Assembly: GCF_029633865.1 (NCBI RefSeq)
Contig: NC_079220.1
Location: forward strand, 56,264,477-56,328,476
Reading direction: 5' to 3'
Origin: Lampris incognitus
Lineage: Eukaryota; Chordata; Actinopteri; Lampriformes; Lampridae
DNA length: 64,000 nucleotides
The position numbers and the translations under genes are program-made. Of the stretch, positions 1 to 64,000 are shown piece after piece (the first letter of the stretch is position 1; every line of letters starts with the position of its first letter). The notes under the pieces are model-generated. The model was not told the origin of the DNA, did no database searches, and saw only the letters and a program-made list of their open reading frames with translations.

Positions 1-145
1 TGGAGGGTCTATGCAAAGTTGAGTTTCGTATGGGGTGCTGATACCCTGAGGACTGTGGGGGTTCTCCTGCCTCCGGGATTCACTCGACTGATTTGGCCTA
101 CTTCTTAAAAAGTATTGGTCAATGCGAGGCCCCTTACCGAGCACA

Positions 146-986
146 CTAAGGCACTTCTTTTTGCCTTGATGGATCTTGAGACCCTTCACTGATGTAACCT
201 TTGACCAGCCACAGATGCAGCTGTGCAGCTTTTGTCCTGCCACGTTCTTTCTTGGCAGCTTGTATCTGGTGCCAGATGATATTAGCATGCTCCAGACATC
301 CTGAGAAGCCATGGATCCCGGCTTTCTGCACTGATGTATTGACAAAGTTGTTTCTTTGCAGGAATGTGGAGAGCCTTTGGGCAATCCCACTAAAAAATAT
401 CTTTCCCTCTACATTATGAAGGCTGATCTGGCGAAACTGGCTGATGCAGGAAGAGTTCTTCTCCTTGGGGATCAGAATGCCTCCTGCTCTTCGCCATGCC
501 CTGGGTATGACTCTTTTCTGCCATGCCACTTTCATCAGCCTCCAGAGGTATTTCAGGACTCCAGGAGTGTTCTTATAGAGGCTATACTGATTACCATTGG
601 GCCCAGGAGCTGACATCGATCTTGCCTGCTTTACCGTCCTCTCCACCTCGCCCAATGTGGGGGGTCTTTGTGTCCATATGGTGGTCAGGTGGGTTAATTG
701 GTGGCATGTCATCCGGGATGGTGACTGGCTCATGTCTCCGGACATCAGAGTAGGTCTTCTTTAGGTGCTCTTCCAGATCTCGTATGGGGACTCTAAGGCT
801 CCCATTTTTCTTGCTGTCAAAAAGGCTCTTGACAAAGCTGTAAGGGTTGCTGTAGAAATGAATCCTAGCCCGTTCTTTCCTCTTATGCTGTCGTCTTAGG
901 TGTTCTGCTCTTCGCAGCTTTGTCAAACGCTGCTTTATTTCAGCCTGCAGTGCATCAAGCCCAACCCTCTCTCCGTCTGTGGCCAT
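146..986 (-). pseudogene. RLE-type LINE, linker and start of reverse transcriptase (first unit)
   Basis: A copy of the linker plus RT segment, with the same one-base frameshift. Residues GPNGNQYSLYKN correspond to GPNGNQYRLYKN in the other unit. Downstream (below 146) the frame again meets zinc-finger-region sequence, so the window opens inside the tandem array. More units may lie to the left. Confidence 0.65.
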
Positions 987-989
987 CCT

Positions 990-1715
990 CTACTGCTTCC
1001 TCAGTTGTCTTCTCTCCTTCACCAACCTGTCAATTTCCCGCTGCCTCCTGGATTTTGGCTGGGTTGAAGGGTCTATCTGCCTACTGGGTATCTTCTCCTT
1101 TACCCCAAATCTCTCTACGCCATAGCTGTAAATGATGGCTCCCATGCTCTCCAGTTTTCTTTCAACTGTTCCCTTTTGACCTTCTAGTAAGAGGACAAGG
1201 TCAGAGTTGATGGTCTCCCACTCAATCTTCTGGCTGGACTTGGGCCACAGGATTTGAGGTTTTCTTCCTTCCATCTTCCTCTCTGCTGCTGGCTGTGGCT
1301 GGCTGGGCTCCAGACCGGAGTCCAGTGGAGGGTCTATGCAAAGTTGAGCTTCGTCTGGTGTGCTGATACCCTGAGGACTGTGGGGGTTCTCCTGCCTCCG
1401 GGATTCACACGACTGATTTGGCCTACTTCTTAAAAAGTATTGGTCAATGCGAGGCCCCTTACCGAGCTCACTAAGACACTTCTTTTTGCCTTGATGGATC
1501 TTGAGACCCTTCACTGATGTAACCTTTGACCAGCCACAGATGCAGCTGTGCAGCTTTTGTCCTGCCACGTTCTTTCTTGGCAGCTTGTATCTGGTGCCAG
1601 ATGATATTAGCATGCTCCAGACATCCTGAGAAGCCATGGATCCCGGCTTTCTGCACTGATGTATTGACAAAGTTGTTTCTTTGCAGGAATGTGGAGAGCC
1701 TTTGGGCAATCCCAC
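990..1715 (-). pseudogene. RLE-type LINE, zinc-finger part (second unit, junction-fused)
   Basis: A second copy of the zinc-finger domain (SCICGWSK...HQGKKKC) and its linker, ending in the same TAG as the other unit (990-992). The first 50 or so codons are not native N-terminus. They are RT sequence of the preceding unit read in another frame, a product of the tandem junction near 1563. This shows the duplication breakpoints lie just upstream of the zinc finger and inside RT. Confidence 0.68.
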
Positions 1716-2311
1716 TAAAAAATATCTTTCCCTCTACATTATGAAGGCTGATCTGGCGAAACTGGCTGATGCAGGAAGAGTTCTTCTCCTTGGGGATCAG
1801 AATGCCTCCTGCTCTTCGCCATGCCCTGGGTATGACTCTTTTCTGCCATGCCACTTTCATCAGCCTCCAGAGGTATTTCAGGACTCCAGGAGTGTTCTTA
1901 TAGAGTCTATACTGATTACCATTGGGCCCAGGAGCTGACATCGATCTTGCCTGCTTTACCGTCCTCTCCACCTCGCCCAATGTGGGGGGTCTTTGTGTCC
2001 ATATGGTGGTCAGGTGGGTTAATTGGTGGCATGTCATCGGGGATGGTGACTGGCTCATGTCTCCGGACATCAGAGTAGGTCTTCTTTAGGTGCTCTTCCA
2101 GATCTCGTATGGGGACTCTAAGGCTCCCATTTTTCTTGCTGTCAAAAAGGCTCTTGACAAAGCTGTAAGGGTTGCTGTAGAAATGAATCCTAGCCCGTTC
2201 TTTCCTCTTATGCTGTCGTCTTAGGTGTTCTGCTCTTCGCAGCTTTGTCAAACGCTGCTTTATTTCAGCCTGCAGTGCATCAAGCCCAACCCTCTCTCCG
2301 TCTGTGGCCAT
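1471..2311 (-). pseudogene. RLE-type LINE, linker and start of reverse transcriptase (second unit)
   Basis: The frame at 2311-1916 continues the zinc-finger frame with a basic HLRRQHKRKERARIHFY linker. It then shifts by one base near 2000 into the frame at 2070-1471. That second frame holds the RT opening: SAPGPNG, then RAGGILIPKE and FRQISLHNVEGKIF. These match RT motifs 0-2 of R2-like LINEs. The frame then crosses the duplication junction near 1563 into antisense-like sequence and stops. The catalytic YxDD region is absent, so no working RT can be made. Confidence 0.7.
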
Positions 2312-2314
2312 CCT

Positions 2315-2974
2315 CTACTGCTTCCTCAGTTGTCTTCTCTCCTTCACCAACCTGTCAATTTCCCGCTGCCTCCTGGATTTTGGCTGGGTTGAAGGGTCTA
2401 TCTGCCTACTGGGTATCTTCTCCTTTACCCCAAATCTCTCTACGCCATAGCTGTAAATGATGGCTCCCATGCTCTCCAGTTTTCTTTCAACTGTTCCCTT
2501 TTGACCTTCTAGTAAGAGGACAAGGTCAGAGTTGATGGTCTCCCACTCAATCTTCTGGCTGGACTTGGGCCACAGGATTTGAGGTTTTCTTCCTTCCATC
2601 TTCCTCTCTGCTGCTGGCTGTGGCTGGCTGGGCTCCAGACCGGAGTCCAGTGGAGGGTCTATGCAAAGTTGAGCTTCGTCTGGTGTGCTGATACCCTGAG
2701 GACTGTGGGGGTTCTCCTGCCTCCGGGATTCACACGACTGATTTGGCCTACTTCTTAAAAAGTATTGGTCAATGCGAGGCCCCTTACCGAGCTCACTAAG
2801 ACACTTCTTTTTGCCTTGATGGATCTTGAGACCCTTCACTGATGTAACCTTTGACCAGCCACAGATGCAGCTGTGCAGCTTTTGTCCTGCCAGTGCTGAT
2901 GATCCATCGGTTGCAGTGCTGGTCGTCCGACTCATTGTCAAATCCTTTCCTTGTTCCGTTACCGTGTGATCCAC
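2315..2974 (-). pseudogene. RLE-type LINE, N-terminal zinc-finger part (third unit)
   Basis: This 219-codon frame carries one CxCGW-x-KVTSV-x-GLKIHQGKKKC motif near residues 36-57, a single Cys-Cys-His-Cys finger. Such a finger lies at the N-terminus of R2/NeSL-like non-LTR retrotransposons that encode a restriction-like endonuclease; the protein binds target DNA and element RNA. A basic, Gln/Lys-rich linker follows. The frame ends in TAG at 2315-2317. The same frame continues with the ATG at 2311, so a single nonsense codon separates the two parts. This unit keeps its own upstream sequence, so it is the natural 5' part of the element. The family assignment rests on motif recognition; the exact clade is uncertain. 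Confidence 0.7.
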
Positions 2975-3070
2975 CTGTGAGTCATCTTGCGCCCCCGCTC
3001 TCGCAGACTCTGGGGGTATTCTTCTCCTTAAAATTTTCGTAGCAATATTGGGTGGATCCAGGAACGCTAA

Positions 3071-3343
3071 CTAGCGATGGGTCCTGCTAGTATGAGTCGC
3101 TAGCCCATACCAGCCCCGTGTCGGTCTATTCCCTCCTGTCAGCAGTCTTTCCAGGCCGTCATCTGGTCTTTCCCTGATTGTCAGCTGCCCTTTCGCAGCG
3201 GTCACTGGTTTACTCCAGATATTCAAGATTCCAAAAAAAGGACTGGTTGTTAAAATCCCTAGTGTTTGCACTGCAACAGATTCAGTGGAGATTAAACTGG
3301 AGATGTCTGCCAAGGTGACATTGCCACCACCAGGACACATCAT
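3071..3343 (-). other. Probable 5' region of the RLE-type LINE
   Basis: A 90-codon open stretch just upstream of the zinc-finger ORF on the same strand, with no recognisable domain. It lies between the C-terminal end of another LINE copy (3413-3676) and the N-terminal zinc finger (2974), so it is most simply 5' UTR or leader sequence. Confidence 0.35.
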
Positions 3344-3412
3344 CAGTTGTGTACCACAGCATCACAGAGTGTTTCGGCCTTTTATCACAAGACACCCTCC
3401 GCTGAGGCAGGC

Positions 3413-3676
3413 TCACCACAGGTTGATCGGTCCTGGGTGTGTGACCTGTGGGTAGCTGTTCACCCTGGCAGCCCAGACGGCGTCTCTCCTTTTCATCCAG
3501 ATCCAGTGGCTAGTCCTCTCAGCAGTGTTGGCTAGCTCTTTGATCACTCTCCTGTGGGCCTGCTCCCTGACTCCTAGTTCCCTCAGGAGTTTTGCTGTGG
3601 AGCTGGCAACAAAGCCCCTACAACCCACCTCCACAGGGCGCACCTTCACCTTCCAGAGTTCACAGTAAAGACACAT
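3413..3676 (-). pseudogene. C-terminal end of an RLE-type LINE ORF
   Basis: The frame holds VEVGCRGFVASSTAKLL followed by an alpha-helical stretch and ERTSHWIWMKRRDAVWA. This is the conserved tail seen after the restriction-like endonuclease in many fish R2/NeSL-like ORFs. It lies in the same orientation as, and immediately 5' of, the N-terminal zinc-finger region. The arrangement is therefore tail-to-head: end of one copy, then start of the next. RT core and endonuclease are missing between the two. Confidence 0.65.
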
Positions 3677-4087
3677 TGAGACAGCTTATGGAAATTAGAA
3701 AATATGCTCTGATCTTATACCTTTTTGTTCCCAGTAAAAACATGAGATGGGCCTATACCTTAAATTAATCACGAAACAAACAAAATTCCTGTAACTGAAA
3801 ATAATGTAAGATTTATTTCTTATTTTATACATTGAACACAATATACTTACTGAACACAAAATAATTATCTGTGCCAAAACTATAACAAATTATTTAAAAC
3901 AAATAAATAAATCATATCTAGGACCTTAAAGGACAACAATGAGATGGGTATATGCTTTAGTATACACATGAAACAAACAAAATAATTTATAATTTGAACA
4001 CAATATGCTGAACACAAAAAGTTAGCCCATAATTTGAAAAGCAGGACTTTTTAAAGAAATCTTTTATAGAACTTTTCCCATGTTTTC
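3677..4087. other. AT-rich non-coding segment with a degenerate direct repeat
   Basis: No ORF with a recognisable product. A block beginning gagatggg and containing gaaacaaacaaaat occurs at about 3743-3786 and again at about 3940-3983, roughly 197 bp apart, with substitutions. It lies just 3' of the minus-strand nuclease-like gene and may be that gene's 3' UTR. Confidence 0.5.
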
Positions 4088-5822
4088 TCACTCGCTTTCT
4101 GAGTCACAGCTGCTATCACTGCTCTCAACTCTAGCAGTATGTATTCTGCTGCATTTGCTCGCCAGTCCTTGGCAAGGGCACCCGATGTAGTACGGAACTG
4201 CCTTCCTTGCACATGAACAGTTCTTCTGACAACCCTTGACACATGCACATGAGATTGTCGTTTTCATTAAGACAGACCAGGCTGGCTTTGTTGCCGGAAC
4301 AGGAACTGCATGTCCATCAACCAGAGACCAACCAAATTCAGTGCATGGGGGAATTTCTGGCTTGGCGATATGTGCATTCTTGTCAATGATAGTTGCCAGC
4401 GCAGCCCTTTTCAGGTGTAGCATAAATGCATCTTCTGTTGGGGGTAGAAGCTTTAATAGAGTTGACTTGTTGTTCAAAAACTTGTACACTCTCAATTTGC
4501 CCAGATCGGCCCCCTCAAACTGATCAGCTGTGGATGTGTACACTGATATGGTGAGGTCCCGCGCCTGATTGAGAAGGTTATCGGTTATGGTATCACTAGG
4601 GTTCTCACCAAAGTCTTCAAGTGCAGGGATGTCAGGACTTATGCTGCTCTTGAACCATACCTTCTTCCCAGTGAAATATGGGTAGCTAGTTGTGTCTCTA
4701 CCACTCAGACTGTGGATGAATGGCATGGCACAACACTGTGAAGGTCCCAGAGCTACATCCATCTCATGTATAGGCAGGTATGCATTCTGACCTGTTCTAA
4801 CCCACATCTCTGGTAGATCACTCAAGTGTGTTGCACCATAGTACAGACATGTTGTAATGATATCAGTGTCATTAGCATGTATGACAACTCTTTCAACTCC
4901 CTCATTCTGGACAGTGTAGAGTGTGTGGAGGATTATCCTAGTGTCAGCCTCCTGCTGTGTTGATTCCAGAGCAGGAACATCCATCACAGAACCTGCGGAG
5001 AGCACCACACTCTTTGTCTCTTCCTTGAATCCACCACCCAGGTAGAGATGAGTAGGGCCCAGATCACTCCCCAGTTGCTCCTCCTCACACCATCTTTCAC
5101 AGAGAAAGCTCAGCAAGTTTGCTTTGTTAGTAGACACATCAAAAAACTCATGTGGATCTGGAGCTGTGTACTGCTCACTGACTTCATACACTTTGGCTGG
5201 TTTGGATCGAGCATATCTTTGTTGTTGCTCAGCTGACTTGATACTGGTTCCACTGTATCTGTCACAACAGAAGTGTATTATTTCAGTACCACGAGGCACA
5301 TCAGTCAGCAGCAGGTGTTTGTATCTGTCAGCGATTGCTCCAAATCGTTCATCTTTGTGAAAAGACCAGTGTCTTATGGCAGACATAGCATCTACAAGTA
5401 CTGCTGTCTTGAGGATGTTTTGGGGTAGATCAGCATTGATGGTTACTTTGGTCTCCTCTTTCAGGACCTTTACAAGGCTGGACCTGGTGCCAGTTCTCAT
5501 ACTGCCATCTTCCGTGAAGAGGGATAGGGGAAGGTCACCGTACTCGTGGTTGCCTACAAAGTCAACAATGTCGAGTTCTCCACCACTAGCAATGATCTGT
5601 GTCATATGCAGAAGGGCAGTAACTTCATTGCTCTTGCCAGTGGTGCAGGTTTTCCCCCCAGACTTCTTTGGTTTCATGTGTTGTGTGTGGAAAGTGTTAA
5701 GCTTAACAACACTTGTCTTTTTATGATGACTGGTAAGTGACTCAGACAGTGCCTTCAAACCAATTTCTTTTACACTTAACAGGTTGTCCTTGACTATAGC
5801 ATCTGCACACTCACCAGTAGAT
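4088..5822 (-). pseudogene. FEN1/XPG-like nuclease core plus Cys-rich tail (C-terminal segment of the large gene)
   Basis: Numbering follows the 556-residue frame that starts at 5758. It is also open upstream to the Tc1 insertion at 5822. Acidic motifs line up with flap endonucleases: LVDAMSAI (D123), CDRY followed by Lys/Glu/Arg (D166), QEADTR (E270, D272), HANDTDI (D297, D299) and LSGRDTT (D355) before TGKK. FEN1 has VDAS, FDGK, EAEA, EDxD and GSDY followed by GIG-PK in the same order and with the same internal spacing. This predicts a metal-dependent 5' nuclease or PIN-fold domain. A C-terminal cluster at C504, C506, C510, C514, C516, C527, C529 and C536 resembles a CXC zinc module. An acidic Ser-rich tail ends the protein. 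This segment has no internal stop. Family function is unknown; the nuclease role is inference. Confidence 0.75.
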
Positions 5823-5823
5823 A

Positions 5824-7458
<1,635 letters not shown>

Positions 7459-8391
7459 TATATTGAGCAGGGACGACGTGGGTGTTGTGAATGGGTTGGT
7501 CTCTACTGCTGCTGTGACCTTGACTACCTTCTCTGCATCCTTGTTGACACGACTCTTGCCAGATTCATGGTGTGGGCTTGAGGTATGGAGGTGCAGCATA
7601 GATTTGAGCTCTGCAGAAACGGCTGCAGTCAGTGGTTTTGTGTAGATCCACTTCCTCCTGGCGGCAGGGTTAAGGGTAATACCATCGAGACCACTGGCCT
7701 CTTTGGCATCTGCGTTGTACATCTGCTCGAGAATCATGTCAGGAGAGACACCATTGTGGTTTCCATTTACTCTCCTCCCTACAAATGCACCTGCGATCAA
7801 AGCTTCGTGTGCCTCTGGAGCTGTCTCTGGCAGTTTCTTCATCTCAGACAAATACAAAGGCAAAGACTGCTGCCCATATTTGTAATGACCTGCTACAGTG
7901 AGATAAAGTAGCATCTGTGCTGACTCACAGAGATGTCCTTCCCAGTTGCCTTCTCGCTGGTAATAGATGAACCTGTGGAGAATGTCTGACATCTCAAGAA
8001 AGCTTGACCAAAAAACTGCAGTTGGTTGATTCTCAAGAGATTCCTGGAAAAGTGACATCTCTTCTCGTAGGATAGATAACTGTGGACTTGACATTTGGAT
8101 GATCTCCAGCTTCTCAGTACCTGTGGTGCCTTTCTCAAACAACACCTTCACAACATTTTCGACTTGTGACTGCCAGTGTTGTGATTCTCTCTCTGCTGAC
8201 CACGCCTCAAATGCTTGCCAGTACAGGCGCCACATGGCCTCACTGAGGATCCTGAGGGCATGCATTGTTTGGTAGTAGTCAGCCTTCTCTCCAAACATCT
8301 TCTTGGCAGTCCCTTCCTGACACAGGCCAGCTGCTACAAGGATATCTTCTGCGCCTGCATCCCTGATGATCTTGCAAAAAGCCTTCATGTA
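7459..8391 (-). pseudogene. Large nuclease-like gene, third segment
   Basis: Open minus-strand frame between two Tc1 insertions. It begins TAC ATG AAG at the family-B insertion and runs to CTC AAT ATA at the family-A insertion, about 311 codons. It is mostly predicted helical (RDAGAEDILVAAGLCQEG, ALRILSEAMWRLYWQAFEAW), with no catalytic motif I can name. A conserved block LSEMKKLPETAPEAH followed by FVGRR lies in its second half. It joins in frame to the nuclease core downstream. ORF calls beginning at 8394 or ending at 7324 include a few transposon codons and should be trimmed. Confidence 0.72.
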
Positions 8392-9972
8392 CACTGCTCA
8401 AAAAAATAAAGGGAACACATAAGCAATGCGATGTAGCTCCAAGTCAATCACACTTTTGAGATATCAACCTGTCCAGTTAGGAAGCAACACTGATTTGTGA
8501 CTCAATTTCACCTTTTGGTAAATTGTCTAATTTCCAACAGGTTTAAATTAGACAATTTGCAAGACAACCCCTATAAAAGGAATGGATTTGCAGGTGGTGG
8601 CCACAGACCATTTGCCTGTCCTCATCTTTTCTGGCCGATCTTTGGTTAGTTTTTCATTTTGCTAGTGCCCTCACCACTAGAGGTGGCATGAGGCGGTATC
8701 TGCAACCTACAGAAGTTGCTCAGGTAGTGCAGCTCATCCAGGATGGCACATCAATGCGTGCTGTGGCAAGAAGATTTGATGTGTCTCCCAGCACAGTGTC
8801 CAGAGCATGGAGGAGGTACCAGGAGACAGGCCAGTACACCAGGAGACGTGGAGGGGGCCGCAGGAGGACAACAACCCCGCAGCAGGACCGCTATCTGGTC
8901 CTTTGTGCAAGGAGGAACAGGAGGAGCACTGCCGGAGCCCTACAAAACGACCTTCAACAGGCCACTAATGTGCAGGTTTCTGCTCAAACAGTGAGAAACA
9001 GAATGCATGAGGATGGTATGAGGGCCCGACGTCCACAATTGGGGCCTGTGCTCACAGCCCAACACCGTGCAGCCCGATTGACCTTTGCCAGAGAACATCT
9101 TGGTTGGCAGATTGGCCATTGGCGCCCTGTGCTCTTCACAGATGAGAGCAGGTTCACACTGAACACATGTGACAGACGTGAGAGAGTCGGGAGACGCTGT
9201 GGAGAACGTTCTGCTGCCTGCAACATCCTCCAGCATGACCGGTTTGGCGGTGGGCCAGTGATGGTCTGGGGAGGCATATCCTTGGAGGGCCGCACAGACC
9301 TCTACGTGCTAGCCAGAGGTACCATGACTGCCATTAGGTACCGGGATGAGATCCTCAGACCCATTGTCAGACCATATGCTGGTGCAGTGGGCCCTGGGTT
9401 CCTGCTCATGCATGACAATGCTCGTCCTCATGTGGCCAGAGTGTGTCAGCAGTTCCTGTATGTCGAGGGCATTGATGCTATGGACTGGCCTGCACGTTCC
9501 CCAGACCTGAATCCAATCGAGCACCTCTGGGACATCATGTCTCGTACCATCCGCCAACGCGATGTCGCACCACAGACTGTCCAGGAGTTGACCGATGCCC
9601 TGATCCAGGTCTGGGAGGAGATCCCTCAGCAGACCATCCGTCGTCTCATCAGGAGCATGCCCAGACGTTGTAGGGAGTGCATACAGGCACGTGGAGGCCA
9701 CACACACTACTGAGCCTCATTTTGAATCGTCTTGAAGAATTTCCACAGAAGTTGGATCAGCCTATGTTCTCATTTTCCACTTTGATTTTGAGTATGATTC
9801 TGAATCCAGACCTTAATGGGCTAATGATTTTGATTTCCATTGATCATTCTTAGGTTATTTTGCTCTAAACACATTCCTCTGTCTAATAAATAAAGATTTT
9901 CAGCTGAAATATTTCATTCATCGAGGTCTATATTGTGTTTTTTAGGTGTTCCCTTTATTTTTTTGAGCAGTA
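8392..9972 (+). mobile_element. Tc1-like transposon, family B copy 1 (1581 bp)
   Basis: Left end CACTGCTCAAAAAAATAAAG after TA at 8390-8391; right end is its inverse before TA at 9973-9974. The outermost base at the transposase-3' end is A where G is expected, as in copies 3 and 5. The transposase is in plus orientation, the only one of the five copies so placed. One base is missing from the host flank next to the right TA. Allowing for that, the target was the Tyr codon of ACT TAC ATG in the nuclease-like gene. Confidence 0.95.
8688..9713 (+). CDS. Tc1 transposase, family B copy 1, intact frame (341 aa)
   Basis: Complete DD34E transposase. Residues 8-47 form the first helix-turn-helix ([20 protein letters not shown]...), residues 51-60 an Arg/Gly-rich hook, and about 65-110 the second helix-turn-helix. 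Catalytic residues are D152 (TDES), D243 (HDNARPH) and E278 (NPIEHLW). Relative to the other copies it has Gly for Trp168 (RERVGRR) and Pro for Ser190 ([10 protein letters not shown]), near conserved catalytic-core motifs, so activity is doubtful despite the open frame. The ATG lies about 296 bp inside the element. Confidence 0.93.
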
Positions 9973-11077
9973 TAGTTATAAGCTTGGTGAAAGCCCCCAG
10001 CAGCAACACCACATTGCAAAACTCTTCTCTATGTTTGTCTCTGATGGCAACTGCCAGTTCATATGTAGCTTGATCTCCAATAATAATTGTGTATTTGTCT
10101 CCCAATGCACGGGATGTCTTGACCAGTCGTTTCCTCTCTTCTTTCAGAACAGCAGGATCGGTTGGAGATGCTGGGATGAGAGGAAAATAGCCAATGACGC
10201 TGGCTGGTCTTTGTGGGTGGAGCTCTGCACAGAATGCAGAAAAGCCAGGCAGTCCTACCTCTGTATCTTGCGGAGGATTTAACAGTTCTGAAGTTGTAAC
10301 CATTCCTGCTATGCGCCACATAAGCAACAGGTCTTCAGCTGTGCCATCTGAGGAAGTCTCCAGACTTTCTTGCTTTTCAATATGCTCAAGTGACCTGGAC
10401 CTCTGCCTGTCTTTAGCTGATATGTGACACATGGGAGCAGGTGGTAAAGTGATATCAGAGAGGGTTTTTCTTCTGTTAGTGCTAGATGTGGGGAGCCTGG
10501 CACCCTCCTGGCCTTTCACAATGTTTTGGTTTTCGATTATTATTGCAGTGGTGGCATTAAAACTCCCACCCTCCAGTGTCTTCTTCTGCCAGTCCAGATT
10601 ATCAATAGCAAATACATGGGGAAACTCACTGTTTTTTGTCATGGTCTCAGGGACATAAACACCATCCGTTTCAACCTGCTGCATTACCTTCTCACTTTGT
10701 GCTGTCAGCTGACGCTGCAGACGCTCATAACTGATCCCAAACCCCAATCTGTTGTTCATCATTATTAATGATTTACTACGTGTCTGGTTGAATAAGTGGT
10801 AGGTAGAGGCTCTGCCCAAAGGTGTTGGTATCCCAGAGATATACTGGAGGATATACTGTGACATAATAATGGCTTTTTCTGATGTTGGTGGATCAACAAT
10901 GACTCTTCCATCAACACTGGGTTTCTGTATCTTGTCATTTAGTAGCATGGCTGTAAAGTTGAAGAGTGAGTCAGGAACCATCTCGTTAGCAGATCTGAGG
11001 GATATCTCAGTTGAATCCTTCTCAAAGCTTTCCCTTCTGCACTTCCCGCAATCGACTCGAATAATTTTTGCAGCTTG
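9973..11077 (-). pseudogene. Large nuclease-like gene, second segment
   Basis: Open from the codon after the TGA at 11078-11080 down to the family-B Tc1 insertion, about 368 codons. The 355-residue ORF starting at 10981 is only its later part; reading back from there the frame stays open through CGKCRRESFEKDSTE to 11077. Conserved-looking features are GIPTPLGRASTYHLFNQTRS, FAIDNLDWQKKT followed by GGSFNATTAI, and the end block VVLLLGAFTKLIT. No enzymatic motif is recognised. The Asn-Leu-Asp-Trp block with a following Gly/Thr stretch looks structured and would be a useful family signature. Confidence 0.7.
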
Positions 11078-12103
11078 TCACATTGCATTATATTTCTCGC
11101 CTTCCTCATTATTTGCCTCTAGTTGCCTCAGCTTCTTTAGGGCATCGCCGAGGGGTACACCAGATCCACATATGAATCCTGAACCACAACTCTGGTCAAG
11201 TATTGAAACACGTTGTCCATAGTGTTGTTGCAGCTTCAATTTCAGTAAACGTGGTTCGTACTGATCTGCAGTTTTGATGCCAAGCTCCGGCAGAATTTCT
11301 CTGTACCGGTCACATAGTGATTTCACAAGGAATCCTGACTGGTCATGGAAAAAAGGAACTTCCAGCTCTTCCACAAGGCGGGAGAATGCAACAGCATAAA
11401 GATTTACCCTTTGCTTTCCAGAATTAACACGCTGAGCCTTGAAGCTGTTCATGCATGATTTGTGGTAGGCTATATCATTGGCAACCATGTCATGACCCGG
11501 CCCTGTCAGTCTGAGCAATGTGTCATATCTGCCCAGCTTTTTTGCTTTCATCTCAATGGCCCTTTGACTGTTTTTTGTTGAGACCTTACAGTTTGGCTCT
11601 CTGTGCTTCATCCATTGTTTATTGCAGATGACACGTTTCTTTTTGGCTTCAAATTTTTCTGTGTTTTGTCTCGTGAACCTGATACTGTGTTGTGCTGTGC
11701 TACATCCTGAGCTGGTCAAATCTTCAGTTGTTACATTCACATCACCAAGACGTCGCTTCTCAGCATATTGGTAGCTTTTCTCATTTAAGTACAAATTCCA
11801 ACATTTTGGGTGCCACTTCGGTGTACTCTCTTCAAACCATTTTTCTTCTCTAGACACATGGTGCAGTCTTTGGAATACCTCATCTTGTCTAGCATTCATG
11901 GCCTTTGTAAACTTTGAGATTGATTGTGAACTACTACAGTACAGGTCTTTTGCAGAGTCTTGTTGACATAGCACACACTTTTTGTAGTCAGTGGTGTTGT
12001 CTTCACGGCTCTTCTTACAGGGTTCATGCTGAAGTGTCACAGAAATCTCTGCCATACGTTTCTTTGGCTGGCTGGTCATCTTGCTACAGACAAAAACATA
12101 CAA
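11078..12103 (-). pseudogene. Large nuclease-like gene, N-terminal zinc-binding segment
   Basis: 341 codons ending in TGA at 11078-11080, after which the same frame is open again. Two putative zinc-binding modules are visible: C43-x2-C46 with H98-x2-C101 (KCVLCQ and KWHPKCW), then C160 and C172 with H214-x2-C217 (RVICNK and YHKSCM). The second Met (MTSQPKK, residue 9) is an alternative start. The TGA could come from CGA by CpG decay. Basic, charged sequence around residues 10-35 could be a nuclear signal. The whole reconstructed gene would be about 1600 codons, on one strand with no introns seen. Confidence 0.7.
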
Positions 12104-12214
12104 ACAGATTATTAGTCTCTCTGGTCAATAGGGAAGACAATTATTAAAATAGGAAACATGTTTTAAAAAAAATTAAACAGTAAATTAACATACTAAAATA
12201 TTTGCATATGTAGC
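12104..12214. other. Short AT-rich flank between the nuclease-like gene and the Gypsy array
   Basis: About 110 bp without ORF or repeat. It is either the upstream region of the nuclease-like gene or an intron. It ends exactly where the LTR terminus begins (TGTAAC at 12215). Confidence 0.5.
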
Positions 12215-12234
12215 TGTAACCCCTTCTTCACTGG
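12215..12234 (-). repeat. 20-bp stub of a Gypsy LTR (left edge of the array)
   Basis: The terminal 20 bp of the LTR (TGTAACCCCTTCTTCACTGG) are present, identical to the starts of the LTRs at 13926 and 24424. At this point the sequence jumps to the protease-region text cataaatcccctc found in the full element at 22730. The join is at a shared tggc. A deletion removed nearly the whole 3' LTR and most of pol of this first element. Confidence 0.85.
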
Positions 12235-12372
12235 CATAAATCCCCTCTATCTGCACAGGCACCTCAGTAGAGGGCCCCACTAAGCCAGCCGGCAGGGGTG
12301 ACTGGCTTACTTTAATTTGAGGTAAACATTGTGTGGAACGGATTTTGTGTGATGGAGCTCGACGCCGTTCCA
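12235..12372 (-). pseudogene. Gypsy element 1: protease-region remnant
   Basis: Matches 22730-22867 of element 2: a short stretch upstream of the protease, encoding ISQSPLPAGL...EVPVQIEGIY-type sequence, cut off before the LLDSGS active-site motif. It is the last piece of element 1 before the deletion to the LTR stub. Confidence 0.75.
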
Positions 12373-13263
12373 TCACTGAGCTCCGCTGAAGTTTCCCTGT
12401 GGCCGTGACCTTTTGATCAGCTTCTGATTCGCCAGTCTGAGGTTCTCAGAACGCGTACACTCTCGCTTGGTGTGACCATCCTCCCCACACTTATAGCAAA
12501 AGATGCCAGGCAAAGCAGATAAAGCAGCAGACGTGGGAAAGGTCGAGGAAACAACCCTCGGGGAAACAGTGGTCTCTAAGCTCTGGCCCAGTGCAGTCTG
12601 CGGGGCTGGCATTTCAGGAGTCAGGGTAGCAGCACTCAAAACTCTACTCACTAAAGCTGTCAGTTCCTTGACTTCATTCCTTAAACTATCCACCTCAGAT
12701 GCCACCGGATTCACAGCCACCTGAGGAACAGCAGCAGCAGTCACACATGCACGAGGAACCGCAGCGGCAGCAACAGAAAGCTTAGTGTTTTCTCTCACAC
12801 TTACCCAATGCTCCTCTTCTCGGATTTCCCGCATCAGCTGAGAGAAAGTAGGTGGATCTTGCAAAGTATGCATCATTCGCACACGTAAAGCCACCAAGTC
12901 AGTGGTAAGGGCACCCTTGAAGAGCTGCTCCATGCGTGCATGATTCAAGTCAGCAGGACCAATCCCTCCTCTCACAAGAACACGGTGGAGGAGTTTATCC
13001 AAGCGATAGAGGTAACCAGACAGTCTCTCTCCATCTTCCTGGAATGTATGGCAAAACGATGCCGTAAGATCTGCCCCACTCTCAGTGGACCCATACACAG
13101 TGTCAACAGCCGTTAAATACTCAGTAGCCGTGGAAGAGGGATTACTGACCTTCAAGAACCTCACGATGTCCCCAGCAGGCCCACGCAAGCTTTCAACAAT
13201 GCGTTGCCTCTTTGCAGCATCTGCACACTGCCATTCAGTGATCATCTGAGTAGCCTGTTCCAT
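12373..13263 (-). pseudogene. Gypsy element 1 Gag: capsid and CCHC zinc knuckle
   Basis: 296 codons from MEQATQMITEW. A helical capsid part (residues about 1-150, with LRGPAGDIVRFLKVSNP and YLYRLDKLLHRVL) is followed by an Ala/Pro linker and a nucleocapsid knuckle CYKCGEDGHTKREC. The architecture matches PNMA/Ma-type Gag, which belongs to a Ty3/Gypsy lineage. The frame is continuous with the upstream ORF at 13830-13300 apart from one TGA. Here the knuckle is intact, unlike in element 2. Confidence 0.85.
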
Positions 13264-13299
13264 CCAGGAATCATATTCCTCCTCACCAGGGGGAACAGG

Positions 13300-13830
13300 T
13301 CACAAACCTGAAAACAACCTCAGCTTCCTATAACTAGGTGCATCAGATGGGGCCTGATTACAGCGGTCAACCAGCTTGCTTATGACATTGACTAAATCCG
13401 TGCTCACATCAGGTGTAGGAGGCTGGGTGCCCATGACAACAGCCTTAACATCACCCATTGACTTACCCTCCTGCTGTAACAATGCCAACAGTTTGGCCTC
13501 AAATGCATCCCCTTCAGGGACAGGGTTAGCATACGGCCAACTACTCAGAGCATGAACAGACCAGGGACCCGCTTCACCTACAATTCCCACCTCAGGGGGT
13601 AAAGAAACGGGCTCTAAAGCAGCAGAAGTCTCCACTAGAATGAACATGTGCCTACCAGTCTTGTCACTACGGCAACCACGTATCCGAGTGCGACCCAAAA
13701 CTTTGACTGTATCAAGTACACGGCTCACAATATCATTTCCGACATTCGGTGGCACTTTGCTAAGCAAAATAGCATGAGACACATCCACATTCTCCTCACG
13801 GCTCCACTCGACAGCCTGACTGAGCTCCAT
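13300..13830 (-). pseudogene. Gypsy element 1 Gag: PNMA-type N-terminal domain
   Basis: 176 codons starting MELSQAVEWSREENVDV. The pattern WSREENVD..AILLSKVPP......VLDTVKVLGRTRI matches the RRM-like N-terminal domain of PNMA/Ma proteins. It ends ..RLFSGL then TGA (13300-13302), and the same frame carries on PVPPGEEEYDSW into the capsid ORF. PNMA proteins read FSG..PxPGEE.F..W at this place, so Gag was one ORF and the TGA is a nonsense change or a readthrough site. Element 2 has the same TGA. Confidence 0.85.
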
Positions 13831-13908
13831 GCTAACTGTCTTAAATCACAACAACAAACAACAATAAACAGTAAACTACCTACTAAAGTTAGTAAAACAG
13901 GAGTATCC
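13831..13908 (-). other. Gypsy leader between PBS and gag
   Basis: Untranslated leader, about 80 bp in element orientation between the primer-binding site and the gag ATG at 13830. It is AT-rich, with no other feature seen. The counterpart in element 2 is 24329-24406. Confidence 0.6.
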
Positions 13909-13925
13909 CAGCGGTGCCTCCAAAA
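13909..13925 (-). promoter_or_regulatory. Candidate primer-binding site of the Gypsy element
   Basis: On the minus strand the sequence just inside the LTR reads TTT then TGGAGGCACCGCTGGG. TGG start and position fit a PBS complementary to a tRNA 3' CCA end. I could not match the tRNA with certainty. Element 2 has the same site with one change (gcgtcca for gcctcca). Confidence 0.55.
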
Positions 13926-15239
13926 TGTAACCCCTTCTTCACTGGCGGGCAACACCAAGCACATTTAAACAAGACAACATCCTAATGCTGCCAGTTACTA
14001 AAGTGTTACGAGAAAATCCAATGGCGCAACAGGATCCTGAGTTCTCAGCGGTGGAATGGTGAGCTGGCCGAACCTCCTGTGTACCAGTAGGCTAGTGCCA
14101 CTAATGACAATAATAGTGATAAATGATAATAGAAATAATTAACCAAGATAATTATCAATTTAGTAGCGCGGTGCCTCCACTGAGAAAATACTACACTTAC
14201 CTAAGGCTAGTGAATGGTGTATCTTCCCAGAATGTAACAAGCCTGTGGTTAAGGTAGATCTTATAACCCTGCTGTGTACTGGAGTACGGTACAAGCTTAT
14301 TACCAGCACTCTAAAAGTAAATGAGCTGCCAATACACCCGAAATATAATTAATAATAATAGGATTTATTTGATAATACTGAGAGAGAGAGGGGGGGTACC
14401 ACACTAGTGCAGTATTGTTGATCAAATAAACATTAATTAAAATTACACAGGGTGTGACAACCATTCACAATAAACAGAAAGAAAGTACCAAAAGAATACC
14501 AAAATACCCAGCGCTTTCTGTTGGGGCCCGTTGGTGCACATTAAAGCAGTTCTCTGAGCGCAGGACAAGGCAGACACCCTACGATGCCCAGGCGACAAGA
14601 CAAAAGTGTGTGTGTGTGTCAGTATAAGTGGTCTTTTCGGGTTACTCACAACCCTTCGCTCCCACGACCGGGAGGCTGTGTGCAGTCCAGAGGAGGGAAA
14701 GGCGCAGTGCTAGCCGTCGGCTCCCCGGCAGGGCCTCCACCCGCAAGATGGCCACAGGTCGCAACGTTCCGAAAACCCTGGCGATGACAATGGTCCTCCT
14801 GTGGGAAACGAAGCAATCAGACCCAAAACAAACCCCATCAGTAGGCACACGACCGTGGGCCATTCGCAACATTCCTGTCCACAAATGCGGGCCCAGTGCA
14901 CGGCTGTGTACAAAGTCTCCGCGAAACGGGCACTCAGACGGGGCCGCAGAGAGAGAAAAAAATGGACCACTCTCCTTGGAGTCCTGCTGCGAAAGACCAA
15001 ACTCCTCCCTTCCCGCGAGGAGATCGACCGTTGCGAACCCCGCGATTTCGCGGGCAAAACAACTCCACACCACATCATTGGCCAGCCACAAAATTCAAAA
15101 CACAAATACACAGAACAAATACACTCCATTGGTCCACATGTTTGGAAACCACACCAACACAGGGAATGTTTAAGACACAAAGCGTGCTGGTAAATGAAGT
15201 ACCACAAAGTATGTACAGTAGATTTTAGAGGTCCTTACA
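13926..15239 (-). repeat. Gypsy LTR 1 (1314 bp), shared by elements 1 and 2
   Basis: Plus-strand ends are TGTAACCCC and GTCCTTACA, a TGTAA/TTACA inverted terminus. On its left lie a PBS and gag (so it is the 5' LTR of element 1). On its right lies a polypurine tract followed by the 3' coding end (so it is the 3' LTR of element 2). It is about 98% identical by eye to LTR 2 at 24424-25735. ORF calls inside it on both strands (14584-15228) have no recognisable product and are treated as chance frames in GC-rich LTR sequence. Confidence 0.9.
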
Positions 15240-15253
15240 CTCTCCCCCCACCA
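15240..15253 (-). promoter_or_regulatory. Polypurine tract of Gypsy element 2
   Basis: Minus strand reads TGGTGGGGGGAGAG immediately before the LTR, the expected plus-strand primer for reverse transcription. The same tract flanks LTR 2 at 25736-25749. About 200 bp found after the tract in element 3 (25750-25957) are missing here. Confidence 0.8.
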
Positions 15254-15260
15254 GAAACTA

Positions 15261-16842
15261 CACTGCTCAAAAAAATAAAGGGAACGCCTAAAAACACAAT
15301 ATAGACCTCGATGAATGAAATATTTCAGCTGAAAATCTTTATTTATTAGACAGAGGAATGTGTTTAGAGCAAAATAACCTAAGAATGATCAATGGAAATC
15401 AAAATCATTAGCCCATTAAGGTCTGGATTAAGAATCATACTCAAAATCAAAGTGGAAAATGAGAACATAGGCTGATCCAACTTCTGTGGAAATTCTTCAA
15501 GACGATTCAAAATTAGGCTCAGTAGTGTGTGTGGCCTCCACGTGCCTGTATGCACTCCCTACAACGTCTGGGCATGCTCCTGATGAGACGACAGATGGTC
15601 TCCTGAGGGATCTCCTCCCAAACCTGGATCAAGGCATCGGTCAACTCCTGGACAGTCTGTGGTGCGACATCGCGTTGGCGGATGGTACGAGACATGATGT
15701 CCCAGAGGTGCTCGATTGGATTCAGGTCTGGGGAACGTGCAGGCCAGTCCATAGCATCAATGCCCTCGACATACAGGAACTGCTGACACACTCTGGCCAC
15801 ATGAGGACGAGCATTGTCATGCATGAGCAGGAACCCAGGGCCCACTGCACCAGCATATGGTCTGATAATGGGTCTGAGGATCTCATCCCGGTACCTAATG
15901 GCAGTCATGGTACCTCTGGCTAGCACGTAGAGGTCTGTGTGGCCCTCCAAGGATATGCCTCCCCAGACCATCACTGACCCACCGCCAAACCGGTCATGCT
16001 GGAGGATGTTGCAGGCAGCAGAACGTTCTCCACAGCGTCTCCACACTCTCTCACGTCTGTCACATGTGTTCAGTGTGAACCTGCTCTCATCTGTGAAGAG
16101 CACAGGGCGCCAATGGCGAATCTGCCAACCAAGATGTTCTCTGGCAAAGGTCAATCGGGCTGCACGGTGTTGGGCTGTGAGCACAGGCCCCAATTGTGGA
16201 CGTCGGGCCCTCATACCATCCTCATGCATTCTGTTTCTCACTGTTTTGAGCAGAAACCTGCACATTAGTGGCCTGTTGAAGGTCGTTTTGTAGGGCTCCG
16301 GCAGTGCTCCTCCTGTTCCTCCTTGCACAAAGGACCAGATAGCGGTCCTGCTGCGGGGTTGTTGTCCTCCTGCGGCCCCCTCCACGTCTCCTGGTGTACT
16401 GGCCTGTCTCCTGGTACCTCCTCCATGCTCTGGACACTGTGCTGGGAGACACATCAAATCTTCTTGCCACAGCACGCATTGTTGTGCCATCCTGGATGAG
16501 CTGCACTACCTGAGCAACTTCTGTAGGTTGCAGATACCGCCTCATGCCACCTCTAGTGGTGAGGGCACTAGCAAAATGAAAAACTAACCAAAGATCGGCC
16601 AGAAAAGACGAGGACAGGCAAATGGTCTGTGGCCACCACCTGCAAATCCATTCCTTTTATAGAGGTTGTCTTGCAAATTGTCTAATTTCCACCTGGTGGA
16701 AATTAGACAATTTACCAACAGGTGAAATTGATTCACAAATCAGTGTTGCTTCCTAACTGGACAGGTTGATATCTCAAAAGTGTGATTGACTTGGAGCTAC
16801 ATTGCATTGCTTATGTGTTCCCTTTATTTTCTTTGAGCAGTG
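15261..16842 (-). mobile_element. Tc1-like transposon, family B copy 2 (1582 bp), in the Gypsy 3' region
   Basis: Ends start CACTGCTCAAAAAAATAAAG and are flanked by TA at 15259-15260 and 16843-16844. The uninterrupted site is preserved in element 3 (gaaactagctatggg near 25961), which proves the insertion is younger than the Gypsy duplication. The terminal C at the 3' end is intact in this copy. Confidence 0.95.
15519..16545 (-). pseudogene. Tc1 transposase, family B copy 2, frameshifted
   Basis: Same protein as the other copies, broken by one extra T near 16245 (ctgttttgagcag against ctgtttgagcag). This splits it into an N-terminal 107-codon frame (16545-16222) and a C-terminal frame carrying all three catalytic residues. 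It also has Thr for Ser in DGTTMRAV. It cannot make full-length protein without frameshifting. Confidence 0.92.
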
Positions 16843-16846
16843 TAGC

Positions 16847-17931
16847 TATGGGTGCAATGGCAGGAGTGCAGGGCATAAGCACAGGTGTGGGTGCGCAGGT
16901 GTTGCAACAGGAGTGTTGGCTACACCACCAGGCATGAGGCCACACTGGCGCCATGTGTGATGCGACTACATGGTTCGTACCCTGGACTCCTAACGCTCCA
17001 TACACTAACCTATCAGGAGGTTTCCTCGTCCGTTGAGACCTTCGTACTGCAGGTAAGGACTCTGAAGAAACTACATCAGAGGCATTTGGAAGGGGAGCAT
17101 CAGAACTATAGTGCTGGGTAACAGGTTCTTCAACCTCCACTATACCGTGTGAGCTGACAGTAGGTTCCATCTCTGCGGGAACACTAACCCTCTTACTAGG
17201 TGAATGCACTGGACTAGAACCTCTACCCGCAATGGAGACACAAGGTGCTGTGGAGTCTAACTCCATCACAGGCTGCACATCCTGGATGTTTACACACAGA
17301 GGAGCGTTTTGCACTGCATCCTCAGCATAACAGCCAAACTCAGAATCGCTATTTGAGAAACTGAACCGGTCCTGAGTTACAGCAGTTGGAACTTCAGGTT
17401 CAACGACTCTACGCTTATCCTTAGCTCTTCTACGCCTGACAGCTCTAGGGCTGGGAGCAGGAGTGGTGTCAGCCACAGGACCCAATCTTACCTCCTGTCC
17501 CAAAGGCAAGATGTGGTTACGGTGCATCACTTTCACTGGCCCATCATCCACAGGTTTAAGGCGGTACACAGGAAGCTCAGCCAGCCGCCCATCCACCACA
17601 TAAGGACAGGAGCTCCACCGGTCTGCAAGCTTATACTTCCCTTTCAAACCTAGATTCCGAATCAAAACCCGATCCCCAGGACTCAGACTATGATAACGGA
17701 TTTTCTGGTCATAACACTCCTTGTTGCTCTGGTTCATCCCACCCGTGGAAGCTTGCGCTAGCTGATAAGCAGTTTGCAACTCCTCTTTCATCTTTGCCAC
17801 ATATTTCATATGTGACGCAGACGACGTGTCATCAGACGAAACACCAAAACAAACGTCTATAGGGAGCTGAGCTTCCCGACCAAACATCAAGAAAGAGGGT
17901 GAGTACCCAGTAGCCTCATTAGGTGTGCAAC
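16847..17931 (-). pseudogene. Gypsy element 2: integrase C-terminal region and tail
   Basis: The frame at 17890-16811 starts in MFGREAQLPIDVCFG, the conserved end of the Gypsy integrase core. It passes a GPY-like module (SPGDRVLIRN....KLADRW..CPYVV) and continues with a long, low-complexity Pro/Ser/Arg tail (RRRRAKDKRR). No chromodomain is seen, which separates this family from the chromodomain Gypsy at 38.7-40.8 kb. The ORF is cut at PIA by the Tc1 at 16843; element 3 shows the native end PIASF then stop. Confidence 0.85.
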
Positions 17932-17933
17932 TA

Positions 17934-19513
17934 TACTGCTCAAAAAAATAAAGGGAACACCTAAAAACACAATATAGACCTCGATGAATGAAATATTTCA
18001 GCTGAAAATCTTTATTTATTAGACAGAGGAATGTGTTTAGAGCAAAATAACCTAAGAATGATCAATGGAAATCAAAATCATTAGCCCATTAAGGTCTGGA
18101 TTCAGAATCATACTCAAAATCAAAGTGGAAAATGAGAACATAGGCTGATCCAACTTCTGTGGAAATTCTTCAAGACGATTCAAAATGAGGCTCAGTATTG
18201 TGTGTGGCCTCCACGTGCCTGTATGCACTCCCTACAACGTCTGGGCATGCTCCTGATGAGACGACGGATGGTCTCCTGAGGGATCTCCTGCCAGACCTGG
18301 ATCAGGGCATCGGTCAACTCCTGGACAGTCTGTGGTGTGACATCACGTTGGCGGATGGTACGAGACATGATGTCCCAGAGGTGCTCGATTGGATTCAGGT
18401 CTGGGGAACGTGCAGGCCAGTCCATAGCATCAATGCCCTCGACATACAGGAACTGCTGACACACTCTGGCCACATGAGGACGAGCATTGTCATGCATAAG
18501 CAGGAACCCAGGGCCCACTGCACCAGCATATGGTCTGACAAATGGTCTGAGGATCTCATCCCGGTACCTAATGGCAGTCATGGTACCTCTGGCTACCACG
18601 TAGAGGTCTGTGCGGCCCTCCAAGGATATGCCTCCCCAGACCATCACTGACCCACCGCCAAACCGGTCATGCCGGAGGATGTTGCAGGCAGCAGAACGTT
18701 CTCCACAGCGTCTCCAGACTCTCTCACGTCTGTCACATGTGTTCAGTGTGAACCTGCTCTCATCTGTGAAGAGCACAGGGCGCCAATGGCGAATCTGCCA
18801 ACCAAGATGTTCTCTGGCAAAGGTCAATCGGGCTGCACGGTGTTGGGCTGTGAGCACAGGCCCCAATTGTGGACGTCGGGCCCTCATACCATCCTCATGC
18901 ATTCTGTTTCTCACTGTTTGAGCAGAAACCTGCACGTTAGTGGCCTGTTGAAGGTCGTTTTGTAGGGCTCCGGCAGTGCTCCTCCTGTTCCTCCTTGCAC
19001 AAAGGACCAGATAGCGGTCCTGCTGCGGGGTTGTTGTCCTCCTGCGGCCCCCTCCACGTCTCCTGATGTACTGGCCTGTCTCCTGGTACCTCTTCCATGC
19101 TCTGGACACTGTGCTGGGAGACATATCAAATCTTCTTGCCACAGCACGCATTGATGTGCCATCCTGGATGAGCTGCACTACCTGAGCAACTTCTGTAGGT
19201 TGCAGATACCGCCTTATGCCACCTCGAGTGGTGAGGGCACTAGCAAAATGAAAAACTAACCAAAGATCCGCCAGAAAAGATGAGGACAGGCAAATGGTCT
19301 GTGGCCACCACCTGCAAATCCATTCCTTTTATAGGGGTTGTCTTGCAAATTGTCTAATTTCCACCAGGTGGAAATTAGACAATTTACCAACAGGTGAAAT
19401 TGCTTCACAAATCAGTGTTGCTTCCTAACTGGACAGGTTGATATCTCAAAAGTGTGATTGACTTGGAGCTACATTGCATTGCTTATGTGTTCCCTTTATT
19501 TTTTGGAGCAGTG
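17934..19513 (-). mobile_element. Tc1-like transposon, family B copy 3 (1580 bp), in the Gypsy integrase
   Basis: Flanked by TA at 17932-17933 and 19514-19515. The first base at the transposase-3' end is T instead of C (TATACTGCTC). It splits the integrase reading frame after HIAHLVHAY. Element 3 lacks this insertion but has its own short deletion there. Confidence 0.94.
18192..19217 (-). pseudogene. Tc1 transposase, family B copy 3, start codon lost
   Basis: The frame is open for the full 341 codons, but the initiator ATG is ATA at 19217-19215 (ttatgcc where others have tcatgcc). The next usable start is internal, within the first helix-turn-helix. All catalytic residues are present. Differences from copy 4 include Met for Val in FDMSPST, Lys for Arg in AWKRYQ and Phe for Ile in RPFVRPY. 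Confidence 0.9.
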
Positions 19514-19515
19514 TA

Positions 19516-19856
19516 TATGCATGCACCAGGTGTGCAATGTGCTGGCTCCATTTAGACTTCTCATGAGACTCCAGAGTACCTAACATATCCAACAGGGTCC
19601 TGTTGAATCTCTCAGGTTGAGGATCACCCTGTGGGTGGTAAGGAGACGTCCTAGACTTCTTTACACCCAACATGGACAACATCTCAGTCACTAGCCAACT
19701 TTCAAAATCTCTCCCCTGGTCAGAATGTACACGCGTAGGCAAGGCATAATGGATAAAATACCTCTCCCACAGAGTCTTAACCACCGTGACAGCTGTCTGG
19801 TCCTTGGTGGGAAAAGCCTGGGCATAGCGTGTGAAGTGGTCAGTGACCACTAGCAC
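19516..19856 (-). pseudogene. Gypsy element 2: integrase catalytic core
   Basis: The frame reads VVTDHFTRYAQAFPTKDQ, ALPTRVHSDQGRDFES and TSPYHPQGDPQPERFNRTL. The D-x-D-x35-E signature is complete except that residues upstream of VVTD are out of frame. The core joins YxxHIAHLVHAY to the Tc1 insertion at 19515. A frameshift separates it from the zinc-binding part of integrase at about 19900. Confidence 0.88.
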
Positions 19857-19907
19857 ATTGCAGACATTCCGAGAGTCAGGCTCAATCGAAAGAAAGTCGA
19901 CGCAAAC

Positions 19908-21392
19908 TTAGATCCATGGGCCCAGAACTCTGGATGTGGGAGAGAGGAGCAGCTCTTTGAGGAAGAGTCTTCCGCTTGATGCAGCGTTCACAGGACTTGC
20001 AATACCGTTGCAAACATCAAGTTTCATGCGAGGCCAATGAAACCTGTCCCTCACCAAGCTGTATGACTTGCCAAACCCCAGGTGACCAATGTCATCATGT
20101 AGCATCTTACAGACAAGACTGTGAAAACGCTTTGGCAGGAGCAGCTGCTTAACATGCTGGTCCCCCTTTTTAACGGTCCTATACAGCAACCCTCCTTCAA
20201 TAGAAAACTTGTCCCACTCCCTTTTCAAGAGCCTAAAATCTGGGTGCCTAGTCTGGATACTGCCAGCAGGTTTCTTCAGACTAATGGCATACCACACCTC
20301 TCCTATGAAAGGATCTGTCTTCTGAGCATCCTGAAGCTCAGCAGAACCGAGAGAGGGCATCTGATCAGTCGCTACCATAGCAACATTACAGAACACTTTT
20401 GGAATGGCTGACTCATGATTACCAATCTGCTTGACAACACAGGGGAACGAAGAACAACCTGATCGCTGTAAGGACACCACCTGACAAATGGCTCGGACAC
20501 CAGGCGCTGGAATTTCTTGCCACTCATCATCAGGGGACAGACTGATGTGAGGGCGTCTCAACAGCGTCTCTGCATCAACGTTTCGCCGCCCCGGCCTATA
20601 CTTCAAGCTGAAGCTGTAGGTGGACAAGGCTGACAACCAACGGTGACCAGTGGCATCCAGCTTAGGTGACGTAGTTACATAAGTCAGCGGGTTATTGTCA
20701 GTCCTGACCTCCAAAGTGGCCCCATAAAGATAGTCATGCAGCCGGTCAACAATACCCCCCTTCAAAGCTAAAAACTCCAGCTTATGAGCTGGATAATTCT
20801 TTTCCGAAGGGGAAAGACTACGGCTTATGAAAGCTACTGGGCGCAAACCGTCAACATGCTCCTGATACAGGACACCACCTAAACCATGCAAGCTCGCATC
20901 AACATGCAACACATATGGCTTTTGGGGGTCTGCAAAAGCCAGCACCGGAGCCTGAGTAAGCCTTATCTTCAACTCCTGTAAAGCAGACTCACACAGGTCG
21001 CTCCATCTGGGGCCAAATGGCTCAGAGGCCCGAAAAGAAGGTTTTGAGTCCGGGGTCTGGGAACTCACTGGTTTCTTCTTGACACGCGATGGGCAGCCTT
21101 GCAGCAACTCATTCAAGGGTCGACACAGTGTGGAAAAACCCTTCACAAAGTGACGGTAATAACCGCAAAAACCCAGAAATGACCGCAGCTCAGTCACCGT
21201 CTGAGGTCGAGACCAAGAAACAACAGCAGCTATCTTGGAAGGGTCAGTGGCTATGTGCCCAACATAGTTCACCGATGTCCTGCCGAACTGACATTTGTCC
21301 AGAGATAGTTTCAGACCCTCATGTCTCAACCTGTCCAGAACCTTAAGGAGCCGTTCCTCATGCTGCTCTAATGTGTGTCCGAACACAATCAA
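19908..21392 (-). pseudogene. Gypsy element 2: RT thumb, RNase H and integrase zinc finger
   Basis: 494 codons. It starts IVFGHTLEQHEERL, directly after the RT active site, then LSLDKCQFG and FLGFCGYYRHFV. RNase H shows VLHVDASLHGLGGVLYQ, HKLEFLALK, VRTDNNPLTYV and a later DATGHRW. The integrase N-terminal region shows HDDIGHLGFGKSYSLVRDRFHWPRM, after which the frame is lost before the CxxC pair. Length and order fit a normal Ty3/Gypsy pol. Confidence 0.9.
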
Positions 21393-21870
21393 GGTACACC
21401 AGAACTTCCAGGAAATTCATGTCCCCGACAGTCCGCTCCATGACTCTCTGAAATGTGGCGGGGGCACCACAGATTCCCTGAGGCATCCTCTCAAACTGAT
21501 AGAACCCCAAAGGACAGATGAAGGCGGTTTTCTCCTTATCCACCTCACTCATGGGAATCTGGTAGTAACCAGATCTTAAGTCCAAAACAGAGAACCACTT
21601 GCTGCCAGAGAGGTAATGGAGGGCGTCCTCAATTCTGGGAACCGTGTATTGGTCAGGGATGGTCCGCTTGTTAAGCGTTCTATAGTCCACACACATCCTG
21701 ACCTTTCCAGACTTCTTGCGCACAACTACAAAAGGCGAGGCATATGGACTCCTGGATTCTGAGATGATGCCGTTCTCTTGAAGCTCTTGCAAATGCTTTC
21801 GCACATCCTCTAAATCCGCTGGGGCCAAGCGGCAAGACCTCTGGTGCTTTTGGAACAGCCCACTTCCCAC
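21393..21870 (-). pseudogene. Gypsy element 2: RT fingers and palm, active site deleted
   Basis: Carries LQELQENGIISESRSPYASPFVVVRKKSGKVRMCVDYR-type fingers, TVPRIEDAL and SVLDLRSGYYQIPM (first catalytic Asp), and GAPATFQRVME. The second motif reads VYLD and then goes out of frame. About five bases are missing from what should be YLDD-x-IVFG, removing the second Asp and shifting the frame into the ORF at 21392. This copy cannot encode an active RT. Confidence 0.9.
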
Positions 21871-21893
21871 TCATGACAGGAAAACACATCTTT

Positions 21894-22583
21894 TCACTGC
21901 ATCATCTTCTCACAGAGGCGCAGCTTGGCCTCCTCTGGCATAGAAGAAGTGCCAAAGTCAAAAGAAGAAGGGCTGAGCACACTGACATCCTCGCAGCGGC
22001 TAGTGGACGGAACCTGTGGCACGACTTCAACTGGAAAGAGGTGAGCAAGGGGACTTCCTCTCTTCACCACTAATTCCCTAGAGGAAACATTCCTTACGGT
22101 TACTGTAATATGCCGACTAGACACAACAGAAACAGGATGAACTTCAGGCCTCACTTGTAGCTCAGGGACAGACGATTCCTCAGTGGTAACAGCCTGGTCT
22201 ACAAGCACAGAACACTCACTACAAGTACCATGTAATTTAGGCACGCCGGAGAGCTGCAACACCTTGCCAGGCTGCAGGACAACAGGTTTAGGCTTTGTAA
22301 ACCACACAGTGCCATACTTGTCCATGCAATCTTGCATGATACCAGTGTGTTGGAGGGACTCATAAGCCTTTTTAATGACCGGGTGTATCCTCAGAGTGCT
22401 GAGAAACCGGTCTCCTGCCTGTTCCCTACAAGAAGCAAACAACTTTCTCACTACCTGAGTGTTTGTGCCAACCAAAATGGCTATCCCCGGTTTGGTCTGA
22501 GGGTCGAGACACAAAAGAGCTAGGGTGTCTACCACCTGAGGCACTCCAGTAACAGCCTCAGTAAACTCAAGCCTGAGAGACAA
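21894..22583 (-). pseudogene. Gypsy element 2: protease-RT linker region
   Basis: 229 codons starting MSLRLEFTEAV, without recognisable catalytic motifs; it has the conserved GTNTQVVRKLF and VVLQPGKVLQLSGVPKL blocks. It lies between the protease DSG motif and RT and continues the pol polyprotein. A stop separates it from the RT frame at about 21890. Confidence 0.75.
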
Positions 22584-22685
22584 GTAGCCATCCTATGGGT
22601 ATTTGTGAGAGCTCAAACCCCATATTTCAAGATTTTCCACTGGCTGCAGTGGCAAATGTTTCACATATGCCTCATAAAACCTGCG

Positions 22686-22871
22686 CTACAAGATAGTGAC
22701 CTGGGAACCACTATCAAGAAGAGCTTTGGCATAAATCCCCTCTATCTGCACAGGCACCTCAGTAGAGGGCCCCACTAAGCCAGCCGGCAGGGGTGACTGG
22801 CTTACTTTAATTTGAGGTAAACAATGTGTGGAACGGATTTTGTGTGATGGAGCTCGGCGCCGTTCCATCAC
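22686..22871 (-). pseudogene. Gypsy element 2: aspartic protease motif
   Basis: Short frame containing VPVQIEGIYAKALLDSGSQVTIL. DSGS is the active-site triplet of retroviral-type aspartic protease. It stops at TAG straight after VTIL; the next part of the protein continues in the same frame (RRFYEAYVKHLPLQP). Element 1 is deleted just before this motif. Confidence 0.82.
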
Positions 22872-22957
22872 TGAGCTCCGCTGAAGTTTCTCTGTGGCCG
22901 TGACCTTTTGATCAGCTTCTGATTCACCAGTCTGAGGTTCTCAGAACGCATACACTC

Positions 22958-23761
22958 TCACTTGGTGTGACCATCCTCCCCACACTTATAGCAAAAGATG
23001 CCAGGCAAAGCAGATAAAGCAGCAGACGTGGGAAAGGTCGAGGAAACAACCCTCGGGGAAACAGTGGTCTCTAAGCTCTGGCCCAGTGCAGTCTGCGGGG
23101 CTGGCATTTCAGGAGTCAGGGTAGCAGCACTCAAAACTCTACTCACTAAAGCTGTCAGTTCCTTGACTTCATTCCTTAAACTATCCACCTCAGATGCCAC
23201 CGGATTCACAGCCACCTGGGGAGCAGCAGCAGCAGCAGTCACACGTGCACGAGGAACCACAGCGGCAGCAACAGAAAGCTTAGTGTTTTCTCTCACACTT
23301 ACCCAATGCTCCTCTTCTCGGATTTCCCACATCAGCTGAGAGAAAGTAGGTGGATGTTGCAAAGTATGCATCATTCGCACACGTAAAGCCACCAAGTCAG
23401 TGGTAAGGGCACCCTTGAAGAGCTGCTCCATGCGTGCATGATTCAAGTCAGCAGGACCAATCCCTCCTCTCACAAGAACACGGTGGAGGAGTTTATCCAA
23501 GCGATAGAGGTAAGCAGACAGTCTCTCTCCATCTTCCTGGAATGTATGGCGAAACGATGCCATAAGATCTGCCCCACTCTCAGTGGACCCATACATAGTG
23601 TCAAGAGTCGTTAAATACTCAGTAGCCGTGGAAGAGGGATTACTGACCTTCAAGAACCTCACGATGTCCCCAGCAGGCCCACGCAAGCTTTCAACAATGC
23701 GTTGCCTCTTTGCAGCATCTGCACACTGCCATTCAGTGATCATCTGAGTAGCCTGTTCCAT
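22958..23761 (-). pseudogene. Gypsy element 2 Gag: capsid and damaged zinc knuckle
   Basis: The same protein as element 1 Gag (MEQATQMITEW...), but the knuckle reads CYKCGEDGHTK and then TGA, where element 1 has AAG CGA GAG. This is a CGA-to-TGA change that removes the last knuckle cysteine. Other substitutions are few. Confidence 0.88.
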
Positions 23762-23797
23762 CCAGGAATCATATTCCTCCTCACCAGGGGGAACAGG

Positions 23798-24328
23798 TCA
23801 CAAACCTGAAAACAACCTCAGCTTCCTATAACTAGGTGCATCAGATGGGGCCTGGTTACAGCGGTCAACCAGCTTGCTTATGACATTGACTAAATCCGTG
23901 ATCACATCAGATGTAGGAGGCTGGGTGCCCATGACAACAGCCTTAACATCACCCATTGACTTACCCTCCTGCTGTAACAATGCCAACAGCTTGGCCTCAA
24001 ATGCATCCCCTTCAGGGACAGGGTTAGCATACGGCCAACTACTCAGAGCATGAACAGACCAGGGACCCGCTTCACCTACAATTCCCACCTCAGGGGGTAA
24101 AGAAACGGGCTCTAAAGCAGCAGAAGTCTCCACTAGAATGAACATGTGCCTACCAGTCTTGTCACTACGGCAACCACGTATCCGAGTGCGACCCAAAACT
24201 TTGACTGTATCAAGTACACGGCTCACAATATCATTTCCGACATTCGGTGGCACTTTGCTAAGCAAAATAGCACGAGACACATCCACATTCTCCTCACGGC
24301 TCCACTCGACAGCCTGACTGAGCTCCAT
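23798..24328 (-). pseudogene. Gypsy element 2 Gag: PNMA-type N-terminal domain
   Basis: 176 codons, nearly identical to the ORF at 13300-13830 of element 1, with the same TGA after RLFSGL (23798-23800). Gag starts 96 bp inside the LTR edge. Confidence 0.87.
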
Positions 24329-24406
24329 GCTAACTGTCTTAAATCACAACAACAAACAACAATAAACAGTAAACTACCTACTAAAGTTAGTAAAACAGGA
24401 GTATCC

Positions 24407-24423
24407 CAGCGGTGCGTCCAAAA
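24407..24423 (-). promoter_or_regulatory. Candidate primer-binding site of Gypsy element 2
   Basis: Same position and sequence as at 13909-13925 with one substitution (G for C in the middle). It is directly adjacent to the TGTAAC LTR end at 24424. Confidence 0.5.
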
Positions 24424-25735
24424 TGTAACCCCTTCTTCACTGGCGGGCAACACCAAGCACATTTAAACAAGACAACATCCTAATGCTGCCAGTTACTAAA
24501 GTGTTACGAGAAAATCCAATGGCGCAACAGGATCCTGAGTTCTCAGCGGTGGAATGGTGAGCTGGCCGAACCTCCTGTGTACTAGTAGGCTAGTGCCACT
24601 AATGACAATAATAGTGATAAATGATAATAGAAATAATTAACCAAGATAATTATCAATTTAGTAGCGCGGTGCCTCCACTGAGAAAATACTACACTTACCT
24701 AAGGCTAGTGAATGGTGTATCTTCCCAGAATTTAACAAACCTGTGGTTAAGGTAGATCTTATAACCCTGCTGTCTACTGGAGTACGGTACAAGCTTATTA
24801 CCAGCACTCTAAAAGTAAATGAGCTGCCAATACACCCGAAATATAATTAATAATAATAGGATTTATTTGATAATACTGAGAGAGGGGGGGTACCACACGA
24901 GTGCAGTATTGCTGATCAAATAAACATTAATTAAAATTACACAGGGTGTGACAACCATTCACAATAAACAGAAAGAAAGTACCAAAAGAATACAAAAATA
25001 CCCAGCGCTTTCTGTTGGGGCCCGTTGGTGCCCATTAAAGCAGTTCTCTGAGCGCAGGGCAAGGCAGACACCCTACGATGCCCAGGCGACAAGACAAAAG
25101 TGCGTGTGTGTGTGTCAGTATAAGTGGTCTTTTCGGGTTACTCACAACCCTTCGCTCCCACGACCGGGAGGCTGTGTGCAGTCCAGAGGAGGGAAAGGCG
25201 CAGTGCTAGCCGTCGGCTCCCCGGCAGGGCCTCCACCCGCAAGATGGCCACAGGCCGCAACGTTCCGAAAACCCTGGCGACGACAATGGTCCTCCTGTGG
25301 GAAACGAAGCAATCAGACCCAAAACAAACCCCATCAGTAGGCACACGACCGTGGGCCAATCGCAACACTCCTGTCCTCAAATGCGGGCCCAGTGCACGGC
25401 TGTGTACAAAGTCTCCGCGAAACGGACACTCAGACGGGGCCGCAGAGAGAGAAAAAAATGGACCTCTCTCTTTGGAGTCCTCTGCGAAAAGACCAAACTC
25501 CTCCCTTCCCGCGAGGAGATCGACCGTTGCGAACCCCGCGATTTCGCGGGCAAAACAACTCCACACCACATCATTGGCCAACCACAAAATTCAAAACACA
25601 AATACACAGAACAAATACACTCCATTGGTCCACATGTTTGGAAACCACACCAACACGGGAAATGTTTAAGACACAAAGCGTGCTGGTAAATGAAGTACCA
25701 CAAAGTATGTACAGTAGATTTTAGAGGTCCTTACA
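24424..25735 (-). repeat. Gypsy LTR 2 (1312 bp), shared by elements 2 and 3
   Basis: Ends TGTAACCCC and GTCCTTACA as in LTR 1. It is the 5' LTR of element 2 (PBS and gag on its left). It is also the 3' LTR of element 3 (polypurine tract 25736-25749 and 3' coding end on its right). Confidence 0.9.
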
Positions 25736-25963
25736 CTCTCCCCCCACCAAATAAACAGCATGCCCCCATGCTGAGTCACACAGGCATTAAGAGAAGAAAG
25801 AACCCAATAAACAAACAAACAAAAAAACACACACCAACCCCACCAAATAAATAACATGTCCTGCCCATACCAGGTCACATACTTACTAAGGTGAAGAAGG
25901 AAGAAAAGAAAGGAACATAAAGAAATTACCAAAACAACAAACATAGTCTAGCACTCAGAAACT
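25736..25963 (-). other. Polypurine tract and 3' UTR of Gypsy element 3
   Basis: The PPT (minus strand TGGTGGGGGGAGAG) is followed by about 210 bp of AC-rich sequence up to the stop of the pol ORF. This block is absent from element 2, where the PPT joins directly to gaaac next to the Tc1. Confidence 0.75.
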
Positions 25964-27211
25964 AGCTATGGGTGCAATGGCAGGAGTGCATGGCATAAGC
26001 ACAGGTGTGGGTGCGCAGGTGTTGCAACAGGAGTGTGGGCTACACCACCAGGCATGAGGCCGCACTGGCGCCATATGTGATGCGACTACATGGTTCGTAC
26101 CCTGGACTCCTAACTCTCCATACACTAACCTATCAGGAGGTTTCCTCGTCCGTTGAGACCTTCATACTGCAGGTAAGGACTCTGAAGAAACTACATCAGA
26201 GGCATTTGGAAGGGGAGCATCAGAACTATAGTGCTGGGTAACAGGTTCTTCAACCTCCACTATACCGTGTGAGCTGACAGTAGGTTCCATCTCTGCGGGA
26301 ACACTAACCCTCTTACTAGGTGAATGCACTGGACTTGAACCTCTACCCGCAATGGAGACACAAGGCGCTGCGGAGTCTTCTAACTCCATCACAGGCTGCA
26401 CATCCTGGATGTTTACACACAGAGGAGCGTTTTGCACTGCATCCTCAGCATAACAGCCAAACTCAGAATCGCTATTTGAGAAACTGAACCGGTCCTGAGT
26501 TACAGCAGTCGGAACTTCAGGTTCAACGACTCTACGCTTATCCTTAGCTCTTCTACGCCTGACAGCTCTAGGGCTGGGAGCAGGAGTGGTGTCAGCCACA
26601 GGACCCAATCTTACCTCCTGTCCCAAAGGCAAGATGTGGTTACGGTGCATCACTTTCACTGGCCCATCATCCACAGGTTTAAGGCGGTACACAGGAAGAT
26701 CAGCCAGCCGCCCATCCACCACATAAGGACAGGAGCTCCACCGGTCTGCAAGCTTATGCTTCCCTTTCAAACCTAGATTCCGAATAAAAACCCGATCCCC
26801 AGGACTCAGACTATGATAACGGATTTTCTGGTCATAACGCTCCTTGCTGCTCTGGTTCATCCCATCCGCGGAAGCTTGCGCTAGCTGATAAGCAGTTTGC
26901 AACTCCTCTTTCATCTTTGCCACATATTTCATATGTGACGCAGACGACGTGTCATCAGACGAAACACCAAAACAAACGTCTATAGGGAGCTGAGCTTCCC
27001 GACCAAACATCAAGAAAGAGGGTGAGTACCCAGTAGCCTCATTAGGTGTGCAATGTGCTGGCTCCATTTATACTTCTCATGAGACTCCAGAGTACCTAAC
27101 ATATCCAACAGGGTCCTGTTGAATCTCTCAGGTTGAGGATCACCCTGTGGGTGGTAAGGAGATGTCCTAGACTTCTTTACACCCAACATGGACAACATCT
27201 CAGTCACTAGC
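25964..27211 (-). pseudogene. Gypsy element 3: truncated 3' end of pol
   Basis: Matches element 2 from the integrase core to the ORF end without Tc1 insertions. Frame 27207-27010 carries the integrase core end (TSPYHPQGDPQPERFNRTL); frame 27067-26162 carries MFGREAQLPIDVCFG and the tail. Between them about 25 bp are deleted at an aggtgtgca direct repeat, shifting the frame. The element is cut off at about 27211 (cactagcc), within the integrase. Confidence 0.88.
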
Positions 27212-27420
27212 CGGCTAAGTGCTCATAAGGGATGCCGGTTTCAGGGGCCTCTGAATGCCTCTTAAGTGCACCGGTTTACATACAAATAAAAAAATCCTAT
27301 ATGATGGATCCATAACACGTCGAAAATTAACGTGTCGACACGTCGGTTTTGGATGCGTTCCGCGTCATATGACGCGTGGTGGCATCAAATGACGCGCAAC
27401 ACGTCGAAAATTAACGACAC
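27212..27420. other. CpG-dense unique segment with short perfect palindromes
   Basis: No ORF. It contains ACGTGTCGACACGT and CGCGTCATATGACGCG, both perfect palindromes, and a repeated aacacgtcgaaaattaacg at about 27316 and 27399. It lies between the truncated Gypsy element 3 and a truncated Tc1. Confidence 0.6.
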
Positions 27421-28462
27421 GTAAATGGAAGAAGTTTGGATCCACCAGGACTGTGGCCGGCCGCCCAGCCAAACTGAGCAATCGGGGGAGAAGGGCCTTG
27501 GTCAGGGAGGTGACCAAGAACCCGATGGTCACTCTGACAGAGCTCCAGCGTCTCTGTGGAGATGGGAGAACCTTCCAGAAGGACAACCATCTCTGCAGCA
27601 CTCCACCAATCAGGCCTTTATGATAGAGTGGCCAGACGGAAGCTTCTGCTCAGTAAAAGGCACATGACAGCCTGCTTGGAGTTTCCCAGAAAGCACCTAA
27701 AGGACTCTCAGACCATGAGAAACAAGATTCTCTGGTCTGATGAAACCAAGATTGAACTCTTTGGCCTGAATGCCAAACGTCACGTCTGGAGGAAACCAGG
27801 CACCTCTCATCACCTTGCTAATACCATCCCTACAGTGAAGCATGGTGGTGGCAGCATCATGCTGTGGGGATGCTCTTCAGCGGCAGGAACTGGGAGACTA
27901 GTCAGGATCGAGGGAAAGATGAAAGGAGCAAAGTACAGAGAGATCCTTGATGAAAACCTGCTCCAGAGCGCTCAGGACCTCAGACTGGGGCGAAGGCTTA
28001 CCTTTCAACACGACAACGACCCTAAGCACACAGCCAAGACAACGAAGGAGTGGCTTCGGGACAAGTCTGTGAGTGGCCCACCCAGACTTGAACCCCATTG
28101 AACGTCTCTGGAAAGACCTGAAAATAGCTGTGCAGCGACGCTCCCCATCTAACCTTACAGAGCTGGAGAGGATCTGCAGAGAAGAATGGGAGAAATACCC
28201 CAAATATAGGTGTGCCAAGCTTGTAGCTTCATACCCAAGAAGACTTGAGGCTAATCGCTGCCAAGGGTGCCTCAACCAAGTACTGAGCAAAGGGTGTGAA
28301 TACTTATGTACATGCAATATTTCAGTTTTTTATTTTTAATAAACTTGCAAACATTTCTACAAAACCTTTTTCACTTCGTCATTATGGGGTATTGTGTGTA
28401 GATTGATGAGGGGGGAAAAGGGATTTTATCCATTTTGGAATAAAGCTGTAACATAACACAAT
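27421..28462 (+). mobile_element. 5'-truncated Tc1-like transposon, family C
   Basis: Starts inside the transposase and runs through the typical Tc1 3' region (cattatggggtattgtgtg, aataaagctgtaacataac). It is cut before the 3' inverted terminus, at a junction with LINE sequence near 28463. No TA flanks or termini remain, so it is dead. Confidence 0.85.
27556..28339 (+). pseudogene. Tc1 transposase, family C, truncated and frameshifted
   Basis: Frame 27556-28101 shows [12 protein letters not shown] (first Asp) and [16 protein letters not shown] (second Asp). A small deletion near 28065 moves the rest into frame 28073-28339 with [13 protein letters not shown] (Glu). The N-terminal DNA-binding domain is largely missing. 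The protein is closer to salmonid-type Tc1 transposases than to families A or B in this window. Confidence 0.88.
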
Positions 28463-28744
28463 GTGGGGAAAGTGAAGGGGTTTGGAGACAAAGCAAGAGA
28501 GGCAAGATTGAGATGGCTTGGACATGTGTGGAGGAGAGATGCTGGGTATACTGGGAGAAGGATGCTGAATATGGAGCTGCCAGGGAAGAGGAGAAGAGGA
28601 AGGCCAAAGAGGGGGTTTATGGATGTGGTGAGGGAGGACATGCAGGTGGCTGGTGTGACAGAGGAAGACGCAGAAGACAGAAAGAAATGGAAACGGATGA
28701 GCCGCCGTGGCGCCCCCTAACGGGAGCAGCTGAAAGTAGTAGTA
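28463..28744 (+). pseudogene. 3' end of a non-LTR retrotransposon ORF
   Basis: Frame 28463-28720 reads REARLRWLGHVWRRDAGYTGRR then GRRRRGRPKRGFMDVVREDM-like sequence. This is the conserved C-terminus found in several fish LINE groups (RTE/CR1-like). It is followed by gtggcgccccctaacgggagcagctgaaag and a short GTA repeat, a common LINE 3' tail. RT is absent. Confidence 0.7.
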
Positions 28745-28990
28745 GATATCCGAAATAAGGGACAACATTTTTACCTTCAATACTAATCACACGCAAAGTT
28801 TTGCTAAACACACAACTCTCCGAGTCTTTCCAAAATTCAATACAAAATGGACAACTGTAAAACAAATGTGTTATAACTTGTTCAGTTTTGCAGAAAGAAC
28901 GTTTGTCATCCATTTCTAAAAATCTTGAAATACATACATTAGTAGGATATAGGTTATGTAATATTTTCAAAAGCTGTTTACCCCTCACAG
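28745..28990 (-). pseudogene. LINE C-terminal cysteine region (zf-RVT-like) fragment
   Basis: Minus frame about 28988-28745 reads KILHNLYPTNVCISRFLEMDDKRSFCKTEQVITHLFYSCPFCIEFW. The Cys-His-Cys spacing and the surrounding pattern are those of the region downstream of RT in L1/Tx1-type LINEs. It is a short isolated fragment. Confidence 0.6.
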
Positions 28991-29098
28991 TGTATATTTA
29001 TCCATCACAGTATATTTGATCCACCACTGTATATATACCACCACTGTATATATATTTATATTCTTACTTGTCTATAACCAGTTCTCATTATGTATATA

Positions 29099-30679
29099 CA
29101 CTGCTCAAAAAAATAAAGGGAACACCTAAAAAACACAATATAGACCTCGATGAATGAAATATTTCAGCTGAAAATCTTTATTTATTAGACAGAGGAATGT
29201 GTTTAGAGCAAAATAACCTAAGAATGATCAATGGAAATCAAAATCATTAGCCCATTAAGGTCTGGATTCAGAATCATACTCAAAATCAAAGTGGAAAATG
29301 AGAACATAGGCTGATCCAACTTCTGTGGAAATTCTTCAAGACGATTCAAAATGAGGCTCAGTAGTGTGTGTGGCCTCCACGTGCCTGTATGCACTCCCTA
29401 CAACGTCTGGGCATGCTCCTGATGAGACGACGGATGGTCTGCTGAGGGATCTCCTCCCAGACCTGGATCAGGGCATCGGTCAACTCCTGGACAGTCTGTG
29501 GTGCGACATCGCGTTGGCGGATGGTACGAGACATGATGTCCCAGAGGTGCTCGATTGGATTCAGGTCTGGGGAACGTGCAGGCCAGTCCATAGCATCAAT
29601 GCCCTCGACATACAGGAACTGCTGACACACTCTGGCCACATGAGGACGAGCATTGTCATGCATGAGCAGGAACCCAGGGCTCACTGCACCAGCATATGGT
29701 CTGACAATGGGTCTGAGGATCTCATCCCGGTACCTAATGGCAGTCATGGTACCTCTGGCTAGCACGTAGAGGTCTGTGCGGCCCTCCAAGGATATGCCTC
29801 CCCAGACCATCACTGACCCACCGCCAAACCGGTCATGCTGGAGGATGTTGCAGGCAGCAGAACGTTCTCCACAGCGTCTCCAGACTCTCTCACGTCTGTC
29901 ACATGTGTTCAGTGTGAACCTGCTCTCATCTGTGAAGAGCACAGGGCGCCAATGGCGAATCTGCCAACCAAGATGTTCTCTGGCAAAGGTCAATCGGGCT
30001 GCACGGTGTTGGGCTGTGAGCACAGGCCCCAATTGTGGACGTCGGGCCCTCATACCATCCTCATGCATTCTGTTTCTCACTGTTTGAGCAGAAACCTGCA
30101 CATTAGTGGCCTGTTGAAGGTCGTTTTGTAGGGCTCCGGCAGTGCTCCTCCTGTTCCTCCTTGCACAAAGGACCAGATAGCGGTCCTGCTGCGGGGTTGT
30201 TGTCCTCCTGCGGCCCCCTCCACATCTCCTGGTGTGCTGGCCTGTCTCCTGGTACCTCCTCCATGCTCTGGACACTGTGCTGGGAGACACATCAAATCTT
30301 CTTGCCACAGCACGCATTGATGTGCCATCCTGGATGAGCTGCACTACCTGAGGAACTTCTGTAGGTTGCAGATACCGCCTCATGCCACCTCTAGTGGTGA
30401 GGGCACTAGCAAAATGAAAAACTAACCAAAGATCGGCCAGAAAAGATGAGGACAGGCAAATGGTCTGTGGCCACCACCTGCAATTCCATTCCTTTTATAG
30501 GGGTTGTCTTGCAAATTGTCTAATTTCCACCTGGTGGAAATTAGACAATTTAGCAACAGGTGAAATTGATTCACAAATCAGTGTTGCTTCCTAACTGGAC
30601 AGGTTGATATCTCAAAAGTGTGATTGACTTGGAGCTACATTGCATTGCTTATGTGTTCCCTTTATTTTTTTGAGCAGTG
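29099..30679 (-). mobile_element. Tc1-like transposon, family B copy 4 (1581 bp)
   Basis: Flanked by TA at 29097-29098 and 30680-30681; both ends have the canonical terminal C/G. It lies in AT-rich sequence with short repeats of accactgtatata. It has an intact transposase and complete termini, so it is one of the two best candidates for an autonomous copy here. Confidence 0.95.
29358..30383 (-). CDS. Tc1 transposase, family B copy 4, intact frame (341 aa)
   Basis: Full-length DD34E transposase. D152 in LFTDESRF, D243 in [10 protein letters not shown] and E278 in NPIEHLWD are present. Unlike copy 1 it keeps Trp168 (RERVWRR) and Ser190 ([10 protein letters not shown]). Private changes include Pro for Ala in TEVPQVV, Cys for Arg in [10 protein letters not shown] (the hook between the two helix-turn-helix units) and Ser for Gly in AVSPGF. 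Expression would start about 296 bp inside the element. Confidence 0.93.
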
Positions 30680-30681
30680 TA

Positions 30682-31005
30682 CAAACATAAAAAGGCATTT
30701 TTCTAAACCAGTTGTTCTCAAAGTGGGGCTCCCAGCAAAAGGAGGAATGAGTTTAATTTCACTATTATTTCAGCGGCTAGACGTTATAGCCCTATGAGAG
30801 AATGTACACAGTAAAATCCTGAGTGTTTTTTTAATTCTGAGTGTACAAATGGTTCCTTTCGAGTCCATTTGTACAGTCTCGGAGTTAAATTAAAGAGATA
30901 CTTTTATGCCGTTTCTGAGCACATTTTTAACACGGGTAGTTTTAATTAAAACCTAAAGGTAGGTGTGGTTTCATGATTTCATTGCTATTGGCTACTGAAA
31001 TTCAG
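30682..31005. other. No recognisable feature
   Basis: About 320 bp of unique, mixed-composition DNA without ORF, repeat or splice-like structure that I can support. Confidence 0.5.
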
Positions 31006-31432
31006 GGTGGCCTGTGGGTGTGGCTGGTTGTGGCCTGTGGGTGTGGCCTGTGGGTGTGACCGGGTGTGGCATGTGGGTGTGGCCTGTGGGTGTGACCTGT
31101 GGGTGTGGCTGGGTGTGGCCTGTGGGTGTGGCTAGGTGTGGCCTGTGGATATGGCCTGTGGGTGTGACCGGGTGTGGCCTGTGGGTGTGGTCTGTGGGTG
31201 TGGCCTGTGGGTGTGGCTGGGTGTGACCTGTGGGTATGGCTGGGTGTGGCCTGTGGGTGTGGCTAGGTGTGACCTGTGGGTGTGGCCTGTGGGTGGGGCC
31301 TGTGGATGTGGCCTGTGGGTGTGGCCTGTGGGTGTGGCTAGGTGTGACATGTGGGTGTGGCCTGTGGGTGTGGCTAAGCGTGGCATGTGGGTGTGGCCTA
31401 TGGGTGTGGCCTGTGGGTGTGGCTGGGTGGGC
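31006..31432. repeat. GTGGCCTGTGGGTGTGG minisatellite
   Basis: Degenerate tandem array of 12-18-bp variants on the pattern tgtggcctgtgggtgtggc(t/c), G-rich on the plus strand. Long ORFs on both strands here are low-complexity (GCGLWVW and HTHRPHP type) and are not genes. Confidence 0.92.
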
Positions 31433-31499
31433 TAACCCGCTTGCCGCAGAACAACGAGAAATTCACTGGTGACAGCCCCCTTCCTGCTCCGTCATCGCT

Positions 31500-31920
31500 T
31501 TAAAAGAAAACAAATGGCGAGCGACGAGACCGCAGCTTTGAGGTTGAGGATGTGGAAGTCGATTCTCCTGACTCAGCCGGCTGGTCTGAAGCCTGGTCTT
31601 GGGCCATTGTCGGGACGGCGCCTGGCTTCAGCAGCAGCTTCTTCTGATAACCCAAGTCGATGGCATGCATGCTCGTAAACGAGTCCCGTGTGAAGTGCAG
31701 ACTGCACACTTCTCCGCTTTTGGGGAGATCCGCTGCTCGTACGCCGATAGCTTCAAGCCACAGACTCAACGATCCGGGATCTTTCGGCAGGTTAAGAAAG
31801 CTAACGCCCGGCGCGGGGGCTATAGCTCGGGCATCCAGCGACCACGCAACTGAAAGGCCTTGTGTGCTCGGCCTTCTCCACGGCGGTGCGCCGTGACTTG
31901 CCAAATACGTAATATGTCCG
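31500..31920 (-). pseudogene. Broken THAP-type zinc-finger domain
   Basis: Minus strand: SCVVAGCPSYSPRAG, then out of frame by one base to GVSFLNLPKDPGSLSLWLEAIG and VCSLHFTRDSF. The order C-x4-C, F-x-x-P, W, C-x2-H-F is that of a THAP DNA-binding domain. The frameshift near 31803 separates the first Cys pair from the rest. A Ser/Thr tail follows (STSTSSTSKLRSRR). It could be a lost THAP gene exon or the 5' end of a P-element-like transposon. Confidence 0.65.
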
Positions 31921-31935
31921 ATGATACAAGTAACT

Positions 31936-31965
31936 GATAGATAGATAGGTAGGTAGATGGATGGC
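31936..31965. repeat. Short (GATA)n-type microsatellite
   Basis: gatagatagataggtaggtagatggatgg, seven or so imperfect units. Confidence 0.85.
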
Positions 31966-32099
31966 TAGCAATACCGATAATAAAGTAAGCCCTCCTAGCA
32001 AAAGTAAGGAAATTTGTGTTTGGTAGATTAACAATGCTTCTTGGTAATAAATCTTATATCAGGCAGCTGATTGTCAGCACCTGGGGTACCAGAAGCTCA

Positions 32100-33175
32100 A
32101 AACAAGAGTCAATAGCAGCAGCAAAATAAGCTGTTTGGCATTGGCAGAGAAGATTTGGCAGATTTTTCATGGGCGCAGCCCACATACTCAGCTCTGCTGC
32201 TCATCCCACAAATGCATGTTCCTTACACATGTGGCCCCATTTAAAAGGCAAATAGACTGGCTTTCCAACGGTGTAAGATTTATTGCCAAGAAGCATTGTT
32301 ACAACAAAGACATACTCTACCAAACATAAATTTCCTTACTAGGAAAAGGGAGTTTACGTCATTGAAACAGTGGTGGGATTATGGGAAGGTACAGATTAAG
32401 CAGCTTTGTCAGCAGTACACTCTCAATGTCTCTCGTGACATTACCAAATCTATGAGGGCTCTAGAGATTGGACCCTGCAGAATTCTGCAGCTCCACTATT
32501 TCAAAGGAAACCAAGGTTGTGTTGAAGACCTCAAGTCCAAAAAAGCCTTGCTGGCTGACTTGCTGGGTGTTAAGGCACAGCGAACACTGGTCCCTGATGG
32601 ACTCACCTTCAAAGTTTTTCTTCAGCCTAGAAAAGAAGAACGGACAAAGCAGGTTCATCCATGCTCTGAAATCAACAACAGGACACCTTCTGACTACGGC
32701 CAGTGAGATCCAGAAGAGAGCTGTGGCTTTTTATTCTTTTCTGTACAGCAGTGAGCACACTTAGAATGAAGGGGCATTTGATTCCTTCTGCAGTGGGCTG
32801 CCCAGAAACTCAGAGGAGACTAACAAGGAGTTGGAGGGTCCTCTGACTACAGAGGAGCTGTCTACAGCACTACAGAGCATGCAGGGGGGGCTGGGATTGA
32901 TGGACTCCTGCCGGAGTTCGACAAGGCGTTTTGGACTGAACTGTGTGACAACATCACTGAGGTCTTCCCTGAATGTTTTAATGACTCGTTTTCGCCCCAG
33001 AGTTGCAGGAGAGCTGTTCTGACGTTGTTGCCAAAAAGGCGACCTACAAGACATAAAGAACGGCCGTCCGGTCTCTCTTCTGTGTGCGGATTACAAACTG
33101 CTTTCCAGAGTCCTGTCCAACAGACCGAAGATGGTGATAGATCAGGTCATCCATCAGACCCAAGCCTACTGTGCA
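32100..33175 (+). pseudogene. Tx1/L1-type LINE ORF2 fragment
   Basis: Frame 32296-32706 reads NFLTRKREFTSLKQWWDYGKVQIKQLCQQYT and ALLADLLGVKAQRTL; a shift leads to FIHALKSTTGHLLTTASEIQKRAVAFYSFLYSSEHT and LTTEELSTALQSMQGG. This is the segment between endonuclease and RT of fish Tx1-like LINEs. Beyond it, DNA near 33025-33170 still resembles RT start (TLLPKKGDLQDIKN-type, then TDYKLLSKVLSN-type) through further shifts. It is truncated at about 33175, before the RT catalytic motif. Confidence 0.78.
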
Positions 33176-33635
33176 CAGTAAACAATTTCTGCTTATAGGC
33201 CTGTTTGTTTTTTAAAAGTTTAATATTTATAAATATTATTACTTACATGAGAATTTTGGATTAGAATACACGTTATATGTTTTAATTATATTTTTTTGTG
33301 TACAGTCTTTTGGCGCCCCCGCTGATACAATCTCTTTTCTTACCTGTAAAGGGGAATAATAAAGGAAAAAGACAAGACACGATGTCGCTTCCGTCACTTC
33401 CAGTGTTGGAATGGACGAACCAAGGCCGCGTGCTCCCCTCTACCAATAGCCCAGACACAAGCAATCAAGAACCGATCAGTGATTAGCGGAACACTCAAAG
33501 AAACAAACTTTGAAGAAAAGAATACTGTAGAAAGAAATATAAAACAGCAATCGGGGAGATTTTCCCAAAATAACATCAGAAATTAGTTATGTTTTAAGCA
33601 CAGATTATTCTTTTTAGTTGATCACTCTATGCTTA
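33176..33635. other. No recognisable gene
   Basis: AT-rich in the first 120 bp, then ordinary unique sequence. Short ORFs on both strands have no recognisable product. Confidence 0.45.
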
Positions 33636-34235
33636 TGTAACCCTGTGGTTAAATTATAGGCCTTAGATATATTATATTGCACTATTAGATAAGAGTTTGG
33701 CCTATGTTTGTTATTTTGTTTACCTTTTGAATAGGCATACATTATATTGTTGATATTGTTCTGCAATACAGTTGTTTATCAATGTGAAATGCATGTACTT
33801 TTATTGTTGAAAACTTACCATTGTTGTGATTGGTTGGCTGTGGAAAGAATAACTTACCTTGAATGTGATTGGTTGAGAGGGCAGCGGGGAACGTCAGCGC
33901 GAGCAGACTGAACTGGGACAGGAGCTGGGTCACTCGCCCCTTGTGTGAGCCAACGGAGCAGTGTGATGTCGAGCTTTATATGCTATTTAGCGGTGAGAGA
34001 AATGTAATTGAAGTTTAGTGAACAGTTACGTGTGCGGGTGTCTGACCGAGACCCATCCCGGGAAGTGTTGGTGTGAACTGGGGAGACAAACTGACTACTC
34101 GTCAGTCCCATATGTGGACCCAGCGACGTTACGGAGCGAGCTAGCCAGTCGGTGTTCCTTGCTAGCACAGCAAGACGGGCGAATGGACTGGATGCGGGAA
34201 GGGGCTCTCCCCACAGTGAGTCGGGCCGTCTTCTA

Positions 34236-35816
34236 TACTGCTCAAAAAAATAAAGGGAACACCTAAAAACACAATATAGACCTCGATGAATGAAATATTT
34301 CAGCAGAAAATCTTTATTTATTAGACAGAGGAATGTGTTTAGAGCAAAATAACCTAAGAATGATCAATGGAAATCAAAATCATTAGCCCATTAAGGTCTG
34401 GATTCAGAATCATACTCAAAATCAAAGTGGAAAATGAGAACATAGGCTGATCCAACTTCTGTGGAAATTCTTCAAGACGATTCAAAATGAGGCTCAGTAG
34501 TGTGTGTGGCCTCCACGTGCCTGTATGCACTCCCTACAACGTCTGGGCATGCTCCTGATGAGACGACGGATGGTCTCCTGAGGGATCTCCTCCCAGACCT
34601 GGATCAGGGCATCGGTCAACTCCTGGACAGTCTGTGGTGCGACATCGCGTTGGCGGATGGTACGAGACATGATGTCCCAGAAGTGCTCGATTGGATTCAG
34701 GTCTGGGGAACGTGCAGGCCAGTCCATAGCATCAATGCCCTCGACATGCAGGAACTGCTGACACACTCTGGCCACATGAGGACGAGCATTGTCATGCATG
34801 AGCAGGAACCCAGGGCCCACTGCACCAGCATATGGTCTGACAATGGGTCTGAGGATCTCATCCCGGTACCTAATGGCAGTCATGGTACCTCTGGCTAGCA
34901 CGTAGAGGTCTGTGCGGCCCTCCAAGGATATGCCTCCCCAGACCATCACTGACCCACCGCCAAACCGGTCATGCTGGAGGATGTTGCAGGCAGCAGAACG
35001 TTCTCCACAGCGTCTCCAGACTCTCTCACGTCTGTCACATGTGTTCAGTGTGAACCTGCTCTCATCTGTGAAGAGCACAGGGCGCCAATGGCGAATCTGC
35101 CAACCAAGATGTTCTCTGGCAAAGGTCAATCGGGCTGCACGGTGTTGGGCTGTGAGCACAGGCCCCAATTGTGGACGTCGGGCCCTCATACCATCCTCAT
35201 GCATTCTGTTTCTCACTGTTTGAGCAGAAACCTGCACATTAGTGGCCTGTTGAAGGTCGTTTTGTAGGGCTCCGGCAGTGCTCCTCCTGTTCCTCCTTGC
35301 ACAAAGGACCAGATAGCGGTCCTGCTGCGGGGTTGTTGTCCTCCTGCGGCCCCCTCCACGTCTCCTGGTGTACTGGCCTGTCTCCTGGTACCTCCTCCAT
35401 GCTCTGGCCACTGTGCTGGGAGACACATCAAATCTTCTTGCCACAGCACGCATTGATGTGCCATCCTGGATGAGCTGCACTACCTGAGCAACTTCTGTAG
35501 GTTGCAGATACCGCCTCATGCCACCTCTGGTGGTGAGGGCACTAGCAAAATGCAAAACTAACCAAAGATCGGCCAGAAAAGATGAGGACAGGCAAATGGT
35601 CTGTGGCCACCACCTGCAAATCCATTCCTTTTATAGGGGTTGTCTTGCAAATTGTCTAATTTCCACCTGGTGGAAATTAGACAATTTACCAACAGGTGAA
35701 ATTGATTCACAAATCAGTGTTGCTTCCTAACTGGACAGGTTGATATCTCAAAAGTGTGATTGACTTGGAGCTACATTGCATTGTTTATGTGTTCCCTTTA
35801 TTTTTTTTGAGCAGTG
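34236..35816 (-). mobile_element. Tc1-like transposon, family B copy 5 (1581 bp)
   Basis: Flanked by TA at 34234-34235 and 35817-35818. The terminal base at the transposase-3' end is T instead of C, as in copy 3. It lies within the GC-rich part of the probable LTR. Confidence 0.95.
34494..35519 (-). CDS. Tc1 transposase, family B copy 5, intact frame (341 aa)
   Basis: Intact DD34E frame with all catalytic residues, starting at [10 protein letters not shown] to match the other copies. The frame is also open 12 codons upstream ([12 protein letters not shown]), because a base change creates an upstream ATG in this copy; that extension is not used as the start elsewhere. Private changes include Ala for Ser in PSTVARAW, His for Tyr in QFLHVEG and Phe for Leu in IEHFWD, next to the catalytic Glu. 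Confidence 0.92.
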
Positions 35817-36354
35817 TAGTTTAGCGAAGTAACGTTATCAGTTACAGTGTAGTGGTGGGTTCATGCGACCATCGAGGAACGCAGGAGTCGTCTGTTGCCG
35901 TGTTGGGCTGCCGAGGCGAGCGAAAGGGTTCGACCGTGAGATGGTGCTAACGGCTAACTAACCAGTTAACTAGGAGGGCTGCCGGCCTGACGTTCGCTGC
36001 TGCGCTGCGGCGGGAAGCGCGAGACGAAGAGGAGCATTCATTCTTTGTGAGTACAAGCTGGAAGTGCGGGCTTCCAAGGGGAGCTAAGAGGGCTGTTTAG
36101 GGCCCCAACGTACCCGATAAAGAAACAGGCCTGCAACTGGGGGTTGACTTTCTTTTATTTTTATTGCCGGCTTAGTTATGGGGTTGTTGAGCTGTATGCT
36201 AACGCGTTGGTCTGATTCATTTGTGTGTATATGAATGCAGATGCTTGTTAGCCATTGAGGCTTACTACTTTTCATTCTAATATTACTCATAATACATTTG
36301 TATATAATTTTATGTACCTGTGTGAGTGTGGATTATTCCTGTGGTAAGTGACAT

Positions 36355-36665
36355 GTTGAGTTAGCCTTAAAAGGGCCGTCCACCATATTTTTTTTACAAC
36401 CTTAAAGGGCTAGTCCACCTATTTACTGGAAGTAACCTAGTGACACCCAGACATGTGTAGACCATAGTATATAACCTTTAAGGGCTAATACACCATATTT
36501 TAGAACCTTAAAGGGCTAGTCCACCGTTTTAGTATAAGTTACTCGGTGACACATTGAGGTGTCTAGACCATGTTAGATTGCCTTAAAGGGGTCATGCCAT
36601 ATTTAAGCGCCTTAAAGGGGTAGTCAACCTTTTTAGTTGGAGTTACCAGATGACACTAAGACATT
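36355..36665. repeat. Degenerate tandem repeat, about 107-bp unit, near three copies
   Basis: Units carry ccttaaagggctagtccacc followed by a (g/a)(g/a)agttac....tgacac block at about 36427, 36533 and 36640, with many substitutions. It lies in the 3' part of the probable LTR. Confidence 0.75.
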
Positions 36666-37013
36666 TATACCCTTTAGAACATACTTTAAACACAAGAAGC
36701 GAAGTTAACATACTTCAATAGTTTATTGGATACCAAGTTGTATACAGAACTCAGGAGCATTGTCCTTGACAGTAAAAAGGGATAGCGCTACACTTATTTG
36801 CCTGGGAGACCAGAGTAGTAGATTACCGACCACTTGACCAGCAGATCACAATGGATTTCACCTTAGTTTTTACCTTTCTAATGATTGTTTTCTTTTTAAC
36901 CATGTACTGTCATGAATTAAGCATTCTTTTGCTTACCGTTCTTAGCATATTCAAACATTTTTAGCATATTAACAGCACTTTTACATTTCAACGGCACATT
37001 TATAACCATTACA

Positions 37014-37600
37014 CTCTCCCACTTAACATAGATGTCGTCCTCGACATTGAATGATTAAGACAGTTGCATAGCATACAATCCAGATATTCTAATAGTTCGC
37101 ATGTAGACACTCGGCCTATCCCAAAGTGCTTGAGTGTGCAACACGTGATGTGTATAGCAGGTCTCAGCCGCTTCAACAGTCCAGAATAAGTGTGTTTGTG
37201 GGTATTAACACTCTGCTTTCTCAAAAGTCCACGAGTGTATTGGGATGTGTGTGTCAGCACTCGGCTTTTGCAAAAGTCAATGCGTGTGTATACGCGCGTT
37301 CCACTTGGGAAACAGTCCATGTGTGTGTATGCAGTACGTTTGTGTATTCAGCTCAGCAAGAGTCCATGAATGTATGTATGCATATTCCCTAAGAGTCCAC
37401 ATGAGCGTGTGTGTTAAACAGTCTATGAATTGTCTGAGGTTACCCATGCAGGAGCACAGGTTGATAGGTGAGGGTCTGGAGAGAATCTGGCCACATGGTC
37501 TCTGGTTGATGGGCTCTGTGGTGTTGCACCTATACATGGATCTGCTGGAAGTCCCATACCGTAGCAAACTCATTATCGTATCGAATCCCTCACCGGGCAA
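37014..37600. repeat. Purine tract and degenerate AGTCCA-containing repeats
   Basis: The first 15 bp complete the LTR-like polypurine tract (on the minus strand). From about 37120 to 37430 short blocks carrying aagtcca or agtccat followed by gtgtgtgt recur every 37-51 bp (37179, 37226, 37277, 37314, 37361, 37393). ORFs on both strands across them are low-information. No gene is recognised. Confidence 0.55.
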
Positions 37601-38219
37601 GAAAACAACCAGTTACACTATTGATGTGCATGGCTCCTTGTGATCCGATGATTGTTCACAAAGTCAATGGAGTTTTGGATATGGTGAGGCGTTTCGCCCA
37701 CTAAAGGGGTCAAGATGTTGGCTATAATGTTTGGCAATGTTGTACGTGACAGAGTTTATGCTGCAGACGATGGGCGTTCCATCTTTATGGATCTTAGGGA
37801 GTCCATATATGCATGGAATGTTATCTTGTGTGTAGAGACGGTGGTATTGTATCCAATCAATGGTTCCTCCTTTCTGTAGGCATTGCATTATTCTCCACTA
37901 GCTGGGTCGCGTCTCAGAGATTCATAGGTGTCGCTGAGTAATGACGTGATCTTGGCGTGGCGTCCGTTGTGTTGAGGATAACTGTGCAACTCCCCTTATC
38001 TGCTGGAAGGATAGTGATGTTTTCATCCATGCTCAGGGCTGTCATGGCTTTCCTTTCCTCCATGGTTAGGTTGGAAAGAGGGAGTGTCGCATTGGACAGA
38101 GCTGCTGATACCTTTAACCCAAGTTGTTCCGCCTCGATCTCCATTAGATCGTTTTTCCTTGTAGCCGATTCTGTGCATTTGATGATGTCAACTATAGGTA
38201 GTTGTTTGGCTAAGACGCA
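37600..38219 (-). pseudogene. Penelope-like element copy A: RT N-terminal part
   Basis: Frames 38144-37914 and 37888-37664 read NLTMEERKAMTALSMDENITILPADKG and NIPCIYGLPKIHKDGTP. Penelope RT starts with LxxEERKAL..L..D..I.ILPADKG and later has LYGLPKIHK, so the family is clear. The RT core and GIY-YIG domain are missing. It runs from the palindromic junction at 38220 towards lower coordinates. Confidence 0.85.
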
Positions 38220-38407
38220 CTTCTCTGATTGGGTAAGTACCTTGTCCGGACAAGGTACTTACCCAATCAGAGAAGGAGGTCTGACTAAGACGTACTTCTC
38301 CGATTGGGTACGCAATCAGAGAAGGTGGTCTGGCTAAGACGCACTTCTCTGATTGGGTAAGTACCTTGTCCGGACAAGGTACTCACCCAATCAGAAGTGC
38401 GTCTTAG
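38220..38407. repeat. Palindromic junction between inverted Penelope segments
   Basis: 38220-38275 is a perfect 56-bp palindrome centred on CTTGTCCGGACAAG. A second, imperfect one of about 78 bp lies at about 38332-38409, with the same centre and arms extending to ctaagacgcactt / aagtgcgtcttag. Between them a tail-to-tail inversion lies around attgggtacgcaat. The arm sequence is the Penelope coding segment itself, duplicated in both orientations. Confidence 0.9.
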
Positions 38408-38529
38408 CCAAAGGACTGAACTTCGCCATGACACCCAAACAAGTTGATATCATCACATCCACAGAATCAGCTATAAAGAATACGATCTAACGGAAACCTA
38501 GGCGGAACAGCTTAGGTTAAAAAGGTATC
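38408..38529 (+). pseudogene. Penelope-like element copy C: short plus-strand segment
   Basis: Runs out of the palindrome in plus orientation (catgacacccaaacaagttga..., aggttaaaaaggtatcagcagct) and matches the beginning of copy G at 44078-44197. It is cut by Gypsy sequence at about 38530. Confidence 0.8.
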
Positions 38530-38984
38530 AGCAGCTTACTCCGGGCGCAGGTGATACACGCCGCCACAAACTTCAGCGCCGTCATCCGTGTGTCTTCTTG
38601 TTGGACTGCAGCGTTGAGTCCTACGATGAGCGGAGGATCGCCTGACACGCTGGAAGTAGTCGCCGGAGTTCCTGCTGGACCCGGTTCCATCGTGGCCAGA
38701 TTGCACCGGGGTTCTGGGAGGACGGGGGGAGAGAGACACGGAATTAGACTCAGGAATCACGACATAGGAATTGCAGGAGGAAACACAGCCAAAGAGTCTA
38801 GCGATCTACTGGGTAACTACCGTACTAGATGGCACAATCTGGCAACGACTGCACGTCAGCGTCCTCTCTTATAGCTGGCTGCAGGTGCGCTGATCACCGA
38901 TGAGCCTCTGGTGCGTAGCTGCGCTCTCAACGAGCGCGCTGATTGAACTCGAGCGGAGACGCGCTTTGCGTCTGGACCACAACA
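38530..38984 (-). pseudogene. Chromodomain Gypsy: orphan gag start, leader and deleted LTR
   Basis: 38702-38984 is an LTR with its middle missing: TG, then a jump to caccggggttctggg, ending GGACCACAACA. Left of it are the leader and gag start on the minus strand (ATGGAACCGG from about 38692), matching 40060-40205. The LTR therefore has a gag start on one side and the chromodomain end on the other. Confidence 0.75.
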
Positions 38985-40094
38985 GTACCCACCCTCCTAC
39001 GGGAGCCACCGGGCGACCGTCCAGGGGCATCAGGGTGTTCTAAGTAGAAGTCCGACGTGAGGGCGGGGTCGGCGATGTAAGACCGGGGCACCCAGCTCTG
39101 GTCTTCCGGACCGTAGCCCTCCCAGTCCACCAGGTACTGGAAGCCCCTCCCACGGCGGCGGACACGTAACAGCTTCCGGACCGGGTCGCCGACCTGGAGT
39201 ACACGGGGAGGAGGCGGGGCTGCGACAGGTGGGGCGAGGGCACTGACAGGCTTCAGCTTGGAAACATGAAACACGGGATGTGCACGAAGAGAAGGGACAG
39301 ACAAACGCATCGCAGTGGGGTTTACGATCCTCTCCACAGTGTAGGGTCCCACGTAGCGAGCTTGCGAGAGGTCGCCGGGATGGGGAGGTCCTTGGCCAGG
39401 AGCCAGACATGCTGACCAGGCTGGTAGACCGGGGCTGGGACGCGACGCCGGTTAGAGGAGCGTTGGGACCGGTCGTTGGCTCACAGCAGGGCAGCACGAG
39501 CAGAACTCCACATGCGGCGGCATCGGCGGAGATGATCCCTGGCTGACGGGACCGCCACCTCAGTCTCTTGCTGGGGAAACATGGGGGGGCTGGTAGCCCA
39601 GTGAACATTCAAAAGGAGACATCCCAGTGGCGGAGCTAGTCATGGTGTTGCGAGCATACTCAACCCAGGCGAGGTGCTTGATCCAGGTCGAGGGGCTGCT
39701 GGTGGTCACAAATCTCAGGGCAGACTCCAGGCTCTGGTTGGTGCGCTCCGCCTGTCTGTGGTAACCAGAAGAGAGACTGACCGTCGCCCCAATTAATTCC
39801 CCTACAGAAGGCCTGCCACACCTGGGAAGAGAACTGGGGACCCCGGTCAGAAACAATGTCCAGGAGACGGACCACGTGGACGACCAGCAGTTCAGCGGTC
39901 TCAGTGGAGGACGGGAGCCTGGGGACCGCCACGAAATGGGCCTGCTTGGAAAAACGGTCGACAATGGTAAGTATAACTGCGTTACCCTGAGACACCGGGA
40001 GTCTCGTCACGAAGTCCAGGGAGATGTGTGACCAGGGGCGACTGGGGACGATGGGAGGTCTTACTCCGGGTGCAGGTGATAGACGCCGCCACAA
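38985..40094 (-). pseudogene. Chromodomain Gypsy: integrase and chromodomain
   Basis: 39352-38927 holds VSALAPPVAAP..., VRKLLRVRRRGRGFQYLVDWEGYGPEDQSWVPRSYI, a typical chromodomain, then the GRSPGG tail. 40094-39660 holds [30 protein letters not shown] and [13 protein letters not shown] short deletion joins VVRLL directly to DIVSD, and the frame then shifts into 39964-39560 ([25 protein letters not shown]). This is a Sushi-like chromovirus related to other fish Gypsy elements. RT and RNase H are deleted. Confidence 0.85.
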
Positions 40095-40808
40095 ACTCCA
40101 GTCCCGTCATCCGTATGTCTTGTTGTTGGACTACTGCGTTGAGCGGAGGATCGCCAGATCCGCTGGGAGTAGCCGCCGGAGTTCCCGCTGGACCCGGTTC
40201 CATCGTGGCCAGATTGTATTGTTGTACGTCGGAAAGGAACCAGTGCAGGGGTCCGGCAGGGTCAAGCCCGTAGGCACGTTTATTCTTATTCAGGGAAGGG
40301 AAATGCGGGATGTGTATGGTGCAACTAGAGTCCTGGATGTGGGGTGTGTAAAAGACTTAGCGTGCAGGGCGAGTGTGGTGCGTGTGTGCAGGAATGTAAG
40401 ACTGGAGAGTTATTGCGTGTTGGTGAAGTGCAAGTCCGGGAATAGGGGTTCTGCGGGAGGCAGCGTGGGAGCACCAGGGACGCGAGGAAGACGGAGCCCG
40501 AGAAGCACCGGGGTTCTGGGAGGACGGGGGGAGAGAGAGAGACAGAATTAGACTCAGGAATCACGACGTAGGAATTGCAGGAGGAAACAGCCAAAGAGTC
40601 TAGCGATCTACTGGGTAACTACCATACTAGGTGGCACAATCTGGCAACGACTGCACGTCAGCGTCCTCTTATAGCTGGCTGCAGATTGGCTTCAGCTGCG
40701 CTGATCACCGATGAGCCTCCGGTGCGTAGCTGCGCTCTCAACGAGCGCGCTGATTGAACCCAGCCGGTAGACTCAGGCGGAGACGCGCCTTGCGTCTGGA
40801 CCACAACA
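40060..40808 (-). mobile_element. Chromodomain Gypsy: gag start, leader and 5' LTR
   Basis: LTR 40215-40808 (594 bp) runs TGTATTGTTG to CCACAACA. Next to it on the minus strand is TCTGGCCACGATGG, where the ATG starts MEPGPAGTPAATPSGSGDPP of gag. After about 45 codons gag is joined out of context to integrase sequence near 40094, so almost all of gag-pol is gone. The right flank is Penelope RT sequence. Confidence 0.8.
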
Positions 40809-42200
40809 TTCAGGGCCCTGTGTTCTACCTCTTCCCTATATAAGTTGGCCACAATGGAAAACACTGGTGAGCCCATTGCACAGCCGTGTTTCCGTCTGTA
40901 AAACTGGCCCCTGAATTGGAAATATGTAGTGTTCAGGCAAGAGGTCCAGTAGTTGGCAAATCTGGTCTGAGGTTGGTTCCATCGTGGAGGGTGTCGTCCC
41001 GTAGCAAACGTTGCCTCAGTTTCCAAAGCCTACATGGTTGGGATGCAGGTGAACAACGAGGTCACGTCGTAGGATACCATGGTTTCATTCGGTTCCGGTT
41101 TTACTCCGTGGACCTTGTTCACAAAGTCGATGGAGTTTTGGATATGGTGAAGTGTTTCGCCGACTAAAGGGGTCAAGATGTTGGCCATGTTGTACGTGAC
41201 CGAGTTTATGCTGCTGACGATGGGCCTGAGGGGGGTTCCATCTTTATGGCTCTTAGGGAGTCCATATATGCATGAATGTTATCTTATGGGTAGAGACGGT
41301 GGTATTGTATCCGATCAATGGTTCCTGCTTTCTGTAGGTATTCTATTATTCTCTTCTAACCACTAGCTGAACCGCGTCTCAGAGGTGTCGCTGAGTAATG
41401 ACCTGATAGTCTTGTGTTGAGGATAACCGTGCATCCCCCTTATCTGCTGGAAAAATAGTTTTGTTTTCATCCATGCTCAGGGCTGTCACGGCTTTCCTTT
41501 CCTCCATGGTTAAGTTGGAAGGAGGGAATGTCGGATTGGCTGATACGTTTAACCTAAGCTGTTCCGCCTTGGTTTCCGTTAGATTGTTTTTCCTTGTCGC
41601 CGATTCTGTGGATGGGATGAGATCAACTATAGATAGTTTGTGTGTCATGGCGAAGTTCCGTCCTTTGGCTCAGACCTCCTTCTGACTGGTTAAGTACCTT
41701 GTCCGACAGAACATCCCACGCAGAACAGATGGATCAAGAATCTGTCTTTTGTCTCCAGCTAAGTATATCTGCTTGGCTAGTGTTGGTTCATCGCTGTATG
41801 TTTTGAAAATTCCTCGTCTGCCTTTCTTTGGTTTTGAGATAGTTGGGCTTTCTTGGTGAAATTAGTGATCCTCTCCAAGACTGCTCCAGGCAAGTGGGAT
41901 GTTAATCGTTGAAGTAGTTGATCAGATTTCTCCTTCAGCCCTTCAATAGTGAAATTGACCTGTCTCACTCTTTCATCCAGGAGTTGATTGTGCCTTCTCT
42001 ATGATTCTGCCTGCTCTATGTCCTTTCATTGTGATACACAGGCACAGGCTAGTGGGTATGAGCCTGTGTTGTCTGCATCTCAGATTGAATCGCAAGTGGT
42101 TTCTGTAGTCTTCCGAGCCATCCTTTCATATTCCCTTACCATTTTAAGGGTGTCACACCCAAATTGTTCCACAACATGCCCGTGAATGTTCTCATTCATC
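40809..42200 (-). pseudogene. Penelope-like element copy D: N-terminus and RT
   Basis: The longest minus-strand copy. 42200-41700 covers the N-terminal region (GHVVEQFGCDTLKMVREYERMARK, ERITNFTKKAQLSQNQRKADEEF). The palindrome half-site (ggttaagtaccttgtccg) follows at about 41690 as a single, non-inverted copy. 41648-40809 carries TMEERKAVTALSMDENKTIFPADKG and, to the left, MGSPVFSIVANLYREEVEHRALN of the RT core. It is cut by the Gypsy LTR at 40808. It shows the ancestral, non-palindromic order of this region. Confidence 0.82.
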
Positions 42201-42528
42201 CAGTGGCGCCCCCAGAAATGTTTCATAGGGGTGGCCCAATGGGGCCACTGAAAGTCTTAGGGTGGCACACCAAAACCAAAAGCCATGACTGAATTTCAGG
42301 AATTCTATGATGCTGTTGTAGTATACTGTATAGCCTAGTGGAAAACTGTCAATATGAGAGTTAAGAAAAATATACTTGATTAAATGAACAGCACCTAATG
42401 CAAAACATCAGATAGAAGCATATTATGCATAATCAGAAGCATATTCTGCATGCGACTCATGGCTGGGGGGGCCAGGGATAGTATCAGGGTGACCGTGGCC
42501 ACCCCTTGGGGGCGCCACTGCATTCATC
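42193..42528. mobile_element. hAT-type MITE (320 bp) with 8-bp target duplication
   Basis: 42201-42520 begins CAGTGGCGCCCCC and ends GGGGGCGCCACTG, flanked by CATTCATC at 42193-42200 and 42521-42528. Eight-bp duplications and CAGxGGCG-like ends are typical of hAT elements. The interior has no ORF, so it is non-autonomous. It interrupts the 5' end of Penelope copy D. Confidence 0.93.
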
Positions 42529-42660
42529 CATGTCATGGTTATCCAAAAGAATTGAATCGAGTGCAACTTGACTTTGTATATATCCGTAAAGACATGTCGC
42601 CTCTGATCCAAGAGGCTTCATCAGTTCGTGCCTTTGACTAGACAAAGCTAGTCTGACTGG
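42529..42660 (-). ncRNA. Hammerhead-ribozyme-like motif, Penelope copy D 5' region
   Basis: On the minus strand CTGATGA (42624-42618) is followed by stem II CCTCT...AGAGG (42615-42600) and then GACA, where a hammerhead needs GAAA. Stems I/III would involve the flanking ggcacgaa and tgtctttacgg. Hammerheads are known in the 5' repeats of Penelope-like elements. In this copy the core is damaged at GAAA, so cleavage is unlikely. Confidence 0.5.
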
Positions 42661-42804
42661 CGGGTGATGAAACTCAGCTCTGATACTCAAAAGACGATAA
42701 ATATCTAATGTCCATGTCTCTGTGTTCCGATGTTTAGCAATGCCCGTCTTTAGAGCTATTGTAAACTACTAATAAGACACGTTAGTCCCTAGCTAACGGG
42801 CCTC

Positions 42805-42890
42805 ACCCTTTAGCCGAGCGGTTAGTGATGTCGCCTTGTGGTGCAGTACACCCGTATCGAATCCCGCGCTGGGCAAGAAAATAACCGGTT
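42805..42890 (+). repeat. tRNA-like SINE head
   Basis: Reads TAGCCGAGCGGTTAGTG (A box type) and, 42 bp on, GTATCGAATCCC (B box type), as in tRNA-Ser/Leu-derived SINE heads. The second half (cgaatccc...gggcaagaaaa) recurs at about 37580-37615. A clean cloverleaf is not seen, so it is not called a tRNA gene. Confidence 0.6.
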
Positions 42891-43545
42891 ACACTATTTA
42901 TGTGCATGGCTCTTTGTGATCCGATGATTGTTCACAAAGTCAATTGAGTTTTGGATATGGTGAGGAGTTTCACCCACTAAAGGGGTCAAGATGTTGGCTA
43001 TAATGTTTGGCAATGTTGTATGTGACCGAGTTTATGCTGCTGACGATGGGCCTGAGGGGGGGTTCCCTCTTTATGGATCTTGGAGTCCATATATGCATGG
43101 AATGTTATCTTGTGTGTAGAGACGGTGGTATTGCATCCAATCAGTGGTTCCTCCTTTCTGCAGGCATTCCATTATTCTCCTCTTGCAACCACTAGCTGGA
43201 CCGCGTCTCAGATGTTTATAGGTGTCAGTGTCGCTGAGTAATGACGTGATCTTGGCGTGGCGTCTGTTGTGTTGAGGATAACTGTGCAACTCCCCTTATC
43301 TGCCGGAAGGATAGATGTTTCCATCCATGCTCAGGGCTGTCACGGCTTTCCTTTCCTCCATGGTTAGGTTGAAAGGAGGGAGTGTCGCATTGGACACAGC
43401 TGCCGATACCCTTCACCCAAGCCGTTCCTCCTCGATCTCCATCAGATCGTTTTTCCTCATAGCCGATTCTGTGGATGTGATGATGTCAACTTGTTTGGGC
43501 GTCATGGCGAAGTTAAGTCCTTTGGCTAAGACCACCTTCTCTGAT
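42891..43545 (-). pseudogene. Penelope-like element copy F: RT N-terminal part
   Basis: Nearly the same fragment as copy A, on the minus strand: frames 43289-43071 (MECLQKGGTTDWMQYHRLYTQDNIPCIYGL) and upstream text equivalent to EERKAVTALSMDGN. It starts at the palindromic array and runs to about 42891, where the tRNA-like segment begins. Confidence 0.8.
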
Positions 43546-44060
43546 TGGTTAAGTGCTTTGTCCGGACAAGGTACTTACCCAAATCAGAGAAGGAGGTCCG
43601 ACTAAGACGTACTTCTCCGATTGGGTACCCAATCAGAGAAGGAGGTCCGACGAAGACGTACTTCTCCGATTGGGTACCCAATCAGAGAGGGACGTCCGAC
43701 GAAGACGTACTTCTCCGATTGGGTACCCAATCAGAGAGGGACGTCCGACGAAGACGTACTTCTCCGATTGGGTACCCAATCAGAGAGGGACGTCCGACTA
43801 AGACGTACTTCTCCGATTGGGTACCCAATCAGAGAGGGACGTCCGACTAAGACGTACTTCTCCGATTGGGTACCCAATCAGAGAGGGACGTCCGACTAAG
43901 ACGTACTTCTCCGATTGGGTACCCAATCAGAGAGGGACGTCCGACTAAGACGTACTTCTCCGATTGGGTACCCAATCAGAGAAGGACGTCCGACTAAGAC
44001 GTACTTCTCCGATTGGGTAAGTACCTTGTCCGGACAAGGTACTTAACCAATCAGAGAAGG
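43546..44060. repeat. 49-bp palindromic tandem repeats between inverted Penelope copies
   Basis: gacgtacttctccgattggg starts at 43606, 43655, 43704, 43753, 43802, 43851, 43900, 43949 and 43998, exactly every 49 bp. Each unit has a near-palindrome TCTCCGATTGG-GTAC-CCAATCAGAGA. The array is entered on the left by cttgtccggacaag (about 43557) and left on the right by the same centre (about 44030). All nine units are nearly identical. ORFs across it are repeat translations (PTKTYFSDWVPNQRGTSD) and not genes. Confidence 0.95.
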
Positions 44061-46186
44061 TGGTCTTAGCCAAAGGACTGAATTCGCCATGACACCCAAA
44101 CAAGTTGACATCACCACATCAACAAAATCAGCTATAAGGAATACAATCTAACGGAAACCTAAGCTGAACATTTTAGGTTAAAAGGTATCAGCAGCTCTTT
44201 CCATTGCAAAACTCCGTCCTTCCAACCTAACCGTGAAGGAAAGGAAAGCCTTGGCAGCCCTGAGCATGGATGAAAAGATCACTATCCTTCCAGCAGATCA
44301 GGGGGGATGCACGGTTACCCTCAACACAACAGACTACCACGCCAAGATCACGTCATTACTCAGCGACACCGAGACCTATGAACCTCTGAGAGGCGATCCA
44401 ACAAGTGGTTACAAGAGGAGAATGGTGGAATACCTACAGAAAGGAGGCACCATTGATCGGATACAATACCACTGTCTCAACACACAAGAGAACATTCCAT
44501 GCATATGTGGACTCCCTAAGATCCATAAAGATGGAACCCCCCCTCTGGCCCATCGTCAGCAGCATAAACTCGGTCACGTACAACATTGCCAAACATATAG
44601 CCAACATCTTGACCCCCTTTTTTTTTATCCGGTATCCAGTTCTACTATAATACAGCCATGGCAGGTACGCCCGACCAAGCCAGAGGGGATTGAACCGCCG
44701 ATCCCCGTGTTGGCAGGCAACGGAATAGACCGCTACGCTACCCGGACGCCCCATCTTGACTGCTTTAGTGGGCCAAACACCTCACCATATCCAATACTCC
44801 ATTGACTTTGTGAACAAGGTCCAAGGCGTAAAACTGGAACCTAATGAAACCATGCTACCCTACGACGTGACCTCGTTATTCACCTGCATCCCAACCATGG
44901 AGGCTTCCGAAATTGTGAGGCAACGTTTGCTACGGGACGACACCCTCCACGATAGGACCAACCTCAGCCCAGACCAGATTTGCCAACTACTGGACCTTTG
45001 CCTGAACACTACATACTTCCAATTCAGGGGCCACTTTTTACACAGAAACACAGCTGTGCAATGGGCTCACCAGTATCTCCCATTGTGGCCAACTTATATA
45101 TGGAAGAGGTAGAACACAGGGCCCTGAACTCCTTCAGAGGAACACCTCCGGGCCACTGGTTAAGATATGTGGACGACACATGGGTCAAATCCAAACATAA
45201 GTGCAAGTGTTTAACCAAACACATCAACTCAGTGGAAAAAAAACATGAAGTTCACAAGGGAAGACGTAAAGAACAGTTTGCCCTTCTTGGTCTGTGACGT
45301 CCACATTGGGGTTTACAGGAAACCTACACACAGACCAACATCTACTTTTTGACTCACACCACCCTCTGGAACATAAACTGAGCGTCATCAATACAATGCA
45401 ACACAGAGCTGACAATGTGCCCAGCAGCACTCGGGCCCAACGGCAAGAACACAAACGCCTGAAGGAAGCTTTAAAAACCTGCAGCTACCCCAGTTGGACC
45501 TTTGTGAAAACTGCAACACGTTCCAAAAAGACCAACCGGGTGAGCGATGAGGAGAAAAGGAATGAAAGTCATCCCGTATGTTTCTGGGGTCGCCGAGAAA
45601 CTCAGGAGAATTTTTAACAAACACCGCATCCCGGTATATTTCAAACCCAGTAACACACTCCGACAAAGACTGGTTCATCCCAAAGACCGTGTACCACACA
45701 CCCAAAAAAGCAATCTGGTGTATGCTGTACAATGCAATGAGGATTGCACTGACCTATACATAGGAGAAACCAAACAACCACTACACAAACGGATGTCCCA
45801 ACACAGAAGGCCAAACTCCTCAGGACAAGGCTCAGCAGTCTATCTACATCTAAAGGAGAAGACACTCCTTCCAGGACAGCAACGTGCACATTTTGGACAG
45901 AGAAGATAGATGGTTTGAAAGAGGGGTGAAGGAAGACATCTTATGCGAAACTGGAAAAACCATCCCTCAACAGAGGAGGAGGTCTGCGACACCACCTACA
46001 ACGCCGTCCTTTCATCTCTACACAGGAGACTCAAGAAGCCTAGCCTCCAAGAACAGTCGGTCACTAACGGCTCCAACTACTCATGACCACTAACGAAGTC
46101 GAAACTAACACACCCAACGACCGTCGCTGCTAAACATCGGAACACAAAGAGCCATGGACATCATTAGCTCTGATAACGACTCGCTC
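44061..46186 (+). pseudogene. Penelope-like element copy G: RT plus GIY-YIG endonuclease
   Basis: The most complete copy. 44233-44805: MKERKALAALSMDEKITILPADQGG, then GLPKIHKDGT. 44756-45112: MLPYDVTSLFTCIPT. 44980-45297: SCAMGSPVSPIVANLYMEEVE and YVDDTWV (catalytic Asp pair), lost later by shifts. 45547-45909: NLVYAVQCNEDCTDLYIGETKQPLHKRMSQHRR, a GIY-YIG endonuclease with Y, G-E-T and R-x-x-x-H in place. Stops and shifts lie at least at 44800, 45050, 45300 and 45600, and a SINE interrupts RT. This GIY-YIG type is the standard Penelope endonuclease. Confidence 0.87.
44605..44760 (-). repeat. tRNA-derived SINE inserted in Penelope RT, with target duplication
   Basis: 44614-44751, flanked by CATCTTGAC at 44605-44613 and 44752-44760. 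The minus strand starts GGGGCGTCCGGGTAGCGTAGCGGTCTATTCCG, has a B box (GGTTCAATCCCC) and ends in A-rich tail after a 5'-type fragment. It is the same family as the SINE at 54,001, 3'-truncated. Confidence 0.9.
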
Positions 46187-46757
46187 GATGGTGCTGTAAG
46201 CCCCCAACGTACTCTTCAAGGCAGCGCTGCATGGAAGGCACTTCTCGCCCCCTACAGTTCCAGCCAATCGCAGCACTGGCGCTCGATTTCAACTTTTTCC
46301 CTCCTTGTGCAGTGAAGGAGTTCGACTCAAACAAACGTCAATCTTAAAAGTGCAGCGTTTGACGTAAATACCCTTTTAAACGAAAGTTTGACTCGTGTAC
46401 ATTCACAAAAAGACCCTAGACTGCATTTTGGCGACAGTTTTGCTTCAACTTAGCTGCTATATCTAGATGTCTTACAACAACTGGATGCCTAAAGGAGTTT
46501 TGGAAAGACACCCACTCAACCATGCCTTTGTGCAGCTCACTTAAAACTAGGTTGTCTCGTAGTTGTTTAAATAAGCAGACTGGGAGACATAGGCTAATGC
46601 CCAACTACATCGCAATAGCACTACAGTCGCTCTCATAACCACCCAAAAAATTAATTGGCTGCCTAGAACTTAGCTAGCCCTAACCGTTAGCCCATTACTC
46701 AGTAAACTCTGTCCTGCACGGATAAGTTTAAAGGTAGTACACCATCGAGCTAACGGC
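46187..46757. mobile_element. Probable small inverted-terminal element
   Basis: The Penelope 5'-type sequence is interrupted relative to copy D between about 46186 and 46770. Ends read gctcgatggtg and caccatcgagc. The inner sequence has no convincing ORF. One 62-codon minus frame (46604-46416) is not recognised. Target duplications are not clear, so the superfamily is unassigned. Confidence 0.45.
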
Positions 46758-46769
46758 TCCAAAGAGATA

Positions 46770-46917
46770 AATAAAAGAGTTTCATCACCAGCCAGTCACA
46801 CTAGCTTGGTCTAGTCAGAAAGGCACGAACTGATAAAGCCTCTTGGATGAGAGGTGAAACGTCTTCACGGATATATACCAAGTCCAGTTGCACTTGATTC
46901 AATTCCTTTGGATGCCA
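46770..46917 (+). ncRNA. Hammerhead-ribozyme-like motif, Penelope 5' repeat
   Basis: CTGATAA (46830-46836), stem II CCTCT...AGAGG (46839-46843, 46850-46854), then GAAA (46856-46859) and a C-GTC cleavage-type context (46860-46863). Compared with the copy D motif, the GAAA is intact here, but the CTGATGA core has A for G. The two damaged copies complement each other, so their consensus is a full hammerhead core. Position and family fit Penelope pLTR hammerheads. Confidence 0.55.
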
Positions 46918-47380
46918 TGTATAGTGACAGGCGGTAATGTGTCTACCCAAATGAGTTGAATCAAGTGCAGCTGGACTTGGTGTGTGTGTATATATATATA
47001 CACACCAAGTCCAGCTGCACTTGATTCAGCTCCTTTGGATAACCATGACCTGGATGAATGAGAACATTCACAGACATGTTCCGGTAATGTGTCTCGCTAC
47101 GTGTTAGTGTAAATTATCCTGTGTGTGTAATATGTGAATGGGGTGTTGTGTTACTTGTGCAGCAAAAATACCTGTCCAAAGGCAAATCGAGGAGTAGTTG
47201 GTTGGCAGGCTAGTCGGCTCTGCGCAACAGGTCAGAGGTATGCTACGGGAAGATCTGGCAATGAGGAGAGAGAAGACCAGATTCTTGTAGGGGTTGTAGA
47301 TGGGGCAATGAGGGACAGGGGAAATGCAGAGCCGTGCTGCCAGCAGAGGCGCCGTGCCCGTTGGGAGGTGCTGGTGACCT
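46918..47380 (-). repeat. Partial LTR of Gypsy remnant 3, split by a Penelope fold-back piece
   Basis: 46918-46947 and 47080-47380 match parts of the LTR at about 48355-48800 (gtgacaggcgtaatgtgtct, ctctgcgcaacaggtcagagg, atggggcaatgagggacaggg). Between them lies Penelope sequence. The right edge runs straight into gag sequence. Confidence 0.7.
46947..47080. repeat. Fold-back Penelope fragment inserted in an LTR
   Basis: 46958-47027 is a hairpin with 27-bp perfect arms (gaatcaagtgcagctggact...) around a TA-rich centre. The arm is the Penelope 5' repeat sequence next to the hammerhead motif. GGTAATGTGTCT stands on both sides of the piece (46933 and 47082), a probable target duplication of about 12-13 bp. 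On the right it continues into Penelope ORF-start text (tggatgaatgagaacattcac). Confidence 0.75.
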
Positions 47381-48194
47381 CAGGGTCTGAGTCCGTTGAA
47401 GGTAACTGGAGGTCACGGGGTGAATCGCGAGATACCAGCTCATGGAAACGCTGCCTGGAGCGCCTCGTTGTTCTGCCCACTTTGCGTAGCGAGGGTCCTA
47501 AATTCCACGGCGAACTCCGTCACGCTGCGTGCGCCCCGTCGGAGCGTGAGGAGACGTTTGGCGACCTCCTTGCCACAGACGGGGTGATCGAAGACTTTCT
47601 TCATCTCGGTGGTGAAAGCCTCGTACGTGACACAAGAAGCCGTTCCCTCTCCAGTTCAGAGCTACCCCAGATGAGCACGTAACCCCTCAGACAGCCCACA
47701 AGACAGGCGATGCGGGAGCGGTCAGTGGAATAGGAAAGGGGTTGTTAGTCAAACACCAGGGTTCACTGGGTCAGAAAGTATCGACAGCACACCCCCCCCC
47801 CCCCAGTCGCCGTCATAACGCTCCGGTGCGGCAACGAACGGCTCCCAATGGAACGAGGCCGACAGGGGAGCGGGGCCGGGAGCTGTGGCAGTGGCTGCGA
47901 CGACGGGTGGAGCGGAGGCAGCGGTGCGGAGAGCTCCTGGATAATCTGCTTCAACTGAGCCTACCTGGCTGTCTGGTTGGCGATAGTCTGTAGTTGCAGG
48001 ATTACCAAAGAGCGGATTTCGTCCGGAAAAGACCGGGGCTCCTGTACCTGGTCTTGCAAAGCTTGGTGGGCCGTGACCATCTCCCGGAGCTGCCCAGCCT
48101 GAGCTGTGAGAGATTGGACTTGCGTGAAGAGGGCGCGGCGCACCGTGTCCTCTTGTTTTCCTCCGGGTTGAGTCTCCGAGTGGGCTGGGTCCAT
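47381..48194 (-). pseudogene. Gypsy remnant 3 Gag
   Basis: 48194-47961 starts MDPAHSETQPGGKQED and continues RALFTQVQSLTAQAGQLREMVTAHQALQDQVQ, a coiled-coil N-terminus usual in Sushi-type fish Gypsy Gag. It then shifts to PAPLSASFHWEPFVAAPERYDGDWGG. The 47134-47682 region still matches Gag capsid on the minus strand, with frameshifts. A pure C run at 47797-47808 lies at one of the shifts. Confidence 0.75.
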
Positions 48195-48812
48195 CTTGGC
48201 CAGATCTTCTGTTACGGGTCGTGCAGGAGGATCCAGACGACCACTCGGGAGGCGGAGGACACATAGTAACGTTTACTGAAAAATAAAGGGAGAGAGAAAT
48301 GCGGGATGTCTATGGTGCTGAGATAGTTTTGTTTGTGGGGTGTGTCAATATGCGATGTGTAGTGACAGGCATAATGTGTCTAGCTATGTGTTAGTGTAAA
48401 TTATCCTAAGTGTGTGTAATGTGTGAATGGGGCGTTGGATGTTGTGTAAGTGTGCGCTTACCAGCAAAAATACCAGTCCGAAGGCAAAGGGGAATCGGGA
48501 AGTAGTCCGACTTCAAAAACAAAGCGGTAGTCCGGGGAGGTTGGTTGGCAAGCGAGCCGGCTCTGCGCAACAGGTCAGAGGAATGCTATAAAAACATCTG
48601 AAAACGAAGAGGGAGAGGACCAGGTTCTTATGGGGGTTGAAGGGATTGCAGATGGGGAACAGCTGAGATGATTGTAGATGGGGCACAGCTGAGGGAATGA
48701 GTGACCGGGGAAGTGCAGAGCCGTGCTGTCAGTCTACCAGCAGATGGCATCAGAGGCGCCGTCGGGCGCTCCCTGCCCCTTGGGAGGTGCTGGGGACTAA
48801 AGGAGCTGGGCC
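48195..48812 (-). repeat. Gypsy remnant 3: leader and 5' LTR
   Basis: LTR starts TGTTACGGGTCG at 48210. The leader on the minus strand reads TCTGGCCAAGATGG with the gag ATG, the same as in the chromodomain Gypsy at 40.2 kb, so both belong to the Sushi-like group. The right end lies near 48800; the exact terminus is unclear. The paired copy is at 46918-47380. Confidence 0.65.
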
Positions 48813-49260
48813 TGAGAGTAGGAACATTGTACGCCGGCCTGATAGAGACGGCCTTGGAGTAGAAACACTATGTGCGCCCACCTCATTAGGACGGCCTTGG
48901 AGCAGGAACGCCATGCACATAAACCTGATTAGGACAGGCGCTACACCTGCAAGACAGCATGAGGGAAACGGGACCAACAGTGACGAAAGGAAACCAAGAA
49001 GAAGAAGACCACGCCTGTCTCTGAAAAAGAACCATGCCTTGTTGTTTTAGTATATATCACTATGTGTTTCTGTTATTTGGCAGACGACTCCCGGTTGCAC
49101 CGGTGGTTTGTCTCCAGCGCTGCAGCATTACCTGTGAACTATTTGTTGTGTGCCAAATAAAATGACACGAACCAGCAAGAAGTCGTCTGACTTCTTATTT
49201 GCCTATGTCGAAATGAATCAAAGAACCGGGCGAGTCTTTTGCAAAAGATAAGACTCAACA
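48813..49260 (+). repeat. Retroviral-type LTR (plus strand)
   Basis: Ends ...GACTCAACA just before the PBS. U3 contains about three 45-bp direct repeats (gacggccttggagtagaaac and relatives at 48838-48935), a common enhancer layout. AATAAA lies at about 49155, followed by a U5-like stretch. The start (TGAGAGTAGG) is assigned from the TG...CA rule and is uncertain. No gag-pol-env follows, so this is an old, incomplete endogenous copy. Confidence 0.65.
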
Positions 49261-49262
49261 AT

Positions 49263-49280
49263 TGGTGCCGTGACCCGGAT
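49263..49280 (+). promoter_or_regulatory. tRNA-His-type primer-binding site
   Basis: TGGTGCCGTGACCCGGAT differs at one position from the tRNA-His PBS known from other vertebrate endogenous retroviruses (CTC in place of CCC). It is two bases inside the LTR end, as expected. Confidence 0.8.
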
Positions 49281-50169
49281 TCTGGCTCGACGGACAATTC
49301 GACACACTCTGGGACTACAGCCAACCGTCGCCAACTCTCCATCCAAATTGCAGGAGCTCTGTAACTAAGGTAAGCAGAATACCTTTTCTATAATAATTCT
49401 GCTGGACCCCGGTCTGTTTGCAAATTGGATGGAGAGGGGGAGATGGAGGAGAAAAGTCCCTACTAAAAAGTATGAGAAAATATAATTGTACTGTGGCATA
49501 CCATGCAATGAATGTGTTTCACATGTAATGTTTAAAACACATAGAGAAACACCACGAGGGAAAGAAAATAAGTGTCCTAGTTTAGCATAACAAAGCCATT
49601 TGGACAAAATAAGACGTAATTAAAAGAATGAGTCTGGGACCATCTTTTTCTTTCCTGTAAAAACGGAGAGTTGTCGCAAATTTAGGAAGAAATAAGTAAG
49701 AGAAAGAATAAGGACACAGGGAAAGATTTGTTGTTTTTCACAAACTGTGGGGTGGTCTCCTGGTTTACGAGACATTTTTGCCTGTGTGGAAGTTTTAAAC
49801 ACACACCAGGCTCCGAAACCAGTGTGTTTGCTTGTCAAATGGGGAAGGCCTAGAAGAATATAAGGGACAAGAGATAAGGTCAGGGACCTAGAATACTGTA
49901 TAGCGCCTCCAGAGTAAAGGGGGACACTCGGGGAGTGATACCTGAAATGGGAAATGAAAATCAGTTGTAAAATGTCGGTGAATAGCGGGCAACATCCTCT
50001 CCAGGTTGTCGACAGTTGACTTTGATGTCATCTTCCTGTTCAGAGGTGGGGAAACAACAGACGAGCCACAAACCAGCAGGCCCCACAACTGAGCAGAGGA
50101 AATAGGAGGGGCACCCCAGGATTTAAGCTTTGGTGTGTCGTTGCATTTGTACGAATAACTGAAAGGGCC
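49281..50169. other. Retroviral leader, then upstream region of the CD7-like gene
   Basis: 49281-49380 looks like a retroviral leader and includes a splice-donor-like AAGGTAAGC at about 49368. No gag follows. 49890-50169 is upstream DNA of the CD7-like gene, with a GAGGAAAT (PU.1/ETS type) at about 50095 and a weak TATA-like gatttaagc at about 50120; the leader is ctgaaagggcc before the ATG. Nothing else is recognised. Confidence 0.4.
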
Positions 50170-52598
50170 ATGAAGACGAGGCTGACATGCATACTCTCCC
50201 TCACTCACGTCCTTATAGGTAAGGAGTAAAACCTCTGTTTTCCTCACAACTAGATTCCAAAACGTGCACACAGATAGGAAGCAATACTCATAATACAGCT
50301 GAGCAGCTATATTCCACTGGTTTCACAGTGTTGCTGCATGAATTCAGCGAGCAGAGAGCATTTTCTATGGAGAGCTGAGATGACAGGGGTGCAGCTAGAG
50401 CTGGGTAATAACTTTCCCCTCAACTATAGGGTCGATTCTATTGGATTCGCTAACTATAACTTAATAACTACACAAATGAAGCGTTGGTTAAGTATTAGTA
50501 ACTACTGAATTCATCATTGGTAAAGCAGGACAGGCACCGTTGGTTAGTGAGTGTGTCAATAGATGTTTTATAAATACTTATTAATGCTGCAATTCATGAT
50601 TAATTCAGGTAGTTGTTAGTTGTTTTGTGTGAGCTCATGTAAAGTCAGGACTGTCTAGGACTTACACATGACACTGAAAGGCCCACAGCACCTTGAGACT
50701 CACAGAAGTGTAACGGATCATAAGATCCTTTAGAAAGTGTAAGCACACGACTAACGAACTAAGTAGATGTACATTTGTGCATGAATTAATCATGCATCGC
50801 AGTATTAATAAGTATTTATAAACATCTATTAACACACTCACTAACCACTGGTGCATGTCCTGCTTTACAAATGATGACTTCAGTAGTTACTAATCCGTAG
50901 CCAATGCTTCGTTTGTGTGGTTATAAAGCGTCACCTCGGATTCTGACTGAAAGGTGTTTTTTTTTGTTTGAGTGGCTTGAGGACTTGAGCCAACGACGCG
51001 TCGACATTTCTATTAGACCAGAATCCGTGGCTGCACGCGAGGTCACGTGGCACCCGGCCTGTTCGGCAGGGCGGTGATGTCTGTGTGGCGTCCGTCAGTA
51101 GACAGTACGGTGTGTTTAAGGCCGTGTTAACCCTGCTGACTCAGGGGCCAGCGGTCAGGGATGCTGAAAATGCCGGCAAGCTGGGCAGGCCTGTCTGTCG
51201 TGAAGGCAACTGGACCGGCGTGTCCGGTGTAAGCACGTGTCTGTGGCATGGCTGACAGCAACGTGTCAGCGTTTTGCTTAAAACCCACTGAGTGGCTTTA
51301 TGGAGGACTCGTTGGTATACACTGGCCATGATTTGAACCCCAGCATTGTCTACACAGTGGAGGCATTCGTATCGGTAGAAGACAGTTTTTCCTCAGACAA
51401 CATCATAAAACTTGAAGTGTTGTGTTGCCGAGTTAAAAAGACGGGTCACTTACTGTGTTCATTCAACTTGTCTAAAACCTGAATGTTTTCACTGGTACCC
51501 TCTGCAGCCTGTGCAGAGGTGGTCTTCATTCGTAGGGCAGAGGGCCAGTCAGTGGCGCTCTCCTGTTCAACTGGGCAGGCCGGCGGCATCCCAACGGGCT
51601 TTCACCTCTACCACAATGGCTTCCACAGCCAGGTGACCCTGCTGTCCATGGCAGAGGGCAGCAAACTCAGAGTCAACTCGGAACACCGGGGTCGTGCGGA
51701 GGTCTCTGGGAGACTGGACTCCCCCCGGGTCAACGTGACTCTATCTGGCTTACGTAATGCAGACACTGGGCTCTACACCTGGGAGCTCACCTACAAAGTG
51801 GAGAACAGTTCTGACCAAATGGGCCCCTGCAGCCCGCAGGTGCTCTTGCTCGTCGACGGGACAGGTGGGTGGTCGAAACACAAAACAGCACCGCTTACGC
51901 ACTCCTGCAGTTCCAACCGAGCGCCTCTGTTGATGCAAACAAACACACCGATACTTCAGAGACAGACGTGTGCTCATCAGCTGAGCCTTGGTGACATATT
52001 ACTGTATGCTTTGTTTATTTCTGTTTTCTGGAGTGTATGTGTGTCTCACTATTGTGTTATTGGTACAGGGAGGCTAGACCAGTGCTCCTCCAAGTACCCC
52101 TCTCTGCTCTACGCCATCTTTACAGCGGTGGGACTTCTGCTAGCCCTCATCTGGCTGGCTACAATACAATATGTGAGTAGTAAAAGTCATGCAAACACAC
52201 CAACAAACATTTGAAACTTGTAGATCTTACTACTGTTGGGCCTTCATAAGAGGCCGATCTCTGCAACCAGCAGCACAACTCTGATCCTCCGTTCTTATTT
52301 ATTTCTATTTTTAGCGTTACTGCTTTCCTTTGACTATGTGTATATAAATATAAGGTGCTGTATAAATGTAGTTATCGCAACAACTGACAGAATGACCTGC
52401 AAGAATTTGAGTTCTTAAAGGTGCAACGAGGAGTTTGGGGTTTTTGTTGACTGTGCGCCCCCTGTGGACAAAAGCGGTTGCGTTTCGTGGATGAACGACT
52501 ATTTCATGTAAGCGTTGCCTCTTGTCATAAACATCTGCATTCATCCACCGACAGCTTGTGCATTTGTTTTGAAGATGAGGAGAGATGTAGAGGTATCT

Positions 52599-52663
<65 letters not shown>

Positions 52664-53854
52664 TACCGTTCAAAAGTTTGGGATCACCCAAACAATTTTG
52701 TGTTTTCCATGAAAAGTCACACTTATTCACCACCATATGTTGTGAAATGAATAGAAAATAGAGTCAAGACATTGACAAGGTTAGAAATAATGATTTGTAT
52801 TTGAAATAAGATTTTTTTTACATCAAACTTTGCTTTCGTCAAAGAATCCTCCATTTGCAGCAATTACAGCATTGCAGACCTTTGGCATTCTAGCTGTTAA
52901 TTTGTTGAGGTAATCTGGAGAAATTGCACCCCACGCTTCCAGAAGCAGCTCCCACAAGTTGGATTGGTTGGATGGGCACTTCTTTGAGCAGATTGAGTTT
53001 CTGAAGCATCACATTTGTGGGGTCAATTAAACGCTCAAAATGGCCAGAAAAAGAGAACTTTCATCTGAAACTCGACAGTCTATTCTTGTTCTTAGAAATG
53101 AAGGCTATTCCATGCGAGAAATTGCTAAGAAATTGAAGATTTCCTACACCGGTGTGTACTACTCCCTTCAGAGGACAGCACAAACAGGCTCTAACCAGAG
53201 TAGAAAAAGAAGTGGGAGGCCGCGTTGCACAACTGAGCAAGAAGATAAGTACATTAGAGTCTCTAGTTTGAGAAACAGACGCCTCACAGGTCCCCAACTG
53301 GCATCTTCATTAAATAGTACCTGTTAGAGCCTGTTTGTGCTGTCCTCTGAAGGGAGTAGTACACACCGGTGTAGGAAATCTTCAATTTCTTAGCAATTTC
53401 TCGCATGGAATAGCCTTCATTTCTAAGAACAAGAATAGACTGTCGAGTTTCAGATGAAAGTTCTCTTTTTCTGGCCATTTTGAGCGTTTAATTGACCCCA
53501 CAAATGTGATGCTCCAGAAACTCAATCTGCTCAAAGAAGTGCCCATCCAACCAATCCAACTTGTGGGAGCTGCTTCTGGAAGCGTGGGGTGCAATTTCTC
53601 CAGATTACCTCAACAAATTAACAGCTAGAATGCCAAAGGTCTGCAATGCTGTAATTGCTGCAAATGGAGGATTCTTTGACGAAAGCAAAGTTTGATGTAA
53701 AAAAAATCTTATTTCAAATACAAATCATTATTTCTAACCTTGTCAATGTCTTGACTCTATTTTCTATTCATTTCACAACATATGGTGGTGAATAAGTGTG
53801 ACTTTTCATGGAAAACACGAAATTGTTTGGGTGATCCCAAACTTTTGAACGGTA

Positions 53855-53924
<70 letters not shown>

Positions 53925-54763
53925 TCTCGGTGGTTTGATCTGCTTATGACAGCCATATAGAGGAATCAAAATTAAAAAGGACGACTGAGAAATAATCAGC
54001 GGGCGTCCGGGTGGCGTAGCGGTCTATTCCGTTGCCTACCAACACCGGGGTCGCCGGTTCGAATCCCCGCGTTACCTCCGGCTTGGTCGGGCGTCCCTAC
54101 AGACACAAATTGGCCGTGTCTGCGGGTGGGAAGCCGGATGTGTGCCCTGGTCGCTGCGCTAGCGCCTCCTCTGGTCCAGTCAGGGCGCATGTTCAGGGTG
54201 AAGGGGGAACTGGGGGGAATAGCGTGATCCTCCCACGCGCTACGCCCCCCTGGTGAAACTCCTCACTGTCAGGTGAAAAGAAGCGGCTGGCGACTCCACA
54301 TGTATGGGAGGAGGCGTGTGGTAGTCTGCAGCCCTCCCCGGATCGGCAGAGGGGGCGGGGCAGCGACCGGGAGGGCTCGGAAGAGCGGGGTACTCGGCCG
54401 ACAGAACTGGGGAGAAAAAGGGGGGGAGGAAATAAATCAGCAGGAAAACTCCTCGTTGCTCAGTTAAGACGCGCAGGGCGCTTCTCAGGTAAAACCCCGC
54501 ATGACACCACAGTGATCTCGACTTCACAGGCGAGGTTGAGACTGCGCCACAAACCACAACCCGCTGTCCCCATCTACGAGGAAATGAGCAGGAAGCAGCA
54601 GCTCACCGGAAGTTCCCAGAATAACCACGGCGACCCTTCGCACCGGGAGGAAGCGGACTTCCCCCTGTACGCGAACCCCAATGTCCGGCAAGCACAGGAC
54701 AACCACTACGCCTGCCCGCGGCAGGTCGTCCAGAGTCCGACGGGACTCGACCAGACTCACTGA
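50170..54763 (+). CDS. CD7-like Ig-superfamily membrane receptor (four exons, 247 aa)
   Basis: Exons: 50170-50218 (signal peptide MKTRLTCILSLTHVLIG), 51508-51864 (Ig V domain), 52069-52172 (transmembrane segment YPSLLYAIFTAVGLLLALIW), 54530-54763 (cytoplasmic tail to TGA). All junctions are GT-AG, with phases 1, 1 and 0. Total coding length is 744 nt. The V domain has SVALSCSTG and the F-strand signature LRNADTGLYTWEL, where the usual second Cys (YxC) is Trp; a GPC further on may substitute. N-x-S/T sites: NVT and NSS. The tail has PIYEEM, a YxxM motif that recruits PI3K, in the place of YEDM of mammalian CD7, and further Tyr in PLYANP and HYACPR. This motif and the single V domain argue for a CD7-like receptor on T/NK cells. 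Expression is not shown by the sequence. Confidence 0.72.
50450..50935. mobile_element. Fold-back (long inverted repeat) element in intron 1
   Basis: Arms about 50458-50607 and 50775-50930 are inverted copies (acacaaatgaagcgttgg / ccaatgcttcgtttgtgt; gttttataaatacttatt / aataagtatttataaac), with about 170 bp between. There is no ORF, so it is a non-autonomous DNA element of unassigned superfamily. Confidence 0.75.
52606..52661. repeat. (TA)n microsatellite
   Basis: Uninterrupted TA run directly left of the hairpin transposon. Long IY-repeat ORFs here are not genes. Confidence 0.95.
52662..53912. mobile_element. Palindromic Tc1 derivative, family D, 540-bp arms (hairpin)
   Basis: Left terminus CACTACCGTTCAAAAGTTTG and its inverse at the right. 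Left arm 52662-53199 and right arm 53333-53912 are inverted copies over about 540 bp; only about 130 bp in the middle are single. Both ends derive from the 3' end of a Tc1 (C-terminal transposase codons KCPSNQSNLWELLLEAWG in outward reading), followed by 5' UTR and the first 95 transposase codons. Both arms carry MARKRELSSETRQSILVLRNEG, in opposite directions. It sits in a (TA)n tract, in intron 3 of the CD7-like gene. Confidence 0.93.
53857..53922. repeat. (TA)n microsatellite, right flank
   Basis: TA run to the right of the hairpin element, the partner of 52606-52661. The element inserted into one TA tract. Confidence 0.93.
53990..54440 (+). repeat. Full-length tRNA-derived SINE with target duplication
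   Basis: 54001-54429. A box GTGGCGTAGCGGTCTATTCC, B box GGTTCGAATCCCC, then the tRNA-unrelated body (cttggtcgggcgtccctac, ggcgactccacatgtatgg) and an AG-rich tail. Flanks read aataatcagc and aataaatcagc. Related copies lie at 44614-44751 and 54902-55092. Confidence 0.9.
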
Positions 54764-55530
54764 CGGACTCACGCAGCCGAGTGGAGACGAGTTAGACTGG
54801 AATGGAGCCTTGTTTCTGTTAGACAACGGACAGCAGACATACTCACGTGTTTTGTGTGGGACTTGAGGCCCATTCATAGTCCTGACGTACCATACAGGGA
54901 CCGCCCCCCCCCCTTTCCCCCCAATTATACTTGGCCAATTACCCTACTCTTCACATCCGGTTTCCCACCCGCACACACGGCCAACTGTGTCTGTAGGGAC
55001 GCCCGACCAAGCCGGAGGTGACGCGGGGACTCGAACCGCCGATCCCCGTGGTGGTAGGCAGCGGAATAGACCGCTACGGTACCCGGACGCCCACGCGGAC
55101 CGTACTCCGGGCTAACGTGACGCAATAGCGGACCCCAGCGTTGGCGTACCGGTGTCACACAAAACACGGCTCGGCACGGAACTGTTTCACATCGACACGC
55201 ATTTCGTGTGGCAACCGGAAACCCGCTTTAGTTTCTTCTTCGTGGCTTTATCAACTTTTATATCGATCAAGTAGCGTTGTATAGCGCCTTTCCAGCTGCA
55301 ACGGGAGGATGTCCTTCCTCGTCCCTACTCGTCATATCCCTCCCCAGCATGCCGACCCCCCCCCTCTAACCCCCCATACCCCCCCCCGCTTCCCCAAGCG
55401 GCCCAACGTCCCACTTCCGCTCCGCCGGGTTTTTCTTTCCGACACGGCCGTATTGTTTTTTTTTTCTATCTTGTTTTATTCCGTTTGTACATTTCCGGCA
55501 TGGAACGAGTTACCCCGCTCTTCTCGCTCT
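54764..55530. other. 3' UTR of the CD7-like gene and flanking DNA with a reversed SINE
   Basis: 54764-54901 continues the CD7-like 3' UTR. 54902-55092 is a minus-strand, 3'-truncated copy of the SINE family (ends ggacgccc at 55092). 55093-55530 contains no recognised gene. Confidence 0.7.
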
Positions 55531-55533
55531 TCT

Positions 55534-55611
55534 ACTTTTTTGTCAAACTGAAACGTGACGAAAATATTTCTAAAATAACAAAACCAACAACCGTATCCGC
55601 GGACAGCGCCA
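55534..55611 (-). CDS. Possible first coding exon of an unknown minus-strand gene
   Basis: ATG at 55611 in good context (AAACATGGCG), just downstream of the promoter-like segment: MALSADTVVGFVILEIFSSRF. The frame ends at TAG after TKK; a true exon would leave the frame by splicing earlier, and no donor is obvious. The hydrophobic N-terminus is not recognised. Low confidence. Confidence 0.3.
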
Positions 55612-55770
55612 TGTTTAGTCGGTGACTTCCGGCGGAAACGGAAATGGGACGCGCAAAGATTGTGGGAAATGTAGGCGTCCGGGTGCGCGTCGGTACGACC
55701 GGACTATGGAAAGGTGTGGCCCGTCCGCAAAGCCTGCAGACTACGTCAGCGCCCCGAGGCCCCAGACCTC
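55612..55770 (-). promoter_or_regulatory. Housekeeping-type promoter (ZNF143 and ETS sites)
   Basis: On the minus strand CTACATTTCCCACAATC (rc of 55658-55674) fits the ZNF143/Staf site. GCCGGAAGT (ETS) follows at about 55626-55634. CpGs are frequent and no TATA is seen. An ATG lies within 25 bp of the ETS site. The arrangement is that of CpG-rich TATA-less promoters. Confidence 0.5.
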
Positions 55771-56286
55771 CAACCACAAGATCCTTTAGTTTAATGACAC
55801 GTGGGGGGGGGGGGTAAAAACAGCCCCCCCCCACCAATAACTCGCAACACCTTTTTAACAGCCAAGAAAAAAACTGTAGTTTTATTAATATTTGAAAGAA
55901 GCTCCATAGTTCATGAAAACATGTTTTTTCGTTGCATGTCATTTAACAATCACATTCTATGAGGAGAGAGAGATATACAGAGAGAAAAATAAAACATTAC
56001 AAGCCACTGAATCTCAGTACAGACATTTTTCCTTAACATTTCCAAAACAAAACAAAAAAAAGAAAGGCAGCCCTAATCCCATATCCCCTAACCCTCCCAC
56101 GCCTCAACGAAAATCCTAAACAACTGAAGAGAGGAAGAAACAAAACAACACACAGATCCACACACGGATCACCCTCCGGGGTGACGGACTGGGCTCCCAC
56201 AGTGCTAAGAGTGAGACGCTCATTGGTTTTAGGAATACACAGCATGGTGATGTAACGCTAGATCAATCTGAGTTGGGGGAAGGAAG

Positions 56287-56322
56287 TGTGTGTGTGTGTG
56301 TGTGTGTGTCTGTCTGTCTGTC

Positions 56323-56355
<33 letters not shown>

Positions 56356-56390
56356 GTCTGTGTGTGTGTGTGTATGTGTGTGCGCGCACG
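56287..56390. repeat. (GT)n/(GTCT)n microsatellite
   Basis: tgtg runs with tctgtctgtctg in the middle. Cys/Val-rich ORFs on both strands over it are artefacts. Confidence 0.95.
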
Positions 56391-58337
56391 TTTGGGAGGG
56401 CAGACCAGTGTCGGGGCTCTGACACTTGGGGCTCTGATACTGGTCTGGCTGCACCCACCCCACCCCACCCCACCCCACCCCCTGCCCCCACCCCCACCAA
56501 AACAAACAAGATTGGATCCCATAAACCCCTGCAGCGGAGCAGATTAAGAGCAGGCTACCAAGTCCACCCCCACCCGCCGTTCCCGTGCACCCCCACCCCC
56601 CAAAACACTTGTGCATAGATTCATGATCCTTTACAACCAGCTCATGTTTTTTCAAAACACCGCTCAAATAAACGCGAGAAACTCCTTTTTTTTCTGCTAG
56701 TTTGATACCCGCCATGAGAGAGAATGAGAAGAAAAGTAAAAGTAATGCACAATGTTCCTGATTCAGTCAGGACGGGACCTCATATTACGAAAATACAATA
56801 AAGATTCAAACATACAGCATTTTGCATGTTATTATTCACCGTCTTTTTTTTTTGTTTGTTTCTAACAATCAAAATCATTTACCACTTTTGTTTTTAAATG
56901 TAAAGCGATTTTAATATATAGATTTCATATATAAAGCACTCCATTTTCATTTAAAGTCCATTATTTGGTTAATATGTAACTGCTACGGATTTAGAAACAA
57001 AAAGGTATTTTCTCTTCTTCTGAAATCCATAACTTTCAGTGCTTAGAATTGTTTGTTTGTTTTTTTTGTTGTTTTTTTTTTCTTCTTTTCTTTAAATCAT
57101 CCTTTTTTTCTTTTTTTTTTTCTTACTCAACGTAAAAACGTACATTAAAATGGCGTGGAGTTGGTACTCTGGAACCCGGGCCTTCCTGAGACAAGATCCA
57201 CTTTTTCATGTGTGTGCAAGATAGTGAGCAATTATGGTTTCTTTTTCAAAGAAAAAAAAAAATATATATATATTCAACATAAAACGTACAGGCTTCAAAT
57301 AGTCCATGAAATCAAACTCGACAGAGCAAAGAAGTCAAAGGTCAAACAGAACGCGACGACGCTGTTCGATCCCAGAGTTCTGAAAGTAGCACGAGAAGTC
57401 TTCATTCTGCCAAGTGTTGTGTGTCAAACCTTTTGAAATGGAAGCATTTGTCCTTTTTTGTTTTTCCAACATTCCTGCGGTTAAAATTCCTTTTTCAACT
57501 CCAGAAAAAAACAAAAGTGTTTTGTAAACTGTCGGTGGCCTCGCAGGAAACAAACAAACAAACAGACAGAAAGAAGACAACAGGAGAGCATTGAACACAG
57601 GTGTAACAAAATGAAAGCTTTAAAAAAACAAACAGAAAGGTAGGCACCTCTGAGGCGAGCCCTGGAAGCCCAGGCTCAGTCTGACGTCTTGTCCTTCACT
57701 CTCTCCGCCCACCACACTTGGAGAGCGCTCCGTCCTCTACACCCATCTATGATCTATGGCCACAGGTCTGCAAAATACTTTATTTTTCTTCCTTTTTTTT
57801 TTCTTTTTTGTAATCTATTTGAATTTTTTTTTTCAACTTTTCTGTATTTTAGGTTTATAATCTGAAAAATGGTGCAATACTCAATGATAATCCACGTTTC
57901 TGGGATTATTCCACAATGAAAGCCACTAAGGTAGATAAACATATTACAGATTAAAAACACACTTATTTTAGTCCTTGAGTAAACATTAACACGTGAACTG
58001 CCCCCGCCGCCCCTCTGTACTTGTGTCGTGTTGTTTCGAGTAGCTGGATGAGGGGCGAGGCGACACTCAGTGCAACGCTAGAGGCTAACAACAAACATCA
58101 ATATACCTTTGACGAGAGAAAACAAAAAACAGACGGTAAAAAACAAAACAAAAACCAAAACAATATACTGAACTGAAAAGAAACACAGAGCGGAAACTCG
58201 TCCGCCTTCATCACCGGCTCACGACTGTCGGAGCCTCGCATTCATATTCTTCACCTGGCGCTCGGCACATTCACTCACACGACATACAGCACACGCAACA
58301 ACCTTGTGCAAACACTCACAACAGAAGCCCGCCCGCC

Positions 58338-58398
58338 CGCCCAGCCGGCCGGCCGGCCGGCCACCCGGCCACCCGGCCAGCCGGGCGCCTCGCTCGTC

Positions 58399-58431
<33 letters not shown>

Positions 58432-58432
58432 G

Positions 58433-58475
<43 letters not shown>
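58338..58475. repeat. Composite simple-sequence region: GGCC, (CTG)10, (CA)20
   Basis: ggccggccggccggcc at about 58345-58362, ten CTG units at 58400-58430 and (CA)n at 58434-58474 follow each other within 140 bp. The CTG run read on the minus strand is CAG. No coding frame is supported. Confidence 0.95.
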
Positions 58476-58479
<4 letters not shown>

Positions 58480-61400
58480 GTTGGTCTGCACCAACGCCAT
58501 CAAAATCTCTGAAGTGTATGAGAGTAAAACCACTACAAAAGGTGTTCACATTACATTATTGGCGCATCTTTTGATTCAAGTATTTGTCTTTGTTATTTCG
58601 TATAATTCTGATATGTTTATGATCTTTTTGTCAGGGAAATATAATGTTGAGAGGGATGCGACAGGGCTGAAGCCGGGGAAGAGGACTCGGGCCAAGTGGA
58701 AAGAGAGCTCTAGCCATACACACACACGCACACCCGCTACGCACACGCGCGGTGCACGTGTATATGAGCTAGCATGTGCATATTCAACCCAGGCCTTTTT
58801 TTTTTCCTTTTTTTTAAAAAAAAAGATGATTTGTTGATTTCAACTCTTTGTGGGGTCCCAGCCCCAGATGCTCCGCTGATCCGGATGCTCCGCTGGTCCG
58901 GATGCTCCACTGATCCGGGACTCAGAAACATTTCGCTAGAACTCCAGTTGCCTTTGTGTCCACGTGATTTAAAAAAAAAAGAAAAAGGGAGCGCCTCTCA
59001 TCTCTAACACTCGATGTCCATGACAGGTAGATCCGAGTGGCGCCCGGCGGCGGTGAGTGGGACGGTCTCTCAGTGCTGGTGCTGCGCAAAAAACAATTCT
59101 CGGGCGCATCTTGAGACGTGAACGTCTACCCACTCGTACAATCCACCCGCGCCGCAACACTCCCACTTGTCCACCAGTCCCTTCCTTCAAGTCCAGTGTG
59201 GAGTAGATGCAGGTTTTTCAGGACAACCCACAGGAACCGCTGAAAACAGGCGACAGCGACTGTTCTGTTGAATGTCACACGTCTTAAGAGACTCTGGAAG
59301 AAAGCGAATCCATGATTGGTTTTAAGACTTGGTACCAGACTTGAGGTGTGTCCCTGTGTTTGCCGATACAGCGGGCCCCCTGCTTGGACCCTGACCCCAA
59401 AGCCACTTCTGAGAAAGTCATGTGGCTGGCTCCCCCTTCAGGCTGGAGATCAGAAATGAACACCAATGATTACAGCTTCACCTCCCTCACAAAAAAAAAC
59501 CCACACACAAAACAACAACAAAAAACAGCCCACAGAGTCTGAGCCCAAGTGGGGCGAGAAGAAGGCGGCTTAAAGAGAAAGAGAACCGGCATCGCGGCCT
59601 TGGAGTGCACAGCTTAACCACACTTTAGGACTTTTTTTTTGTAGTTTTAAGCTTTTATGAAAACCTTCAGGATAAAGAAAGAGATAATGTTTTTGGTTTT
59701 TAAAAAAAAAAGTACCCGATGTGACCCATTAACAGTGGACAAAGACACACTGAAACAAGCCTAACCTGTGACCCGGCTCTCCACTACTCCTCGTCTCCCG
59801 CTGTTGATAAGACCAGCACCATCTCTCTGTCCTGCCCCCCCGTGTAACCTCCGCACTCCTCAAATCTCGGCTGGCTGGAGCTTGTGGTGTAGGCCACTGC
59901 AGTAATACAGGAAATAGTCTCAGTCCCCTAAACATAAACAGGATATGGCAAGGTGGAAGTAGATATTTGTAGTCCAGTTGGCACGTGAGAAGAACTGCCT
60001 GCGTTCCCTAACAGATCAGGCCTACAGCAGGTCATGTAGTGTCATCCAGCATCTCTCCCCATAAGTGGCAATAAAACCCATGAAAAGCTGCACGTAAGCT
60101 AGTGCTCCCCCTGGTGACGTGTTAGCAGTATGAGATGGAGGAGTCACAGAGGCTCTCTCCAAAGAGTCGCCTACAGGTCATCCTGGTGCCAGTATAGCTG
60201 GATGGTTAATATTGGTCGAGTAGCCTGGCAGATATGGAGATGGTGAGGTTTTTTTTTTTGGGGGGGGGGGGTTGTTATTACAGATGGCTGTGAACGCGCT
60301 CCTCCTAGTCTTTGCATAGAAATGGAGGGCTGCGATCAGCTGAGGTGGTTCTAACTGTAACTAAGTGCTCCCAGAGTTAAAAAATAAAGCACCAGTGTGA
60401 GTGAGGCCCATTGAGACTAAAGGATGTGTGTGTGTTGGGGGGGGGGGGCAGGAGCAATAGAAAGGAGGTTGGCTGGACAGCTCGGATACCTTCAACTATA
60501 CAATTCCTCCCACCTGACCTGACTATTCAAGCCCCTCCCCCTCCCCCCTTAGGGTCTCATTGTAATACCTCTAGGAGCCCACCTCAAGTATAGAACCATC
60601 CCCTGCATGCTGAGAGCCACAGCATTAGCCTACCCTCTCCTCCCCCCGCCTCCCAACAGACTGTGGCTAAAGCCCACCTCTTCAGGGACAACTCTGTTCT
60701 GTTTCTGACAAACTGGGTCTTATTTCTGTAGTTTTTGCCATCGAGCGTGTCGGTTAGGATATTTTACTCAGCGTCTTCATTGGGGATTTTTGCGGCGCAC
60801 GAGCGTCGGACACGTTCCAACAAGTCCAATTTCACCTAATTATTCTAAACCACACATTTGAAAGTGGAAGCGAAAGTGCAAGTTAAAAGTTATTACCCGA
60901 AATGTCCAATATGATCAACAATGCTGAGCTACTTCGTGGTTCAACTAGCAGGAACGACATCTAACTTAGCGTAGGTAGTAGTAACCGCTGATCAACTACT
61001 TGGCCAGTGCAATTGACAAGTCAAAGATAATAGGAGAAAAAGATCATGTACACAGTCTGAGGCACTAGCGTTAGTTTTGTTGTTGAAAGGACAGGTTTAA
61101 GACTTGTATTTGGTTGCCCCATACGACGCCGTGGTAGGGTAGTGTCCCCGCGGTGGTCCCCCGTCCGTCATCTCCTTAACGAAGCCCGTGAGAAAAGTGA
61201 GACAACGACCGATGTGCACGATGGCAAAAACTACAAGAACATAACCCGGCTCGTGAAAAACCAGAATGGTCCTTTAACAAACCGTAAAATGATGACCAGC
61301 AAACAACAAAACATGAACTACGTCACCACTGCTGTGAGCAGGAGCAGCGAAGCCAACAACAGCGGACACAAAACCAAGACCCCGTTTACAATTCCAAGAG

Positions 61401-63908
61401 AGGGCACTAACAAAAAAAACCAACCAAAAAACACACTAAACAGCTCCATCTCTGGCTAAAGTGATCCTTGCGTGACAAGAGGGGCCGCGGGTGGGGCAGA
61501 AGTGGAGGCTGCTGCTGAGGACAGACTCGGACGTAGTCGTCGTAGTAGCTTTGAAACGGGTGGACCAGTTTCTGTTGGAGCTGCTCTTGCCTTGGGTGGC
61601 TCAGGGAGGGTGGAGGGGAGGGGGGGCAGTCGGCGGATCCCCGAGGAGGGAGGGAGGGAGGGGGCCGGGCTTGGGTGGGGTGGGGTGGGGCGAGAGCTGC
61701 TGCAGGGACCGGTGCTCCCGCAGCAGGCAGGCACTCAGTGGCCACACTGTCACACAGGTTGGCAGGGCCTCCGAAAAGAGCGAAGACAGAGAGGAAGAGA
61801 TGGCCATGGTCCTCCCTGCTGGACTGACAGAACACGACTGCGTCCAGCATCTCCAGACACCAGCCTGAAGATTTCAGAGTCCTTAACAGTGATGCAATTT
61901 ACTTAAATATCACAAGAGGGCAAGTGCGAGTGCTTCAGGGTTCGCCCTGTCACGCCGCCATCCTTTTTTATTTTTATTTTTTTATTATTTTATTTTATTT
62001 TTTTGTCGGTTCCTCCATTTGCTTGCTACCGTTTTTGACATCCTTCCTGGTCCCGCTGGCTTGAGGGAAGGATTTAAAGAGCAAAAAAATTCACATCCAT
62101 AAAAAGTCCAAAAATAAAAGTTCAGAGAAGCCACCGAGTAGATTGCTTTTTGTTTTTGCTTGTTTTGTGTGTTTTGCCAGTGCTGCGCCCCCTCCTCCTC
62201 CCGTTTGCTGGCGTTTAAGGTGTCGAGCCGTGACGCTCCTGCTAAGTGCTTCGATAAACCACATGACAAGAAACCAGCATCTCTGTCCCATCCTTTCTGT
62301 ACCAATACAAACGTGGGGGGGGGGGGGGAAATAAAGAACGCATCTGGCTTCCTCGTTTACAAGGAAACAAACACCTCTGGTTTTGGTATGATGCCCACTC
62401 CCCGAATCCACTCCCTCTCGCACATCCCCGCTTCCTTCCGCCCTCCGAACCGGTCTCTAGTGTGGGCGTGGAAAGTGGGCTGTTCGGGGAAGTGCTGTGT
62501 CTCGGGCTGAAGCGCGGTCTGGGCTGACAGGCTTCCCTCCTCTGCTCACACGCTAACAGAGATGGGAGGTGGCAGGGGAAAGCTGGAAGATGGGGGGGGG
62601 GGGGCACTGCTGGGTGTACAGTTCTTGCAGTTGAGCCGTTTCGTATTGGTCTCCTCCCCTGAGAGAAGTCGGGGCTGTTCGGAAACCTGCCGGCTGTGTG
62701 TTGGCCTCAGTACTTGGACGGTTGAGTCTGTGGCTTATATTGCACATCGTTTCAAAGAAATCATTTAATATCTTTTTAGGGGTCGGGGGGGGGGGTAGGT
62801 AGGATGTCAGTATAAACTATACGCCTATGGGACACACTTTCAAACTCGAGGTCTTCCACAGGGTCAGCGAAGAGGGTCCGAGACCAAAATCAGACTGCAT
62901 GTCGCCCGCAGGCGAGTCGAGGTGCATCAGAGGCCTTTCTCTTATAGTCCCATGAGAAAAGCAGTGGTCAGCGCCGTCAGCCACCGCACACACACACAAG
63001 GTAAATGCGACAAGACCGTCCCCCTGCGAAGATAAGAAGACACGTCTGAAGAATAGCGTCTCTCAGCTTTGTTTGCGATGGTTTAAGAAGAAAAAAGGAA
63101 AACACTACAAAAATAAATGGCTTGAACAAGGCGAAGAGAGCTGCATCATTCCCTTTAAGCGTGGCGCGGGGGCTGAAACTGCTGGGGAAATGTGCTCGGG
63201 TGGGGAGGGGGGGGGGCGCTGTGGTTTCTTGCATGAAGCTGCAGCAGCATGCACTCTCCCCTCACGTTTCGCTGGCTCAGAAATGAGGGTGTGCAAGTCT
63301 CAGTATCCATCTTTCATGAAGTACAGATCGAGTGAGGACAGCGGGGCTGGAGGGAGGTTAAGGCTAGTATTTAGTGCTGAGAGAAACAAGCGTCAAGTCC
63401 GGACCAGCAGATAGTTCTGCAACCATTCTGATTTTGGAGGGAAGGAGGGGTGAGGGAGGTTGTTCGCTTTCGGAATGATGCGTTTACAATGGTTCTCTGA
63501 GGTGCTGAATGATGGCCGCTCAGGGCGGAGAGGGATGACAAAAAGTTTAAAGATGGCAGCTCAATGTGGTGTCAGTTTGATCAAAATACACATTTCATAC
63601 AGAGTAGTTCTCAAAGTTAAGTTCCATAAAAAGTCTCTTTCATTTGCCAAGTCAAAGACTTCCTCCTGCACTCCTGAAAGCAAAAGCCTAACACTTTCAC
63701 CTCTTACTGAGATTCACCAAAGAAATCCAACTGCAACGACGATTTTTAAAAAAAAAAGAGAGAGAGAGGGAGTCGAGAAGGCGAACATCATCAGCCTCGG
63801 CCTCCTCTGTCTCTCCCTCTCCACTGCTCCACTCGTATGATTATCTCCACATTGATTTGTTAGGTTTTTGCTCCTGTTGGGGGTTGGCTGGGGCGGGGCG
63901 CCGCCGTC

Positions 63909-64000
63909 CTACATGGACTCCCCGCTCAAGAGGTCCCCAGGCAGCAGTGTATTGATTGGGGTGGGACTCCCCATGACCTGTCCCTCCTCGGTGTTGGGAG
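63909..64000 (-). CDS. C-terminal end of an unidentified minus-strand protein (30 codons)
   Basis: The frame enters from the right edge and ends at TAG (63911-63909). The last residues are MGSPTPINTLLPGDLLSGESM, rich in Ser/Pro/Gly with an acidic tail start (TEEGQ). I do not recognise it. The coding sequence is partial: the rest lies beyond 64,000. It is followed on the same strand by the long 3' UTR-like region. A different frame would not stop at this point, but coding status rests only on 30 codons. Confidence 0.45.
   Translation of the reverse strand, partial: PNTEEGQVMGSPTPINTLLPGDLLSGESM

Follow-up and report, generated by a model that had tools for sequence, protein, structure and literature searches.

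The minus-strand gene at 4088-12103 of the window, as we call the whole 64-kb stretch of Lampris incognitus DNA analysed here, very probably belongs to a cut-and-paste DNA transposon of AcademX type, of which it is a dead copy with truncated ends; AcademX is assigned by published description, from one passage. According to this best explanation, which we hold as a whole with high confidence, the family protein comprises about 1600 residues in four parts: Cys/His modules, a DDE-type core with a large helical insertion, a 5' nuclease of FEN1/EXO1 fold and a CXC-type tail. While this kind of element is already known, the same genome also harbours relatives that look intact and recently spread. 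An earlier note on this DNA had described an unusual member of the 5'-nuclease/PIN superfamily; its nuclease reading was right, while the DDE-type core and the mobility had been missed.

Structure and damage of the window copy

The gene consists of four ORF pieces of one protein of about 1600 codons, found in the ORF list as minus-strand frames at 11078-12124, 9914-11077, 7324-8397 and 4088-5893. In tblastn the sea urchin protein P0069 (LOC105441519, named DUF6589 domain-containing) aligns along all four, with 64% identity over 702 columns, 75% over 316 and 70% over 563. Eight full-length relatives (P0070-P0074 and P0076-P0078) measure 1582-1600 aa, in agreement with the length given in the earlier note, and the gene is single-exon, as stated there.

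The N-terminal piece (11078-12124, minus strand), whose first Met codon lies at 12077-12079, carries two Cys/His (CxxC...HxxC) modules recognized by tblastn with P0069 and by comparison of 94 relatives, in which both are conserved. Both zinc-type modules had been noted before; the second, however, has lost its first Cys in the window copy. An in-frame stop at 11078-11080 closes this piece. The first part of the transposase-like core follows at 9974-11077 (minus), with codons checked for D1 (AIDNLDW, 10601-10603) and D2 (GDQATYE, 10073-10075) and with a frameshift near 9990. The second part (7459-8391, minus; 75% identity to P0069 in tblastn) comprises the helical insertion and the catalytic E (SPDMxLEQ, 7726-7728, codon checked). 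The nuclease core occupies 4343-5488 (ORF residues 136-517) and the C-terminal Cys cluster 4151-4249, both on the minus strand. The stretch 3655-4087 (minus) is, by blastn with the copy L013 from elsewhere in the genome, the leftover 3' untranslated part of the element up to a truncation joint near 3655.

The span 4088-12103 given earlier was correct, but besides the stop and the frameshift the interval also holds two Tc1-like transposons. One, at 8392-9972 on the plus strand, has a 378-codon transposase frame and TA target duplications at 8390-8391 and 9973-9974; the other, at 5824-7458 on the minus strand, has a Sleeping-Beauty-type HTH and TA duplications at 5822-5823 and 7459-7460. The window copy is thus broken, having lost both ends and acquired an in-frame stop, a frameshift and two Tc1-like inserts.

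In total, the body of the truncated transposon covers 3655-12214 (minus strand) and corresponds to positions 1175-6480 of the 7221-bp L013 copy at 96-98% identity (blastn). Because the window copy is truncated at both ends, the window gives no signal of terminal inverted repeats (TIRs): the TIR core was not found anywhere in the 64 kb with up to 2 mismatches allowed, and a TIR search within the window was no better than chance (score 21, equalled by 82 of 200 shuffles). A second instance of the joint near 3655 lies at C13:54823919-54824116 (40 of 390 candidates scored), which suggests that the truncated copy itself was duplicated.

The window holds further repeats. The Tc1-like element of 8392-9972 has four more copies at 15256-16844, 17929-19519, 29097-30683 and 34233-35819; the five copies are 97.9-99.1% identical and four of them keep the 378-codon frame open, so that this is, judged by these sequences, a young family. 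Part of a gypsy-type retroelement is present in two same-orientation copies (12232-19696 and 22727-27212), which carry a PNMA-like gag (PF14893, E 2e-44), and a single pol frame lies between them; the first copy ends abruptly close to where it meets the transposon. Comparison with L013 ruled out that the gypsy-like junction at 12222 is a terminus of the transposon, as had been considered. At positions 1-2892 a unit of about 1325 bp is repeated in tandem at 99% identity, and a 243-codon frame at 51483-52214 weakly resembles a V-set domain, with an E value of 0.0021 that misses the Pfam cut-off.

Copies and mobility in the genome

The C-terminal piece matches at least 88 stretches in the genome of the window (1.48 Gb, 537 contigs; 73 of 3266 candidates scored), which bears out the suspicion that the gene is multi-copy; the copies number fewer than 88, as some give several stretches. 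Twenty copies of the family were fetched and inspected for termini and target duplications. The termini for which the earlier note had suggested a search were found here, the copies having sharp ends of the form TACCCAGGGGGCAAA...TTTGCCCCCTGGGTA. Both termini were recovered in 17 of the 20, and L014, L021 and L028 were without one end within the search. Sixteen of the 17 two-ended copies are flanked by a 3-bp target duplication, which in L010 can be read as longer, and L012 has no matching duplication; counted by independent sites the figure is 14 of 15 (L022-L024 lie at one site). Copy lengths range from 3.4 to 7.9 kb. L013 (7221 bp) has long, imperfect inverted repeats (47-579 against 7205-6679, 85.7%) and an in-frame stop. 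Hence the statement that no signs of mobility are visible holds for the end-clipped window copy only and fails for other copies with their long TIRs and 3-bp duplications.

In nine of the 20 copies the coding part starts only at about residue 1019-1029 of P0069, with one deletion joint common to all nine; D1 and D2 are lost in them. Eight of these derivatives are two-ended and lie at different sites with the duplications TAA, TTA, GCA, TGG, TCA, TAT, TCT and ATA. Judging from these sites, the derivatives probably depended for their movement on protein supplied in trans.

A FEN1/XPG-type nuclease gene of the host, with its paralogues and pseudogenes, might also leave a long ORF conserved across phyla, a conserved nuclease site and many copies, and a median dN/dS of 0.70, computed for 210 pairs of copies, points in the same direction, although base changes are unmatched in this value, so that it deserves less weight. 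Such a gene is nevertheless refuted by the dispersed copies themselves, 16 of 17 of which combine long inverted termini with a 3-bp target duplication, and the deletion derivatives at many sites, the DDE core upstream of the nuclease and a near-neutral decay once base changes are matched all speak against it. We regard it as highly improbable.

For the matched comparison, substitutions were counted against the majority codon over the C-terminal 580 codons, and the expectation was obtained by placing the same base changes at random. Over 21 copies, 112 silent, 271 replacing and 10 stop changes were observed, compared to 109.1, 271.2 and 12.7 expected (N/S 2.42 and 2.49, respectively). The 17 copies outside C14 gave an N/S of 2.43 against 2.46 expected, and eight 3.7-kb derivatives 2.83 against 2.52. 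The neutral-looking substitutions in these eight speak against a selected nuclease-only gene in the 3.7-kb derivatives. Four near-full copies showed a small shift towards constraint, with an N/S of 2.0 instead of 2.61 (23 silent, 46 replacing and 0 stop changes; 18.6, 48.5 and 2.0 expected). The copies thus decay close to neutrally, as transposon copies do, although a weak trace of constraint, such as a constrained moving lineage would leave, may be present.

At C14:51.4-54.5 Mb at least 13 places of the family lie within about 3 Mb. Four fetched copies from this cluster have flanks alike at 95.6-98.4%, a TTT duplication is common to three, and the flanks contain immunoglobulin V-set frames (L021 6451-6843 and L022 2553-2936; Pfam E 6.7e-16 and 1.9e-17). 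Since the flanks are alike and hold V-set frames, the C14 copies seem to be a single insertion that multiplied as an Ig V array was amplified.

Transposase core and cysteine-rich parts

The transposase-like core sits between the N-terminal Cys/His modules and the nuclease. Its D1, D2 and E, supplied in the window copy by the motifs DNLDW, GDQ and DMxLEQ, are invariant in all 94 relatives of 1400 aa or more. A model of the 1160-aa relative P0068 (pLDDT 84.1, pTM 0.80) predicts, one after the other, a strand at 52-60 (D56), strands at 70-79 and 194-201, a helix, a strand at 230-234 followed by D235, a helix, a strand at 256-260, another helix, an all-helical region (282-467) and a helix at 485-497 (E490). 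Strands and helices follow each other in this way in DDE transposase cores that carry a helical insertion. On the basis of the conserved residues and the predicted strand order only, we argue for a DDE-type, RNase-H-like core. The matches listed in a structure search with the P0068 model were nucleases, none of them to the DDE part.

Pfam DUF6589 (PF20231) matches the core in 18 of 40 relatives. This family is described as of unknown function, and we did not find it named in the literature searched; its match in P0068 takes in both D2 and the catalytic E of the DDE-like core.

The Cys tail has nine Cys positions, each kept in 92-94 of the 94 relatives. The window copy, in which a C-terminal Cys cluster had been seen before, retains eight and has Tyr at the ninth. 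Several relatives are named Tesmin/TSO1-like CXC in UniProt; Pfam reported no such domain.

Nuclease part

The FEN1/XPG-like core proposed in the earlier note was recovered by structure prediction together with a structure search: a model of the window's own 601 aa predicts a FEN1/EXO1-type fold for ORF residues 136-517. All seven acidic positions named there are present in the checked codons. In the stop-to-stop frame of ORF 4088-5893 (minus strand), whose numbering exceeds the earlier one by 45, they are D168, D211, E315, D317, D342, D344 and D400. In a 53-row alignment they make up seven of the eight most conserved among 71 acidic positions, one of them alternates between D and E among the 94 relatives, and in the predicted model they lie at strand ends and helix starts. 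By predicted fold and ordered acids, the C-terminal part of the window gene belongs to the FEN1/XPG 5' nuclease superfamily.

The likeness to the 5' nucleases FEN1, EXO1, XPG and XRN consists in the fold over residues 136-517 and in the order of the seven metal-site acids. The family differs from them by an identity of about 11%, by the lack of a Pfam match and by its fusion to a transposase. The third motif, EAEA in FEN1/XPG nucleases, is EAD or DAD in the window's family. By sequence, phmmer and a profile search of the PDB returned nothing relevant among solved nucleases. Pfam reported no nuclease family in 40 relatives at E up to 0.01, and a more permissive limit (E up to 10), applied to four full-length relatives including three new ones, gave none either.

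Related lineages and distribution

A genome search with the transposase piece gave at least 40 places at 24-26% identity, extending from query residues 96-101 to 370-372 (read by eye). In seven of the 40 listed places the frame stays open for 1500 codons or more and the match is free of stops. The open frame of L033 comprises 1568 codons, and its protein is laid out like that of the window's family. With L033 as query, 30 of 5085 first-look candidates were scored; all 30, L033 itself included, match it at 97-100% over 1526 or more of its 1568 residues. Lineage C, as we call this group, offers intact-looking copies, for which the earlier note had proposed to search: about 1560 codons are free of stops in 21 of the 30 scored places. 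The two lists, with one place in common, hold at least 69 places; 30 are tied to lineage C by protein identity of at least 97% and six more by the same inverted repeat (seven of seven looked at). Its termini begin with TAGTCCATGGGCC, and the arms match over about 480 bp at 97-99%. By eye, three of four copies show 3-bp duplications (TGA, TAA and ATA), and copy C3 has no matching duplication. From these sequence features lineage C looks recently active. A third, broken lineage of the same layout, L034 (C1:64780500-64785999), is about 33% identical to the transposase core of the window.

Protein searches returned 756 proteins at E up to 0.001, the best 120 being listed, and at least 67 and 38 in two others. 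The matches listed include proteins from sponge, limpet, sea spider and others, and the closest named proteins among them come from Dissostichus, Pogonophryne and Siganus, which points to a teleost host. No relative was confirmed in scans of viral contigs and of prokaryote genome contigs. P0090 is recorded as a protein of a Sedimenticola MAG, but contamination by a host animal is its likelier source. P0008, P0035, P0052 and P0090 bear misleading public names (TIM21, spectrin-associated protein, ryanodine receptor and Sedimenticola MAG protein) and are probably pieces of transposons that gene models picked up, or DNA of the host that ended up in a MAG.

Assignment and possible mechanism

Academ is listed among the superfamilies with a DDD/E transposase (PMC9587614), and there are annotations of it for zebrafish, medaka and stickleback (PMC4746887) as well as for fish in general (PMC6404401). 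According to one passage, AcademX elements generate duplications of 3 or 4 bp and AcademH elements of 9 or 10 bp, tied to an encoded nuclease and helicase, respectively (PMC10045372). We assign the window's family to AcademX because the testable features fit: compared by description with this passage, it shares a DDD/E-type transposase, a nuclease in the same element and 3-bp duplications (PMC10045372). AcademH, as described there, is the other lineage of the same superfamily, with a helicase and 9-10 bp duplications (PMC10045372); in the window's family no helicase Pfam family was found in 40 relatives (E up to 0.01), and the duplications are 3 bp. The TIRs of the window's family are long (over 500 bp) and imperfect, and internal-deletion derivatives are many; we found no published statement that these two features are usual for AcademX. 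The nuclease of AcademX is called XPG.

Since the placement in Academ is made by description and Pfam gives the core only as DUF6589, we also considered another superfamily of DNA transposons in which DDE and FEN-fold parts are combined. It appears improbable to us, as the combination of DDE transposase, nuclease and 3-bp duplications is that published for AcademX in the passage mentioned (PMC10045372). The size fits as well: curated bivalve Academ elements average 5565 bp (PMC10294476), and many relatives have about 1500-1600 aa on contigs of 5-7 kb.

For the AcademX element we propose that the Cys/His modules probably read the terminal inverted repeats and that the CXC-type tail, probably DNA-binding, would bind the long inverted repeats together with them. 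The DDE core would cut the ends and join them to the target with a 3-bp stagger, and the nuclease would remove 5' flaps or overhangs at the new joints, after which the gap could be filled and sealed. A nuclease that acts outside transposition itself, e.g. in repair of the donor gap or at replication forks, is a less likely but serious possibility: the fold alone gives no step, and the EXO1, FEN1, XPG and XRN structures score within a few Z units of each other against the nuclease model. On the other hand, each of the 94 relatives with at least 1400 aa keeps transposase and nuclease sites together in a single chain, and duplication length varies with the encoded enzyme between AcademX and AcademH (PMC10045372).

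Host repair is thought to finish the integration of many cut-and-paste transposons. It is a tentative idea, and one we would not expect to hold in full, that lineage C is an active or very recently active AcademX lineage whose own flap endonuclease is obligatory for end processing and, rather than the DDE core alone, fixes the 3-bp duplication, with DUF6589 as the Academ transposase core. The transposon family gives a likely meaning to DUF6589 and also to some animal proteins whose automatic names mislead. A transposase and a FEN/EXO1-fold nuclease in one protein raise the question whether transposons may supply flap removal themselves and whether this sets the length of the target duplication, and with the intact-looking relatives the part played by the fused nuclease can be tested.
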